DNA of 64,000 bases, from the NCBI RefSeq assembly GCF_014084125.1, contig NZ_CP048405.1, positions 6,944,001 to 7,008,000 on the forward strand, written 5' to 3'. The notes under the pieces were generated by a model that saw nothing but the letters and a program-made list of their open reading frames with translations, did no database searches and had not been told where the DNA came from. The stretch is from Streptacidiphilus sp. PB12-B1b (GTDB lineage Bacteria > Actinomycetota > Actinomycetes > Streptomycetales > Streptomycetaceae). The position numbers and the translations under genes are program-made. Numbering within the stretch: the first letter of the stretch is position 1; each line of letters begins with the position of its first letter. Below, piece by piece: positions 1-64,000 of the stretch.

Positions 1-27
1 GAGAGAACGTTGATGGTGCTCATTGCT

Positions 28-672
28 TCAGGCCCCCTTCGCCGCAGTGCGGACCAGGATGAGGCCGCCGTTCGGACCAGGGATCGCTCCCTTGATCAGG
101 AGCAGGCCCTTCTCCGCGTCAACGGCGTGGACGGTCAGGTTCTGGGTGGTCACGCGCTCGTGGCCCATGCGACCAGCCATGCGCATGCCCTTGAACACAC
201 GACCCGGGGTGGCGCAGCCACCGATCGAGCCGGGCGAGCGGTGCTTGCGCTGCACGCCGTGTCCGGCGCCCAGACCGTGGAAGTTGTGGCGCTTCATGAC
301 ACCCGCGAAGCCCTTGCCCTTGCTGGTGCCGGTCACGTCGACCTTGACACCGGCCTCGAAGAGCTCGGCCGTGATCTCCTGGCCCAGGGTGTACTCGCCG
401 GCGTCGCTGGTGCGCAGCTCGACGAGGTGGCGACGGGGGGTGACGCCGGCCTTGGCGAAGTGGCCCGCGAGGGGCTTGTTCACCTTGCGCGGGTCGATCT
501 CGCCGAAGCCGATCTGCACGGCGTCGTAGCCGGTGCCATCAGCGGTGTGGACCTGGGTGACGACATTGGGCCCGGCCTTGACGACGGTCACCGGAACGAT
601 CCGGTTGTTCTCGTCCCAGACCTGGGTCATGCCGAGCTTCTCGCCCAGGATGCCCTTCATCTGCTTAGCCAT
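28..672 (-). CDS. rplC: 50S ribosomal protein L3
   Basis: L3 (214 aa) binds 23S rRNA near its 3' end and is an early assembly protein of the large subunit; an internal loop reaches towards the peptidyl-transferase centre. The N-terminus [16 protein letters not shown] and the central stretch ending [14 protein letters not shown] are L3 hallmarks, and the length is full. It starts with ATG 15 nt after the rpsJ stop, so it is the second gene of the S10 operon, whose remainder lies beyond the left edge of the window. No separate promoter is visible between the two genes. Confidence 0.98.
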
Positions 673-687
673 CTTCGTTCAGCCCCT

Positions 688-996
688 TCAGAGCTTGATC
701 TCGATGTCGACGCCGGCCGGGAGGTCGAGTCGCATCAGAGAGTCAACGGTCTTGGGGGTCGGGTCGAGGATGTCGATCAGACGCTTGTGCGTGCGCATCT
801 CGAAGTGCTCGCGCGAGTCCTTGTACTTGTGCGGCGAGCGGATGACGCAGTACACGTTCTTCTCAGTGGGCAGCGGCACCGGGCCCGCGACCTGCGCACC
901 AGTACGCGTCACCGTCTCGACGATCTTCTTCGCCGAGGAGTCGATGACCTCGTGGTCGTAGGCCTTGAGCCGGATGCGGATCTTCTGTCCCGCCAT
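688..996 (-). CDS. rpsJ: 30S ribosomal protein S10 (NusE)
   Basis: S10 (102 aa) is a small-subunit head protein and, as NusE, a partner of NusB/NusG in transcription-translation coupling. The whole chain fits the family: [19 protein letters not shown] at the start, [20 protein letters not shown] in the middle and [12 protein letters not shown] at the end. An open frame continues upstream of the ATG, but that extension is not conserved S10 sequence; the ATG at 996, preceded by a purine-rich GAAGAAG, gives exactly the family length. First gene of the S10 operon, followed by rplC. Confidence 0.98.
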
Positions 997-1076
997 GGCT
1001 TCTTCGTAGTCCTTCTGTGTGGTCTTGCTGCTTCTGCGGCCGGATCCTCCGGGTGGAGGCTCCGGTGGCGTTCCTT

Positions 1077-1100
1077 CGACCCACGCGGTCGGGCGTGTCG
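1077..1100 (-). promoter_or_regulatory. Conserved 24-nt leader element upstream of rpsJ
   Basis: On the minus strand this block contains the stem-loop CGACC-GCGTG-GGTCG and lies 81-104 nt before the rpsJ start codon. It matches 23 of 24 positions of a block 65-88 nt before rpsL (16609-16632). The match extends beyond the small hairpin into flanking bases that are unpaired here, so sequence as well as structure appears conserved. A shared leader control site of the S10 and str operons is an inference. Confidence 0.6.
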
Positions 1101-1401
1101 CGCTGCCCGCCATAAGAAAGCCTTGGTCGAACTCCTGGCCCCGCTGGCAGACCCTGAGGTCCGCCGGGGCGAAACGCCGGACCGAGCGCCTGCATGCACT
1201 TCCCGGAAGATTCCCGTACGTCCGCGCCGCAGCTGCCGCGCTTCGTCAACATCAACTAGGCAACGGCCGTACACGGGCACGACGAGTACTGTGGGACTCG
1301 CTTCCGGTCCCCCCGCATGGGAGGCGCGCAGCATCGGCACTCAACCGAGCAACTTGGCTAGTGTGCCATACCGGACACGGTGCACGCCAATTGAGCCGAC
1401 G

Positions 1402-1429
1402 AGCGTACCCAGGTCGCCCACCATGTCAA
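1402..1429 (-). promoter_or_regulatory. Probable rpsJ (S10 operon) promoter
   Basis: Minus-strand -35 TTGACA (1424-1429) and -10 TACGCT (1402-1407) are separated by 16 bp, a good match to the principal sigma factor (HrdB) consensus. Transcription would start near 1395, giving a leader of about 400 nt that includes the element at 1077-1100. A weaker alternative pair (TTGGCG at 1385-1390, CACACT at 1360-1365, 19 bp apart) lies just downstream. Confidence 0.55.
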
Positions 1430-1730
1430 ACCAGGGCCGGGGCCGGACGGAGCAGTGCCCCCGGCGCGGCCGGGCCGGACCGGGGCCCTCGCCGCACGCG
1501 ACCGGCGGAGGCCGCCGACGCGGTGATTCGCGGACGTCGTGTCGGCCCGAATGGTTGCGCTCCCGCGGATTCCCGAACGCGATTATTACCTTCGAACACC
1601 CGAAGGCAGGTCGCCGGGGATTTCCGCCGGGGGTGGGATAGGGTGACGCCGCCGCATGGGGGGTATGCGCCGCCCGCGGATTCCAGCGGGACGCGTTCCC
1701 GGTACGTGTGAAAAACCAGGGGACGCCCAC

Positions 1731-3353
1731 GTGAGCAGCATGACCCTTCCCGGCCCGGTGGCCGCCCCGAGACCCCGACGGGGACTGCTGCGGCTCGGGG
1801 CCGACCGCGCCTGGAAGCTCACCGCCGCCGAGGCCGCCGTCGCCTTCGGCTCCTGCCTGCTGCTGCCGCTGCTGGTGCGGCACCTCGACGTCGACCCGAT
1901 GAGCAGGCTCGGCGCGGTCAGCGGACTGGCCGCCATCCAACTGCGCTTCGCCCTGCTCGGCCTGGTCCTGGTGGCCGCGCTGGTGGCCGCCCGCAGGCTC
2001 GGCGACGGGCGCTGGTTCCCGCTGGCCACCCGCCTCAGCTGCGCCGCGCTGGCCGGCCTGGCCAGCGGCTTCGTGGCCGCGGGCGCGGTGGTCTCGCTGC
2101 TGGGCACGCCCTGGCCGATGTTCGGCCTGAACGGCGACAGCGGCCGGATCGTCGCCTGGGCGACCACCATCATGCACGGCCACGCCAACCCGGAGCCGAT
2201 CTACCCGCCGCTGCCGCTGTACAGCCTGGCGCTGTTCGCCAAGGTGTTCCACGGCGGCAACGCCGGATACGCCTTCAAGGACCTGGAGATCCTCGGCGCG
2301 GCCATCACCGGCCCGCTGGCCTACCTGTGCTGGCGGATGCTCTACAGCCCGATCTGGGCCACGGTCGTCGGCATCGTCCCGATGATGGCGCTGATCGACT
2401 CGTACAAGCCGTACAGCGCGACCGTGCTGATCCTGCTGCTGCCGGTGCTGGCCGCGTTCCTGCGGGCCTTCCGCCGGTCCGCGGAGCAGGAGTGGCGGCC
2501 GCTGCTGCTCACCGCGGGCGGGCTGGGGCTGCTGCTGGCGCTGCTGCTGCTCACCTACTCGGGCTGGTTCGTCTGGAGCGCGGCGGGCACCTTCGCGGCG
2601 GTCCTGCTGCTGTTCCCGTGGCGCTCCCGGGTGCCCCGGGCCCGGCTGCGCAGCCTGGCCTTCCTGGGCGCCACCGCGGCCGTCTTCCTGGCCGCGGCCG
2701 GCTGGTACGTGGTGGACCTGCTGCAGGCGTCCGGCACCGCCGACCGGGACTACGGCTTCGACGCCTACACCGACCCGGCGTTCTTCTCCATGTGGCGCAC
2801 CGACATGCCCGGCCAGGTCGGCCAGTGGCCGCCGCCCGGGGAGATCGGCGGGGTCAGCGTCTTCACCGCGCTGCTCTTCGTCGCCCTGGCCGTCGCCCTG
2901 TGGCTGGGGCTGCGCCGCTCGGTGGTGCTCGCCACCGTCGCCGTCTTCGGCAGCGCCTGGCTGATGCGGATGTACTTCGCCTCGCAGATGTACGGCACCG
3001 GCGAGGTGCAGCTGTGGATCCGCACCGACAACCAACTCCTCTACTGCGGGCTGGTGTTCGTCACGCTCGCGGTCTGGCTGGCGGTCAGGCGGGCCGGGAG
3101 CCGGCTGCCCGCCCGGGGCCCGGCGGTGATCGGGGTCTTCTGCGCGCTGATCATGCTGGTCGGCTCCATGGGCTCGTCCCAGTCGGACCGGTACATGCCC
3201 CAGAAGACGAACACGTACCAGATTCTTCCCTGGGTTTCGCAGACCGTTCGCATGACCAATGGAAAATGTCCCAGGTACGCGCCGCAGGGGAAGTGCTCGA
3301 AAAACGGCGACCAGTCGTGGTTGAAGATGATCTATTACCGACCGACAAACTGA
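1731..3353 (+). CDS. Polytopic GT-C-type membrane glycosyltransferase, AftA-like
   Basis: A 540-aa integral membrane protein with about 10-12 hydrophobic segments and a short polar C-terminus. After a conserved-looking FGLNGDSGRI (about 131-140) comes a loop with YPPLPLY (about 158-164) and an SYKPYSA segment; this pattern resembles the N-terminal domain of actinobacterial AftA-type galactan arabinofuranosyltransferases, where the Asp sits in the first large extracytoplasmic loop. It would use a polyprenyl-phosphate sugar outside the membrane. Start chosen at GTG 1731 (AGGGGA ahead); an ATG at 1740 is the alternative. The AftA assignment rests on motif resemblance only. It pairs with the DUF2142 gene 22 bp downstream. 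Confidence 0.6.
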   Translation: MSSMTLPGPVAAPRPRRGLLRLGADRAWKLTAAEAAVAFGSCLLLPLLVRHLDVDPMSRLGAVSGLAAIQLRFALLGLVLVAALVAARRLGDGRWFPLATRLSCAALAGLASGFVAAGAVVSLLGTPWPMFGLNGDSGRIVAWATTIMHGHANPEPIYPPLPLYSLALFAKVFHGGNAGYAFKDLEILGAAITGPLAYLCWRMLYSPIWATVVGIVPMMALIDSYKPYSATVLILLLPVLAAFLRAFRRSAEQEWRPLLLTAGGLGLLLALLLLTYSGWFVWSAAGTFAAVLLLFPWRSRVPRARLRSLAFLGATAAVFLAAAGWYVVDLLQASGTADRDYGFDAYTDPAFFSMWRTDMPGQVGQWPPPGEIGGVSVFTALLFVALAVALWLGLRRSVVLATVAVFGSAWLMRMYFASQMYGTGEVQLWIRTDNQLLYCGLVFVTLAVWLAVRRAGSRLPARGPAVIGVFCALIMLVGSMGSSQSDRYMPQKTNTYQILPWVSQTVRMTNGKCPRYAPQGKCSKNGDQSWLKMIYYRPTN

Positions 3354-3375
3354 ACAGACGAGGTCTCGTAGTTCC

Positions 3376-4959
3376 ATGCCACCGCTACTCCAGGCCATCG
3401 GACCAAGGGTCACGGCGAACCGCCGCAGCATCTGGCTGGCGGGATTCGCGTTCTTCCTGACGCTGATGGCCGCATGGTCCCTCGCCACCCCGCTCACCGC
3501 CGCACCGGACGAGCCGGCCCACATCCTGCGCGCCGCCTCCGTCGTCCGGGGCCAGTTCAACGGGCCGCCCGTGGTCCAAGAGGTCAAGATCGCGGACTTC
3601 ATCTCCAAGGAGGTGATAACCGGCATCCGGCTGCCGGAGCGCTACGCCTCGCTGAACGACATGTTCCGCTGCTACGCCTTCAACGTGAACCGGCCGGCCG
3701 GCTGCGCACCCGACTTCCACGGCACCGAACAGGTCGCCAGCATGACCACCTCGGCCGGCCGCTACAACCCGGTCTACTACCTCGCCGTCGGCTGGCCCTC
3801 GCTGCTGCTGAACGGCAGCGACAGCGTCTACGCCATGCGGCTGCTGACGGCGGTGCTCTGCGCGGCGCTGCTGGCCAGCGCCGTGGTCACGGCCAGCGAG
3901 TGGCGGCGGCGCGGGGTGGCGGTGCTGGGGGTGCTGGCGGCGGCGACGCCGATGGTGCTGTTCCTCGGCGGCGTGGTCAACCCGAACGCGGTCGAGTGCG
4001 CGGCCGGCATCCTGGCCTGGACCGCCGTGCTGTCCGTCTTCATGTCGCCCGATCCCGCGCTGCTGAACCGGCGGCTGGCCGCTGCCGGGATCGCCTCCGC
4101 CTCGCTGTTCTGCATCCGCCCGCTGGGGCTGGCCTGGGTGGCCGCGACCATCACCGTCGGACTGCTGGTCAACGAGCGCGGCACGCTGCCGTCGATCATC
4201 CGCCGCCGCGCCTTCTGGGTCTGGACCGCCGTCTCCGGCGTCGCCTTCGTCGCGGGCGAGCTGTGGAACATCACCCACCCGGACCACTCGTCGCTGCGCA
4301 GCGCGCTCACCCCGGAGGCGGTCGCCATGTGGACCTTCCACGCCTCCGGCCAGTACGTCGACCAGATGGTCGGCAACTTCGGCTGGCTGAACACCCCGGT
4401 GCCCGCGGTCACGCTGCTGATCTGGCTCGGCGTCATCGTCGCCCTGGCCCTGCTGGCGCTGACCTGCTGCCGCCGCCGGGAGGCGCTGCCGCTGCTGGCC
4501 ATCGCCGTGGGGATCTTCGTCATCCCGATCGCCGGCAGCACCCTGGACTACCGGCTGGGCCCGATCTGGCAGGGACGCTACCTGCTGGCCTTCGCCGCCG
4601 GGCTGCCCGTGCTCAGCGCCTTCGTCATCGCCCGGCGCAACCCGCTGCCCGGGCCGGCGCGCAGGCGGCTGGTCACCATCACCGCGCTGCTGCTGGCCTT
4701 CGCCAACCTGGCGGCCTTCTACTGGGCGCTGCACCGCTACCTGGTGGGCATCAACGGCGCGCTCCTCCCCCGGCACGTGCACTGGCAGCCGCCGGGCACC
4801 TGGATGCTGTGGACGGCCGTCTACGGGCTCGGGCTGCTGGCCCAGTACGGCCTGGTGCGCGCGTTCGCGCAGGACCGGGAGCCGGACGCGGGCACGGCCC
4901 GGACCGGCGCGGACGGCGTCGGGGCCGCGCCCGGCACGCTCGGCCTGACCCGGCTCTAG
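3376..4959 (+). CDS. DUF2142 family polytopic membrane protein
   Basis: A 527-aa protein with about 11 transmembrane segments. After the first helix it carries the DUF2142 signature TAAPDEPAHILRAASVV (about 40-56), followed by a long extracytoplasmic loop containing a Cys pair (FRCYAF and AGCAPD). DUF2142 proteins are GT-C-like membrane proteins commonly found in cell-surface polysaccharide loci; the acceptor is unknown. It follows the AftA-like gene by 22 bp on the same strand, probably in one transcript, and converges on the minus-strand glycosyltransferase block that makes up the rest of this glycan locus. Confidence 0.8.
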   Translation: MPPLLQAIGPRVTANRRSIWLAGFAFFLTLMAAWSLATPLTAAPDEPAHILRAASVVRGQFNGPPVVQEVKIADFISKEVITGIRLPERYASLNDMFRCYAFNVNRPAGCAPDFHGTEQVASMTTSAGRYNPVYYLAVGWPSLLLNGSDSVYAMRLLTAVLCAALLASAVVTASEWRRRGVAVLGVLAAATPMVLFLGGVVNPNAVECAAGILAWTAVLSVFMSPDPALLNRRLAAAGIASASLFCIRPLGLAWVAATITVGLLVNERGTLPSIIRRRAFWVWTAVSGVAFVAGELWNITHPDHSSLRSALTPEAVAMWTFHASGQYVDQMVGNFGWLNTPVPAVTLLIWLGVIVALALLALTCCRRREALPLLAIAVGIFVIPIAGSTLDYRLGPIWQGRYLLAFAAGLPVLSAFVIARRNPLPGPARRRLVTITALLLAFANLAAFYWALHRYLVGINGALLPRHVHWQPPGTWMLWTAVYGLGLLAQYGLVRAFAQDREPDAGTARTGADGVGAAPGTLGLTRL

Positions 4960-5038
4960 CGGCTCCGGCCCGACCGGCACCTGCCGGGCGGGCCGTACGA
5001 GCGGGCTGCACGGGCGGGACGGCGCCGCCGTCGGACGG

Positions 5039-5968
5039 TCAGGAACCGTCGGCGGCGGCGCTGTTGGCGCCGGAGGCGCCGGTGGGGCGCAGCACATGGC
5101 CGGTGAGGGTGCGCACGCCGTCCCACTGGGCGCGCTTGACCGCGCCCGGCAGCATGGTCAGCGCGTGCAGCCGGGAGGCGCTGTGGACCCGCGCGGCGCG
5201 GGCGGCGCGGGGCCAGCCCTGGGCGTCCATGCGGTCGGCGACCTGGGCGAAGTAGCGCTCCGCCTCGGTGAAGCGGGTGCCGGAGAACGCCTGCAGCGAG
5301 GACTCGCTGACGGCGTGCCGCCGGTAGCGGAAGGCCGGCTCGGTGTCGACCACCATCTCCTGGCCGCGCTGGAGCAGGTCGATGACCAGCGCGAGGTCCT
5401 GGATGACCGACAGCCCGTCGCGGAAGTTGACCGCCTTGACCGCGGCCGAGTCCCAGCAGATCGAGGGGAAGTACAGCCAGTTGCCGCGCAGCAGGCTGGC
5501 CGCGAGGGCCTCGCCGCCCATCCGGCGGCTGCCCTTCACCCCGGGGGCGTAGAGCCGGTTCTTGACGCCGTCCACCAGGCCGCCGACGGGCGCGCCCTGG
5601 GAGTCGATGACCTCGACGCCGGGCTGGACCATGCCCACGCCCGGGTGCTCCTTGAGCACCCGGCGGATGGTGGCCAAGTAGCCGGGCATCAGCAGGTCGT
5701 CGCAGCCCATGATGACCGCGCGCTCCAGCTCCAGCAGTTCCACGCACTTCTGGAAGTTGCGGGTGATGCCCAGGTTCTGCGGGTTGCGCAGGTAGCGCAC
5801 CCGCTCGTCCCCCAGCTGTGCGAACCACTCCGGGACGCCGGGCTCGCGGCCGTCGTCGACGACGGTCAGCCGCCAGTCCGGGTCGGTCTGCGCGAGCACG
5901 CTGCGGACAGCGTCCTGCATCAGACCGACATCTCCGTAGTACGGCATCATGATGTCGAAGGTGGCCAT
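5039..5968 (-). CDS. Glycosyltransferase family 2
   Basis: A 309-aa cytosolic GT-A enzyme. It opens with MPYYGDVGLMQDAVRSVLAQ, has the nucleotide-binding LTVVDDG (35-40), the NLGITRNFQKC segment and an acidic metal-binding IMGCDD (about 91-96). Sugar donor and acceptor cannot be read from the sequence; dTDP-L-rhamnose is plausible because all four rml genes lie a few kb away. ATG 5968 gives a standard GT2 N-terminus; the longer upstream frame is out-of-frame shadow of the next gene. Last gene of the minus-strand glycan operon, 56 bp after the DUF2304 gene. Confidence 0.88.
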   Translation of the reverse strand: MATFDIMMPYYGDVGLMQDAVRSVLAQTDPDWRLTVVDDGREPGVPEWFAQLGDERVRYLRNPQNLGITRNFQKCVELLELERAVIMGCDDLLMPGYLATIRRVLKEHPGVGMVQPGVEVIDSQGAPVGGLVDGVKNRLYAPGVKGSRRMGGEALAASLLRGNWLYFPSICWDSAAVKAVNFRDGLSVIQDLALVIDLLQRGQEMVVDTEPAFRYRRHAVSESSLQAFSGTRFTEAERYFAQVADRMDAQGWPRAARAARVHSASRLHALTMLPGAVKRAQWDGVRTLTGHVLRPTGASGANSAAADGS

Positions 5969-6024
5969 GACGGTGGTTGCTCGCCTCGGGTTCGCGGTGG
6001 TCCGGCGCAGGTGGTCCGGCAGGG

Positions 6025-6426
6025 TCAGGGGCGGGTGGAGGCGCCGGTGGGGGCGTCCAGCCGCTCCCGGTCCAGGCGGTCCCGGTTCAGCAGCTCCGCA
6101 TCGCGCAGCGCCACCGTCCGGGCCAGGTCGGTGACCTTCTTCTCCAGCGAACGGAACCGCATGTAGGTGTTGAGCGCGAAGAAGGACACGGCCACCACCA
6201 GCAGGTACAGCACCAGGTCGGTGCCTCGGCCGACGCCGAGCCGGTTGGCCACCCAGGTCACGTCGCCGGGGCGGAGCACGGCGAAGACGTTGGCCACCAC
6301 GAACAGGAAGAACGCGATGCGCTTCCAGGCCCGGGTGTGCGCGGCGTCCCAGCGGCGGATGAACAGGAAGAGCATCATCCCCGCGCCGAGGAGCAGGATC
6401 AGCTGGATCAGCAGGGTGCCCTTCAT
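6025..6426 (-). CDS. DUF2304 family small membrane protein
   Basis: A 133-aa protein with three hydrophobic helices (about 4-22, 34-50, 67-85) and a charged, partly coiled C-terminal tail (RSLEKKVTDLARTVALRDAELLNR). This is the DUF2304 pattern. Family members sit next to dolichyl-phosphate-mannose-synthase-like GT2 genes and are thought to be membrane partners of those enzymes. Here the start codon overlaps the GT2 stop codon (ATGA, 6423-6426), so the two are translationally coupled, which supports a two-subunit polyprenyl-phosphate glycosyltransferase. Confidence 0.85.
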   Translation of the reverse strand: MKGTLLIQLILLLGAGMMLFLFIRRWDAAHTRAWKRIAFFLFVVANVFAVLRPGDVTWVANRLGVGRGTDLVLYLLVVAVSFFALNTYMRFRSLEKKVTDLARTVALRDAELLNRDRLDRERLDAPTGASTRP

Positions 6427-7142
6427 CGGCCGCCACGCTCCCTCAGTGAGATGTCGAAGAGGATGTTGACGCCGTTGAGGAGCGACTGCCCCTTGGCCCG
6501 CGAGTAGTCGGTGTACAGGATGTCGACCGGGATCTCGGCGACCCGCAGGTCGGACCGGGCCAGGATGCCCACGATCTCCGAGGCGTGGGCCATGCCGTTC
6601 ATGGTGATCCTCAACTGCGAGGCGGCCTTGCGGTTGAGTCCGCGCAGGCCGTTGTGCGAGTCGGTGAGCTTGAGCCGGCGGGCGGTCGGGCTGACCGCGG
6701 CGGCGGTGCGCAGCACCATCCGCTTGAGCAGCGGCACCTGGTCGCTCTGCTCGATGAAGCGGGAGCCCAGGACGACGTCGGCGGCGTCCTCGCGGAGCAG
6801 CGCGACAAGCTTCTCGGCGTCGTCGGTCTGGTGCTGGCCGTCGGCGTCGAAGGTGACGAAGTACTCGGCGCCGGGGCGGGACAGGGCGTAGGACAGCCCG
6901 GTCTGCAGCGCCGCGCCCTGGCCCAGGTTGACCGGGTGCCGGACGAGGTGGGCGCCGGTGCCCAGGATGCGCTCGGCGGAGCCGTCGGAACTGCCGTCGT
7001 TGACGCAGACGATGTTGGGGAAGACCTTGAGGGCCTGCTCGACGACGTCGGCGATGACCTGTTCCTCGTTGTAGACGGGGATCACCAGCCAGGTGTCGTG
7101 GTAATCGTTCACTGCGTCTCCGAGGTGGGGAACGGGCGGCAT
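6423..7142 (-). CDS. GT2 polyprenyl-phosphate glycosyltransferase (DPM1/GtrB-like)
   Basis: A 239-aa GT2 enzyme with WLVIPVYNEEQVI (18-30), VNDGSSDGS (47-55) and the metal-binding FDADGQHQ (98-105); no C-terminal membrane helices are present, consistent with the adjacent DUF2304 protein supplying the anchor. It likely charges a polyprenyl phosphate with a sugar for use outside the membrane by the GT-C enzymes at 1731-4959. Start: ATG 7142 overlaps the flippase stop (TGATG) and has GGAG upstream; GTG 7112, also with GGAG, is an alternative that removes 10 residues. Confidence 0.88.
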   Translation of the reverse strand: MPPVPHLGDAVNDYHDTWLVIPVYNEEQVIADVVEQALKVFPNIVCVNDGSSDGSAERILGTGAHLVRHPVNLGQGAALQTGLSYALSRPGAEYFVTFDADGQHQTDDAEKLVALLREDAADVVLGSRFIEQSDQVPLLKRMVLRTAAAVSPTARRLKLTDSHNGLRGLNRKAASQLRITMNGMAHASEIVGILARSDLRVAEIPVDILYTDYSRAKGQSLLNGVNILFDISLRERGGR

Positions 7143-8452
7143 CAGGCATTCTCCAACGCGGACGCCGCAGCGGCGCCGTGCGCCGCAGGACCGGATGATC
7201 TCTTGGTGACGCCCCGTACGAGGGTGAGGAGCATGGATGCCGCGGTCACCAGTGAACCGAACGCATACGCTACCTCAACCCGGGTGGTGACCGGGCCTGA
7301 AACCAGTGTGACAGCCACCAGGGCGACCGTCCCCAGCAGCCAGGCGACCATCTGCCAGCGGTGCCGCCCGAGGGCCATCAGGGCCTGCCCCAGCACCATG
7401 GCGAGCATGTAGCACATGGTCCCGGCGGAGAACCAGAAGAAGTCCATCGGTCCGAGGACGTCGGGGGCGCCCAGAAAGGTGTGAATAAGCCATGAACCGA
7501 TGATCACGGCGGGAACGGCACCCATCAGGCCCAGTCCGAGGATCACCGCCGAGGTCTGCAGCAGCATCTTCCGGAAGCCCGCGCGGTCCCCGGTGGTGGC
7601 CGTGGTGGACAGCCCGGTCATCAGCGTGGGCTGCAGCGAGCCGAAGACGAACAGCGGGATGCGGCACAGCACCCCGGCGCTGAGCAGCGCGAAGGTGATC
7701 CGGGGATCGGTGGCGACCAGCGCGGTGGTGATCACCGCCGCGTTCACCATGATCTGCGCCAGCACCGACGCGGTGATCATCATCGTCATGTTCTGGAACA
7801 GCTCGCTCCAGGGCATCAGCGGTCCCGGTCGGCAACCGCGCAGCGTGGCCGGGAGCGTGCACACCATGGCGAACAGCGGGGCCGCCGCCAGCACCAGGCC
7901 GTACGCCACCGCGGAGTGGCTGCCCGCCAGGTACAGGCCCCCGGCCAGCAGTATCCGCAGCCCGCCGTCCAGGGCCAGCGAGATGCCGTAGGAGTTGAAC
8001 AGGCCCAGCCCGGCCAGGATGCCCCGGGTCAGGTAGACCAGCGCCATGCCCACCAGGGAGCCGGCGAAGGCCCAGACCAGGGTGCGGTCGCCGCCGAAGA
8101 AGGTGTCCGCCAGCGGGCCCGCGCCCAGCGCCAGGCCGCCGCCGAGCAGGGCCAGCAGGCCCAGGGTGAGCAGCGAGGCCCGGCGCAGCACCGGCGCCAC
8201 GCCCTCGCCGCGCACCGCGCGGGCCGCCACCACCCGGGTCAGCTCCTGTTCGATCGGGAAGAACAGGCCCAGGCTGACGGTCATCACCAGCGACCACAGC
8301 TCGGAGACGGCCGCGCGCGGGCCGGTGGCCAGGGCGTGGCCGGCGATCGAGATCTGGATGTACGAAGCCGCGCCGAGGACCAGCGTCCCGCCGATGACCA
8401 GGTGGGTTCCGGCCGGGATCACGCGCAGAAGCTTCGCCAGCGGGTTGGTCAT
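7142..8452 (-). CDS. Polysaccharide flippase (MOP/Wzx-like)
   Basis: A 436-aa protein with about 12 transmembrane segments (for example GTHLVIGGTLVLGAASYIQI near 13-32 and the repeated helices to the C-terminus), resembling MATE/MOP-superfamily exporters of lipid-linked saccharides. It would move a lipid-linked glycan made by the neighbouring glycosyltransferases to the outer face of the membrane. ATG 8452 overlaps the rfbD stop (ATGA at 8449-8452), so it is coupled to rfbD; an in-frame upstream stretch antisense-free but inside rfbD is not part of the gene. Confidence 0.82.
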   Translation of the reverse strand: MTNPLAKLLRVIPAGTHLVIGGTLVLGAASYIQISIAGHALATGPRAAVSELWSLVMTVSLGLFFPIEQELTRVVAARAVRGEGVAPVLRRASLLTLGLLALLGGGLALGAGPLADTFFGGDRTLVWAFAGSLVGMALVYLTRGILAGLGLFNSYGISLALDGGLRILLAGGLYLAGSHSAVAYGLVLAAAPLFAMVCTLPATLRGCRPGPLMPWSELFQNMTMMITASVLAQIMVNAAVITTALVATDPRITFALLSAGVLCRIPLFVFGSLQPTLMTGLSTTATTGDRAGFRKMLLQTSAVILGLGLMGAVPAVIIGSWLIHTFLGAPDVLGPMDFFWFSAGTMCYMLAMVLGQALMALGRHRWQMVAWLLGTVALVAVTLVSGPVTTRVEVAYAFGSLVTAASMLLTLVRGVTKRSSGPAAHGAAAASALENA

Positions 8453-9378
8453 CCCGGGCCCGGGGATCCGGTGAGGGCCGCGAAACCGGGGCGCCGCAGC
8501 GCCTCGGCGAGGCTGTCCCGCCAGTGCGGGAGCGGCTTCAGGCCGGCCTCCACCCATCGGTCGTGCCCCAGCACGCTGTACGCGGGGCGCTGCGCGGGCC
8601 GGACGAAGGCGGCCGAGGTGGTCGGCCGGATGCGCTCCGGGTCGAGCCCGGCCAGCTCGTACGCGGCCCTGGCCAGCCCGAACCAGGTGGTGTCGCCGGA
8701 GGCCGTGCCGTGGTAGATCCCGGCCGGGGCGGCGCCGTCGAGGGCGGCCAGGCCGAGGTCGCGCAGCTGCTGGGCGAGGGCGCGGGCCCAGGTGGGCTGG
8801 CCGCGCTGGTCGTCGACGACGTCCAGCGTGTCGCGCTGGGCGGCCAGCGTCAGCATGGTGGCCACGAAGTTGCGGCCGTGCTCGCCGTACAGCCAGGCGG
8901 TGCGGACGATGTAGCCGCGCTCCGGCAGCAGCTCGGTGACGGCCTGCTCGCCGAGCAGCTTGCTGCGGCCGTAGGCGCCGACCGGGCCGGTGGGCGCGGA
9001 CTCCGGGTAGGGGCTGTCGCCGTCGCCGCGGAACACGTAGTCGGTGGAGACCTGGAGCAGCCGGGCGCCGGTGGCGGCGCAGGCGGCGGCCAGGTGGCGG
9101 GCGCCGGTGCCGTTGACGGCGGCGGCCTCGGCCTCGGCGGTCTCCGCGCCGTCCACGTCGGTCCAGGCGGCGGCGTTGACGACCACGTCGTGGCCGGTGA
9201 CGGCCGCCAGCACGGCCTGCGGGTCGGTGATGTCGAGCTGGGCCCGGGTGAGCCCGAGGGCGCGGACGCCGGGCGTCCCGGCGAGGACGTCCAGCAGGTC
9301 CCGGCCGAGCATCCCCCCGGCGCCGACCACCAGCCAGCTGGACGGCTGCGGCGTGCTCGACTGCTGCGGTTCGCTCAC
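8449..9378 (-). CDS. rfbD: dTDP-4-dehydrorhamnose reductase
   Basis: RmlD/RfbD (309 aa) performs the last step of dTDP-L-rhamnose synthesis, NADPH reduction of dTDP-4-keto-L-rhamnose. The Rossmann motif GAGGMLGRDLLD lies near residues 19-30, the catalytic pair in YGRSKLLGE, and the STDYVF strand precedes it. The GTG at 9378 overlaps the rfbB stop (GTGA) and has the right length; an upstream in-frame ATG at 9414 would run into rfbB. The gene sits between rfbB and the flippase with 4-bp overlaps on both sides, a tightly coupled operon. Confidence 0.95.
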   Translation of the reverse strand: MSEPQQSSTPQPSSWLVVGAGGMLGRDLLDVLAGTPGVRALGLTRAQLDITDPQAVLAAVTGHDVVVNAAAWTDVDGAETAEAEAAAVNGTGARHLAAACAATGARLLQVSTDYVFRGDGDSPYPESAPTGPVGAYGRSKLLGEQAVTELLPERGYIVRTAWLYGEHGRNFVATMLTLAAQRDTLDVVDDQRGQPTWARALAQQLRDLGLAALDGAAPAGIYHGTASGDTTWFGLARAAYELAGLDPERIRPTTSAAFVRPAQRPAYSVLGHDRWVEAGLKPLPHWRDSLAEALRRPGFAALTGSPGPG

Positions 9379-10361
9379 TGGCCCAGCGCCGCCTTCTGCT
9401 TCAGCGGCTCCCACCAGGCGCGGTTGTCGCGGTACCAGGCGATGGTCGCGGCCAGGCCGTCCTCGAAGGAGACCTGCGGGGCGTAGCCCAGCTCCTCGCT
9501 GATCTTGCTGATGTCCAGGGAGTAGCGCAGGTCGTGGCCCTTGCGGTCCTCGACCGGCACCACCATGTCCCAGTCCGCGCCGGCGGCGGCCAGCAGCAGG
9601 CCGGTCAGCTCCTTGTTGGTGATCTCGGTGCCGCCGCCGATGTTGTAGACCTCGCCCGCGCGGCCCTTGAGCAGCGCCAGCTCGATGCCGCGGCAGTGGT
9701 CGGAGACGTGCAGCCAGTCCCGGATGTTGCCGCCGGTGCCGTACAGCGGCACCTTGAGGCCGTCCAGCAGGTTGGTGGTGAACAGCGGGATGACCTTCTC
9801 CGGGAACTGGTAGTGCCCGTAGTTGTTGGAGCAGCGGGTCACCACCACGTCCATGCCGTGGGTGCGGTGGTAGGCCAGGGCCAGCAGGTCGGAGGCGGCC
9901 TTGGAGGCCGAGTACGGCGAGTTCGGCTGCAGCGGCCAGGTCTCGGTCCAGGAGCCCTCGCTGATCGAGCCGTACACCTCGTCGGTGGAGACGTGCACGA
10001 AGCGGCCGACGCCGTGCTTGCGGGCCGAGTCCAGCAGCACCTGCGTCCCCAGGACATTGGTGGTGACGAACGGGCCGGCGCCGGCGATGGAGCGGTCGAC
10101 GTGGGACTCGGCGGCGAAGTGCACCACCGCGTCGTGGCCGGGCATCACCTGGTCGACCGTGTCGGCGTCGCAGATGTCGCCCTGCACGAAGCGGTAGCCG
10201 GGGTGGTCCGCGACCGGTGCGAGGTTGGCCTCGACCCCGGAGTAGGTGAGCTTGTCCAGAACGGTGATCGAGGTGCCGGGTGCGCCGTCGGCACCGCCGA
10301 GCAGGGAGCGGACGAACTCGGAGCCAATGAAACCGGCGCCGCCGGTGACGAGGATTCGCAT
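9375..10361 (-). CDS. rfbB: dTDP-glucose 4,6-dehydratase
   Basis: RmlB/RfbB (328 aa) is an NAD-dependent short-chain dehydratase converting dTDP-glucose to dTDP-4-keto-6-deoxyglucose, second step of the rhamnose pathway. It starts MRILVTGGAGFIGSEFV, has the STDEVYG segment and the catalytic YSASKAASD, and a normal C-terminus. ATG 10361 follows the family start; longer frames run into the divergent rfbA promoter region. First gene of the minus-strand glycan operon; rfbA and rfbC are transcribed away from it. Confidence 0.96.
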   Translation of the reverse strand: MRILVTGGAGFIGSEFVRSLLGGADGAPGTSITVLDKLTYSGVEANLAPVADHPGYRFVQGDICDADTVDQVMPGHDAVVHFAAESHVDRSIAGAGPFVTTNVLGTQVLLDSARKHGVGRFVHVSTDEVYGSISEGSWTETWPLQPNSPYSASKAASDLLALAYHRTHGMDVVVTRCSNNYGHYQFPEKVIPLFTTNLLDGLKVPLYGTGGNIRDWLHVSDHCRGIELALLKGRAGEVYNIGGGTEITNKELTGLLLAAAGADWDMVVPVEDRKGHDLRYSLDISKISEELGYAPQVSFEDGLAATIAWYRDNRAWWEPLKQKAALGQ

Positions 10362-10451
10362 AGTAGGCAAGAGTCTACGCAGAGACCGGCGGGGCACCGA
10401 GCCGAGGACGGCCGCCCGCCGGGCCCGGCCGCCGGGCCCCTTACCGAACCC

Positions 10452-10481
10452 TGGACAAGCGGCCCTGGCTGCGCCGATACA
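10452..10481 (+). promoter_or_regulatory. Probable rfbA promoter (leaderless mRNA)
   Basis: Plus-strand TGGACA (10452-10457) and GATACA (10476-10481) are 18 bp apart. A start about 8 bp beyond the -10 falls at or next to the rfbA ATG at 10490, and no ribosome-binding site precedes that ATG. Both facts fit a leaderless transcript, a common arrangement in streptomycetes. Confidence 0.4.
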
Positions 10482-10489
10482 GTGGCGGT

Positions 10490-11362
10490 ATGCGAGGCAT
10501 CCTTCTGGCAGGCGGTACCGGCTCACGGCTCTGGCCGCTCACCCGCGCCATCTCCAAGCAACTCATGCCGGTCTTCGACAAGCCGATGGTCTACTACCCG
10601 CTCACCACGCTGATGATGGCGGGGATCCGGGAGATCCTCGTCATCACCACCCCGCAGGACCAGGAGCAGTTCCAGCGCCTGCTCGGCGACGGCTCGCAGT
10701 TCGGGCTGCGCCTGGAGTACCTGGTGCAGGAGCGCCCCGAGGGCCTGGCGCAGGCGTTCACCCTGGGCGCGGAGTTCATCGGCGACGAGTCGGTGGCCCT
10801 GGTCCTGGGCGACAACATCTTCCACGGCAGCGGCCTGGGCACCCGGCTGAGCCAGAACGAGGCCCTGGTCGGCGGCCGGGTGTTCGCCTACCCGGTGGCC
10901 GACCCGAGCGCCTACGGCGTGGTGGAGTTCGACGCGGACGGCAACGCGCTCTCGCTGGAGGAGAAGCCGGAGCGGCCCAAGTCCCGCTACGCCGTGCCCG
11001 GCCTGTACTTCTACGACAACCGCGTGGTGGAGATCGCCGCCGGGCTCAAGCCCAGCGCCCGCGGCGAGTTGGAGATCACCGCCGTCAACGAGCAGTACCT
11101 GCGCGACGGGCAGCTCCAGGTGACGGTGCTGGACCGGGGCACCGCCTGGCTGGACACCGGGACCTTCGCCTCGCTGATGCAGGCGTCGGAGTACGTCCGG
11201 GTCATCGAGGAGCGCCAGGGCTACAAGATCGGCTGCGTCGAGGAGGTGGCCTGGCGGATGGGGTACATCGACGACGCCCGGCTGCGCGACCTCGCCGAGC
11301 CCCTCGTCAAGAGCGGCTACGGCCGCTACCTGTTGGACCTTCTGGAAGAGGGCATCGGATGA
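10490..11362 (+). CDS. rfbA: Glucose-1-phosphate thymidylyltransferase
   Basis: RmlA/RfbA (290 aa) makes dTDP-glucose from glucose-1-phosphate and dTTP, the committed step towards dTDP-L-rhamnose. The signature [18 protein letters not shown] (8-25), the [10 protein letters not shown] substrate loop and the VLGDNIFHG metal site are all present and the length is normal. It begins the divergent plus-strand pair; its stop overlaps the rfbC start (ATGA), so the two are translationally coupled. Confidence 0.97.
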
Positions 11363-11967
11363 AGATCCGTCCGCTGAGCATCGACGGCGCCTGGGAGGTC
11401 ACCTCCCCGCAGCACGGCGACCCGCGCGGGCTGTTCATGGAGTACTACCGCTTCGACCACCTGGCCGAGGCGGTCGGGCACCCGCTGCAGCTGGCGCAGG
11501 CCAACCTGTCGGTGTCGGCCCGCGGCGTGGTGCGCGGCGTGCACTTCGCGGACGTCCCGCCCGGCCAGGCCAAGTACGTGACCTGCGTGCGCGGCGCGGT
11601 GCTGGACGTGATCGTGGACCTGCGGGTGGGCTCGCCCACCTTCGGCCGCTGGGAGGGCGTCCGGCTGGACGAGACCGAGCGGCGCGCGGTCTACATCTCC
11701 GAGGGCCTGGGCCACGGCTTCTGCGCGCTGGAGGACGACTCCACGCTGTCGTACTTCTGCTCGGCGACCTACAACCCGACCGGCGAGCACACCGTGCACC
11801 CGCTCGACCCGGAGCTGGGCATCGAGTGGCCGGCCGAGGTGCCGCAGCTGTCCGAGCGCGACACCGCGGCGCCCTCGCTGGCGGAGGCGCTGGCCTCCGG
11901 GCTGCTGCCCTCGTACGACGCGGTCAGGGCGTTCACGGCGTCGCTGTCCTCCCGGCACCAGGGCTGA
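11359..11967 (+). CDS. rfbC: dTDP-4-dehydrorhamnose 3,5-epimerase
   Basis: RmlC/RfbC (202 aa) is a cupin epimerase that inverts C3 and C5 of the 4-keto sugar. [11 protein letters not shown], the active-site [20 protein letters not shown] with its catalytic His, and [13 protein letters not shown] are recognisable. With rfbA, rfbB and rfbD it completes the four-step pathway inside 3.5 kb. A long frame extends upstream through rfbA in another phase, but the ATG at 11359 overlaps the rfbA stop and starts the family domain. A strong terminator follows at 11981-12018. Confidence 0.95.
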
Positions 11968-11980
11968 CCCGAACATACGC

Positions 11981-12018
11981 GCGGAAGGCCCCGGAGGACC
12001 TCCTCCGGGGCCTTCCGC
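11981..12018. terminator. Terminator downstream of rfbC
   Basis: An 18-bp perfect inverted repeat (GCGGAAGGCCCCGGAGGA and its complement) with almost no spacer, 13 bp after rfbC. There is no T-run, as usual in this GC range. It is symmetric and could act on both strands. Confidence 0.85.
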
Positions 12019-12047
12019 GTTCCGCGCCGCGGGCCGCAGGGCACATG

Positions 12048-12091
12048 CGGAAGGGCCCCGCTCCATCGGGTGATGGAGCGGGGCCCTTCCG
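12048..12091 (-). terminator. Terminator of the str operon (downstream of tuf)
   Basis: A perfect 20-bp stem (left arm 12048-12067) with a GGGT loop, 36 bp after the tuf stop codon on the minus strand. It is the end of the rpsL-rpsG-fusA-tuf operon and faces the rfbC terminator, insulating the converging operons. Confidence 0.9.
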
Positions 12092-12127
12092 TTGCCCTGG
12101 TGGTGCAGGCAGGTCAGAACGTCGGAA

Positions 12128-13321
<1,194 letters not shown>

Positions 13322-13437
13322 TGGGTCCTCCTGAGGACTGGTTCTGTACGCCGTACGACGTCAGGTGGTCTGATATCGCGCCGGTTCCGTCCGCTTGGTC
13401 AGCGCCGGTGCCGGCCCGGGGGGTGGGGGCCGGAGGG

Positions 13438-13505
13438 CCCGGGGACTGCCGTGGCAGGCCCCGGGACGCTCCTACAGCCTAAAGGGTGAAAGCTCCCGGT
13501 TTGTC
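13438..13505 (-). promoter_or_regulatory. Candidate tuf promoter with 5' stem-loop
   Basis: In the fusA-tuf gap the minus strand shows GACAAA (13500-13505), 18 bp, TAGGCT (13476-13481). TAGGCT is also the -10 of the rpsL promoter in this window. Just after the expected start is a hairpin (CCCGGGG arms at 13438-13444 and 13459-13465, with a 5-bp inner stem) that could be a 5' stabiliser or a weak fusA terminator. A separate tuf promoter is known in other streptomycetes; the assignment here is inference. Confidence 0.4.
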
Positions 13506-13551
13506 GGGGCTCCCGTCGGGGCCGGCGGCGTTGGCCGCCCGCCCCTGCGGA

Positions 13552-15657
<2,106 letters not shown>

Positions 15658-15699
15658 GGTGGCTCGTCTCTCTCTTTCTTGTTACTGACGGGGTTCGAA

Positions 15700-16170
15700 C
15701 TACCAGCGGTAGTGGGCGAAGGCCTTGTTGGACTCGGCCATCTTGTGCGTGTCCTCGCGGCGCTTCACCGAGGCGCCCAGACCGTTGCTCGCGTCCAGGA
15801 TCTCGTTGAGCAGGCGCTCGGTCATGGTCTTCTCGCGGCGGGCGCGGGAGTAGCCGACCAGCCAGCGCAGGGCCAGCGTGTTGGCACGGCCCGGCTTGAC
15901 CTCGACCGGGACCTGGTAGGTCGCGCCACCGACGCGGCGGGACTTGACCTCGAGGGTCGGCTTGACGTTCTCCAGGGCGCGCTTGAGCGCGACCACCGGG
16001 TCTGCGCCGGTCTTCTCGCGGACGCCCTCGAGGGCGCCGTACACGATGCGCTCGGCGGTGGAGCGCTTGCCGTGCAGGAGGATCTTGTTGACGAGCGACG
16101 TCACCACAGGGGAGCCGTAAACCGGGTCGATGATGACCGGGCGCTTCGGGGCGGGGCCCTTACGAGGCAT
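15700..16170 (-). CDS. rpsG: 30S ribosomal protein S7
   Basis: S7 (156 aa) nucleates assembly of the 30S head by binding the 3' domain of 16S rRNA and contacts E-site tRNA. The start [19 protein letters not shown], the central [11 protein letters not shown] and the C-terminal [14 protein letters not shown] are all typical, and the length is exact. It starts 2 bp after the rpsL stop and precedes fusA. Confidence 0.98.
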
Positions 16171-16172
16171 TC

Positions 16173-16544
16173 TTACTTCTCCTTCTTGGCGCCGTAGCGG
16201 CTGCGGGCCTGCTTGCGGTTCTTGACACCCTGGGTGTCCAGCGAGCCGCGGATGATCTTGTAACGCACACCCGGCAGGTCCTTCACACGACCGCCACGCA
16301 CGAGCACGATGGAGTGCTCCTGCAGGTTGTGGCCCTCGCCCGGAATGTAAGCGGTGACCTCGATCCCGCTGGTGAGGCGCACACGGGCGACCTTACGGAG
16401 AGCCGAGTTCGGCTTCTTCGGGGTGGTCGTGTACACACGCGTGCAGACGCCCCGGCGCTGCGGGGAACCCTTCAGTGCGGGCGTCTTGTTCTTCTCGACC
16501 TTGTCCTGCCGGCCCTTTCGGACCAGCTGCTGGATCGTAGGCAC
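16173..16544 (-). CDS. rpsL: 30S ribosomal protein S12
   Basis: S12 (123 aa) lies at the decoding centre and is the main site of streptomycin-resistance mutations. [12 protein letters not shown] and [12 protein letters not shown] carry wild-type Lys43 and Lys88, predicting streptomycin sensitivity at this locus. Start is GTG 16544 with GGAG upstream, giving the exact family length; an ATG much further up would add 59 non-conserved residues encoded by the leader. First gene of the str operon, under the promoter at 16756-16784. Confidence 0.97.
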
Positions 16545-16600
16545 CGTATCTCCGTCTTCTCTGTGCCATCGCTTGGTGAAACTACCCTGGTTGTGTCTCG

Positions 16601-16633
16601 CCGACATCCGACCCACGCGGTCGGGTGTGTCGG
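16601..16633 (-). promoter_or_regulatory. rpsL leader stem-loop with conserved 24-nt element
   Basis: On the minus strand two stacked stems form: CCGACA pairs with TGTCGG and CCGACC pairs with GGTCGG, separated by a CAC/A internal loop and capped by GCGTG. It lies 57-89 nt before the rpsL GTG, in a leader of about 205 nt. The block 16609-16632 recurs with one mismatch upstream of rpsJ (1077-1100). A protein-binding leader for feedback or coordinated control is the inference. Confidence 0.65.
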
Positions 16634-16755
16634 TCCACGTCCCATCCCCTCGACTCCTTGCGGAGGAGCGGTGTGAGACGTGCGGTTCCCAAAGTGCGAC
16701 GGCTGATATGCACGCACGCACAAGAGACCCGGGGACACCCCAGGCACAAGGTCAG

Positions 16756-16784
16756 AGCCTACTTGGCGCATCGGCGCGGGTCAA
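16756..16784 (-). promoter_or_regulatory. rpsL (str operon) promoter
   Basis: Minus-strand TTGACC (16779-16784), 17 bp, TAGGCT (16756-16761): close to HrdB consensus with ideal spacing. Transcription would begin near 16749. The 315-bp gap between the rpsL start and the stop of the next minus-strand gene (16860) holds this promoter and the leader stem-loop. Confidence 0.75.
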
Positions 16785-16859
16785 AACACATACAAGGCAG
16801 CAGGTCAGACCGGATCGGCGGGCGACTTGCGGATCGGCGCGGGATGTGCGCAGGGCGCT

Positions 16860-18260
16860 CTACTCGTAGCGTTCGGCGAAGCGGCGCTGGAGTTCCGGCC
16901 AGTGCCGGCGCAGCGTCTCCACCCCCACCGGCCGGTCGCCGCTCTTGCCGGTGACCCCGTGGTTGGTGAACAGGTGCTCGGCGAGCTTCTGCTCGTCGGG
17001 CTCGTAGTTGTACGAGTCGATGAAGCTGCGCAGGCCCTCCAGGTACTGGTCCACGGTGGCCTCGCCGACGGGAGTGGACGGAGCGACCGGGACGGCCGGG
17101 GCGGCCGGGTGCAGTCCGGCGGGCGGCTCCTCCTCCTCGGGCGCGGCGCCCGGCTCCGGCTCCGCCGGCGGATCGGGGACCACCTTGGCCGCGAACCACG
17201 CCTCCGGCCCGGCCTCCTGCGGCTCGGCGACCGCCTCCGGCCGGGGCAGCCAGGCCACTCCGCGGGTCGGGTTGTCGACCGGGCCCGCGGACTCCTCGGC
17301 GGCGGCCTGCGGGGCGACGTCCGGATCGTGCAGCGGACGCCGGTGCCGGTGCTTGGCCAGCTTGCTGAGCAGGTCCACCGCGACCGGCACCGGATCCGGC
17401 GACGGGCCGGTCAGCGGCAGCACCGGGGCGGGCTGCGGCTGCTGGACGGCCTGCTGCGGCGCGGGCTGCGGCTGGACGGCCTGTTGGTGGGGAGCCTGCG
17501 GCAACGGGCCCGGCAGCGGCGGCTGCTGGGCCGGGTCGAGCTGCTGCGCGGGCACCGGCTGCGGTACCTCGACGTAGCGGACCGGCGCGGACACCGCGCG
17601 CACCGTGTCCAGGTCCAGCGGCACCCCGTACTTGGCCAGCTTCAGCGGCAGCAGGGTCTCGATCGGCGCCTGCCGACGCCAGTTGCGCCCGTACTGGGCG
17701 CGCAGGTGGGTGCGGTAGACCAGCCGGTTCTGCTCCATCCGCACCACGTCGTCGTAGGAGCGCATCTCCCACAGCTTCATCCGCCGCCACAGCCGGAAGG
17801 TCGGGACCGGCGACAGCAGCCAGCGCATCAGCCGCACCGACTCCATGTGCTTGTCGGCGGTGATGTCGGCCATCCGCCCGACCGCGTGCCGGGCCGCCTC
17901 GACCACCACCACGAACAGCACCGGGATGATCGCGTGCATCGCCATGGCCAGCGGATCGCCCCAGGAGGACGCCGCGTTGAAGACGATGGTGCCGGCCGTG
18001 AGCAGCCAGGCGGTCTGCCGCAGCAGCGGGAAGGGGATCCGCAGCCAGGTCAGCACCAGGTCCAGGGCCAGCAGCACCGCGATGCCGACGTCCACACCGA
18101 CCGGGAAGACATAGGAGAAGTCGCCGAAGCCCTTGTGCAGGGCCAGGGTGCGCACCGCCGCGTACGAGCCGGTGAAGCCGATGCCGGCGATGATGACGGC
18201 GCCGGTCGCCACACCGCCGATCAGGGCGCGGTGCGCGCGGGTTATCTCAGGGACTGCCAT
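16860..18260 (-). CDS. DUF2637 domain membrane protein
   Basis: A 466-aa protein. Residues about 12-130 contain four hydrophobic segments (for example GVATGAVIIAGIGFTGSYAAV, VGVDVGIAVLLALDLVLTWL and IIPVLFVVVVEAARHAVGR) matching the DUF2637 family, which also covers plasmid spread-type membrane proteins. A charged block follows (about 130-230), then a long Pro/Gln/Ala-rich linker (about 235-390) and a C-terminal helical region ending LRRHWPELQRRFAERYE that looks like a small DNA-binding or partner-binding module. Function unknown. ATG 18260 starts just before the first membrane helix. Confidence 0.72.
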   Translation of the reverse strand: MAVPEITRAHRALIGGVATGAVIIAGIGFTGSYAAVRTLALHKGFGDFSYVFPVGVDVGIAVLLALDLVLTWLRIPFPLLRQTAWLLTAGTIVFNAASSWGDPLAMAMHAIIPVLFVVVVEAARHAVGRMADITADKHMESVRLMRWLLSPVPTFRLWRRMKLWEMRSYDDVVRMEQNRLVYRTHLRAQYGRNWRRQAPIETLLPLKLAKYGVPLDLDTVRAVSAPVRYVEVPQPVPAQQLDPAQQPPLPGPLPQAPHQQAVQPQPAPQQAVQQPQPAPVLPLTGPSPDPVPVAVDLLSKLAKHRHRRPLHDPDVAPQAAAEESAGPVDNPTRGVAWLPRPEAVAEPQEAGPEAWFAAKVVPDPPAEPEPGAAPEEEEPPAGLHPAAPAVPVAPSTPVGEATVDQYLEGLRSFIDSYNYEPDEQKLAEHLFTNHGVTGKSGDRPVGVETLRRHWPELQRRFAERYE

Positions 18261-18581
18261 CGGAAGCCTTCGTTCCCCGGGTACGGACGGTCACCGCGCG
18301 GGGCTCGCACGCGGGCGGAGCACAGCTTGCCATACGGTTCGACCGGATCGCCCTGCGGAGAGCGGGACTTAGGACAACCGCAGGTGAACCGCCCGTCCAC
18401 GGGCGAGGGCGGCCGGGCCCGGCGGCCGGGGAGCCCGGACCGGACTGTCACACCCTGATGCCATGCTGTCACCGGGCGTGACCTCAAGGACACTGGATCA
18501 GGACACCGGGTCAGGACGCGGGATCAGGACGCCGGTGTACCGCCGGACAGCCGAGGGACCACAGGGAAGGGGAGGGCAGCC
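18261..18581. other. Divergent intergenic region between DUF2637 and DUF2786 genes
   Basis: About 320 bp holding promoters in both directions; no clear -35/-10 pair was recognised. Its notable content is a run of short direct repeats at 18484-18530 on the DUF2786 side. Confidence 0.5.
18484..18530 (+). repeat. Phased TCAGGAC direct repeats upstream of the DUF2786 gene
   Basis: TCAAGGAC at 18484 is followed by TCAGGAC at 18498, 18511 and 18524, exactly 13 bp apart for the last three, ending 52 bp before the DUF2786 start codon. Regular spacing of identical heptamers upstream of a gene suggests a protein-binding array or recent tandem duplication. Confidence 0.6.
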
Positions 18582-19955
18582 ATGGGCAAGCGCGACCAGG
18601 AGCACCGCCGCGCCAGGAAACGCGAGCGGGACGCGCGGCAGCGCCCGCAGACCCCTCCCCGGGCGCGGCCGGAGCCGGACGAGCCGGGGCTCGGCGGCGG
18701 CTCCTCGCTGCGGGAGCTGGTCGAGTCCACGCTCGGCGCGGTGCTGTACGCCCCGGACGACCGCTATCACCTGACCCTGGACCAGGGCGCCAGCGCGCTG
18801 TCCGAGCCCGCCTCCCGCTGGCCGCAGACCAGCCGTACCGTGCTGGTGGTCACCGGCGCGATGCTGGCCCGGCTGTGGCAGGCCGGCTGGCAGCCGGCCG
18901 ACCTGGCCCGGGCGGTCCGGCGGGAGCTGACGGTCCGGCACCTGCGGCTGGCGGTCGACCTGATCGCGGCCGAGGCCCGCGGCTACGCCGCCGCCTCGCT
19001 GGATCCGCGCTGGTCCGGGCAGCTGCGCGAGCTGGAGGCAACCGAATGGTGGGGTGAGGACGACGCGTTCCTTCCCGGGGTCGCCGCCCGCGAGCGCGCC
19101 GACCGCTTCGCTGTGGCCACCCTGCTGCTGGAGCTGTTCCGACTGATCGGCAGGCTGCCCCCGATCACCCTGCTCGGCCCGCCGCCGGGCAGCGGCGGGG
19201 CGCGTTCCGGGCCCGGCCGCTCCCCCGCGTACGCGCAGAAGACCGGCAGCGAGCCGCGGATGCTCGGCCGGATCCGGGCGCTGCTGGCCAAGGCCGAGTC
19301 CACCGAGTTCCCGGACGAGGCCGAGGCGCTGACCGCCAAGGCGCAGCAGTTGATGGCGCAGCACAGCATCGACGAGGCGCTGTTGGCCGCCGTCTCCGGC
19401 AGCGCCGCCGAGCCGGGCGCCTGCCGCATCGGCGTGGACAACCCGTACGAGGCCCCCAAGGCGGTGCTGCTGGACGCGGTGGCGGAGGCCAACCGGTCGC
19501 GCTCGGTGTGGTCCAAGGACCTGGGCTTCTGCACGGTGGTCGGGTTCCCGGCGGATCTGGAGGCGGTGGAGCTGCTCTACACCTCGCTGCTGGTGCAGGC
19601 GACCGGCGGGATGAACGGCGGCGGCTCGCGCACCAAGTCGTTCCGGCAGTCGTTCCTGGTGGCCTACGCCTCGCGGATCCGCGAGCGGCTGGCGGAGGCC
19701 ACCGCGCAGGCCACCGAGGAGGCGCTGGGCGGCGGGCGTCCGGACGACGGCGGCGGCGGCAGCGGCGGCGCGGTGTCACTGCTCCCGGTGCTGGCCGCGC
19801 GGGACGAGGCGGTCCGGGAGTCGACCGAGCGGATGTTCCCCACGCTGAAGGCCGGGCGGGCGGTCCGCGCCAACGACTACGAGGGCTGGACCCAGGGCCG
19901 CGCCGCCGCCGACCGCGCCCGCCTGCACGGCCAGAACAGCGCCCTGCCCCACTGA
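18582..19955 (+). CDS. DUF2786 domain protein
   Basis: A 457-aa soluble protein. The N-terminus is very basic (KRDQEHRRARKRERDARQR), a feature of nucleic-acid-binding tails. The DUF2786 motif lies near residues 229-265 (GRIRALLAKAESTEFPDEAE, then LTAKAQQLMAQHSIDE). The rest is helical, and the C-terminal part GRAVRANDYEGWTQGRAAADRA is typical of the family. No catalytic activity is known. ATG 18582 has a strong AGGGGAGGG site ahead and phased repeats further upstream. The next gene begins 178 bp later on the same strand. Confidence 0.8.
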   Translation: MGKRDQEHRRARKRERDARQRPQTPPRARPEPDEPGLGGGSSLRELVESTLGAVLYAPDDRYHLTLDQGASALSEPASRWPQTSRTVLVVTGAMLARLWQAGWQPADLARAVRRELTVRHLRLAVDLIAAEARGYAAASLDPRWSGQLRELEATEWWGEDDAFLPGVAARERADRFAVATLLLELFRLIGRLPPITLLGPPPGSGGARSGPGRSPAYAQKTGSEPRMLGRIRALLAKAESTEFPDEAEALTAKAQQLMAQHSIDEALLAAVSGSAAEPGACRIGVDNPYEAPKAVLLDAVAEANRSRSVWSKDLGFCTVVGFPADLEAVELLYTSLLVQATGGMNGGGSRTKSFRQSFLVAYASRIRERLAEATAQATEEALGGGRPDDGGGGSGGAVSLLPVLAARDEAVRESTERMFPTLKAGRAVRANDYEGWTQGRAAADRARLHGQNSALPH

Positions 19956-20133
19956 CGCGACGCCCGCCCCCGACGGGCCCGCGCCGCACTGCCCCCGCCG
20001 TCGCAGCCGCCCACCACCCGCGCGGCCCGGCGACGCGTACCCCGGCGGCGTCACGGCCCGGCGGCCCGGCGGCGCACGCAGGGGCGGGCGGTCGGGACCG
20101 GCTCCGGGCAGCGCGGCGCGGTAGCGTCGGCGT

Positions 20134-22707
20134 GTGAAAAGCGCCACCGCACTGCGGACCCGCCTCGCCCGGCTCGACCCCGGGGAGCTGGCCGCGCTGC
20201 TGGACGCCCGCCGCATCGGCGGCCCCGCGCTGCGCAGCGGCCGTACCCCGCACACCCTGGCGCAGCTGGCGGATCTGCTGCTGGAGGACCGCTGCGTCGC
20301 GGAGGCCGTCTCCCGGCTGCGCACCCCCGGCGTCCAGCTGCTGGCAGCGGGAGTGCGGCTGGCGGCGCGGGAGCACGGCCCGCTGCGGCAGACCCCGTAC
20401 TGGACGCCGCTGGAGCCCTCCTCCCGGCCGGTGGACGAGGGGGCGCTGCTGGACTTCCTCTCCGGCGGTGACGCCGGGCTGCGGGCCGCCGCGCAGGAGC
20501 AGCTGGCGGCGCTGCGGGAGCTGCTGCTGGTGCTGCCCGCCGGGCCCGGTCGACTGGCGCTGCCGTCGTTCGTGCACCGGCACCTGGCCGAGACGCTGGG
20601 CCTGGGCCGACCGCTGGCGCAACTGATGTCGGACGCCTTCAACGCGCCCGAGGTGCACCGGGTGGCGGCCGCGCTGGACCTGCCCGGCGAGCGCGACCGG
20701 AATGCGGCGCAGGCCGGGATCGTGGCGCTGTTCTCCGACCGGGAGCGGGTACGGGCGCTGCTGGTGGCCGCGCCGCCGCAGGCCGCGGAGGTGCTGGCGC
20801 GGCTGGTGTCCGGGCCGCCGGTGCTGCGGGCCCGCTGCTTCGCGCCGCTCGGCGGCTACCACTACGGCTCCGGCACCAAGTACCAGCTGCGGCCCGAGGG
20901 TTCGGGCGACCGGGGGGCCGACTGGCTGGCCGAGCGCGGGCTGCTGGCGCCGGTCGGCGCCGAGATGGTCGAGCTGCCGTACGAGGTGGCCGACGCGCTG
21001 ACCGGGGGCCGGGTGCGGGCGCCGTTCGACCCGGAGCCGCCCCGGCTGCGCACCGGGCTGTCGGCGGTGACCGGCGCGCTGAGCGAGGCGCAGGCGGCCG
21101 TGGCCACCGCCGGGCGCAAGGTCGAGCTGCTGCTGGCGTCGTGCGCGGCCGTCCCGCCGGGGGTGCGCAAGTCGGGCGGCCTGGCGGTGCGCGACACCAG
21201 GCGGCTGGCCAAGGCGATCGACGCCGCCGAGGAGCAGGCCCGGCTGTGGATCGATCTGGCGTACACCGCGGACCTGCTGGGCACCGCGCAGGAGGAGCCC
21301 GAGCGTCCGGCGGCGCGCGGGCGCGGCGGACGGCGTGCAGCACTGCCCGCCGCGCCGGTGCGGCTGCTGCCGACCACCCGCTACGACGACTGGCTGGGCT
21401 GCTCCCCCGCCGACCGGCTGGTGCCGGTGGTCTGTGCCTGGGCGGTGGTGCCGGAGCTGTTCAGCTGGTGGCCGGACCCGGAGGGCGAGACGCCGGTGGC
21501 GCTGGTGGCCCCGCAGGACCAGCAGGCCGTCCCGCTGCGGCGGCAGGTGCTGGCGGCGCTGGCGACGCTGCCGCCCGGGCAGGGGGTCGGCCCGGCGGCC
21601 GCGCTCGGCGGCGAGGCGCTGCGCGAGCTGCTCGCCCTGGTCGGCTGGCTGTGCCCGGGGCTGACCGGGGCGGAGCAGGTGGACGCCGGGCGGCTGCTGG
21701 CCACCCTGCACGAGGCCGAGCTGCTGGGCGCGGTCGCGCACGGCCAGCTCACCCCGCTCGGCGCGGCGGTCCTGGCACTGCTGGACACCGACGCCCCCGA
21801 CTGGTTCCCCTACGTCCCCGCCACCGACGACAGCCCGCCCGACCCCGACCCCGCAGCCGACCCCGACACCGCCCACCGCCCCGACGCGCCGCACGGCACC
21901 GACCACCCCGACACCCCCCGCCGCCCCGGTGCCGCTGCCACCCCCGACACCGCAGCCGCCTCCGCACACGGTCCCGACCGCCCCGACGCGCCGCACGGCA
22001 CCGCTGCCGCAGGCGCGCCGCACCGCGCCGCTGCCGCAGGCGCCTACCGGGGGCCGGTGGCGGCGTTGCGGGCCGCGTTGGCGGGGCTGCTGCCGGCGCC
22101 GCAGCGGCGGGCGCGGTTCCAGGCCGACCTGACGGCCATCGCGGCCGGGGCGCCCTCCGCCGAGCTGGCGGAGCTGCTGGGCATGGCCGCGGTCCGGGAG
22201 TCCGAGGGCCACGCCGTGGTCTGGCGCTTCAGCGCGCCCTCGGTGCGCCGGGCCCTGGACGCCGGGCTGTCCGCCGAGGAGCTGCTGCGGCGGCTGCGCG
22301 AGGCGGCCGAGGGCGGCCTGCCGCAGCCGCTGGAGTACCTGGTCCGCGACACCGGCCGGACGCACGGGCACGTCCGGGTGGTCCGCTCGGCCTGCTGCAT
22401 CCGCTCGGACGACGAGGCGCTGCTGGAGGAGCTGGCCCGGACCCGCTCGCTGGCCGGGCTGGAGCTGCGCCGGATCGCCCCGACCGTGCTGATCAGCACC
22501 GCCGCCCCCGGCGTCACCCTGGACGCGCTGCGCGCCGCCGGCTTCGCGCCGGTGCTGGAGGCCGAGACGGGCGTGACCGTGGTCGAGCGGGCGCCGGAGC
22601 TGCGGGCCGAGGAGCGGATGCCGGACCACGCGCGGGCCCGCCGCGAGCACGGCCGCTCCCCGGAGCGGACCCTCGCCCTCGCGCAGCGGCTGCTGGACGC
22701 CGACTGA
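20134..22707 (+). CDS. Helicase-associated (XPB/Ssl2-type N-terminal) protein
   Basis: An 857-aa protein related to the actinobacterial helicase-associated family: an N-terminal winged-helix-rich region (RLDPGELAALLDARRI) and a C-terminal XPB/Ssl2-like domain (RIAPTVLISTAAPGVTLDALRAAGFAPVLE, about 766-800 in order). No Walker A or DEAH box is present, so it is not itself a helicase. A low-complexity Asp/Pro/His/Ala linker (about 567-640) contains the duplicated phrase RPDAPHGT. Start GTG 20134 lacks a ribosome-binding site, but TAGCGT seven bases ahead would give a leaderless mRNA. Role in DNA repair is only suggested by family. Confidence 0.7.
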   Translation: MKSATALRTRLARLDPGELAALLDARRIGGPALRSGRTPHTLAQLADLLLEDRCVAEAVSRLRTPGVQLLAAGVRLAAREHGPLRQTPYWTPLEPSSRPVDEGALLDFLSGGDAGLRAAAQEQLAALRELLLVLPAGPGRLALPSFVHRHLAETLGLGRPLAQLMSDAFNAPEVHRVAAALDLPGERDRNAAQAGIVALFSDRERVRALLVAAPPQAAEVLARLVSGPPVLRARCFAPLGGYHYGSGTKYQLRPEGSGDRGADWLAERGLLAPVGAEMVELPYEVADALTGGRVRAPFDPEPPRLRTGLSAVTGALSEAQAAVATAGRKVELLLASCAAVPPGVRKSGGLAVRDTRRLAKAIDAAEEQARLWIDLAYTADLLGTAQEEPERPAARGRGGRRAALPAAPVRLLPTTRYDDWLGCSPADRLVPVVCAWAVVPELFSWWPDPEGETPVALVAPQDQQAVPLRRQVLAALATLPPGQGVGPAAALGGEALRELLALVGWLCPGLTGAEQVDAGRLLATLHEAELLGAVAHGQLTPLGAAVLALLDTDAPDWFPYVPATDDSPPDPDPAADPDTAHRPDAPHGTDHPDTPRRPGAAATPDTAAASAHGPDRPDAPHGTAAAGAPHRAAAAGAYRGPVAALRAALAGLLPAPQRRARFQADLTAIAAGAPSAELAELLGMAAVRESEGHAVVWRFSAPSVRRALDAGLSAEELLRRLREAAEGGLPQPLEYLVRDTGRTHGHVRVVRSACCIRSDDEALLEELARTRSLAGLELRRIAPTVLISTAAPGVTLDALRAAGFAPVLEAETGVTVVERAPELRAEERMPDHARARREHGRSPERTLALAQRLLDAD

Positions 22708-22753
22708 CCCGCCGCCGCCGCAGGAAGGACCGCAGAAAACGCCCCCGGAAACG

Positions 22754-22795
22754 CCGCAGGGCGGCCACCCCGGGATCGGGGTGACCGCCCTGCGG
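22754..22795. terminator. Bidirectional terminator between the helicase-associated gene and rpoC
   Basis: 19-bp stem with one mismatch and a GGAT loop (arms 22754-22772 and 22777-22795). It lies 46 bp after the plus-strand stop and 19 bp beyond the rpoC stop, so it can end both converging transcripts. Confidence 0.88.
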
Positions 22796-22814
22796 TCGGT
22801 GCGGGCTACTGACC

Positions 22815-26714
<3,900 letters not shown>

Positions 26715-26820
26715 GGGTCGTCAATCCCACCTTCGGGGTCGAAGTCTTACATCTGGTCTGAGGGGGTCCTGGGGGTGACGGGTCCGCGGCGGCTGGCGCT
26801 ACGCGGACCCGAGACCTCCG

Positions 26821-30294
<3,474 letters not shown>

Positions 30295-30501
30295 GAGGGG
30301 GTCCTTCCGAGGGCTCGGACTCACTACGCGCGTACCGGGCCCACCCGTCGCACGGGTAGCATCCGCACTCCCACACAAGCCGTCGTCCTGGGTGTTTCAC
30401 CAGGTCGTAGCCGGTGCGCAAGCGGGGTGCCACCCCTGGTCGGGGTAGTGCGTACTCCGTGGGTCGAGTCGCGGAGCAGCTAAAAGGCAGCGCAAAGGGA
30501 C

Positions 30502-30530
30502 AGTGTAGCCAAAGGGCACACTGCTGTCCA
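30502..30530 (-). promoter_or_regulatory. rpoB promoter
   Basis: Minus-strand TGGACA (30525-30530), 17 bp, TACACT (30502-30507). The start would be near 30495, about 200 nt before the TTG start of rpoB. With the terminator after rplL, this makes rpoBC largely independent of rplJL. Confidence 0.7.
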
Positions 30531-31047
30531 GTCCGGATTCGGAGACCGAATCGTCGAACTCCCTACCTCGCGGGAGAGCCCCCTGACAAGGGCGCCCCCT
30601 GGGGCGGTAACTGCCTACGGGGTGTGTATTCCCCACCACGCCGGGGTTCCATGCCTGCCAGCCGAAGATTCATCGACTCGCCGGTGCGCTGCCTGGAACC
30701 GTCCTGCGCGGACCTTCGCGTCCTGAGAATTGCGCGCCGCGTGCGGTTCGTCAAGGGCAGACCCCCGAGCAGGTGCATCGAGGGGCCCCTGCGACGGGCT
30801 CCGGCCCGGTCCCGCACGCCGGCGGCCGAGCCGGACGACTGCCCTGGTGGGGTGGCCGACCGGCGACCGCTGTGCGGCTCCGGAGGTGACCCCGGACGCG
30901 CCACGGCGCCCGCTGCGGACAGGTCGTACCCGCAGCGACGACGATCACCATACTCGTCCCGGGCCGCCGAAGAGGGCAACTGGCCGACAGAAGTGGCGAA
31001 TCGTCATAGAACGGGCGGGGGGCCGCAGCGCCCCGGGCATACAAGAA

Positions 31048-31085
31048 GGCCGGGCCGCTCACCCGTAGGGGTGAACGGCCCGGCC
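31048..31085 (-). terminator. Terminator of rplJ-rplL
   Basis: 17-bp stem with one mismatch (arms GGCCGGGCCG... and ...CGGCCCGGCC), followed on the minus strand by the T-rich TTCTTGTAT. It lies 39 bp after the rplL stop. Confidence 0.85.
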
Positions 31086-31123
31086 GAACAGTCCTCGGAG
31101 GGACTGTCAGTCAGTAACCGTGA

Positions 31124-31507
31124 TTACTTGACGGTGACCGAAGCGCCGGCAGCCTCGAGAGCGGCCTTGGCCTTCTCGGCGGCCTCCTTGGCGACCTTCT
31201 CCAGGACCGTGGCGGGGGTGCCGTCAACGAGGTCCTTGGCCTCCTTCAGGCCGAGGGAGGTCAGGGCGCGCACCTCCTTGATGACCTGGATCTTCTTGTC
31301 ACCGGCGGCGGTGAGGATGACGTCGAACTCGTCCTGCTCCTCAGCGGCCTCCTCGACGGCGCCCGGGCCGGCAACACCGGCGACGGCGACCGGGGCGGCA
31401 GCCTTGACGTCGAACTTCTCCTCGAACGCCTTCACGAACTCGGACAGCTCGATGAGGGTGAGCTCGGCGAACTGCTCGAGCAGCTCTTCCTGGGACAGCT
31501 TCGCCAT
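31124..31507 (-). CDS. rplL: 50S ribosomal protein L7/L12
   Basis: L7/L12 (127 aa) forms the flexible multimeric stalk that recruits translational GTPases. The N-terminal dimerisation helices ([27 protein letters not shown]), an Ala/Gly-rich hinge (about 36-56) and the globular C-terminal domain ([20 protein letters not shown]) are complete. It follows rplJ by 75 bp and shares its L10-regulated transcript. Confidence 0.98.
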
Positions 31508-31582
31508 GGTGGCGTCCTTCCACTATTTTCGGCAGGTGCCGGATGTACGGATAGGCGGGCGTACGGGCCCGCTGCGAGGGTC

Positions 31583-32152
31583 CTACTCCGCGGCGGGAGC
31601 GTCGTCCTCGGCGGCGGGAGCCGGCGTACCGGCACCGCCCTGCTCGACCTTGGCCCGGAGCGCCTCCGCAGTGCGGACGAACTCCGTGAGCGGAGCCTGG
31701 AAGGTCGCGGCGGCCTTGGCCATCGACGCCTTCAGGCCACCCGCGAGCTTGGCGAGCAGCACCTCGCGGGACTCAAGGTCCGCGAGCTTCTTGATGTCAT
31801 CGGCGGACAGCGCCTTACCGTCAAGGACACCGCCCTTGATGATCAGCGCAGGGTTGTCCTTGGCGAAGTCACGCAGAGCCTTCGCCGACTCCACCGGGTC
31901 ACCGGCGACGAAGGCGACAGCCGTCGGACCCGCGAACAGGTCGTCAAGCTCAGAGATGCCGGCCTGGTTGGCGGCGATCTTGGTCAGCGTGTTCTTCACC
32001 ACGGCGTAATTGGCGTTGCTGCCGAGCGAGCGACGCAGCGTCTTCAGCTGCGCCACGGTCAGACCGCGGTACTCGGTCAGCACGGCCGCGCTGGAGTCAC
32101 GGAACTTGTCCGTCAGCTCCGCGACAGCGGCAGCCTTGTCGGGCCTTGCCAT
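31583..32152 (-). CDS. rplJ: 50S ribosomal protein L10
   Basis: L10 (189 aa) anchors L7/L12 dimers at the stalk base and represses its own operon by binding the mRNA leader. The start [20 protein letters not shown] and [16 protein letters not shown] are typical; the C-terminal L12-binding helix is followed by an Ala/Pro/acidic tail ([15 protein letters not shown]). ATG 32152 has GGAAGGAGG upstream; a longer frame would translate the leader RNA. The L10 leader lies immediately upstream. Confidence 0.97.
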
Positions 32153-32239
32153 AGGCTTACGCCTCCTTCCGTGATGTCGATGCGTGGCCGACCGTTGAGT
32201 CGACCTGCTACGCCCGTACCGCCGGAAGAAAGAGTTCGA

Positions 32240-32400
32240 GAAAAACAGAACAGCCCCGGCGCAGGCGCACGGGGCTTCAACATGCTCAACGACTGCGATG
32301 CCTTGCGGCACGCACCCGGAGCGCGATCTTCCTCATTCATCCTGCGCGGGTTGTCCGCATCCTTCGCGGAGCCTTCGGTCACCACGCTCACCTTGTGAAA
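32240..32400 (-). ncRNA. L10 ribosomal protein leader with attenuator
   Basis: The minus-strand RNA upstream of rplJ carries the kink-turn-like and stem elements expected of an L10 leader (AAGGATGCGGACAACC, then CGCGCAGGATGAATGAGGAAG). Downstream at 32252-32276 a 7-bp stem AGCCCCG/CGGGGCT is followed by GTTCTGTTTTTCTC, an unusually T-rich run for this genome. Read together, L10 binding could favour a terminator about 100 nt before the rplJ start. Assignment is by recalled family pattern; a covariance search would settle it. Confidence 0.65.
32252..32276 (-). terminator. Attenuator-like intrinsic terminator in the rplJ leader
   Basis: Stem AGCCCCG/CGGGGCT with an 11-nt loop, followed on the minus strand by a T-rich tract containing five consecutive T. 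It lies between the L10 leader and the rplJ start codon, so it is more likely an attenuator than the terminator of the upstream lipoprotein gene, which has its own hairpin at 32451-32486. Confidence 0.6.
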
Positions 32401-32450
32401 GGCAGGCGGCGACAACCAGCGGTCTGTGGCAGGCACCACGGTACGGGACC

Positions 32451-32486
32451 GGCCCGCCCCGGGGCAAATCGCCCCCGGAACGGGCC
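32451..32486 (-). terminator. Terminator of the lipoprotein gene
   Basis: Two-part stem: GGCCCG/CGGGCC outside and CCGGGG/CCCCGG inside around an AAATC loop, 25 bp after the lipoprotein stop codon. Confidence 0.6.
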
Positions 32487-32510
32487 GTCGGCACAGCAGC
32501 GGACGAGGCG

Positions 32511-33392
32511 TCAGCCGGCGCCCTGGGCCTGCGTCTGCTGCTTGAGCAGCTGGGTGAGGTCCATCGTCTGGCCGGCCGGGGGCACGGTGATCTTCAGCGG
32601 CACGCTGGAGTAGTCGGAGTAGTCGACGGTGGCGCTGGTCGTCCCGGCGGAGCTGTTCCCGGACTCCTGGATCCGGACCGGCAGGCTCTGGGAGTTGACC
32701 CACATGCTCACGTTCTCCGTGCTCACGCCCTGCGCGGACAACTGCTGCAGGACGTTCTTCAGCTCGGCGTCGTCCTGGCCGCCGAGCTCCGTGGTGAGCA
32801 GGCTCTTGACGTCGACCACGCCCGTGTAGCGGGTGGTCTGCTGGCCGTCCACAGTCTCCTGGCCGACCCGGTGGACGTCCCCGGAAGAGGTCAGCAGCCG
32901 GACCATGGTGGCCGGGTCCTGGCCGCTGTTGGCGTTCAGCAGGCTGGACAGGCTCTGGCCACTGGCGCCGCCGAGCGAGGCGATGTCCATCTTCAGCCAC
33001 TGCTTGCCGCCGAACTCCGCAGCGCTCTTGGGCCCCAGATCCATGTACATGACGTCGCCGGAGAGCAGCACCCGGATGCTGCCGGCGCCGAGCTTCTGGG
33101 TCAGCTGCGGATTGGTCATCGTCATGTCCATCGCCAGCGGCTTGGAGGACACCGAGCCGCTGGCGGTGATCGTGCCGACCGACGGCACGGACTCGGTCAT
33201 CGTCATCTTCGCCGACGTGTCGGCCGAGGTCTGCTTGCTCACCAGCGCCATGGCGTCGGCGACGCTGGCCATCTTCGGCGCGGCGACGGCGCCGGCCGAG
33301 GCGGCGCCCTTGGTGGCGCCGCCGCAGGCCGCGAGGCCGAGCACGGCGGCGGAGGCGACGACGGTGAGACAGAGAGCGCGAGTACGACGCAT
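32511..33392 (-). CDS. Secreted lipoprotein, LppX/LprAFG-like
   Basis: A 293-aa precursor. The signal peptide MRRTRALCLTVVASAAVLG ends in the lipobox LAAC, with Cys23 lipidated. The mature part alternates beta strands in the LolA/LppX-like pattern (KMTMTESVPSVGTITASGSV, then MDMTMTNPQLTQKL), a fold used to carry or sense lipids. Streptomycetes carry one or two such lipoprotein genes between rplA and rplJ, as here (one copy). The specific ligand is unknown. ATG 33392 starts the signal peptide; own terminator at 32451-32486. Confidence 0.8.
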   Translation of the reverse strand: MRRTRALCLTVVASAAVLGLAACGGATKGAASAGAVAAPKMASVADAMALVSKQTSADTSAKMTMTESVPSVGTITASGSVSSKPLAMDMTMTNPQLTQKLGAGSIRVLLSGDVMYMDLGPKSAAEFGGKQWLKMDIASLGGASGQSLSSLLNANSGQDPATMVRLLTSSGDVHRVGQETVDGQQTTRYTGVVDVKSLLTTELGGQDDAELKNVLQQLSAQGVSTENVSMWVNSQSLPVRIQESGNSSAGTTSATVDYSDYSSVPLKITVPPAGQTMDLTQLLKQQTQAQGAG

Positions 33393-33461
33393 AGGAAACC
33401 CCCCTGGGTGGTGCCTGTGAACCTTTTCGACACACGACGCTACACCCGGGGACGGACACGC

Positions 33462-33513
33462 GAACGGGCCGGTTCCCCGCCCCCCGGTGAGGGGATGGGA
33501 AACCGGCCCGTTC
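33462..33513 (-). terminator. Terminator of rplK-rplA
   Basis: 13-bp perfect outer stem (GAACGGGCCGGTT and complement, arms 33462-33474 and 33501-33513) with further CCCC/GGGG pairing inside. It lies about 165 bp beyond the rplA stop, on the far side of the tandem repeats at 33520-33687. Confidence 0.75.
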
Positions 33514-33519
33514 AGAAGG

Positions 33520-33687
33520 CTCGCCCGGTCGTCAGTCCGGCTCGCTCGGTCGTCAGACCGCCACAGTGCTTGACTGCGGCGCCATGACGGCCTCGCTCGT
33601 ACCTCGCTCGGTCGTCAGACCGCCACAGTGCTTGACTGCGGCGCCATGAACGGCCTCGCTCGTACCTCGCTCGGTCGTCAGACCGCC
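33520..33687. repeat. 62/63-bp tandem repeat array in the rplA 3' region
   Basis: Two nearly identical full units (33541-33602, 62 bp; 33603-33665, 63 bp, differing by one inserted A) are flanked by partial units at 33520-33540 and 33666-33687. The last partial unit includes the end of rplA, so each full unit repeats the stop-codon context GGCGGTCTGACGACCG. Each carries the small palindrome CGGTC-GTCA-GACCG. The array lies between the rplA stop and its terminator. Confidence 0.9.
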
Positions 33688-34400
33688 GCGGGGTCCTCCT
33701 CGACGAGGAGGTTGCGGGTGCGGTTCGGGTCGACCTGGATGCCGGGGCCGATCGTGGTGCTGATGGCGATCTTCTTGATGTAGCGGCCCTTGGAGGCGGA
33801 CGGCTTGGCGCGGAGCACCTCGTCCAGGGCGGCGGCGTAGTTCTCGACCAGCTTGTCGTCATCGAACGAGGTCTTGCCGATGATGAGGTGCAGGTTCGAG
33901 TGCTTGTCGACGCGGAACTCGATCTTGCCGCCCTTGATCTCGGTCACGGCCTTGGCCACGTCCGGGGTCACGGTGCCGGTCTTCGGGTTCGGCATCAGGC
34001 CACGCGGGCCGAGCACGCGGCCCAGGCGGCCGACCTTGCCCATGAGGTCCGGGGTGGCGACGACGGCGTCGAAGTCCAGGCGGCCCTTGGCCACCTCGTC
34101 GATCAGCTCGTCGGCGCCGACGATGTCGGCACCCGCAGCCTCCGCGGCCGCGGCACGGTCACCGGTCGCAAAGACCAGGACCCGGGCGGTCTTGCCGGTG
34201 CCGTGCGGAAGGTTCACGGTGCTGCGGACCATCTGGTCGGCCTTGCGCGGGTCGACGCCCAGGCGCATGGCGACCTCGACGGTGCCGTCGAACTTGGTGG
34301 TCGAGGTCTCCTTGGCGAGCCGGATGGCCTCGAGGGGGGCGTAGAGACGGTCGCGGTCGACCTTGGCGGCCGCGGCGTTCAGAGCCTTGCTGCGCTTCAC
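33678..34400 (-). CDS. rplA: 50S ribosomal protein L1
   Basis: L1 (240 aa) forms the mobile L1 stalk of the large subunit near the E site and is a translational repressor of its own operon in many bacteria. It starts [20 protein letters not shown] and has [20 protein letters not shown] and [20 protein letters not shown]. The final residues EEDPAAV are encoded within the first partial unit of the downstream repeat array. Second gene of the rplK-rplA operon, 88 bp after rplK. Confidence 0.98.
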
Positions 34401-34488
34401 TGCTGCTCCTGTGGATTCAAGACGTGGAGTTGTGGTGGCTGCGGGCCGCGCTCGGCCCTACCACTGCCAACGGGGACTGAAGGGGACT

Positions 34489-34923
34489 TCAGCCCTCGAT
34501 GGTGATGCCCATCGACCGGGCGGTACCGGCGATGATCCTGTCGGCCTCTTCCAGGGAGTTGGCGTTCAGGTCGGGCAGCTTGGTCGTGGCGATCTCACGG
34601 ACCTGGGCAGCCGACAGCTTGGCGACCTTGGTCTTGTGGGGCTCGCTGGAGCCCTTCTCGATACCGGCGGCCTTGAGGATCAGGCGCGCGGCCGGCGGGG
34701 TCTTGGTGATGAAGGTGAAGGAGCGGTCTTCGTAGACCGTGATCTCCACCGGCACGACCATGCCGCGCTGCGACTCGGTCTGCGCGTTGTAGGCCTTGCA
34801 GAACTCCATGATGTTGACGCCGTGCTGGCCCAGCGCGGGGCCGACGGGCGGGGCGGGGTTGGCCGCACCGGCCTTGATCTGGAGCTTGATCAGCCCAGTG
34901 ATCTTCTTCTTCTTGGGAGGCAT
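34489..34923 (-). CDS. rplK: 50S ribosomal protein L11
   Basis: L11 (144 aa) forms the GTPase-associated centre with 23S rRNA and is the protein part of the thiostrepton site; it is also needed for stringent RelA activation. [19 protein letters not shown], the Pro-rich [20 protein letters not shown] hinge region and the C-terminal rRNA-binding domain are complete. ATG 34923 gives the exact family length. Own promoter candidate at 35046-35074. Confidence 0.98.
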
Positions 34924-35045
34924 GTTCTCTCTCCGGGTCCTTACGAGAGGTGTTCCCGACCGGCATGCGGAAGCGCACCGGCGGGGCCTGGGGTTTGCGT
35001 GGCGCCACCTGGCCGGACGGCCTGGCTCAACGCACACATCGAACC

Positions 35046-35074
35046 AGGATAGCCCGAAAGGCCCACGATCCTAA
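35046..35074 (-). promoter_or_regulatory. Candidate rplK promoter
   Basis: Minus-strand TTAGGA (35069-35074), 17 bp, TATCCT (35046-35051). The start would be near 35039, about 115 nt before rplK. It follows the nusG terminator, so rplKA appears to be its own unit. Confidence 0.5.
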
Positions 35075-35098
35075 ATCGCTCCCGAGGCCGCACGCGCG

Positions 35099-35132
35099 AG
35101 GGCCCCGCACCGTGCGTCCGGTGCGGGGCCCT
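35099..35132 (-). terminator. Terminator of secE-nusG
   Basis: 13-bp perfect stem (AGGGCCCCGCACC and complement) with an 8-nt loop, 35 bp after the nusG stop on the minus strand. Confidence 0.88.
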
Positions 35133-35166
35133 GCGGTCGTGCTCGGTACTCAGTCGCTCCTGGTAC

Positions 35167-36066
35167 TCAGTCGTTCTTGGTGATCTGGTCGAACGACAGC
35201 TCGACCGGGGTCTCCCGGCCGAAGATCTCGACCAGGCCCTTGACCTTCTTGGAGTCCGGGTTGATCTCGTTGATGGTGGCCTGCAGCGTCGCAAACGGGC
35301 CGTCGGTGACCGTGACCGAGTCGCCGACCTCGAAGTCCAGCACCTGGATCTCGGACGGGCGGACCTGCGAGGGCCGGCCGGCCTCCTTGGCGGCGGCGCG
35401 CTCGACGTCCGGCGCCAGCATCTTGACGACCTCGTCCAGCGTCAGCGGGTACGGGTCGTAGGCGTTGCCGACGAAGCCGGTGACGCCGGGGGTGTTGCGG
35501 ACGACGCCCCAGGACTCGTTCGTCAGGTCCATGCGCACCAGTACGTAGCCGGGGAGCTTGTTCTGACGGATGGTCTTGCGGTCGCCGTTCTTGATCTGGA
35601 CGACCTCTTCCTGCGGCACCTCGGCCTGGTAGATGTAGTCCTCGACGTTGAGCGAGACGGCGCGCTGCTCCAGGTTGGACTTCACCCGGTTCTCGTACCC
35701 GGCGTAGGTGTGGATGACGTACCACTCGCCGGGGGCCAGGCGCAGTTCCTCGCGGAACGCGGCGACCGGGTCGATCTCGACCTGGTCCTCCTCGGTGACC
35801 TCGGCGTCGGCCTCTTCGGCCGCCTCGACGGCCGCGGACTCCTCGTCCGTGACGACGGTCAGCGCCGCATCCTCGGCGGCCCGGCCGGCCTCGTCGTCAG
35901 CTGCCTCGGCCTCGTCGTCGTCCCCATCGGCGTTGTCGATGATCTGCTCGGCGGAGTCGTCGGCATCGGCCCACGCAGACGCGTCCTGCTCCGCAGCGTC
36001 GACCGACTCCACGGCCTCGTCAGCCTCGGGGGTCTCTGCGGCGTCGGACGGGTGGGACTCAGACAC
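35167..36066 (-). CDS. nusG: Transcription termination/antitermination factor NusG
   Basis: NusG (299 aa) binds RNA polymerase and couples it to Rho or the ribosome. Residues 1 to about 110 are a very acidic, low-complexity extension (many Asp/Glu/Ala), typical of streptomycetes and absent from E. coli. The NGN domain begins at [20 protein letters not shown]; the C-terminal KOW domain holds [21 protein letters not shown]. Start GTG 36066; the ribosome-binding site is weak. It follows secE by 195 bp on the same strand. Confidence 0.97.
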
Positions 36067-36261
36067 GTTGGCTGCTTCTTCCTGGAGATGAAGGGTGGAT
36101 CGGTACCGGACCGTCCACAGGGAGAAGCAGGGCTTGACTGCGGACGACTCGGATACTCAACGATACCGACTCCACGGTAGCGGAGCGTCCGCACGGCGGT
36201 GTCCGGTGATGGTGTCCCACGGCGGTCCGGCAGCGCGGCGCCGGGCAGCTGCGGCCGACCG

Positions 36262-36597
36262 TCAGCCGAAGACGAGCTTGGCCAGCTCGGCGAAGCCGGT
36301 GTCGAGGCCGTAGACGATCGCCATGATCACCAGGACGAAGCAGATGACCGTGGTGGTGTAGGTGGTCAGCTCGTTGCGGGTGGGCCAGACGACCTTGCGC
36401 AGCTCGGCGATGATCTGGCGGTAGAAGAGGGCCGTACGCGCAAAGACGTTCTTGCGGTTCGGGTCCTTCTGCCTCTTCCCACCCTTGCCGGCGGCCTTGT
36501 TGGCGCGCTTGCGGTCGCGGCGGGACAGCGCCTCGCCCTGTTCGTCCTCAGGGTTACCACGATCAGGTGTCGCGGTGGAGCCCACGGTCTCCGTCAC
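36262..36597 (-). CDS. secE: Preprotein translocase subunit SecE
   Basis: SecE (111 aa) is the small essential subunit of the SecYEG channel. After a charged cytosolic N-terminus comes the conserved amphipathic FYRQIIAELRKVVWPTRNEL and one transmembrane helix (TTTVICFVLVIMAIVYGLD). I start it at GTG 36597 with AGGA upstream; upstream in-frame codons would translate the tRNA-Trp region. It lies between tRNA-Trp and nusG on one strand, the usual actinobacterial order. Confidence 0.95.
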   Translation of the reverse strand: MTETVGSTATPDRGNPEDEQGEALSRRDRKRANKAAGKGGKRQKDPNRKNVFARTALFYRQIIAELRKVVWPTRNELTTYTTTVICFVLVIMAIVYGLDTGFAELAKLVFG

Positions 36598-36709
36598 TCG
36601 TTCCTCACCTGAAGATCGGGTACCTGTTCGAGTGGTCGCAGTGTTGCGATCTCGTGTTGCGCACTGCTGGACGGTACCGCCTGAAGCGCGTTTGCAACAG
36701 GGCGGACTG

Positions 36710-36782
36710 CAGGGCCGGAGGGACTTGAACCCCCAACCGCCGGTTTTGGAGACCGGTGCTCTACCAATTGAGCTACGACCCT
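36710..36782 (-). tRNA. tRNA-Trp (CCA anticodon)
   Basis: A 73-nt cloverleaf. The acceptor AGGGTCG pairs with CGGCCCT (one G-U), the D arm contains AGCTCAATTGGTAGAGC, the anticodon loop CTCCAAA gives CCA, and the T loop is GTTCAAG. The discriminator is G and the 3' CCA is not encoded. Upstream of secE-nusG on the same strand. Confidence 0.97.
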
Positions 36783-36996
36783 TTGGAATCCGGGTGACCG
36801 GATTCGCAGGACCCAACCTACCGCATCAGGGCCCCGGCACGGTGTGTGCACGATTCCTGAGCCGCGGCTCGGTCCATCGGAGGTTGAGTGTAGGGGGTGG
36901 GGGCGCGATTGGTCGAATGCCTTGCCGCCGGGCGGTTCCCGGCCGTATCGCGGAACGGCGATGCCCGGGCCGGTCCGGTTCTGCGACCATGCAGGT

Positions 36997-38244
36997 ATGA
37001 GCGCTGCATCCCCCACCCCTGACCCCAGCATCCGTCCGGCAGACCGCCGCGTCTCGGCACGCATCGGCGCCATCGCGGAGTCCGCCACCCTCGCCGTCGA
37101 CGCCAAGGCCAAGGCCCTCAAGGCGGCCGGTCGTCCGGTGATCGGCTTCGGCGCAGGCGAGCCGGACTTCCCGACTCCCGGCTACATCGTGGACGCGGCC
37201 GTGGCGGCCTGCCGCGACCCGAAGAACCACCGCTACACGCCGGCCGGGGGGCTGCCCGAGCTGAAGGCCGCCATCGCCGCCAAGACGCTGCGCGATTCCG
37301 GCTGGGCCGTGGAGCCCTCGCAGGTGCTGGTGACCAACGGGGGCAAGCAGGCCATCTACGAGGCGTTCGCCGCGATCCTGGACCCGGGCGACGAGGTCAT
37401 CGTGCCCGCGCCCTACTGGACCACCTATCCGGAGTCCATCCAGCTCGCGGGCGGTGTCCCGGTCGAGGTGGTCGCCGACGAGACCACCGGCTACAAGGTG
37501 TCGGTGGAGCAGCTGGAGGCCGCCCGCACCGCGAACACCAAGGTGCTGCTGTTCGTCTCGCCGTCCAACCCGACCGGCGCGGTCTACACCCGGGCCGAGG
37601 TGGAGGCCGTGGGCCGCTGGGCCGCGGAGCACGGGCTGTGGGTGCTCACCGACGAGATCTACGAGCACTTGGTCTACGGCGACGCCGCGTTCGTGTCGCT
37701 GCCGGTGGCCGTGCCGGAGCTGGCCGACAAGTGCATCGTGGTCAACGGCGTGGCCAAGACCTACGCCATGACCGGCTGGCGGGTGGGCTGGGTGATCGGC
37801 CCGCAGGACGTCGTCAAGGCGGCCGCCAACCTGCAGTCGCACGCGACCTCCAACGTCAACAACGTGGCCCAGGTGGCGGCGCTGGCGGCGGTGTCCGGCG
37901 ACCTCTCCGCGGTGGACGAGATGAAGGTGGCGTTCGACCGCCGCCGCCGGACGGTCGTGCGGATGCTCAACGAGATCCCCGGCGTGGTCTGCCCGGAGCC
38001 GCAGGGCGCGTTCTACGCGTACCCGTCGGTCAAGGGGCTGCTGGGCAAGGAGATCCGCGGCAGGCGCCCGCAGACCTCCGCCGAGCTGGCGTCGCTGATC
38101 CTGGACGAGGCCGAGGTCGCGGTCGTCCCGGGCGAGGCGTTCGGAACGCAGGGGTACCTGCGTCTTTCGTACGCGCTGGGCGACGACGACCTGGTCGAGG
38201 GCGTCACCCGGCTGCAGAAGCTGCTCGGCGAGGCCCGCGACTAG
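36997..38244 (+). CDS. aspC: Pyridoxal-phosphate aspartate aminotransferase
   Basis: A 415-aa fold-type I aminotransferase, subgroup Ib. It has [14 protein letters not shown], the [10 protein letters not shown] cofactor loop, [12 protein letters not shown] and the Schiff-base lysine (about Lys254) in [17 protein letters not shown]; the substrate-carboxylate Arg lies near the C-terminus. It interconverts aspartate/2-oxoglutarate and oxaloacetate/glutamate. ATG 36997 has AGG upstream; an earlier in-frame ATG overlaps the divergent secE/tRNA promoter region. A strong terminator follows at 38273. Confidence 0.93.
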
Positions 38245-38272
38245 ACCGCCGGGCCGGTGCGAGCCGGTCTTT

Positions 38273-38312
38273 CGGGCCCGTCACGGCGGCTGCGGCCGCG
38301 GTGACGGGCCCG
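38273..38312 (+). terminator. Terminator of aspC
   Basis: 12-bp perfect stem CGGGCCCGTCAC with its complement around a 16-nt loop that can pair further (GGC/GCG), 28 bp after the aspC stop. Confidence 0.85.
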
Positions 38313-38389
38313 TCGCGTCAGCGCGGCGCCCCGTCCGGGGTTCACCCGATCGAGGGTCTTGACCTGGATGTATTCCAAGGCCAGGCTGA

Positions 38390-39490
38390 ATGAGCGAAGA
38401 TCTCTGGATGGAACAGGTATCCGCTGCCCCGATCGGCCCCCCTGCGGTCGCCGCCGCCCCTGCCCCCCGGGATGTCCGCCTTCTTCCCAAGGCGCATCTG
38501 CACCTGCACTTCACCGGCTCCATGCGCCCCGCGACCCTGCTGGAGCTGGCCGACAAGCACGGAGTGCACCTGCCCGAGGCGCTGGGAGCCCACGCCCTGA
38601 GTTCCGGCGAGCCGCCGAAGCTCCGGGCCACCGACGAACGCGGCTGGTTCCGCTTCCAGCGGCTGTACGACATGGCGCGATCGGTGCTGCGCGACGAGGA
38701 CGACATCCGGCGGCTGGTACTGGAGACCGCCCAGGACGAACTGGCCGAGGGCAGTGCCTGGCTGGAGATACAGGTCGATCCGACCTCCTACGCGCCCAGG
38801 CTCGGCGGGCTGATCCCGGCGCTGGAGATCATCCTGGACGCGGTGGACGCCGCCTCCCGGGCGACCGGCGTGGAGATCAGGGTGCTGGTCGCCGCCAACC
38901 GGATGAAGCACCCGCTGGACGCCCGCACCCTGGCGCGGCTGGCGGTGCGCTACACCGACCGGGGCGTGGTCGGCTTCGGCCTGTCCAACGACGAACGCCG
39001 GGGCATGGCGCGGGACTTCGACCGGGCCTTCGCCATCGCCCGGGAGGGCGGCCTGCTGGCCGCCCCGCACGGCGGCGAGTTGGCCGGCCCGGCCAGCATC
39101 CGGGACTGCGTGGACGACCTCGGCGCCGGGCGGGTCGGCCACGGGGTGCGCGCGGCGGAGGACCCCCGGCTGATGCAGCGGCTGGCCGACCGTCAGATCA
39201 CCTGCGAGGTCTGCCCGGCGTCCAATGTGGCGCTGGGCGTCTACGAGAAGCCCGAGGACGTGCCGCTGCGCACGCTGTTCGACGCAGGCGTGCCGATGGC
39301 GCTGGGCGCCGACGACCCGCTGCTGTTCGGCTCGCGGCTGGTGGCCCAGTACCGCTCGGCGCGCGAGGTGCACGGCTTCAGCGACGCCGAACTGGCCGAG
39401 CTGGCACGGCAGTCGGTGCGCGGCTCGTGCGCGCCCAAGGACGTCCGGGAGCGGCTGCTGGCCGGGGTGGACGCCTGGCTGGTGTCCTGA
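38390..39490 (+). CDS. add: Adenosine deaminase
   Basis: A 366-aa zinc hydrolase of the adenosine/adenine deaminase family, converting adenosine to inosine in purine salvage. Zinc ligands are in KAHLHLHFTGSM (34-45); HGGELAGP, VGHGVRAAEDP and the C-terminal GADDPLLFG supply the other active-site residues. The first about 30 residues are a non-conserved Ala/Pro extension, so ATG 38408 (18 bp downstream) is a possible alternative to ATG 38390. Confidence 0.92.
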   Translation: MSEDLWMEQVSAAPIGPPAVAAAPAPRDVRLLPKAHLHLHFTGSMRPATLLELADKHGVHLPEALGAHALSSGEPPKLRATDERGWFRFQRLYDMARSVLRDEDDIRRLVLETAQDELAEGSAWLEIQVDPTSYAPRLGGLIPALEIILDAVDAASRATGVEIRVLVAANRMKHPLDARTLARLAVRYTDRGVVGFGLSNDERRGMARDFDRAFAIAREGGLLAAPHGGELAGPASIRDCVDDLGAGRVGHGVRAAEDPRLMQRLADRQITCEVCPASNVALGVYEKPEDVPLRTLFDAGVPMALGADDPLLFGSRLVAQYRSAREVHGFSDAELAELARQSVRGSCAPKDVRERLLAGVDAWLVS

Positions 39491-39525
39491 CCGGGCGCGC
39501 GCCGCGGCCGGTGCGCGGGCCGGTC
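39489..39525. terminator. Candidate bidirectional terminator between add and murB
   Basis: Interrupted inverted repeat (GACCGG/CCGGTC outside, CGCGC/GCGCG inside) filling the 39-bp gap between two converging genes. Confidence 0.45.
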
Positions 39526-39529
39526 CGGG

Positions 39530-40588
39530 TCAGAGCTCGACGCCGACCAGCACCGGCTCGTTGACCAGGGTGACGCCGAAGGCCGCCCGGACGCCGTCGC
39601 GCACCTCGCGGGCGAGCGCCAGCAGGTCATCGGTGGTGGCCTGGCCGCGGTTGGTCAGGGCCAGGGTGTGCTTGCCGGAGAGCCGGGCCGGGCCGCGGCC
39701 GTAGCCCTTGCCGAAGCCCGCCCGGTCGATCAGCCAGGCGGCCGAGGTCTTGGCGCCCTGGTCCGGCGCGGGGAACAGCGGCGGCTGGACGTCCGGGCCG
39801 AGCCGGTCGCGGACGCGGGCCAGGAACGCGGCCTGCTGCTCCGGGTCCAGGACCGGGTTGGTGAAGAAGGAGCCCGCCGACCAGGTGTCGTGGTCCTCCG
39901 GGTCCAGCACCATGCCCTTGCCGGCCCGCAGTTCGAGCACGGTCTCGCGGGCGGTGCGCAGCCCGGTGCGCTCGCCCTGCTCCACGCCGAGCGTGCGGGC
40001 CACCTCGGCGTAGCGGACCGGGGTGGAGCGCCCCTGGGCGTCCTCCAGGTCGAAGCGGACCCGCAGCACCACGTACCGGTCGGGGTGGGCCTTGAAGACG
40101 CTGTGCCGGTAGGAGAACCGGCAGTCGGCGTTGGCCAGGGTCACCGTCTCGCGGGCGCGGCGGTCGTAGGCGACGACCTCGGTGACGGTGTGGGCCACCT
40201 CCTGCCCGTAGGCGCCGACGTTCTGCACCGGGGTGGCGCCGACCGAGCCGGGGATGCCGGCCAGGAACTCGTTCCCGGCCAGCCCGTACTCCAGCACGGT
40301 GGCGGCGACCAGGTCCGTCCAGACCTCTCCGGCGGCGGCGTCCAGGCGGGTGCCGTGCAGGGTGTGGCCGGTGGTGGCGATGTGCAGGGCGGTGCCGTCG
40401 AAGCCCTTGTCGCCGATGACCAGGTTGCTGCCGCCGCCGATCACCAGCAGCGGCTCCCCGGCGGCGTCGGCGGCGCGGACGGTCTCGACGATCTCGTCGT
40501 CGGTGGTGGCGCTGACCAGCCGGCGGGCCGGGCCGCCGAGGCGGAAGGTGGTCAGCGGGGCGAGGGGGGCGTCCTGGAGTACCTGCAC
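39530..40588 (-). CDS. murB: UDP-N-acetylenolpyruvoylglucosamine reductase
   Basis: MurB (352 aa) is the FAD/NADPH enzyme making UDP-N-acetylmuramate for peptidoglycan. The FAD site reads PLTTFRLGGPARRLVSA and GGGSNLVIGDKGFDG; SYRHSVFK contains the catalytic region, and the type I C-terminal domain includes AWLIDRAGFGKGYG. Length is typical. It converges on add with about 40 bp between stop codons. Confidence 0.95.
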   Translation of the reverse strand: MQVLQDAPLAPLTTFRLGGPARRLVSATTDDEIVETVRAADAAGEPLLVIGGGSNLVIGDKGFDGTALHIATTGHTLHGTRLDAAAGEVWTDLVAATVLEYGLAGNEFLAGIPGSVGATPVQNVGAYGQEVAHTVTEVVAYDRRARETVTLANADCRFSYRHSVFKAHPDRYVVLRVRFDLEDAQGRSTPVRYAEVARTLGVEQGERTGLRTARETVLELRAGKGMVLDPEDHDTWSAGSFFTNPVLDPEQQAAFLARVRDRLGPDVQPPLFPAPDQGAKTSAAWLIDRAGFGKGYGRGPARLSGKHTLALTNRGQATTDDLLALAREVRDGVRAAFGVTLVNEPVLVGVEL

Positions 40589-40677
40589 GATGCCAGCTTA
40601 GAGGGGGGCGCGCGGACGCCCCGCCCGCACCCGCCGGGGCGGATGGGACGGGGCGCCGGTCGTGCCGCGCGGCCGGG

Positions 40678-42105
40678 TCAGGAGACCGGCGACAGGGTGG
40701 GGGCCTGGCTCTCGGCGGCGGCCTCGGGCGCCCCGGCGGCCCGGCGGCGGCGCGGGATGACCAGGGCGGCGACCACGGCGGCGGCGATGGCGGCGGCGCC
40801 CACCCACAGCGCCGGGTCCAGTCCGTCGGCGAACGCCTGCGGGCTGCCGTAGCCGCCGTGGGCGGTGAAGACCGAGGTGAGGACGGCGATGCCGAGGGCT
40901 CCGCCGACCTCGCGGAGCGCGCTGTTGGCGCCGGAGGCGACGCCCTGCTCCTCCGGCTCGACCGAGCCCATGAGCACCGCCGCGACCGGCGAGAAGAACA
41001 GGGCCATGCCGATGCCGGAGAGGATCAGCGCGGGGAGCTGCGCGGCGTAGCCGACGTGGGCGGCGACGATCAGGGCGAACCAGGTGAGCCCGGCGGTCTG
41101 CAGGGCGAGCCCGGCGGCGATGATGACGCGTCCGCCGATGCGGTCGACGAAGAGTCCGGCGATGGGCGCGACCACCATCGGCATGGCCGTCCAGGGCAGC
41201 ATCCGGACCCCGGCCTCCATCGGGCTGTAGCCCTGGGCGTTCTGCAGCCACTGGCTGAGCAGGAAGATCGAGCCGAACATGCCCAGGGACATCAGCAGCG
41301 AGGCGCTGTTGACGGCGGCGAAGGCCCGGTTGCGGAACAGCCGCATGGGCAGCAGCGGCGCGTCCGTGTGCATCTCCCAGGCGACGAAGGCGACCAGCAG
41401 GGCGGCTCCGGCGACGAGTCCGGTGAGCACGGTGGGGCTGCTCCAGCCGTCGGAGTTGCCGCGGATCAGGGCGAAGACGATGCCGAAGAGGCCGGCGCTG
41501 GCGAGGGCGGTGCCGGGGATGTCGAGGCGTCCGTTGGGGCCGTGGCTCTCGGTCAGCCGCAGTCGGGCGAGCGGTATCAGGGCCAGCCCGATGGGGACGT
41601 TCAGCGCGAAGATCCACTGCCAGGAGAGGTGTTCGACCACGGTGCCGCCGATCAGCGGGCCGAGGGCGATGGCCATGCCGTTGACGGCTCCCCAGGCCCC
41701 GAAGGCGGCGCCGCGCCGGGCGGGCGGGACGGCGGAGGTGAGCAGGGTGAGGCTGACCGGGGTGAGCAGGGCCGCGCCGACGCCCTGGGCGGCGCGGGCG
41801 GCGATCAGCGCGCCGATGTCGGGGGCGAGGGCCGCGCCCAGCGAGGAGAGGGTGAACAGGGTGAGCCCGAGGGTGAATATCCGGCGGCGGCCGAAGCGGT
41901 CGCCGAGGGCGGCGCCGAGCATCAGCAGCACGGCGAAGGTCAGGGTGTAGGCGTTGACGGTCCATTCGAGGTCGGTGATGCCGCCGCCGAGGTGCGCCCG
42001 AATGGAGGGGAGGGCGGTGGTGACGACGAGGTTGTCGAGGGCGGCCATGAAGCCGGCGGTGCTGGTGATGACGAAGGCCCAGACTGCTGGATTGCCCTTG
42101 CGCAT
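40678..42105 (-). CDS. MFS drug-efflux transporter, DHA2 (EmrB/QacA) family
   Basis: A 475-aa protein with about 14 transmembrane helices. After MRKGNPAVWAFVITSTAG come MAALDNLVVTTALPSI (motif D1) and the loop LGDRFGRRRIF (motif A), which mark a proton-driven multidrug exporter of the DHA2 group. ATG 42105 begins the family-like N-terminus; an operator-like palindrome lies 45-62 bp upstream. It is 110 bp downstream of the TetR gene on the same strand and is the obvious target of that repressor. Substrate unknown. Confidence 0.93.
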   Translation of the reverse strand: MRKGNPAVWAFVITSTAGFMAALDNLVVTTALPSIRAHLGGGITDLEWTVNAYTLTFAVLLMLGAALGDRFGRRRIFTLGLTLFTLSSLGAALAPDIGALIAARAAQGVGAALLTPVSLTLLTSAVPPARRGAAFGAWGAVNGMAIALGPLIGGTVVEHLSWQWIFALNVPIGLALIPLARLRLTESHGPNGRLDIPGTALASAGLFGIVFALIRGNSDGWSSPTVLTGLVAGAALLVAFVAWEMHTDAPLLPMRLFRNRAFAAVNSASLLMSLGMFGSIFLLSQWLQNAQGYSPMEAGVRMLPWTAMPMVVAPIAGLFVDRIGGRVIIAAGLALQTAGLTWFALIVAAHVGYAAQLPALILSGIGMALFFSPVAAVLMGSVEPEEQGVASGANSALREVGGALGIAVLTSVFTAHGGYGSPQAFADGLDPALWVGAAAIAAAVVAALVIPRRRRAAGAPEAAAESQAPTLSPVS

Positions 42106-42149
42106 GTCGGTTTCCCTGCTGCTCGGCCCCGACTGGGGTGGGGCCACAC

Positions 42150-42167
42150 TTAGTAATTGATTACTAA
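42150..42167. promoter_or_regulatory. TetR operator upstream of the MFS gene
   Basis: Palindrome TTAGTAA-TTGA-TTACTAA, markedly AT-rich against its surroundings. A 16/18 match occurs 11-28 bp before the tetR start (42790-42807). Confidence 0.8.
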
Positions 42168-42215
42168 CTTTCGCGGACAGAAAGAAACGCCGCAGACAGG
42201 CCCGGCGGGCCCGCC

Positions 42216-42779
42216 TCAGTGCCCTTTGTCCTCGAAGTTGAATCCCTGCCACAGGCGGTGCTCCGGCGGAAAACCCATGGCGACCATTGCGTTGATCAGC
42301 ATTCCCTGCGAGAAGAACTCCCGCGTCTCCTCCTGGGTCATCGCGGCCGCATCGGTCACGGTGTCCCAGAGGTCGGTCCACATGCCCCGGACGATCTCGC
42401 CGACGTCGGCGTCCCCGGCGGCCTCGGCGGCCGCGGTGGAGACGTACATCTGCATCTGCATCATCAGCCGGCTGCGGTCGGCGATGAGGTCGATGTAGGC
42501 CAGGCTCATGGCCTCCCGGGCGTCCTCGCCGCTGAGCCCCTCGGAGGCGGCGACGAAGGCCTCCCGGATGTCGTCCATGCAGCGCCGGGCGGCGGCCTCG
42601 AAGATCGCCCGCTTGCTGGGGAAGATCCGGAACAGGTACGGCTGCGAGACGCCGACCCGGTCGGCGATCAACTGGGTGGAGGTGCCGTTGTAGCCGCGCT
42701 CGGCGAACTCGACCATGGCGGCGCGGATGACGCTCTCGCGCCGCTCCTCCGCCGTCATCCTCATGCTCGCCTTTGCCAT
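42216..42779 (-). CDS. TetR family transcriptional regulator
   Basis: A 187-aa repressor. The helix-turn-helix lies near residues 31-55 (TSTQLIADRVGVSQPYLFRI) after the family helix RRESVIRAAMVEFAERGYNG; the C-terminal ligand domain is helical and includes a Met-rich helix (LMMQMQMYV). Identical operator-like palindromes lie 11-28 bp upstream of its own start and before the pump gene, so it probably represses both and is released by the pump's substrate. Confidence 0.93.
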   Translation of the reverse strand: MAKASMRMTAEERRESVIRAAMVEFAERGYNGTSTQLIADRVGVSQPYLFRIFPSKRAIFEAAARRCMDDIREAFVAASEGLSGEDAREAMSLAYIDLIADRSRLMMQMQMYVSTAAAEAAGDADVGEIVRGMWTDLWDTVTDAAAMTQEETREFFSQGMLINAMVAMGFPPEHRLWQGFNFEDKGH

Positions 42780-42789
42780 GCAGACAAAG

Positions 42790-42807
42790 TTAGTGGTTGA
42801 TTACTAA
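42790..42807. promoter_or_regulatory. TetR operator upstream of tetR (autoregulation)
   Basis: TTAGTGGTTGATTACTAA, differing at two positions from the site upstream of the MFS gene. Its location next to the tetR start codon suggests autorepression. Confidence 0.78.
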
Positions 42808-42892
42808 CCTGTCAACGCCGGGCGCCCCGGCGGTCGCGGCGCCCGCCCGGAGGCCGTCCGGGGTGCGCCGCGATCGGTCGCCGCGAGCGCCG

Positions 42893-43321
42893 TCAGGCCA
42901 GCTGGACTACGGCCCGGGACATGCCCAGCACCTTCTGGCCCGCGCTGGTGGCCAGCAGGTCCACCCGCACCCGGCGGTCGTCCAGCTTCGCCCCGACCTT
43001 GGCCGAGACCTCGATCACCGCGCCGACGCCGTCGTTCGGGACCACCACCGGCTTGGTGAAGCGCACGCCGTACTCGACCACCGCGCCCGGGTCGCCGAGC
43101 CAGTCGGTGACCACCCGGATCGCCTCGGCCATGGTGAACATGCCGTGGCCGATGACGTCCGGCAGGCCCACCGATGTGGCGAACGCCTCGTTCCAGTGGA
43201 TCGGGTTGAAGTCGCCCGAGGCCCCGGCGTACTGGACCAGGGTGGCGCGGGTCACCGGAAAGGACTGCGCCGGAAGCTCGGCCCCGACCTCGACCTCGTC
43301 GTAGTTGACCTTCGCGGTCAT
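42893..43321 (-). CDS. MaoC family dehydratase (HadB-like)
   Basis: A 142-aa single hot-dog enzyme. The hydratase 2 motif with catalytic Asp and His is in YAGASGDFNPIHWNEAFA, and GHGMFTMAEAIRVV follows. In actinobacteria such a protein forms a heterodimer with a HadA-like partner to dehydrate 3-hydroxyacyl-ACP in fatty acid elongation. ATG 43321 has AGGAGG 7 bases upstream; a GTG at 43327 is too close to that site. Immediately downstream of its partner gene. Confidence 0.9.
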   Translation of the reverse strand: MTAKVNYDEVEVGAELPAQSFPVTRATLVQYAGASGDFNPIHWNEAFATSVGLPDVIGHGMFTMAEAIRVVTDWLGDPGAVVEYGVRFTKPVVVPNDGVGAVIEVSAKVGAKLDDRRVRVDLLATSAGQKVLGMSRAVVQLA

Positions 43322-43323
43322 GG

Positions 43324-43776
43324 TCACCCCTCCTCGGCGGCGCGGGCCACCAGCATCATGTGGGCGGTGACCACGTGCTCACCGCTCTCCTCGTGCACCT
43401 CGCCGCGCACCGACAGCACGTCGTTGCCGGCCAGCGACTTGATCGACTCGATGACGCAGGTGACCGCCAGCCGGTCCCCCGCCCGCACCGGCCGGGTGTA
43501 GACGAAGCGCTGGTCGCCGTGGACCACCCGGGAGAAGTCCAGGCCCAGCTCCGGGTCGTTGACCACCTGGGCGGAGGCCCGGTAGGTGATCACGAAGGGG
43601 AAGGTGGGCGGGGCGATCACGTCGGCGTGGCCCAGGGCCTTGGCGGCCTCCTGGTCCCGGTAGACCGGATTGGGGTCGCCGACCGCCTCGGCGAACTCGC
43701 GGATCTTCTCGCGCCCGACCTCGTACGGGGCCGTGGGCGGGTAGGTCCGCCCGATGAAGGAGGGGTCGAGCGGCAT
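43324..43776 (-). CDS. MaoC-type dehydratase N-terminal domain protein (HadA-like)
   Basis: A 150-aa FAS1-like hot-dog protein. MPLDPSFIGRTYPPTAPYEV and VGREKIREFAEAVGDPNPVY are the usual start of this family, which lacks the full hydratase dyad and pairs with a HadB-like subunit. ATG 43776 has AAGGAG upstream. The next gene (HadB-like) begins at its stop codon, so the two subunits are made together. Confidence 0.9.
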   Translation of the reverse strand: MPLDPSFIGRTYPPTAPYEVGREKIREFAEAVGDPNPVYRDQEAAKALGHADVIAPPTFPFVITYRASAQVVNDPELGLDFSRVVHGDQRFVYTRPVRAGDRLAVTCVIESIKSLAGNDVLSVRGEVHEESGEHVVTAHMMLVARAAEEG

Positions 43777-43823
43777 GGACAGTCTCCTTGTGGATCCTGG
43801 TGGTTGGGGAAACCGCAACGAGA

Positions 43824-43857
43824 CGAAGGCCGCCCCCACGGATGGGGACGGCCTTCG
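43824..43857 (-). terminator. Terminator of rpmG
   Basis: Stem CGAAGGCCG/CGGCCTTCG extended by CCCC/GGGG with one bulged base, 47 bp beyond the rpmG stop on the minus strand. Confidence 0.8.
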
Positions 43858-43903
43858 CCGACGAGCTGGTCGATAGCACCGGCCCTGCGAGTGAACGCAG
43901 AGG

Positions 43904-44068
43904 TCAGCGGGTCTCGCGGTGCGCGGTGTGCGACTTGCAGCGGGGGCAGTGCTTCTTCAACTCAAGACGGTCCGGGTCGTTACGCCGGTTCTTCTTGGTG
44001 ATGTAGTTCCGCTCCTTGCACTCCACGCAGGCCAGCGTGATCTTCGGGCGGACATCAGTGGCGGCCAC
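43904..44068 (-). CDS. rpmG: 50S ribosomal protein L33
   Basis: A 54-aa L33: (M)[16 protein letters not shown] followed by [19 protein letters not shown] and [17 protein letters not shown]. Two CxxC pairs show it is the zinc-binding (C+) form. Start GTG 44068 with GGAAGG upstream. It is the usual neighbour of the dehydratase pair and of tRNA-Met and tRNA-Thr in streptomycetes. Confidence 0.96.
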
Positions 44069-44155
44069 AGGAGTGCCTTCCTCGGACAGACAACGTTATG
44101 AACACAGACAAGAGTAGCCGACTGGGCGGGTTACCCGACAATCGGCTACAGGGCG

Positions 44156-44231
44156 TGGTAGCGGTGACCGGACTTGAACCGGTGACACAGCGATTATGAG
44201 CCGCTTGCTCTACCAACTGAGCTACACCGCC
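44156..44231 (-). tRNA. tRNA-Met (CAT anticodon, elongator type)
   Basis: Cloverleaf of 73 nt plus encoded CCA (44156-44158). Acceptor GGCGGTG/CACCGCT with a G-U first pair, D arm AGCTCAGTTGGTAGAGC, anticodon loop CTCATAA, T loop GTTCAAG. A paired first base argues for elongator rather than initiator tRNA. Confidence 0.96.
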
Positions 44232-44275
44232 ACGACGATCGGGCACCCCGCCGAAGCGGGGTTCCCTCTCATCCG

Positions 44276-44348
44276 AGCCCCCATGCGGAATCGAACCGCA
44301 GACCTTCTCCTTACCATGGAGACGCTCTACCGACTGAGCTATAGGGGC
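44276..44348 (-). tRNA. tRNA-Thr (GGT anticodon)
   Basis: 73-nt cloverleaf: acceptor GCCCCTA/TGGGGGC, D arm AGCTCAGTCGGTAGAGC, anticodon GGT in CATGGTAA, T loop GTTCGAT. CCA not encoded. 44 bp upstream of tRNA-Met on the same strand. Confidence 0.95.
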
Positions 44349-44554
44349 TGGCCGAGGAAGACATTACACGGTTCCCGGCCGATCCGTGAAATCCGTATCA
44401 GGACTGCCCGTTCCCAGCTCAGAGCGGCCGGACGGACCACCCGGCCGGTACGACTTATCCAGTCCTCCCCATCGTCCCCACGCGCCTCCCGGGCCCGCCC
44501 CCGACGCCGCCCTAGGCTCCCCCCGGCGATCCTGACCGGCCCGAAGGAGCAGCG

Positions 44555-45832
44555 ATGTCCACCGGCACGCCCTCCGGGGGGCTGGGCGCGCCCGTCGGCC
44601 CCGCCCAGCTGCTCTCCGGGGCCCGGCTGCCGGACGGCCGCACGGTGGACGTCCGGATCAGCGGCGGCCGGATCGAGGCGATCGGGGCGGCGGGCAGCCT
44701 GAGCGCCGCCGAACGACTGGACCTCAGCGGCTACCTGCTGCTCCCGGCCCCGGTGGAGCCCCATGCCCACCTGGACGAGGCGTTCAGCGCCGGCCCCTGG
44801 CCGGAGGCGGCGTCAGGCCCGCGTACCGGACCGACCCCGGGGCCCGCGCCGGAGCCCTCGCCGGAGGCGCTCCAGCGGCGGATCACCGAGGCGGCCCTCG
44901 GCGGCCTGGGCTACGGGGCGGTGGCGCAGCGCACCCATGTGCGGATCGGCGACGCGCACGCGCTGGTACGGCTGGAGGCCGCGCTGCAGGCGGCCCGGGG
45001 GCTGCGCGGCCTGATGGAGCTTCAGGTGGCGGTGTTGCCGCCGCCGTTGTCCGGGGCGGCCGGACGCGAGGGGCGCGCGCTGCTGCGGGAGGCGCTGGCG
45101 ATGGGCGCGCACGCCCTCGGCGGCAGTCCCGACCGGGAGGCCGACCCGGTCGGCTGCCTGCGCGCCCTGGCCACCCTGGCCGGTGAGGCGGAGCGGCCGC
45201 TGGACCTGCACACCGACGCCGCAGATCCGCTGCGGCTGGCGCAACTGACGGACGCGCTGCGGCCGTTGCGCACCCCGGTGACGCTCGGCCCGGTCCCGGG
45301 GCTGGGCCGGCCGGCCCCGGACGGGCTGGCGCGCGCCGCCGACCGGCTGGCCTCGGCCGGGATCGCGCTGGTCTGCCTGCCGCAGAGCGGCCGCTGCGTC
45401 GGCCTGGCGGCCGGGGCCGACGGCCCGCGCCGCGCCGGGACGGGTGTGCCGGTGCGGCGGCTGCGGGCGGCCGGGGTGGTGGTGGCGGCGGGCAGCGGCG
45501 CGGTGCGGGACACCGCCAACCCGGTCGGGCGGATGGACCCGCTGGAGGCCGCGTTCCTGCTGGCCGCCTGCGGCGAGCTGGACGTGGCCGCCGGGTACGA
45601 GTCGGTGAGCGCGGCCGCCCGGACGGTGCTGGGCCTGCCGCCGGTCCGGCTGGCCGTCGGCTTCCCGGCCGAGCTGCTGGCCGTGCGCGGCGAGAACCTG
45701 CGCGGGGTGCTCTCCGGCGGCCACAGCCGGGTGGTGCTGCACGCGGGCCGGGTGGTCAGCCGGACCAGCGCGGTCCGCGAGTACGCCGACCCGATCGCCC
45801 CGGCCGTGCCCCGCCAGGGCCGCAGCGGCTGA
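44555..45832 (+). CDS. Amidohydrolase family protein, cytosine-deaminase-like, probably inactive
   Basis: A 425-aa TIM-barrel amidohydrolase-family protein. The N-terminal metal motif PVEPHAHLDEAF (H70, H72) and the third ligand H219 in DLHTDAADP are kept. Compared with cytosine deaminase, the acid after H219 is Ala (E217 in E. coli), the next ligand His is replaced by Pro (VTLGPVPG), and the catalytic HDD is replaced by GSGAVRD (G315, A316). Loss of three key positions suggests a pseudoenzyme or a changed chemistry. It starts at ATG 44555 with AAGGAG upstream and stands alone after the tRNA pair. Confidence 0.8.
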   Translation: MSTGTPSGGLGAPVGPAQLLSGARLPDGRTVDVRISGGRIEAIGAAGSLSAAERLDLSGYLLLPAPVEPHAHLDEAFSAGPWPEAASGPRTGPTPGPAPEPSPEALQRRITEAALGGLGYGAVAQRTHVRIGDAHALVRLEAALQAARGLRGLMELQVAVLPPPLSGAAGREGRALLREALAMGAHALGGSPDREADPVGCLRALATLAGEAERPLDLHTDAADPLRLAQLTDALRPLRTPVTLGPVPGLGRPAPDGLARAADRLASAGIALVCLPQSGRCVGLAAGADGPRRAGTGVPVRRLRAAGVVVAAGSGAVRDTANPVGRMDPLEAAFLLAACGELDVAAGYESVSAAARTVLGLPPVRLAVGFPAELLAVRGENLRGVLSGGHSRVVLHAGRVVSRTSAVREYADPIAPAVPRQGRSG

Positions 45833-45880
45833 GGATCGCAGCGGGGACGCGCCACGGCGGGCACGGACTGCGGCGGAGAC

Positions 45881-45959
45881 GGGCTGCGGCGGGCTGGGGC
45901 TGGGACTGCGGCGGGAACGGGCTGCGGCGGGCTGGGGCTGGGACTGGGACTGCGGCGGG
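45881..45959. repeat. 38-bp G-rich tandem repeat
   Basis: About two copies of GGCTGCGGCGGGCTGGGG followed by CTGGGACTGCGGCGG, period 38 bp, in the gap between the converging amidohydrolase and GNAT genes. Confidence 0.75.
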
Positions 45960-45961
45960 CG

Positions 45962-46594
45962 TCAGCCCCGGACCGCGCGCCGGTAGTGCACCAGCAGCTC
46001 GCCCCAGTCGTCGATCCGAACCCGGCCGCTGCGGCGGAAGCCCATGGACTTGTACAGCCGGTTCGCCCGCAGGTTGTCGGCGTGCGTCCACAGCTGCGCC
46101 TGTTCGAATCCGCGCGCCGAGGCGCGGATCAGGACCTGCTCGACCAGCTGCCGCCCGATGTGCTGGCCCCAGCGGTCGGGGGCCACGCTGAGCTGGGATA
46201 TGTGCAGCAGCCCGGGGACGGGCGGCCCGGCGCCGTCCCGGTCGAGGCCCTGGAGGCCGAGGATGGTCCCGACCACCGCGCCCGGACCGGCGGAGCCGGG
46301 GTCGTGCACGCCGCCGTCCCATCCCGCGTCCACGCGGCCGTCCCGGTCGGCGCCCGGCCGCTGCGGGTCGCCGCCGCCAAGGTGCGCGCCGGGCGCGCCG
46401 GGCTCGTCGTCCGCCGGGCAGCGGGCGAGCAGCAGCAGCGCCCCCGGCGTGGCCATGCGCCGGTGGACCGAGGCGATGTGCGCCTCCGGCAGGGGCCTGC
46501 CGTTGCGGCGGACGACATGGGAGAGCGTCCACAGCCGTACCGCCGCGTCCACGTCCTGCGCCACGGCCTCGCGCACCGCCGCCTGCTCGCTCAT
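45962..46594 (-). CDS. GNAT family N-acetyltransferase
   Basis: A 210-aa GNAT. The acetyl-CoA site is in HISQLSVAPDRWGQHIGRQLVEQVL, and AQLWTHADNLRANRLYKSMGFRRSGR is the typical C-terminal substrate/CoA segment. Between strands 2 and 4 (about 63-105) there is a Gly/Asp/Pro-rich insertion not typical of the family and likely a flexible loop. Substrate unknown. ATG 46594. Confidence 0.85.
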   Translation of the reverse strand: MSEQAAVREAVAQDVDAAVRLWTLSHVVRRNGRPLPEAHIASVHRRMATPGALLLLARCPADDEPGAPGAHLGGGDPQRPGADRDGRVDAGWDGGVHDPGSAGPGAVVGTILGLQGLDRDGAGPPVPGLLHISQLSVAPDRWGQHIGRQLVEQVLIRASARGFEQAQLWTHADNLRANRLYKSMGFRRSGRVRIDDWGELLVHYRRAVRG

Positions 46595-46762
46595 TCCATG
46601 CCCCTGTTCCCTGCCGTGCGTCCAAGCGCTCCCCCGCCGAACCGAGCCGCATCGAACTGGTGCCGGAGGGACGGCAGTTCCTCTGGTCGGGCCGAGCCTA
46701 GGACGAACCTCCGGGCCGCCGCTAGCGAGGGTGCGCCATCGGTCCGCGCCGGAGGCGGCCGG

Positions 46763-47239
46763 TCACACCCCGCGCGGCGGCTGCGGCCGGGCCTGCCGGC
46801 TGTCGGCCGCCCCCTGCCCGGCCTGCGGGCTGCCGGGCAGGTAGGAGGCCCGGTTGAGGCCGCGGGTGAGGGTGCTGAGCTGCACGGCGTCCAGTTCGCC
46901 GACGGTGGTGGACTCGGTGATCCCGGCCAGGCTGACCAGGTCGTGGGCGGTGAACCAGCCGGTGTCGGGCAGGGCCCGGAGCAGCGCGCCGACCGGCATG
47001 GCCGCCGCGTCCTGGTTGCCGGATCTGGCCTCCAGCAAGGAGTGCACCAGCGCCGGGAGGCCCTCGGTGGCGACCGCGGCGAGGATCAGCTCGGCGGCCC
47101 GGGCCCGCTCGGCGGCGTCGGCCCGCACCGCGGCGGGGTCGGCGGCCGGTTCAGTGGCGGCCGGGCCGGTCGTGGATCCCGCTCCGGCGCTTCCGCCCGC
47201 CCCGGCGCCGGTCTGGCGTTCGCCCCTGTGCCACATCAT
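46763..47239 (-). CDS. Hypothetical protein, helical
   Basis: A 158-aa protein with a disordered Gly/Ala/Thr/Pro N-terminus (to about 40), a helical core (AAERARAAELILAAVATEG, then FTAHDLVSLAGITESTTVGELDAVQLSTLTRGL) and a Gln/Pro/Arg-rich tail. No family recognised. The ATGATG start at 47239 has GAGGAGG upstream, which supports a real gene. No membrane or catalytic motif is visible. Confidence 0.6.
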   Translation of the reverse strand: MMWHRGERQTGAGAGGSAGAGSTTGPAATEPAADPAAVRADAAERARAAELILAAVATEGLPALVHSLLEARSGNQDAAAMPVGALLRALPDTGWFTAHDLVSLAGITESTTVGELDAVQLSTLTRGLNRASYLPGSPQAGQGAADSRQARPQPPRGV

Positions 47240-47439
47240 CGTGCGCCTCCTCGTCCCGGAGGGGCCGTGCGGCGAGTGCGGGCCGTCCGTGCCCCTACGT
47301 CCACCACCACCATTGTCCGACCTGGGCTGCCCGGCGCACGCCGAGATCCGGGCGCCCCGGGCCGCCGTTCCGCTCTGGGCGATTCCGCCGAGAGCGTGCC
47401 GCCGTTCACAGCCCCCGGCCGGGCGGGCAGAGTCGGGGC

Positions 47440-48429
47440 ATGAGGCTGCTGCTGCTGGGTGGGACGGAATTCGTGGGCCGGGCCGTCGTCGACGAGGGGC
47501 TGGCCCGGGGCTGGGAGGTGACCGCGTTCAACCGCGGCCGCCAGGAACAGGCGCCGGGCGCCACCGCGCTGCGCGGTGACCGCACCGCCGCTGACGGGCT
47601 GTCGGCGCTCGCCACGGGCGAGTGGGACGTCGTGGTGGACACCTGGAGCGGCGCGCCGTCGGCGGTCCGGGACGCCGCGCGGCTGCTGGCCGGGCGGGCC
47701 GGGCACTACGTGTACGTGTCCAGCCGCTCGGTGTACGCGTTCCCGGCCCCGGCCGGGCTGGGGGAGGACGGGCCGCTGGTGGACGGCTCGCCCGACGACG
47801 GCGAGGTGGAGTACGCCGAGGCCAAGCGCGGCGGGGAGCTGGCGGCCATCGCGGCCTTCGGCGAGCGGGCGCTGCTGGCCCGGGCCGGGCTGATCCTCGG
47901 CCCCCGCGAGAACGTCGGACGGCTGCCCTGGTGGCTGCGGCGGATCGAGCGCGGCGGGCCGGTCCTGGCGCCCGGGCCGCGCGGGCTGCCGCTGCAGTAC
48001 GTGGACGCCCGCGACCTCGCCGCCTGGGTGCTGGACGCCGCCGGGCGCGGGCTCGGCGGCGCGTACAACGTGGTCAGCCCGCCCGGGCACGCCACCATGG
48101 GCGAGCTGCTGGAGTCCTGCGTCCGGGTGACCGGCTCCGGCGCCGAGCTGCGGTGGACCGACCCGGAGCCGATCCTGGCCGCCGGGGTCGAGCCCTGGAC
48201 CGACCTGCCGGTGTGGATCCCGCCGGGCGAGCTGTACGACGCCCTGCACCAGGGGGACGTCGGCAAGGCCGTCGGCGCTGGCCTGCGTTGCCGCCCGGTG
48301 GCGGAGACCGTGGCCGACACCTGGCGCTGGCTGCGGGAGTCGGACGCGCCCCCGCCGGCCCCGCGCCACGGCCGTCGCCCGCCCGGGCTGGAGCCGGAGC
48401 GGGAGGCGGAGCTGCTGCGGCGGCCCTGA
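47440..48429 (+). CDS. NAD(P)-dependent epimerase/reductase (extended SDR)
   Basis: A 329-aa extended short-chain dehydrogenase-like protein. It begins MRLLLLGGTEFVGRAVVDE with the GxxxFxG nucleotide motif, has YVSSRSVYAF and the catalytic-type YAEAKRGGE, and a C-terminal domain with LQYVDARDLAAWVLD. Resembles the sugar-nucleotide epimerase/mRNA-binding family; substrate unknown. Separate transcript, diverging from the hypothetical gene at 46763-47239. Confidence 0.8.
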   Translation: MRLLLLGGTEFVGRAVVDEGLARGWEVTAFNRGRQEQAPGATALRGDRTAADGLSALATGEWDVVVDTWSGAPSAVRDAARLLAGRAGHYVYVSSRSVYAFPAPAGLGEDGPLVDGSPDDGEVEYAEAKRGGELAAIAAFGERALLARAGLILGPRENVGRLPWWLRRIERGGPVLAPGPRGLPLQYVDARDLAAWVLDAAGRGLGGAYNVVSPPGHATMGELLESCVRVTGSGAELRWTDPEPILAAGVEPWTDLPVWIPPGELYDALHQGDVGKAVGAGLRCRPVAETVADTWRWLRESDAPPPAPRHGRRPPGLEPEREAELLRRP

Positions 48430-48470
48430 CCCGGGGGCCGCGCCGGTCGGTCGAAGCGAACCGAAGCGAA

Positions 48471-48510
48471 TCGGCCCGGCCCGGCCCGGTCCGGCCCGGC
48501 CCCGCCCGGT
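48471..48510. repeat. CCCGG pentanucleotide repeat
   Basis: About eight imperfect CCCGG/CCGGC units between the epimerase stop and the ABC ATPase stop (converging genes); preceded by a doubled CCGAAGCGAA. Simple-sequence tract, no terminator-like hairpin recognised. Confidence 0.7.
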
Positions 48511-48514
48511 CACG

Positions 48515-50599
48515 TCAGACCGGCGTGGACGCCCCCTCCGCGGCGGCCGTCGGCGCCGGGATCTCCGGCAGCGGCGTCCGCAGCGGGAAGTGGCAGGCCG
48601 CCACATGGCCGGGGCCGAAGTGCCGCAGCTGCGGCTCCTCCTCCGCGCACCGGCGCTGCGCCAGCGGGCAGCGGGTGCGGAAGCGGCAGCCCGAGGGCGG
48701 GTCCAGCGGGCTGGGCAGCTCGCCCCTGATCCCGCCGCCGCGCTTGGTGCGCTCCAGCTCCGGCTCGGGCACCGGTATGGCCTCCAGCAGGCCCGCGGTG
48801 TACGGGTGGGCGGTGCGGTGGTGGATGTCGTCCCCGCTGCCGACCTCGACCATCCGCCCCAGGTACATCACCCCGATCCGGTCGGCCAGGTACTTCACCA
48901 CCGCCAGGTCGTGCGAGATGACCACGTACGAGAGCCGGTGGGCGGCCTGCAGCCGCTTCATCAGGTTGAGCACCTGGGCGCGGATGGAGACGTCCAGCGC
49001 GGAGACCGGCTCGTCGGCGACGATCACCCGGGGCGTCAGCGTGAGCGCCCGGGCCAGGCCGATGCGCTGCCGCTGGCCGCCGGAGAACTCGTGCGGGAAC
49101 CGATCCAGGGCGCTCTCCGGCAGGCCGACCTCGGCCAGCAGCTCGGCGGCGCGCTCCAGCCGCTCCTTGGCGGTGCCGATGCCCTGGATCTGCAGCGGCT
49201 CCAGCAGGGTGCTGCTGACCCGCATCCGGGGATCGAGCGAGCTCATCGGGTCCTGGAACATCATCTGCAGATCCCGGCGGTGGCGGCGCAGTTCGCGCCC
49301 GCGCAGGCTGCTGATGTCGGTGCCGTCCAGGCTGACCGTGCCGGAGCTGGGCCGTTCCAGGCCGACGATCATGCGGCCGAGGGTGGTCTTGCCGCAGCCG
49401 GACTCGCCGACCAGGCCGAAGGTCTCGCCGTAGCCGAGCGTGAGCGACACGTCCGAGACGGCGTGGACGGAGAGCCGCTCCCGGCCCAGGAACCCGCCCC
49501 GGCCGGCCGGGAACTCCTTGACCAGGCTGCGGACCTCCAGCAGCGGGCGGGCGTCGGCCGTCTCGACCTCGGCCTCCGCCCTGGCCTGCGCCGCGACCGT
49601 CAGCACCGGCTCGGCCGGGGGCAGCGGGCCGTCGGTCGGGTGCCAGCAGGCGAACAGGTGCTGCTCGCTCCCGGCCAGGGCCGGCTCCTCCTCCCGGCAA
49701 CGGTCGGTGGCGTACGCGCAGCGCTCGGCGAAGCGGCAGCCCCGGGGCGGGTCGGCGAGGTCCGGCGGCAGGCCGGGGACGGTGTAGAGGGCGCGGGTGC
49801 TGTCCTGGCCGAGGGTGGGCGTGGCCGCCAGCAGGCCCTGGGTGTAGGGGTGGCGCATGGCGCCGAACAGCGCGTCGGTGCCGGTGCTCTCGGCGATCCG
49901 CCCGGCGTACATGACGTTGATCCGATCGGCGTGCCCGGCCATGATGCCCATGTCGTGGGTGATCAGGATCATCGCCATGCCCAGCCGGTCCTTGAGGTCG
50001 GCGAGGAGGGTGAGGATCTGCGCCTGGATGGTGACGTCCAGGGCGGTGGTGGGCTCGTCCGCGATGAGCACCTTGGGCTCGTTGGCGAGCGCCATGGCGA
50101 TCATCACCCGCTGCCGCAGGCCGCCGGAGAGCTGGTGCGGGTAGTCCCCGAGCCGCTCCTTGGGGTGCGGCAGGCCGACCAGGCCGAGCACCTCGGCGGC
50201 CCGGTCCATGGCTTCGGCCTTCGAGCAGCCTCGGTGCAGCAGGACCGGTTCGGCGACCTGGTAGCCGATGGTCTTGGTCGGGTCGAGCGAGCTCATCGGG
50301 TCCTGGAAGACCATGGCGATCTCGTTGCCGCGCACCGCCCGCAGTTCGCGCTCGGGCAGGCCGACGAGTTCGCGCCCGGCGAGCACCACCGACGACCTGC
50401 CGATCATCGCGCCGCCCGGGGGCAGCAGCCCCATCAGCGAGAGCCCGGTCATGGACTTCCCGCAGCCGGATTCGCCGACCAGGCCGAGGGTCTCGCCCGC
50501 GTCCAGGTGGAAGGAGACGTCGTCCACGGCCTGGACCACGCGGCGGTCGCCGGTTCGGATGTGCGTGGTGAGGTGGTTGACCTCGAGGAGGGGGGCCAT
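48515..50599 (-). CDS. Fused two-domain peptide ABC transporter ATPase (DppD-DppF-like)
   Basis: A 694-aa protein with two ABC cassettes in one chain. Walker A sequences are GESGCGKS (43-50) and, in the second half, GESGCGKT; signatures are LSGGLRQR and FSGGQRQR; Walker B ends are [12 protein letters not shown] and [12 protein letters not shown]. Each half ends with the oligopeptide-transporter C-terminal Cys motif ([13 protein letters not shown] and [13 protein letters not shown]). It would drive both permeases of the operon. Start ATG 50599, 10 bp after the DppC-like stop. Confidence 0.95.
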
Positions 50600-50609
50600 G
50601 TCGTTCCCG

Positions 50610-51566
50610 TCAGTTCTTGCTCAGGCGGACGTCCAGGGCGTTGTGGACGGCGTCACCGATCAGGTTGAACGCCACCACCGTCACGATCAGGATGATCGCG
50701 GGCGGGTACACCAGCCACCAGTAGCCGTCGAAGAGGTAGTTGAGGCCGTCCGAGAGCATGGTGCCCCAGTCGGCGTGCGGCGGCGGCAGGCCGAGGCCGA
50801 GGAAGCTCAGGGTCGACAGGGTGAGGATGGCGTCGGCCACGGTGAAGGTGGCGCTGACGATGATCACGCCGATGGCGTTGGGCAGCAGGTGCCGGACCAC
50901 CACGCGCCAGCGGGTGGCGCCCATCATGGTCGCCGCCAGCACGAAGTCCCGGGTGCGCAGGGTCAGCACCTCGCCGCGCACCAGCCTGGCCACGCCGATC
51001 CAGGAGAGCAGCGACAGCAGGATGATGATCATCCACAGGTTGGGGGTGAACAGGTTCACCAGGATCAGCAGCAGTACCAGGCCGGGGACGGCCAGGAAGG
51101 TGTCGATGACCCGCATCATCAGGGAGTCCACGATGCCGCCGACCAGCCCGGCGAACGCCCCGTACAGGGCGCCCAGGACGGTGGTGGCGACGGCCACCGC
51201 GAAGCCCAGCTCCAGCGACGACCGCCCGCCCTCCATCAGCCGTCCGAGCACGTCGTAGCCGGAGGCGTCGGTGCCCAGCGGATGCGCGCTGCTGGGCGGC
51301 AGTTCGGCCAGGTCGAGCCGGACGGTCACCTGGTCGGTGTGGTAGAACAGCGGCCCCAGGAAGCAGAACAGGGCGATCACGACGACCGTCAGCGCGCCTG
51401 CGACGGCGAGCCGGTTGTGGATGAACGCCTGCCAGATGAGCCGGCCGGAGCCGGTGCGCGCGGCGAGCGCGCCCGCCTCGGCGGTCTCGGACCGGCCGGT
51501 CCCGGCGGCCCGGCCGGGCGGTTCGGGCAGCTCGGCGGTGCCGGTGCCCGGTTCAGGAGCTGACAT
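50610..51566 (-). CDS. Peptide ABC transporter permease (DppC-like)
   Basis: A 318-aa membrane protein with six helices after a Pro/Glu/Ala-rich N-terminus; HPLGTDASGYDVLGRLMEGGRSSL is the hallmark of DppC/OppC permeases and the EAA-like coupling loop is LVRGEVLTLRTRDFVLAATMMGA. The start at ATG 51566 overlaps the DppB-like gene by 14 bp. Forms the channel with the DppB-like subunit. Confidence 0.93.
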   Translation of the reverse strand: MSAPEPGTGTAELPEPPGRAAGTGRSETAEAGALAARTGSGRLIWQAFIHNRLAVAGALTVVVIALFCFLGPLFYHTDQVTVRLDLAELPPSSAHPLGTDASGYDVLGRLMEGGRSSLELGFAVAVATTVLGALYGAFAGLVGGIVDSLMMRVIDTFLAVPGLVLLLILVNLFTPNLWMIIILLSLLSWIGVARLVRGEVLTLRTRDFVLAATMMGATRWRVVVRHLLPNAIGVIIVSATFTVADAILTLSTLSFLGLGLPPPHADWGTMLSDGLNYLFDGYWWLVYPPAIILIVTVVAFNLIGDAVHNALDVRLSKN

Positions 51567-52506
51567 AGCGGATCCGTGGGTCGAGGAGGCTGTAGACGAC
51601 GTCGGCGACGAGGTTCCCGGCGACCGTGGCCACGCCGACGACCAGCGTGGAGCCCAGCAGGATCGGGTAGTCGTGGCTGGTGGCGGCCTGGAAGAAGAGC
51701 AGGCCCATGCCGGGGTAGTTGAAGACCTCCTCCGCGATCACCGCGCCGGCCACGATCCCCGGTGCGGAGAGCCCGAGCAGGGTGATGATCGGCAGCATGG
51801 AGTTGCGCAGCACGTGCCGGGCCAGCACCAGCCGCTCGGGCAGACCCTTGGCCCGGACCACCCGGATGTAGTCCTGGGCCAGGGCGTCGATCGCCGAGGA
51901 GCGCATGTAGCGGCTGTAGCCGGAGAAGCTGCCCAGCGTCATCGTCGCCAACGGCAGCACCAGGGCGCGCGGGTCGGCCAGGATGCCGCCCACCGACACT
52001 GCCTGCGGCGCCTCCGGCGGCAGCAGGTGCAGCTGCACGCAGAAGACCGAGATCAGCAGCAGCGCGAAGAAGAAGTCCGGCATGGAATACAGCACGAACG
52101 CCACCGCGGTGAGCACGTTGTCGGCGAAGCCGCCGCGCCGCACCGCCTGGCCGATGCCCAGCGGCAGGGCGATCAGCAGCGACAGCACCGTGGAGATCCC
52201 CACCAGCACCGCGTCCCTGGGCACCCGCTGGGCGATCAGCGTGGAGACCGGCTGCTGCAGCGAGTACGAGGTGCCGAGGTCGCCCTCGCACACCTGCCGC
52301 ACATAGGTGAGGAACTGCTTGTACAGCGGCTGGTCGAGCCCGTTGACGCTGTTGAAGATGGCGATGCGGCCGGGCGTGGCCTTGACCCCCAGGGTGGCCC
52401 GGGCCGCGCTCCCGGGCTCCAGGTGGAGCATGACGAAGGTCAGGACCATCACGCCGATGACGACGGCGACCGCCTGACCCACGCGCCGCAGGAGGTAGCT
52501 GCTCAC
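51553..52506 (-). CDS. Peptide ABC transporter permease (DppB-like)
   Basis: A 317-aa permease: YLLRRVGQAVAVVIGVMVLTF at the start, six membrane helices, LGTSYSLQQPVSTLIAQRVP periplasmic loop and coupling loop SSAIDALAQDYIRVVRAKGL. GTG 52506 overlaps the solute-binding-protein stop (GTGA), and its 3' end overlaps the next permease, so the operon is tightly coupled. Confidence 0.93.
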   Translation of the reverse strand: MSSYLLRRVGQAVAVVIGVMVLTFVMLHLEPGSAARATLGVKATPGRIAIFNSVNGLDQPLYKQFLTYVRQVCEGDLGTSYSLQQPVSTLIAQRVPRDAVLVGISTVLSLLIALPLGIGQAVRRGGFADNVLTAVAFVLYSMPDFFFALLLISVFCVQLHLLPPEAPQAVSVGGILADPRALVLPLATMTLGSFSGYSRYMRSSAIDALAQDYIRVVRAKGLPERLVLARHVLRNSMLPIITLLGLSAPGIVAGAVIAEEVFNYPGMGLLFFQAATSHDYPILLGSTLVVGVATVAGNLVADVVYSLLDPRIRYVSS

Positions 52507-54350
52507 TTGGTGAAGTACCAGACTTCCGGGTTCAGCCCGCCCGAGAACGGGTTGAGCGGGGTGACGCCCTGCAGGTTCTTCCGGTAGACCAGGATGGCCT
52601 CCTGGTTGGGCAGCCACAGCCACGGCAACTGCTGGGCGGTGTAGTCCTCGTAGGCGAAGAACGCCGAGGTCTGCGAGCCGAACTCGGTGGCGTTGATCAG
52701 CTGGTCCATCTCCGGGCTGGCGTAGCCGCCGGAGTTGTTGTCGCCGGTGCTGTTGAAGAAGCCGTCCCCGGCCGGGTAGAGCGGGTACGGGTCGTAGCCG
52801 TAGTCCACCAGCTGCCAGCCGCAGGTGGCGGCCGGGTGCGAGGCGGCGGTGCACGAGCCCATGGCGCCGATCAGCGTGTTGAAGGGCTCGGCCTTGAGGT
52901 TGACGGTGATGCCCTCCTGGGCCTCCGAGGACTGGATCGCCGCCTCCTGCTCACCGGTGGCGGTGTTGCCGGAGGAGTAGGCCAGTTCGAAGGTCAGCGG
53001 CTCGCCGGCGGTGATCCCGGCGCCGCACTGCGCGGGCCCGGTGCCCGGCGACTGGCAGACGGTCTTGCCGTTGGGCACCACCTTCCACCCGTGCGCCGTC
53101 AGCAGCGCGGCGGCCTTGGACGGGTTGTACGGGTAGGGCCCGCCGGACTTCTCCAGCGGCGAGGCCCAGGGCCCGGTCGCGGTCAGCGGGACCGGTCCGT
53201 TGCCCGGGTCGGCGTAGCCGCCGTAGACCTTGGAGACGATCTGCGGGCGGTTGATCAGGTCCTCCAGCGCCTGGCGCACGTAGAGCTGCTGGAGCTCCGG
53301 CCCGACCTTGGCGTTGTAGAGGTTGGGGATGATGCCGGCCACGCCCGGGATCGGGATGCTGGCCACCGAGTAGCCGTCCGCCTCCAGCGCCCCGGCCTGC
53401 TTGACGTCGTTCAGCGGCAGGCCGCCCACGTCCAGGGTGGTGCCCGAGCGCAGCACGTTCAGCTCGGCGGTGTCGGTGGTGAACGGGGTCTCGACGACGC
53501 TGGAGACGATCGGCTTGTCCGGCCCGGAGTAGTGCGCGTTGGGCACGTAGCTGTAGTAGCCGTCGGTGCGGAACGCCGACAGCTGCCAGGGGCCGTCCAC
53601 CACCTTCCACAGCGGGTTGGTGGCGAAGGTGGTCATGTCGCCGCCCTGCTTCTGCAGGAAGGCGTAGACGGCCTTGGCCCCGGCCGTGGTCTGGTCGGCG
53701 TTGCCGACGGCGCCGGTGGTGGAGGTCTTGTCCCAGGCGTGCTGCGGCAGCAGCGGGATCTCGCTGAGCACGTCGTCGGTGAAGAAGCTCGGGTTGTACG
53801 CCTTGGTGAGGTCCAGCACGACGGTGTGGGCGTCCGGTGCGGTCACCTTGGACACGTCGTCGGGGAACAGCCCGGGCACGTAGCCGGACCAGTTGGAGGC
53901 GTTGGCCTTCAGCAGGTTGTAGACGAAGGTGAAGTCCCGGCTGGTGATCGGCTGTCCGTCGGACCAGTTCCAGTCCTTCAGGCCGATGGTGACCTGCTTG
54001 TCGCCGTCCCCGTAGACGATGGAGGTGGTCAGGCTCTCCTGCGGGTTGATCACCGACTGGGCGCCGTCGCCGGAGTAGACCAGGAAGGGCCACATGCCCT
54101 GGGTGAGGTTGACGTTGTAGCCGTCGGTGTTGGTCGCCGGGGTGAGCGGGAAGACGAAGTTGGGCGAGGCGCCCACCTCGGCGATGGTGACCGTTCCGCC
54201 GTGCTGCAACTGGCCCTTGGGCGCGGAGCTGCCCGAGTTGCCGTTGCCTATCGCGCCGCCGGATCCGCTGCTGCCACCGCTGCACCCCGCCACGGTCAAC
54301 GCCAGAGTCAGTGCGACCGACGTGACGGCCAGATGGCGGGTCATTCTCAT
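52503..54350 (-). CDS. Peptide ABC transporter solute-binding lipoprotein (SBP_bac_5 family)
   Basis: A 615-aa precursor. The signal peptide ends in the lipobox TVAGCSGG (Cys23), then a Gly/Ser linker and the SBP family 5 fold (LTTSIVYGDGDKQVTIGLKD, then WNWSDGQPITSRDFTFVYN). It captures peptides, or possibly nickel or other ligands, for the two permeases and the fused ATPase downstream. ATG 54350; ATG 54344 is equally possible. First gene of a four-gene operon; a Crp-like site lies about 130 bp upstream. Confidence 0.92.
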   Translation of the reverse strand: MRMTRHLAVTSVALTLALTVAGCSGGSSGSGGAIGNGNSGSSAPKGQLQHGGTVTIAEVGASPNFVFPLTPATNTDGYNVNLTQGMWPFLVYSGDGAQSVINPQESLTTSIVYGDGDKQVTIGLKDWNWSDGQPITSRDFTFVYNLLKANASNWSGYVPGLFPDDVSKVTAPDAHTVVLDLTKAYNPSFFTDDVLSEIPLLPQHAWDKTSTTGAVGNADQTTAGAKAVYAFLQKQGGDMTTFATNPLWKVVDGPWQLSAFRTDGYYSYVPNAHYSGPDKPIVSSVVETPFTTDTAELNVLRSGTTLDVGGLPLNDVKQAGALEADGYSVASIPIPGVAGIIPNLYNAKVGPELQQLYVRQALEDLINRPQIVSKVYGGYADPGNGPVPLTATGPWASPLEKSGGPYPYNPSKAAALLTAHGWKVVPNGKTVCQSPGTGPAQCGAGITAGEPLTFELAYSSGNTATGEQEAAIQSSEAQEGITVNLKAEPFNTLIGAMGSCTAASHPAATCGWQLVDYGYDPYPLYPAGDGFFNSTGDNNSGGYASPEMDQLINATEFGSQTSAFFAYEDYTAQQLPWLWLPNQEAILVYRKNLQGVTPLNPFSGGLNPEVWYFTK

Positions 54351-54482
54351 TCGGGTTGTCGCCTTCCGTAGCTCAAAACGCGCATGTGGCAGGGGTTTTC
54401 ACGGCAGGGATGGCTGTCACCCCGCCGCGGAATGGCAGGAACACTTCACCATGGATGCCCCTGGGGCGCGCTGCGGAATCGT

Positions 54483-54496
54483 GTGATCTACGCCAC
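54483..54496. promoter_or_regulatory. Crp-like site upstream of the peptide ABC operon
   Basis: GTGATCTACGCCAC fits the reported Streptomyces Crp pattern GTG-N6-GNCAC. It lies 133 bp before the solute-binding-protein start, next to a short T-rich run. Functional assignment is inference. Confidence 0.4.
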
Positions 54497-55060
54497 TTTT
54501 CTTGTGCCAGAGGCCGTTTGGGCGAGCGGGACTCAGAATGTCTGATAGAGAGCCTTGTTACGGGGGTCAATCTTCCTGAAACAGTCCCGAAGCGCCTGCA
54601 GGGCGGGGCATGTGCCCTCGCGCGCCGGGCAGTTGAAACTGACGCATGATCAACTGTGCTCAGCGGCAGTACAGAAGCTTCCGCTGCGGCCGTGGGGCGG
54701 CCGCCTCGGGCCCCCGTGGAGCCGTGCCGCGGCTGCTTCGCCCGCCGCAACAGCACCGTCACGGTCGGGGCGCTCGACGAGGGGCATCCGCCGGGCGGGC
54801 CTATGACGTATCGCACATGGCGTCGAGCCGCCGCTTGTCTAGACATGTCCTGGTCAATTTTGAGCCATCGCTGTGCCCGTCCCGACGTCCGCCCGCGCCG
54901 AAGACCCGCGAACGGCCCGCAGACGGCACTCGGACGGCACTCGGACGGCCCGGATCGACCGCGCGATTGCCGACCGGGCCATTCCCCGACCGGCGTACCG
55001 ACCGGAAAGATCCCGAACAGCTCGGCCCCGGCAGCAAAAGAAGGCGGCCGGTCGGGCCCA

Positions 55061-55069
55061 TGGTAAAAT
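55061..55069 (+). promoter_or_regulatory. Candidate extended -10 promoter of speD
   Basis: TGGTAAAAT is a good extended -10 (TGn-TAAAAT) in otherwise GC-rich DNA; no convincing -35 accompanies it. Transcription would start near 55076, leaving a leader of about 120 nt. Confidence 0.4.
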
Positions 55070-55195
55070 TGTTCGATCCGATCGTCATGCATGCCGGTTA
55101 GAGGGCGTCATCGAACGCGCGCATCGGACGGAAATCCACAGCCGGAAGGAGATGGGAGGCGGAGTTCTTTGCGCCTCGCTTCCCAGCTATCAACG

Positions 55196-55573
55196 ATGAA
55201 CTCTACCGAGACCGAGCCCGCCGATATCAATGTCGATGATCTGTGCTCCTACGCCGTCGATGTATGGGTGAGCGACGCCAGCATCCTCACGGACGAGCGC
55301 CGTCTGCTCGACCTGCTGCGCACGGCCGCCGAGAAGGGCAACGCGAAGATCCTGGGCGAGGCGTCCCACATCTTCCCGAACGGCGCGGTCACCGCGATCC
55401 TGCTGCTCTCGGCCTCGCACCTGTCCATCCACACCTGGCCGGAGTTCAGCCTGGCCAACGTCGACCTGCTGGCCTACGGCCGCCTCAACGGCGAGCGCAT
55501 GATGGAGAGCGTGGAGACCGGCCTCTCCCCCACCAAGATCAACGTCTCCCGGCTGCTCCGCGCGGTCCACTGA
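55196..55573 (+). CDS. speD: SpeD-family pyruvoyl-dependent decarboxylase with altered active site
   Basis: A 125-aa class 1B S-adenosylmethionine decarboxylase homologue. SASHLSIHTWPE carries the self-cleaving Ser74 (future pyruvoyl) and His79. Against the T. maritima enzyme, the proton-donor Cys83 position (FTCG) is Tyr94 here (LAYG), and the residue before Ser74 is Ala rather than Glu. It may make decarboxylated AdoMet, the aminopropyl donor for the BpsA-like enzyme at 59390-61240, or have become an ornithine/arginine decarboxylase, as published for other divergent SpeD. ATG 55196 lacks an RBS; TTG 55169 with GGAG upstream is an alternative. Confidence 0.85.
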   Translation: MNSTETEPADINVDDLCSYAVDVWVSDASILTDERRLLDLLRTAAEKGNAKILGEASHIFPNGAVTAILLLSASHLSIHTWPEFSLANVDLLAYGRLNGERMMESVETGLSPTKINVSRLLRAVH

Positions 55574-55599
55574 CCGCCCGCTCCGAGCGCGCGTACCCG

Positions 55600-55641
55600 G
55601 ATTCCCCGCCGGCCTTTACGGCCCGCGGGGAATCCTTTTTT
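55600..55641 (+). terminator. Intrinsic terminator of speD
   Basis: GATTCCCCGC/GCGGGGAATC outer stem with inner GGCC/GGCC, then CTTTTTT: a classical stem plus T-run, rare in this genome, 27 bp after speD. Confidence 0.92.
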
Positions 55642-56255
55642 CGTCCGGACGTTTCCTTTCGGCGCCGGAGCGGCCCCGGCAGCGCATTCCCTGTTCCCGC
55701 GCACGCGCATTCCACCGCCCCCAGGTCTTCCCGGCCGACGCCTGCCACCCGTTTCCCGACCGGCATTTCGGAAGGGTTTCCCGGCGGTGCCGGGAGCCCC
55801 GGAGCAATTCCGAAACGCCGGTCGGCGGAGAAGCCGTATCCGCTCCGCGCCCGGCACCGGTACGCCGCTGCGGCCGACGGCGACTGATGCCGTGTCAGGG
55901 CAAGGGTCGGCACAGAGGTTCCCCACCTTCCCGGACCGGGCAGGGGCAGTGTGCGGGTTTCGGCCGCTCGTCACTCGAAAGGGGGCAGAGCCGGTCGAGG
56001 GCCTGTACACCGGCGCGCGTCGGCGGGAGGTTGGAGGGGTTGGACGCAGAGCTGCCCAGGATGTCCGGGTTCCGACCGCCGCAGAACGGGCGGAAACGGG
56101 GGATCCGTTGTTTCATGGGGTTCCAACCGTTTCCAGTGGGGAGGAGGGGGTGTGAGGGGCGGCCCCGCTCACCCCGGGCGGGCGGTGCTGCGTACTCGAT
56201 GGGCCGTGCGGACCCGCGGGTTCGCCGGCGACAGCGCAAGGGATCGGAGATCTGC
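55642..56255. other. speD-hpf intergenic region
   Basis: About 610 bp. No gene can be supported; open frames on both strands lack starts, family features and coding bias. It must contain the hpf promoter, which I could not place with confidence. Confidence 0.5.
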
Positions 56256-56888
56256 GTGGACATCGTCGTGAAGGGTCGCAAGACCGAGGTGCCCGAGCGG
56301 TTCCGCAAGCACGTGGCCGAGAAGCTGGAGCGCATCCAGAAGCTCGACGGCAAGGTCATCAGCCTCGATGTGGAACTCTCCAAGGAGCGCAACCCGCGCC
56401 AGGCGGAACGGTCCGACCGGGTGGAGATCACCCTGCACAGCAAGGGCCCGGTGATCCGGGCCGAGGCGTGCGCCCCCGACCCGTACGCGGCACTCGACCT
56501 GGCCTCGGCCAAGCTGGACGCGCAACTGCGCAAGGCCGCCGACCGCCGCCGTGTGCACACCGGCAGGCACGCGCCCAAGAGCGTCGCGGAGAGCACGGCA
56601 GCGCTCACCGAGCCGCTGGGCTCGACGTTGGCGGAGGAGACCGGGCAGCCGCCCAAGCGCACGCTGGTGGGCTCGGTGGAGGTGGAGGGCGACGGCCCGC
56701 TGGTCGTCCGCGAGAAGGTCCACGCCGGCGTGCCGATGGGGCTCGACCAGGCGTTCTACGAGATGGAACTGGTCGGCCACGACTTCTTCCTGTACGTGGA
56801 CAGCGACACCGGCCAGCCGAGCGTCGTCTACCGTCGGCGCGGCTACGACTACGGAGTGATCCACCTCAAGGTGGAGGGACAGGACTAG
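56256..56888 (+). CDS. hpf: Ribosome hibernation-promoting factor, long form
   Basis: A 210-aa long HPF. The N-terminal ribosome-binding domain (IVVKGRKTEVPERFRKHVAEKLERI, about 2-95) blocks mRNA/tRNA sites; a linker (about 100-145) leads to the C-terminal dimerisation domain (MGLDQAFYEMELVGHDFFLY, ending VVYRRRGYDYGVIHLKVEGQD) that joins two 70S ribosomes into a 100S particle. GTG 56256 with GGAG upstream starts the domain; the longer upstream frame is not conserved. It is not beside secA here, its common neighbour in streptomycetes. Confidence 0.94.
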   Translation: MDIVVKGRKTEVPERFRKHVAEKLERIQKLDGKVISLDVELSKERNPRQAERSDRVEITLHSKGPVIRAEACAPDPYAALDLASAKLDAQLRKAADRRRVHTGRHAPKSVAESTAALTEPLGSTLAEETGQPPKRTLVGSVEVEGDGPLVVREKVHAGVPMGLDQAFYEMELVGHDFFLYVDSDTGQPSVVYRRRGYDYGVIHLKVEGQD

Positions 56889-56900
56889 CGTCCCGAGCCC

Positions 56901-56934
56901 CGGGGGAGCGGCGGCAGCGGTCGCCGCTCCCCCG
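56901..56934 (+). terminator. Terminator of hpf
   Basis: 13-bp perfect stem (CGGGGGAGCGGCG and complement) with an 8-nt loop, 13 bp after hpf. Confidence 0.88.
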
Positions 56935-57061
56935 AGCCGGGCCGGGCCGGAGAGGCCCAACTTCCCTGCTGAAGCCCCGTGTTGGCGGCATTCGTCCAAC
57001 AGGCGCCGCTGGCAGGGGACTTGGGCCGGAGCCGACGCCCCGACCGCACACAGCGACCGCA

Positions 57062-57114
57062 GACAGCAGAGCGCCGACCGGGACAGGTATCGTCCCGGTC
57101 GGCGCTCTGCTGTC
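57062..57114. terminator. Long perfect hairpin, probable bidirectional terminator
   Basis: 23-bp perfect stem (GACAGCAGAGCGCCGACCGG... and complement) around AGGTATC. It lies between hpf and the converging DUF3073 gene and probably ends the latter's transcript. The remaining sequence of this 390-bp gap shows nothing further. Confidence 0.8.
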
Positions 57115-57279
57115 ATGCCTGTCTCGCTGTACGAGAGGCGGAGTGAAAGGACAGGCGAAAACGCCCGCGCCAGGCACCCGGAATTCCATGGTCCTCAGAC
57201 CGCGCAGACCGACCCGATATCTTCCCGGAATTGCCGGAGGAATACAGCAGACCGGCCCTCGGTCCGGCGGAATCGCCTG

Positions 57280-57483
57280 CTAGTAATCGCGGTCAGCGCC
57301 CTGGTCGCGGGAATCGCCGCCGTCGTCAGAGCTGTCCGACGCTTGCGCGAAGCTCTCGGCGGGGACCCTCGGCCCACTGCTGGAGAGCTCCTTCTGGAGG
57401 GCAGCGAAGTCGGCTGTCGGTGCGGAGTACTTCAGCTCCCGAGCGATCTTCGCCTGCTTGGCCCGTGCCCGACCACGTCCCAT
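57280..57483 (-). CDS. DUF3073 family small protein
   Basis: A 67-aa actinobacterial protein: MGRGRARAKQAKIARELKYS, basic, followed by a variable Ser/Asp-rich tail (SDSSDDGGDSRDQGADRDY). The N-terminal motif defines DUF3073. Nucleic-acid binding is suggested only by charge. ATG 57483 gives the family start; a TACACT box at 57562-57567 may be its -10. Confidence 0.9.
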   Translation of the reverse strand: MGRGRARAKQAKIARELKYSAPTADFAALQKELSSSGPRVPAESFAQASDSSDDGGDSRDQGADRDY

Positions 57484-57997
57484 ATCGAGTATCTCCAAAA
57501 GAGGAGCGGCGTACCCGATCGCATCCCGACGGAACCGCTCAGCTGCTAAGTCACACTGCGGAGTGTAGCACCAGCGAGTTGAGGCCTGGTACCCGTCCGT
57601 GGCCTGCCCCGGACGTCCGCAACCGTCGGTCACCGAGACGCTCGCGGCCTGGCCGGAACCGCTTCAGCGGGTGACTGCGGACCCGTTCCCACAGCTCCGG
57701 GCGAACATGGCCGAGGCGCCGCCGGAACGGCCCGCCAGGCCCCGCCGGGCCCGTCCGGGCGGCCTCGACGGCCCGGACCGGCGTCCGCCCGGACGGCGCC
57801 CCTCACCGGCGGCCGGGGTAAACGGACGCGGGTAAAGGGGAGAGTCGCGGACGACAGTCGCGGACGCGGCGAAAGTTCCTGGGCATACTCGGCGCAACGG
57901 CCCCCGAACGGCCGCACCCGACCGGGCCCGCTATGGCCTTCCGGCTTCCCGCCCGGCAATTCCGCGCCGCTCCCGGCGGCAATTCCGCGGGGAACTC
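57484..57997. other. Intergenic region before the acyl-carrier-protein operon
   Basis: About 510 bp. It contains the likely DUF3073 promoter, a doubled GTCGCGGACG near 57845-57875, and a 23-bp-period direct repeat (CGGCAATTCCGCG at 57954 and 57977) just past the ACP stop. No gene supported. Confidence 0.5.
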
Positions 57998-58276
57998 TCA
58001 GCGGGGCAGGTGCACGGCCACGTAGGCGCACAGCGTGGCAATGGATTCCAGCGAGTCGAGGTCGAGATCGCCGTCGGCGACGTCCAGGCCGTACTCCCGC
58101 TCGATACCGGCCAGCAGATTGGCGCCGGACAGCGAGGAGAGGCCGATCACCGGCCCGAACAGCGGCGTGTCCGCCGCCCATGCGGAGACCGCCCCCGGGT
58201 CCAGGCCGAGCGCGTCGGCGAGCAGCGGGCGCACCACGGCCTCGATCGCGGCGAGAGTGGGGTCACTCTCCATCAT
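57998..58276 (-). CDS. Stand-alone acyl carrier protein
   Basis: A 92-aa four-helix carrier protein. The phosphopantetheine site is in GLSSLSGANLLAGIEREYG, where the usual DSL is SSL; the Ser before Leu is the attachment residue. LDLDSLESIATLCAYV is the last helix. Such ACPs accompany FkbH enzymes and receive their C3 unit. ATG 58276 (or 58273) overlaps the FkbH-like stop by 11-14 bp. Last gene of the BpsA/GNAT-FkbH-ACP operon; the Sfp-type transferase at 61438 is the likely activator. Confidence 0.85.
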   Translation of the reverse strand: MMESDPTLAAIEAVVRPLLADALGLDPGAVSAWAADTPLFGPVIGLSSLSGANLLAGIEREYGLDVADGDLDLDSLESIATLCAYVAVHLPR

Positions 58277-59390
58277 CCAGTTCTCTTCCTGGCTCGACCA
58301 CGTCCAGCCAGGACGGGAAATTCGGGAGAGGATCCAGCAGGGACCGGCCCAGTCGGCGCACCCGCGGCTCGCGGGCAGGGATCCCCTCGGCTTCGACAGC
58401 AGCATACGACGACGGGGCGCCAGGCTCCGGCAAGAGATCGGCCGACCGGCGCAGCCCCGCCTGCCGGAACAGCAGCCGCAGCTCGACGTTGGCGGAGGTC
58501 GGCGCGGAGTCCACCAGCAGTTCCCCGGCCCCGCAGCGCCGGGCCTCGCGCATCACCCCGTACAGGAAGGCCGCGGACACCCCGCGCCCGGCCACCCGGC
58601 AGGACAGGGCCAGCAGCCGGACGGTCCAGGCCGCCGCGCCGCGCTCCACCAGAGCCGCGCCGATCAGGCCGTAGTCGCCGAAACGGTCCTCCAGCCGGGC
58701 GGTCAGCAGCAGATGGCTGCCGTCGGCGAGCAGCCCGCGCACCCGGTCGGCGTCCAGCTCCAGCCCGGAGGAGTTCAACCGGTGGGTGCGGGCCGCCAGT
58801 TCCACGAAGCGTGGGACGTCGTCCGGCCGCGCCCGGGTGAGCGTCAGCCGCATCCGGCAGGATTCCAGGAACTGCTCGCGGGGCCCGTCGAAGGAGCGGC
58901 CGGCCCGGCTGCGCTGCTCCTCGTCGCGGTAGCGGCCGACCCTGTTCCGGGCGTCGCCGGTCACCGGCTGCCCGGCCAGCGCCGCCAGCAGCTCCGCGAC
59001 CTCGTCCGGCCGCAGCACCTGGGCGTCGGGCAGCATCGCCGCCACCTCGGCCCGCTCGTACGGGTTGTCGTCGACCAGGGCCAGCGCCTCCACCCCGATG
59101 CCCAGGTCGGCGGCGATGGCCCGCAGCGAGACGCTCTTGTCGCACCAGCCGACCTGCGGGGCGAGGAACCGCCCGGCCAGCCGGGGGTCGGCCGCGACCA
59201 GCTCCAGCACCGCGGGATCGGTGCGGCTGGCGATGCTGCTGACCACGCCCATGGCCGTCAGTGCGTCGACCGCGTCGAGCGCGGGTGGGCGCAGCTCCGG
59301 CAGTGTGCCGGGGGGCGACTCGACGGCGACCCCGTCCCACAGGGTGCCGTCGAGGTCCCACGCCACACACTTGATGCGACCCGCATGCAC
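58263..59390 (-). CDS. FkbH-like HAD/GNAT glyceryl-ACP synthase
   Basis: A 375-aa FkbH-family protein. The HAD phosphatase N-terminus has CVAWDLDGTLWDG (nucleophile D12, D14), Lys85 and VDDNPYERAEV (106-116); the C-terminal GNAT-like half has FGDYGLIG and LSCRVAGRGV with the conserved Cys. Known FkbH enzymes take 1,3-bisphosphoglycerate, remove phosphate and load glyceryl on an ACP. No FkbI/FkbK-type dehydrogenases are nearby, so the product should remain a glyceryl unit. GTG 59390 overlaps the upstream gene's TAG (TAGTG). Confidence 0.88.
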   Translation of the reverse strand: MHAGRIKCVAWDLDGTLWDGVAVESPPGTLPELRPPALDAVDALTAMGVVSSIASRTDPAVLELVAADPRLAGRFLAPQVGWCDKSVSLRAIAADLGIGVEALALVDDNPYERAEVAAMLPDAQVLRPDEVAELLAALAGQPVTGDARNRVGRYRDEEQRSRAGRSFDGPREQFLESCRMRLTLTRARPDDVPRFVELAARTHRLNSSGLELDADRVRGLLADGSHLLLTARLEDRFGDYGLIGAALVERGAAAWTVRLLALSCRVAGRGVSAAFLYGVMREARRCGAGELLVDSAPTSANVELRLLFRQAGLRRSADLLPEPGAPSSYAAVEAEGIPAREPRVRRLGRSLLDPLPNFPSWLDVVEPGRELDDGE

Positions 59391-61240
59391 TAGCGGCCGC
59401 CCTCCGGCAGCCTCAACCGCATGGCCATGTGGGCCGACTCGAAGCCGAACTTGCGGTAGAGCGCCCGCATCGGCAGGTTGCCGCTGTACACCCGGCCGAC
59501 CACCTCGGTCGGGCGCTGCTCGCGCGCGAACCGCAGGCCGACGCTGATCAGCTGCTCGGCCACCAGGCTCCGGTCCTCACCGGGCGCCACCGCCAGGGAG
59601 CGGAAGTTGACGTACGAGTTGCCGGTCATGGCGTTGCGGTTGACGCTCATCCACACCCAGCCGACGACCTGGTCGTCGGACTCCTGGCAGGCCACGAACA
59701 TGCCGACCTTGGACCGGCTCATCGCCTTGGCCAGGCGCGAGCGGTGGGTCGGCAGGTCGTCCACGGCGTGCTCCTGGAAGGAGACCTGGGCGATCTCCAC
59801 CTCGAAGGCGGCGATGGCGTCCAGATCCCGCTCCTCGGCGGGCCTGATCCGGTAGCCGTCCAGCTCGCGGGGCCGGTAGCCGGTGGGCAGCCCTTCGGCC
59901 GCCCGCACCGGGGCGTCGTCGTCCGCCCGGGCGTCGTCTGCGTCGTCCAGCGGGACGTCGTACGCCGGGTGCTCGTCGGCCTCGGTCGGCTGCTGCGCAC
60001 CGTCCGGCTGTCCCAGGCCCTCGGGCTGCCGGGGCTCGTCCGGCCGCTTGGTCTCCGGGACCAACTGGCGCGGACGGAACGGGCCGCCGCCGCACTCCGG
60101 GCAGCCGTCGGCGCGCAGCGCGGCCACGGACTGCCAGCGGGCGCCCTGGCCGACCACGATCCGCGCCCGGCAGGAGAGGCACGCGAACACGCGCTGCTGC
60201 GGCCGCTTGTCCCGGGTGTACATGGGGCCCTGGTAGGAGCCGTCGACGGACGAGCGGGTGGAGCCGGTGGTGAGCAGGTGCTGCAGGAATCCGGAGCCGC
60301 CGATGATCCCGCTGCCCTCGTATTCGTTGAAATTGTTGATGTAGCCGTTGGTGACCAGGCCGAGTTCCAGGATCTCCTGCTGCACGGAATACAGCTCGTC
60401 CGGGCTCTTGGGCCCGAAGGAGAAGAAAATACTGTTCGCCGGACCGGGGCGGAGCCCTTCGACCGCGCGGGAGAGGAATACCCGGGCGCCCTCGGCGGTG
60501 TACGGCGGATCGGTCATGGCGACGTCGAACTGGCGGCACAATTCCTCGGGCAGCGGCAGCCGGAGGTCGTGCTGGTACGTCTCGATTCCGAATCCGTGTT
60601 TTGCGGAGACCTCCTCGACATAACCGAGGATATCCGGCGAGATGTCGACCACGGCGATGCGCTGGGCCAGGCGGACACCGAGGACCTCGGCGGCGACCGC
60701 GACCGCGAGCGAGACCAGGTCGTCGTCGCCGACCAGCAGCAGCGATCCACCGGGCAGCGCGCCCGCGCGCAGCAGCGCGAGCACCCGGCGCACCTTGGTC
60801 TCCGGGGTGCACCTGGACTGGTCAAGGCTCATGTCCGCCAAGGGCCCGACGTCCATCAACGCCTGCATCCGGGCCGCCATCTCGTCCAGCGCGGCAGGCA
60901 CGGTCACCTCCCGGCCGTGGCACTGCGGGCAGGTCGGATCCATGGCGAGGTCCATGCCGAGATCCGCGGCCAGCTCCAGCCCGGCGGCGGTGAGCTGCGA
61001 GGGGCGCTGCCGGGTCAGGATGCCGCGGCGGCGGAGTTCATTGCTGATGGCGGCGATGATGGGAACCGGAATACCCGTCGCCCGGCTGATCTCTTTGGTG
61101 GCGGCCGGAGCAAGCCGCCGGATTGCGCGCAGAACGGACCGGACGCCTACAGCCCCCTCCTGCAGACGAACCGCATTCGCAACTTCTTGGAGGAGCTTTT
61201 CGGCAGAATGTTCTTGCGGATCCAGGTGCAGATGCGTCAC
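59390..61240 (-). CDS. BpsA-like branched-polyamine synthase fused to a GNAT domain
   Basis: About 616 aa with two enzymes in one chain. Residues 1 to about 395 match archaeal/thermophile N4-bis(aminopropyl)spermidine synthase: a winged-helix N-terminus, CPQC (106-109), the donor site LLLVGDDDLVSL (169-180) and catalytic TDPPYTAEG (245-253), then a four-Cys ribbon (C356, C359, C382, C385). An acidic linker (about 395-460) leads to a GNAT domain (about 464-612: VNFRSLAVAPGEDRSLVAEQ). It likely adds aminopropyl groups to a polyamine and may acylate it. Start: GTG 61240 (TTGGAAA upstream); TTG 61246 is the alternative. Confidence 0.85.
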   Translation of the reverse strand: MTHLHLDPQEHSAEKLLQEVANAVRLQEGAVGVRSVLRAIRRLAPAATKEISRATGIPVPIIAAISNELRRRGILTRQRPSQLTAAGLELAADLGMDLAMDPTCPQCHGREVTVPAALDEMAARMQALMDVGPLADMSLDQSRCTPETKVRRVLALLRAGALPGGSLLLVGDDDLVSLAVAVAAEVLGVRLAQRIAVVDISPDILGYVEEVSAKHGFGIETYQHDLRLPLPEELCRQFDVAMTDPPYTAEGARVFLSRAVEGLRPGPANSIFFSFGPKSPDELYSVQQEILELGLVTNGYINNFNEYEGSGIIGGSGFLQHLLTTGSTRSSVDGSYQGPMYTRDKRPQQRVFACLSCRARIVVGQGARWQSVAALRADGCPECGGGPFRPRQLVPETKRPDEPRQPEGLGQPDGAQQPTEADEHPAYDVPLDDADDARADDDAPVRAAEGLPTGYRPRELDGYRIRPAEERDLDAIAAFEVEIAQVSFQEHAVDDLPTHRSRLAKAMSRSKVGMFVACQESDDQVVGWVWMSVNRNAMTGNSYVNFRSLAVAPGEDRSLVAEQLISVGLRFAREQRPTEVVGRVYSGNLPMRALYRKFGFESAHMAMRLRLPEGGR

Positions 61241-61271
61241 AATCAATTTCCAAATGTAGGTGCTGCCAGGG

Positions 61272-61278
61272 TATCATA
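61272..61278. promoter_or_regulatory. Overlapping divergent -10 boxes between the BpsA-like and PPTase genes
   Basis: TATCATA reads as TATCAT on the plus strand (61272-61277) and as TATGAT on the minus strand (61278-61273), both good -10 hexamers in GC-rich DNA, about 30 bp from the BpsA-like start and 160 bp from the PPTase start. No clear -35 elements, suggesting activator dependence. Inference. Confidence 0.35.
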
Positions 61279-61396
61279 GACCGCCCATTCCGGCGGCGGT
61301 CGACGGAGCAGGCTGTATCGGCAGGGATCATCCCACCTCCCGGCCGCGCGGGCGGTGCTCACCCTTCCAGCCGAAACGCAAAGGACGACAGCCGGC

Positions 61397-61441
61397 ATGT
61401 ATGTCGGAACCACGCACCCCGCCCCCGGCCGGGCCGCATGA
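61397..61441 (+). CDS. Possible 14-codon upstream ORF coupled to the PPTase gene
   Basis: ATG at 61397 opens MYVGTTHPAPGRAA, ending in TGA that overlaps the PPTase ATG (ATGA, 61438-61441). AAAGGAC lies upstream of it, whereas the PPTase ATG itself has no obvious ribosome-binding site. A translational-coupling leader is plausible; chance cannot be excluded. Confidence 0.4.
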   Translation: MYVGTTHPAPGRAA

Positions 61442-62178
61442 CCGGCCTGCCGCCCGGCGGCGCGCGGGTGTGGTGGGCCCGCCCGGCCGACGCGCACGGC
61501 TCGCTCAGGGACCTGCTCGATCCGGTGGAGCGCGCGCGCTACGAGACCACGCTGCGGCCCGAGCGCCGCGCCGCGTTCCTGCTCGGCTGCGCCCTGGCCA
61601 AGCTGGCACTGGGCGAGTGCCTCGGTCTCGCGCCCGGCGATGTCCGCCTGCTGCGCTCCTGCCCGAACTGCGGCGGACCGCACGGCCGGGTCGGCGTCGA
61701 GGGCCAGGGGCCGGACGGGATCGGGCTCTCGATCACCCATGCCGGCGCGCTGGTCGGCGTGGCCCTGGGCGACGGATTCGAGGTGGGGCTGGACGTCGAG
61801 CCGCTGTCCACCCGGGCCGACGTGGACGCGCTGGGGCCGAGGGTCCTCGGCGCGGAGGAGTGGCAGGCCCTGGCCGAACTCCCGGGCGAGCAGCGGCGCG
61901 AGGCGTTCGTCCGCTCCTGGACCCAGAAGGAGGCGGTGCTCAAGTGCTACGGCGTCGGGCTCCGGACGCCGTTGCGGGCGCTGCGGCTGGCGCCGCCCGG
62001 GCAGCCGCCCGCGCTGCTCGCCTGGCCGAGCCGGCCGCAGGCCCCGGCCGAGGTGCGGCTGACCGGGATCCGGCCGGACCGGGAGCATCTCGCCTGCCTG
62101 GCCGCCCGGACGGACACCGCGCCCGCCGTCGCCGGCGGCTTCGCCGGGCACCGGCTGCGCGCCTGGGCCACGCGGTGA
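61438..62178 (+). CDS. 4'-Phosphopantetheinyl transferase, Sfp type
   Basis: A 246-aa Sfp-superfamily enzyme that converts apo carrier proteins to the holo form with CoA. GIGLSITHAG (94-103), the Mg-binding VGLDVEPL (116-123: D119, E121) and RSWTQKEAVLK (159-169: W161, K164, E165) are intact. Its divergent position next to the ACP operon makes that ACP its probable substrate. ATG 61438 is chosen because upstream in-frame sequence crosses the divergent promoter region. Confidence 0.92.
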   Translation: MTGLPPGGARVWWARPADAHGSLRDLLDPVERARYETTLRPERRAAFLLGCALAKLALGECLGLAPGDVRLLRSCPNCGGPHGRVGVEGQGPDGIGLSITHAGALVGVALGDGFEVGLDVEPLSTRADVDALGPRVLGAEEWQALAELPGEQRREAFVRSWTQKEAVLKCYGVGLRTPLRALRLAPPGQPPALLAWPSRPQAPAEVRLTGIRPDREHLACLAARTDTAPAVAGGFAGHRLRAWATR

Positions 62179-62193
62179 GACCCGGGCATGCGA

Positions 62194-62237
62194 GAGGCGG
62201 CCGCCCAGGTGTGTCTCCACAGCTGGACGGCCGCCTC
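62194..62237 (+). terminator. Terminator of the PPTase gene
   Basis: Stem GAGGCGGCCG/CGGCCGCCTC with a further inner stem (CCAG-TGTG/CACA-CTGG) and a short loop, 15 bp after the stop codon. Confidence 0.82.
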
Positions 62238-62296
62238 ACAACCCTGCATGCTCGGGGCGTCCGGTGCGCCGAACTCGGCGGCGCCCCAATGGAACA

Positions 62297-62359
62297 GTCC
62301 GGCTCTGCCGCTAGTGCCAACCACGAAAACCTGGGCTGTCAATAGCTACAGAGCCGGAC
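62297..62359. other. Unassigned structured element between PPTase and rpmB
   Basis: 11-bp perfect outer stem (GTCCGGCTCTG / CAGAGCCGGAC), a 2x2 internal loop, an inner GCTA/TAGC stem and a 29-nt loop that is relatively A-rich. It is not terminator-like (large loop) and has no T-run. It lies in the 3' region of rpmB (minus strand). Confidence 0.55.
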
Positions 62360-62402
62360 CATTGTCGCCTTCGCATTCAACGACTGCCCGCAGCTCACGG
62401 GA

Positions 62403-62627
62403 TCAGGCTGCAACGCGCCTGGCAAACTTACCCTTCTTCAAGCAAGAAGTGCAGAGCTTCAGACGCTTGGGCGTGCCGTCGATGACGGTGCGAAACGTCT
62501 GGATGTTCGGGTTGAACCTACGCGCAGAACGTCCCTTGATACGACGGTTCTGGGCTCCACGGCCCAGACGCGCGACAGTCCGGCCGAACGTCGGCTCCTT
62601 CTCACAGGAGTCACACCTGTTCGCCAT
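62403..62627 (-). CDS. rpmB: 50S ribosomal protein L28, atypical long form
   Basis: A 74-aa L28: RCDSCEKEPTFG at the start, RRFNPNIQTFRTVIDGTPKR in the middle and CTSCLKKGKFARR at the end. Cys5, Cys8, Cys59 and Cys62 form a zinc ribbon. Usual streptomycete L28 forms are about 61-63 aa with GNNVSHSHRRT; here that region is replaced by a longer, very basic VARLGRGAQNRRIKGRSA. It may be a paralogue used under particular conditions. ATG 62627 with GGAGGG upstream. Confidence 0.85.
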   Translation of the reverse strand: MANRCDSCEKEPTFGRTVARLGRGAQNRRIKGRSARRFNPNIQTFRTVIDGTPKRLKLCTSCLKKGKFARRVAA

Positions 62628-63091
62628 CGACTACCCTCCGTTACAGAGCTTGAATCTACCGTTAACTTTTGGCGTGAGCCGCCAAGAGCACATGCTCGCA
62701 TACACTATGACATCTCGGCCTCGGGCGGCAAATGCCGCTCTCGCAGGCATGCCGGGACCCATGCCGACCGCGCAACCCACGCACAACGGCTGTTCGACTT
62801 CCCGTCCACGCAATCGACCCGGCGGTTGAGCCGGGCCGGAGAACGGAACACGTATTTACGTGTCGCCCGGGAGCATCACCCACTGCAGTGCGCTCACTGA
62901 CTCAATCACGGCTCCCAAGAGGCCCGTCCCAAGGGTACTACAGGCCCTTCACCGCCCCGTCCACGCCCGGAGCGCGAGCGCACGAGGGACGCGCACGGGG
63001 ACGCGTGCGGGAGCGGCCGGGAATGCGACGCCCCGTCACAAAAGCAGCGGCCCCTGATCCGCACTGCTGCAGATCAGGGGCCGCAATTCCC
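62628..63091. other. rpmB-tRNA-Tyr intergenic region
   Basis: About 460 bp. It holds the rpmB promoter region, with relatively AT-rich sequence at 62640-62720, and the tRNA-Tyr terminator at 63047-63084. Neither strand shows a supportable gene. Confidence 0.5.
63047..63084 (-). terminator. Terminator of tRNA-Tyr
   Basis: 13-bp perfect stem (GCGGCCCCTGATC and complement), 12-nt loop, followed on the minus strand by TGCTTTTGTG. It starts 8 bp after the tRNA 3' end. Confidence 0.88.
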
Positions 63092-63176
<85 letters not shown>

Positions 63177-63405
63177 AGGGGCTTTGTCTCGCGGTCTCCC
63201 GTCCGACGAGGTAAACAATACCCGATCGCAGGGGGTGCTCCGCCACCCGGTTCATCAGGCGCGGACCGGGCGCGGCGAGCGTCTGCCACGGTCCACCGGG
63301 AGGAGGGCACCGGGGGCCCGCGATGGCTAGGCTGGAGCGGCGACGGCCCTCGAACGGAGACCGGCGCCTTCCGTGTCGTAGAACCGCCAAGGAGATTCAC
63401 AGATC

Positions 63406-63894
63406 ATGGCCGACTCCAGTTTCGACATCGTCTCGAAGGTCGAGCGGCAGGAGGTCGACAACGCGCTCAACCAGGCCGCCCGCGAGCTGACCACCCGCTT
63501 CGACTTCAAGAACGTCGGCGCCTCCATCGAGTGGTCCGGCGAGAAGATCGAGATGCGGGCCAACTCGGAGGAGCGGGTCAACGCGATCCTCGACGTCTTC
63601 CAGACCAAGCTGATCAAGCGCGGCATCTCGTTGAAGGCCCTGGACGCGGGCGAGCCGCAGCTCTCCGGCAAGGAGTACAAGATCTTCGCGTCCATCCAGG
63701 AGGGCATCTCCCAGGAGAACGCCAAGAAGGTCGCCAAGATCATCCGCGAGGAGGGCCCCAAGGGCGTCAAGGCCCAGGTCCAGGGCGAGGAACTGCGCGT
63801 CACCTCCAAAAGCCGGGACGACCTCCAGGCCGTCCAGGCCCTGGTCAAGGGCAAGGACCTCGACTTCGCGGTCCAGTTCGTGAACTACCGCTAA
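63406..63894 (+). CDS. yajQ: YajQ family nucleotide-binding protein
   Basis: A 162-aa DUF520/YajQ protein of two ferredoxin-like domains. [36 protein letters not shown] and the C-terminal [20 protein letters not shown] are family hallmarks. Members bind nucleotides and cyclic di-GMP in some bacteria; the role here is unknown. ATG 63406 with AAGGAG upstream. Its 3' end is overlapped by a possible integrase frame on the other strand. Confidence 0.95.
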
Positions 63895-64000
63895 AGCAGG
63901 GCTCTGACCTGCGCGTTTGTAGTTCCTGGGCGGAGAGAGGGCACATCGAGGGCACAGCGCTGAGCACAGACTCGATCGCTGCCCTCGTTGTGTCCTCCTC
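63845..64000 (-). CDS. Probable integrase C-terminus (partial, enters from the right edge)
   Basis: A minus-strand frame open at the window edge reads [20 protein letters not shown] followed by [11 protein letters not shown] and stops at 63845 inside yajQ. The acidic helix plus VPSMCP tail resembles the C-terminus of actinomycete tyrosine recombinases of integrative elements. Only about 50 residues are visible, none catalytic, so the call is tentative; the last 16 codons overlap the yajQ 3' end. Confidence 0.4.

Follow-up and report, generated by a model that had tools for sequence, protein, structure and literature searches.

The locus analysed here brings together enzymes of two described kinds, those of polyamine synthesis and those of carrier-protein chemistry. 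For the branched-polyamine synthase BpsA, the accessible text of a 2026 review names the substrate residues Asp225, Glu259 and Tyr290 and a C-terminal acidic tail said to carry aminopropyl (PMC12979288). A term search of the text of this branched-polyamine review found no mention of Streptomyces, actinobacteri-, actinomycet-, GNAT, acetyltransferase or fusion. For the S-adenosylmethionine (AdoMet) decarboxylase SpeD, the available portion of the source gives Cys83 as required in the known enzymes, names Ser63 and His68 as further residues, and describes relatives with ornithine or arginine activity (PMC10407285). FkbH together with an acyl carrier protein (ACP) is held to give glyceryl-ACP in the tetronate and methoxymalonate pathways, according to the accessible part of another paper (PMC7489565).

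In the window (the whole stretch of DNA that was analysed, 64,000 nucleotides), genes of both kinds are found close together. To our knowledge, polyamine synthesis and carrier-protein chemistry are not known to be combined in this way. The open-access literature (subscription papers were mostly outside the scope) yielded no account of such a pathway, and the combination of 'FkbH' and 'polyamine' gave none; as a sign of novelty this negative result is weak. The reading that we favour, with a probability of roughly 45%, is a self-contained small-molecule pathway of SpeD, BpsA, phosphopantetheinyl transferase (PPTase), FkbH, ACP and GNAT leading to an acylated (glyceryl) polyamine. SpeD would form decarboxylated AdoMet (dcAdoMet), and the BpsA domain would transfer aminopropyl from dcAdoMet to an amine, either a diamine or a polyamine. 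Once armed by the PPTase, the ACP would receive from FkbH an acid unit of three carbons, most probably glyceryl derived from 1,3-bisphosphoglycerate, which the fused GNAT would then pass on to the amine; the product would be the acylated (glyceryl) polyamine. We infer the chemistry of each step from the enzyme families; which amine is the acceptor, which acyl unit is used and how the two are joined are guesses.

The gene block and its surroundings

The following was observed directly: what the genes encode, the motifs they retain, their conserved grouping and their fusions. Three genes lie on the minus strand with overlapping starts and stops, as the preliminary description had stated. The BpsA-GNAT fusion (59390..61240, minus) matched Pfam BpsA_C at 142.1 bits (cut-off 27) and Acetyltransf_1 at 27.7 bits (cut-off 20.7), and is 57-67% identical to homologues from nine loci; its start is GTG 61240 by homology, or alternatively TTG 61246, which gives a protein of 618 aa. 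The FkbH-type HAD/GNAT-like enzyme, predicted to be the likely glyceryl-loading enzyme for the ACP, is encoded at 58263..59390 (minus; TIGR01686, 166.9 bits, cut-off 146.65). The stand-alone ACP, with its Ser in an SSL motif, follows at 57998..58276 (minus; PP-binding, 33.0 bits, cut-off 20.8), its start by homology being ATG 58276 (or 58273) and not 58405. The GTG start of FkbH and the TAG stop of BpsA-GNAT have one base in common, and 14 bases of the ACP start region lie inside FkbH. On the plus strand, divergent from the fusion across an intergenic region delimited by the two gene starts (61241..61437, no strand), is the gene for an Sfp/AcpT-like PPTase (61438..62178, ATG start; Pfam ACPS, 55.9 bits, cut-off 25), also as described before. 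All four genes named in the preliminary description are thus real, but a key part of the unit had been overlooked: SpeD, an S-adenosylmethionine-decarboxylase homologue with Tyr at the position of the catalytic Cys83 (55196..55573, plus; Pfam AdoMet_dc, 77.3 bits). The distance from SpeD to the ACP is 2.4 kb, and a gene of the S30AE (ribosome hibernation factor) type lies in between.

A Pfam scan of 47 of the 50 called window genes detected no polyketide synthase (PKS), NRPS or NIS synthetase (IucA/IucC), in agreement with the earlier statement that no PKS or NRPS accompanies the block; the three genes outside the scan are at 15700-16170, 16173-16544 and 31124-31507. Two window genes encode products of more than 1000 aa, both of them RNA polymerase subunits. 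Housekeeping genes take up much of the window (ribosomal proteins, EF-G, EF-Tu, RNA polymerase, NusG, SecE). The oligopeptide-type ABC transporter genes beside SpeD (48515-54350) were not counted with the block, the compared part (50001 on) being absent from loci L016-L026.

Conservation of the block in two families

BpsA, GNAT, FkbH and ACP are found side by side in 32 distinct loci, the window included, and the gene order is not unique to the strain; uniqueness would, according to the preliminary description, have counted against the pathway. The 31 other loci fall into two families, 22 being streptomycete-type and nine from Pseudonocardiaceae; by origin, the 32 consist of the window and 18, six and seven further loci. 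When genome contigs were scanned with alignment A1, 24 loci were obtained: 21 are actinobacterial and three (L047-L049) are from Bacillales, the latter having BpsA without the block. Contig ends cut three of the 21 actinobacterial loci, and the remaining 18 all have SpeD, BpsA, GNAT, FkbH and ACP, with the last four adjacent in every case. Six more distinct loci of the window's family carry all six genes each. Loci cut by contig ends (L040, L042, L050, also L018) were dropped before counting, and loci of 100% identity (L016 = L028, L018 = L040, L021 = L041) were counted once. L031, whose genes group with those of the streptomycete-type loci, was counted as one of these, and the ACP of L043, where the FkbH frame extends over the ACP region, was counted from a tblastn match. 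Motif counts refer to 29 loci, with L017, L019, L022 and L023 left out and L020 and L024 included; in the Tyr motif count, L141 has the Tyr in a slightly different motif.

Among 297 genomes of the Pseudonocardiaceae, the family of Allokutzneria, ten have a close BpsA (369-621 bits), including two Allokutzneria genomes already among the 18 loci of the A1 scan, and 181 others gave weaker BpsA matches only. A distant BpsA_C relative of ~500 aa, common in this family, was set apart by score (best 167 bits among the matches listed versus at least 369). GNAT and FkbH are downstream of BpsA in all ten genomes and the ACP then follows in nine, which is the number with the complete adjacent block of BpsA, GNAT, FkbH and ACP. 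The GNAT is a separate gene in 9/10 and is fused to BpsA in G816, as in the streptomycetes. In the tenth and most distant genome, G996, an ACP is fused to SpeD in a single frame of 216 aa. SpeD adjoins the block in four of the Pseudonocardiaceae, is ~9 kb off in G816 and is elsewhere in the genome in five; over all 32 loci (window included), no more than about 10 kb separates it from the block in 28. Of the 16 uncut streptomycete-type loci of the A1 scan, 15 have a PPTase homologue near the block, as do all six further ones; in the Pseudonocardiaceae loci, both Allokutzneria included, no such PPTase was seen beside the block. Some loci also carry an alpha/beta hydrolase gene.

The distribution is sporadic. 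Within the window's genus the full-length fusion is present in one of 14 genomes, and two others gave a weak match in the GNAT part only. BpsA_C was matched in 11 of 394 genomes of the family, ten of the cluster type and one weak (G133, L025) without the block; the window's SpeD was matched in 13 of the 394, ten at 83-100% identity and three at 27-30%, and the ten genomes with a close SpeD are the same ten that have the cluster-type BpsA. Across the phylum, 25 of 396 genomes had BpsA_C matches, 14 of them above the cut-off. In the outgroup G525 (L104), SpeD and BpsA form a two-gene pair with no GNAT, FkbH or ACP beside it, on a contig that ends ~1.5 kb further on, and this SpeD has Tyr at the Cys83 position. 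One reading of G525 is a SpeD-BpsA pair that later gained the acyl half.

The block occurs in several unrelated neighbourhoods: its flanking genes are not the same in the window, in L016, in the remaining Streptomyces and in the Pseudonocardiaceae loci. Because the grouping is conserved in such varied surroundings and its members have been joined in two fusions (BpsA-GNAT and ACP-SpeD), the genes very probably form one functional unit. The sporadic occurrence, down to a single full-length fusion in the genus, would suit chance neighbours or decaying remains, but the order is kept in 32 loci of two families with varied flanks, the frames in the window are open, and the BpsA and FkbH distances correlate (Spearman 0.938 over 406 pairs, a value inflated by shared ancestry). 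This explanation is in effect refuted and we give it hardly any weight.

SpeD and BpsA in the proposed polyamine half

The cluster SpeD keeps the equivalents of Ser63 and His68. At the position of Cys83, Tyr is found in 32 of 34 rows of the SpeD alignment (three rows are duplicates) and Cys in two Siminovitchia rows. Seven further Pseudonocardiaceae genomes also have the Tyr; nine Pseudonocardiaceae genomes have a second SpeD, with Cys, and Cys is also found in Siminovitchia and in G996, whose cluster SpeD is the sole one seen without Tyr. In aspartate decarboxylase, which is a pyruvoyl enzyme, a Tyr can act as the proton donor. The cluster SpeD is the only PF02675 match in the window genome (G000), and no AdoMet_dc type other than the cluster one occurs in G000 or in 8/10 other genomes checked; G781 has two genes of the cluster type. 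It must therefore supply dcAdoMet in those genomes, if BpsA acts as BpsA. The cluster-specific SpeD strengthens the aminopropyl half of the interpretation. The window genome has, in addition, three Spermine_synth and four Orn_Arg_deC matches, which point to other users of dcAdoMet and to several possible amine sources, so that the acceptor is not fixed.

The BpsA_C catalytic domain (60275..60877, minus; PF01861, 142.1 bits) carries GDDD, DPPYT and NFNEY. It matched PDB entry 5xnc with an E value of 2.9e-32 and was also aligned with relatives from Thermococcus, Pyrococcus and Thermus. GDDD and DPPYT are present in all 29 cluster BpsA and NFNEY in 27 (absent from L136 and L143). After a 20-residue offset in the PDB chain was allowed for, the alignment places the equivalents of Asp225 and Tyr290 at D246 and Y309 of the window protein. 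The equivalent of Glu259 is lost, being Pro in the window and Gly in eight other A1 rows, as read from a single alignment near a gap. The Pfam match ends at 198 of 243, and a zinc-ribbon-like Cys4 segment lies thereafter, C-terminal to the BpsA core (60092..60181, minus), with its four Cys invariant in 14/14 rows, the three Bacillales included. The acidic tail has no conserved counterpart; an Asp-rich stretch in the window linker is not common to the other A1 rows. The BpsA model has a mean pLDDT of 79.2, and its top fold matches are the Thermococcus, Pyrococcus and Thermus relatives, at a TM of about 0.5 and with an unsure domain placement. The locus had been proposed to make an acylated (glycerylated) branched polyamine: the retention of GDDD, Asp225 and Tyr290 bears out the BpsA part of this, but since Glu259 is lost and the Cys4 segment stands in place of the acidic tail, the word "branched" is not safe.

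The Tyr at Cys83, the loss of Glu259 and the Cys4 segment instead of the acidic tail would also suit enzymes working outside polyamine chemistry, with SpeD decarboxylating another substrate and BpsA moving another group; the SpeD relatives with ornithine or arginine activity, in the accessible part of the source, give a precedent (PMC10407285). We consider such a role improbable, given that GDDD, DPPYT and mostly NFNEY are kept and that G000 and most genomes checked have no AdoMet_dc type besides the cluster SpeD. On the same grounds, together with the kept dcAdoMet motif of BpsA, SpeD(Tyr) as an ornithine/arginine decarboxylase was judged less likely and was kept as a rival.

The acyl half and the proposed joining step

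All 29 cluster FkbH contain the motifs DLDxT and SCR, which in the alignment are common to the FkbH of two methoxymalonyl cassettes on Streptomyces plasmids. The ACP serine lies in (S/T)SL in 28/28 homologues and resembles the SS motif of the methoxymalonyl-cassette ACPs. Both dehydrogenases and the O-methyltransferase are present in the cassettes L110 and L111; beside the window's block, no acyl-CoA dehydrogenase, 3-hydroxyacyl-CoA dehydrogenase or O-methyltransferase was found. The possibility of a broken methoxymalonyl cassette was dropped, the order being conserved and the frames open. Enzymes leading from glyceryl-ACP to methoxymalonate or tetronate were not seen beside the block, and with no further-modifying enzyme alongside, the simplest guess is an unmodified glyceryl unit.

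The GNAT domain (59438..59851, minus), delimited by Pfam, alignment and model, has a degenerate CoA loop, R-x-x-V-A-E. The usual loop is Q/R-x-x-G-x-G/A, with Gly/Ala where the cluster GNAT has Glu; the cluster form, R-x-x-(V/I)-(A/G)-E, was found in 29/29. A Tyr preceding the last strands is invariant in 15/15 rows. The altered loop would fit a donor without the CoA pyrophosphate, such as an acyl-ACP. The model (mean pLDDT 84.6) has an ordinary GNAT fold, and comparison with the PDB placed it near many acetyl-CoA enzymes, including the polyamine acetyltransferase DpA, and picked out no single substrate. This closeness would be expected if BpsA-GNAT made an N-acetyl polyamine by way of acetyl-CoA while FkbH and ACP served another step, such as offering BpsA an amine or acid bound to the ACP, and the ACP-SpeD fusion in G996 would fit a carrier-bound substrate. 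The loop is altered in all 29 GNATs, with Glu at the Gly/Ala of the usual motif, and we regard acetylation as rather unlikely. A glyceryl-polyamine product formed through the GNAT is plausible, if somewhat doubtful. More tentative is the route in full: free of PKS and NRPS, with a Tyr-donor AdoMet decarboxylase, a Cys4-type BpsA and a CoA-free GNAT that would move glyceryl from the FkbH-loaded ACP to the aminopropyl amine.

In G816 the block has other biosynthetic neighbours. One strand encodes an N-hydroxylase, a PLP decarboxylase and a class-III aminotransferase, and the other a BtrH_N protein, an IucB-like GNAT, BpsA-GNAT, FkbH, ACP and IucA/IucC; the cluster around the block is of a predicted siderophore type. 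The second SpeD(Tyr) locus of G277 contains a BtrH-like protein, an ACP-like frame (by eye), a PPTase, a PIG-L and a diverged BpsA_C, and in G781 a BtrH-like protein lies ~0.3 kb from the second SpeD(Tyr). BtrH-like matches were obtained in five of 27 genomes searched, three at E below 1e-60. The known activity of BtrH is acyl transfer from an ACP to an amine. G816 and the BtrH-like loci together suggest that polyamine enzymes are found with carrier proteins in more than one setting, and that the window product may be a building block.

The module might then supply one part, an aminopropyl or acyl-aminopropyl arm, of a larger siderophore-like metabolite, the remaining genes for which would usually lie unlinked to it, as the position of the block in G816 between the IucB-like GNAT and the IucA/IucC synthetase and the BtrH-like proteins at the second SpeD(Tyr) loci of G277 and G781 would suggest. 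However, the siderophore setting occurs in one of the ten Pseudonocardiaceae genomes with the block, IucA/IucC is absent from the 47 of 50 window genes scanned, and the flanks of the other loci (partly scanned) differ; we consider this role unlikely, though it deserves some weight. The preliminary description had held that membership of a known larger cluster would speak against a minimal pathway; this holds in part, as the module of one relative (G816) is embedded in a larger cluster of siderophore type. The setting in G816, the unlinked PPTase in Pseudonocardiaceae, the change of Cys83 to Tyr, the loss of Glu259, the unconserved acidic tail, the additional Spermine_synth and Orn_Arg_deC matches of the genome and the failure of the GNAT fold comparison to pick out a substrate are points against the self-contained glyceryl-polyamine pathway, our best explanation.

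If that pathway is real, some six genes would unite the two chemistries, and polyamine conjugates of a new family would result. Rule-based cluster finders could pass over such a block, as would follow from its absent PKS/NRPS core. Two of its enzymes are of interest for enzymology, the SpeD, in which Tyr replaces the catalytic Cys, and the GNAT, which may accept acyl-ACP; the locus also bears on the role of BpsA outside thermophiles.

Among known systems, NIS siderophore clusters share with this locus the presence of the block among such genes in one relative, G816, whereas such genes were recognised in none of the 47 of 50 window genes scanned. The tetronate glycerate-utilisation operon likewise has FkbH and a stand-alone ACP, taken to yield glyceryl-ACP in the accessible part of the source (PMC7489565), but its FabH-like, acyltransferase and dehydratase partners were not seen beside the block. 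The methoxymalonyl-ACP cassette has the same kinds of FkbH and ACP with shared motifs; the window block differs from it in having polyamine enzymes and no dehydrogenases, O-methyltransferase or PKS. The cluster SpeD belongs to the family of the class 1b AdoMet decarboxylase SpeD and shares Ser63 and His68 with it, but has Tyr at Cys83, a type confined, in the genomes checked, to such loci and the G525 pair. With the BpsA of Thermococcus kodakarensis and Thermus thermophilus, the cluster BpsA has in common a homologous core, GDDD, Asp225 and Tyr290; unlike the characterised enzymes, it is without Glu259, has the Cys4 segment rather than an acidic tail, and is fused to or beside GNAT, FkbH and ACP.

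Settings of the module and its genes in Pseudonocardiaceae

In one Pseudonocardiaceae genome (G816), the module of adjacent BpsA, GNAT, FkbH and ACP genes is enclosed by a siderophore-type cluster (locus L137, 155-11630), where its companions are an N-hydroxylase, a PLP decarboxylase, a class-III aminotransferase, a BtrH_N protein, an IucB-like GNAT and IucA/IucC. A second member of the family (G996) encodes ACP and a Cys-type SpeD, the S-adenosylmethionine-decarboxylase homologue that retains catalytic Cys83, as a single-frame fusion (L166, 7501-8151, minus strand); its BpsA-GNAT-FkbH operon is found at a separate locus, L143, away from the fusion. A distant BpsA_C relative of ~500 aa is also frequent in this family, to which Allokutzneria belongs (L144, L145 and many further genomes), and at L145 a glycine-betaine-type ABC transporter is divergent from it.

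Other gene neighborhoods of SpeD

SpeD(Tyr), with Tyr replacing Cys83, also occurs in a locus of another kind (L026 of genome G277, 3874-10877). This locus carries a PPTase, PIG-L, an alpha/beta hydrolase, a BtrH-like protein, an ACP-like frame and a diverged BpsA_C, and FkbH is absent from it; similar genes are present in G781. The SpeD of the window is adjoined by oligopeptide-type ABC transporter genes (48515-54350) for fused ATPases, two permeases and a binding protein.

A Cys-type SpeD stands within a gene row at two further loci, L108 and L109 (genomes G224 and G227). The Pfam scan of L108 detected ATP-grasp ligases, radical SAM, MFS, methyltransferase and amidohydrolase genes around it, and the row in L108 and L109 is possibly a further SpeD-using metabolite cluster.

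BpsA of Bacillales

Directly after BpsA in Siminovitchia lies a Cys-type SpeD. The Bacillales BpsA proteins (L047-L049; Brevibacillus and Siminovitchia) have the same four-cysteine, zinc-ribbon-like segment downstream of the core as the BpsA of the module.
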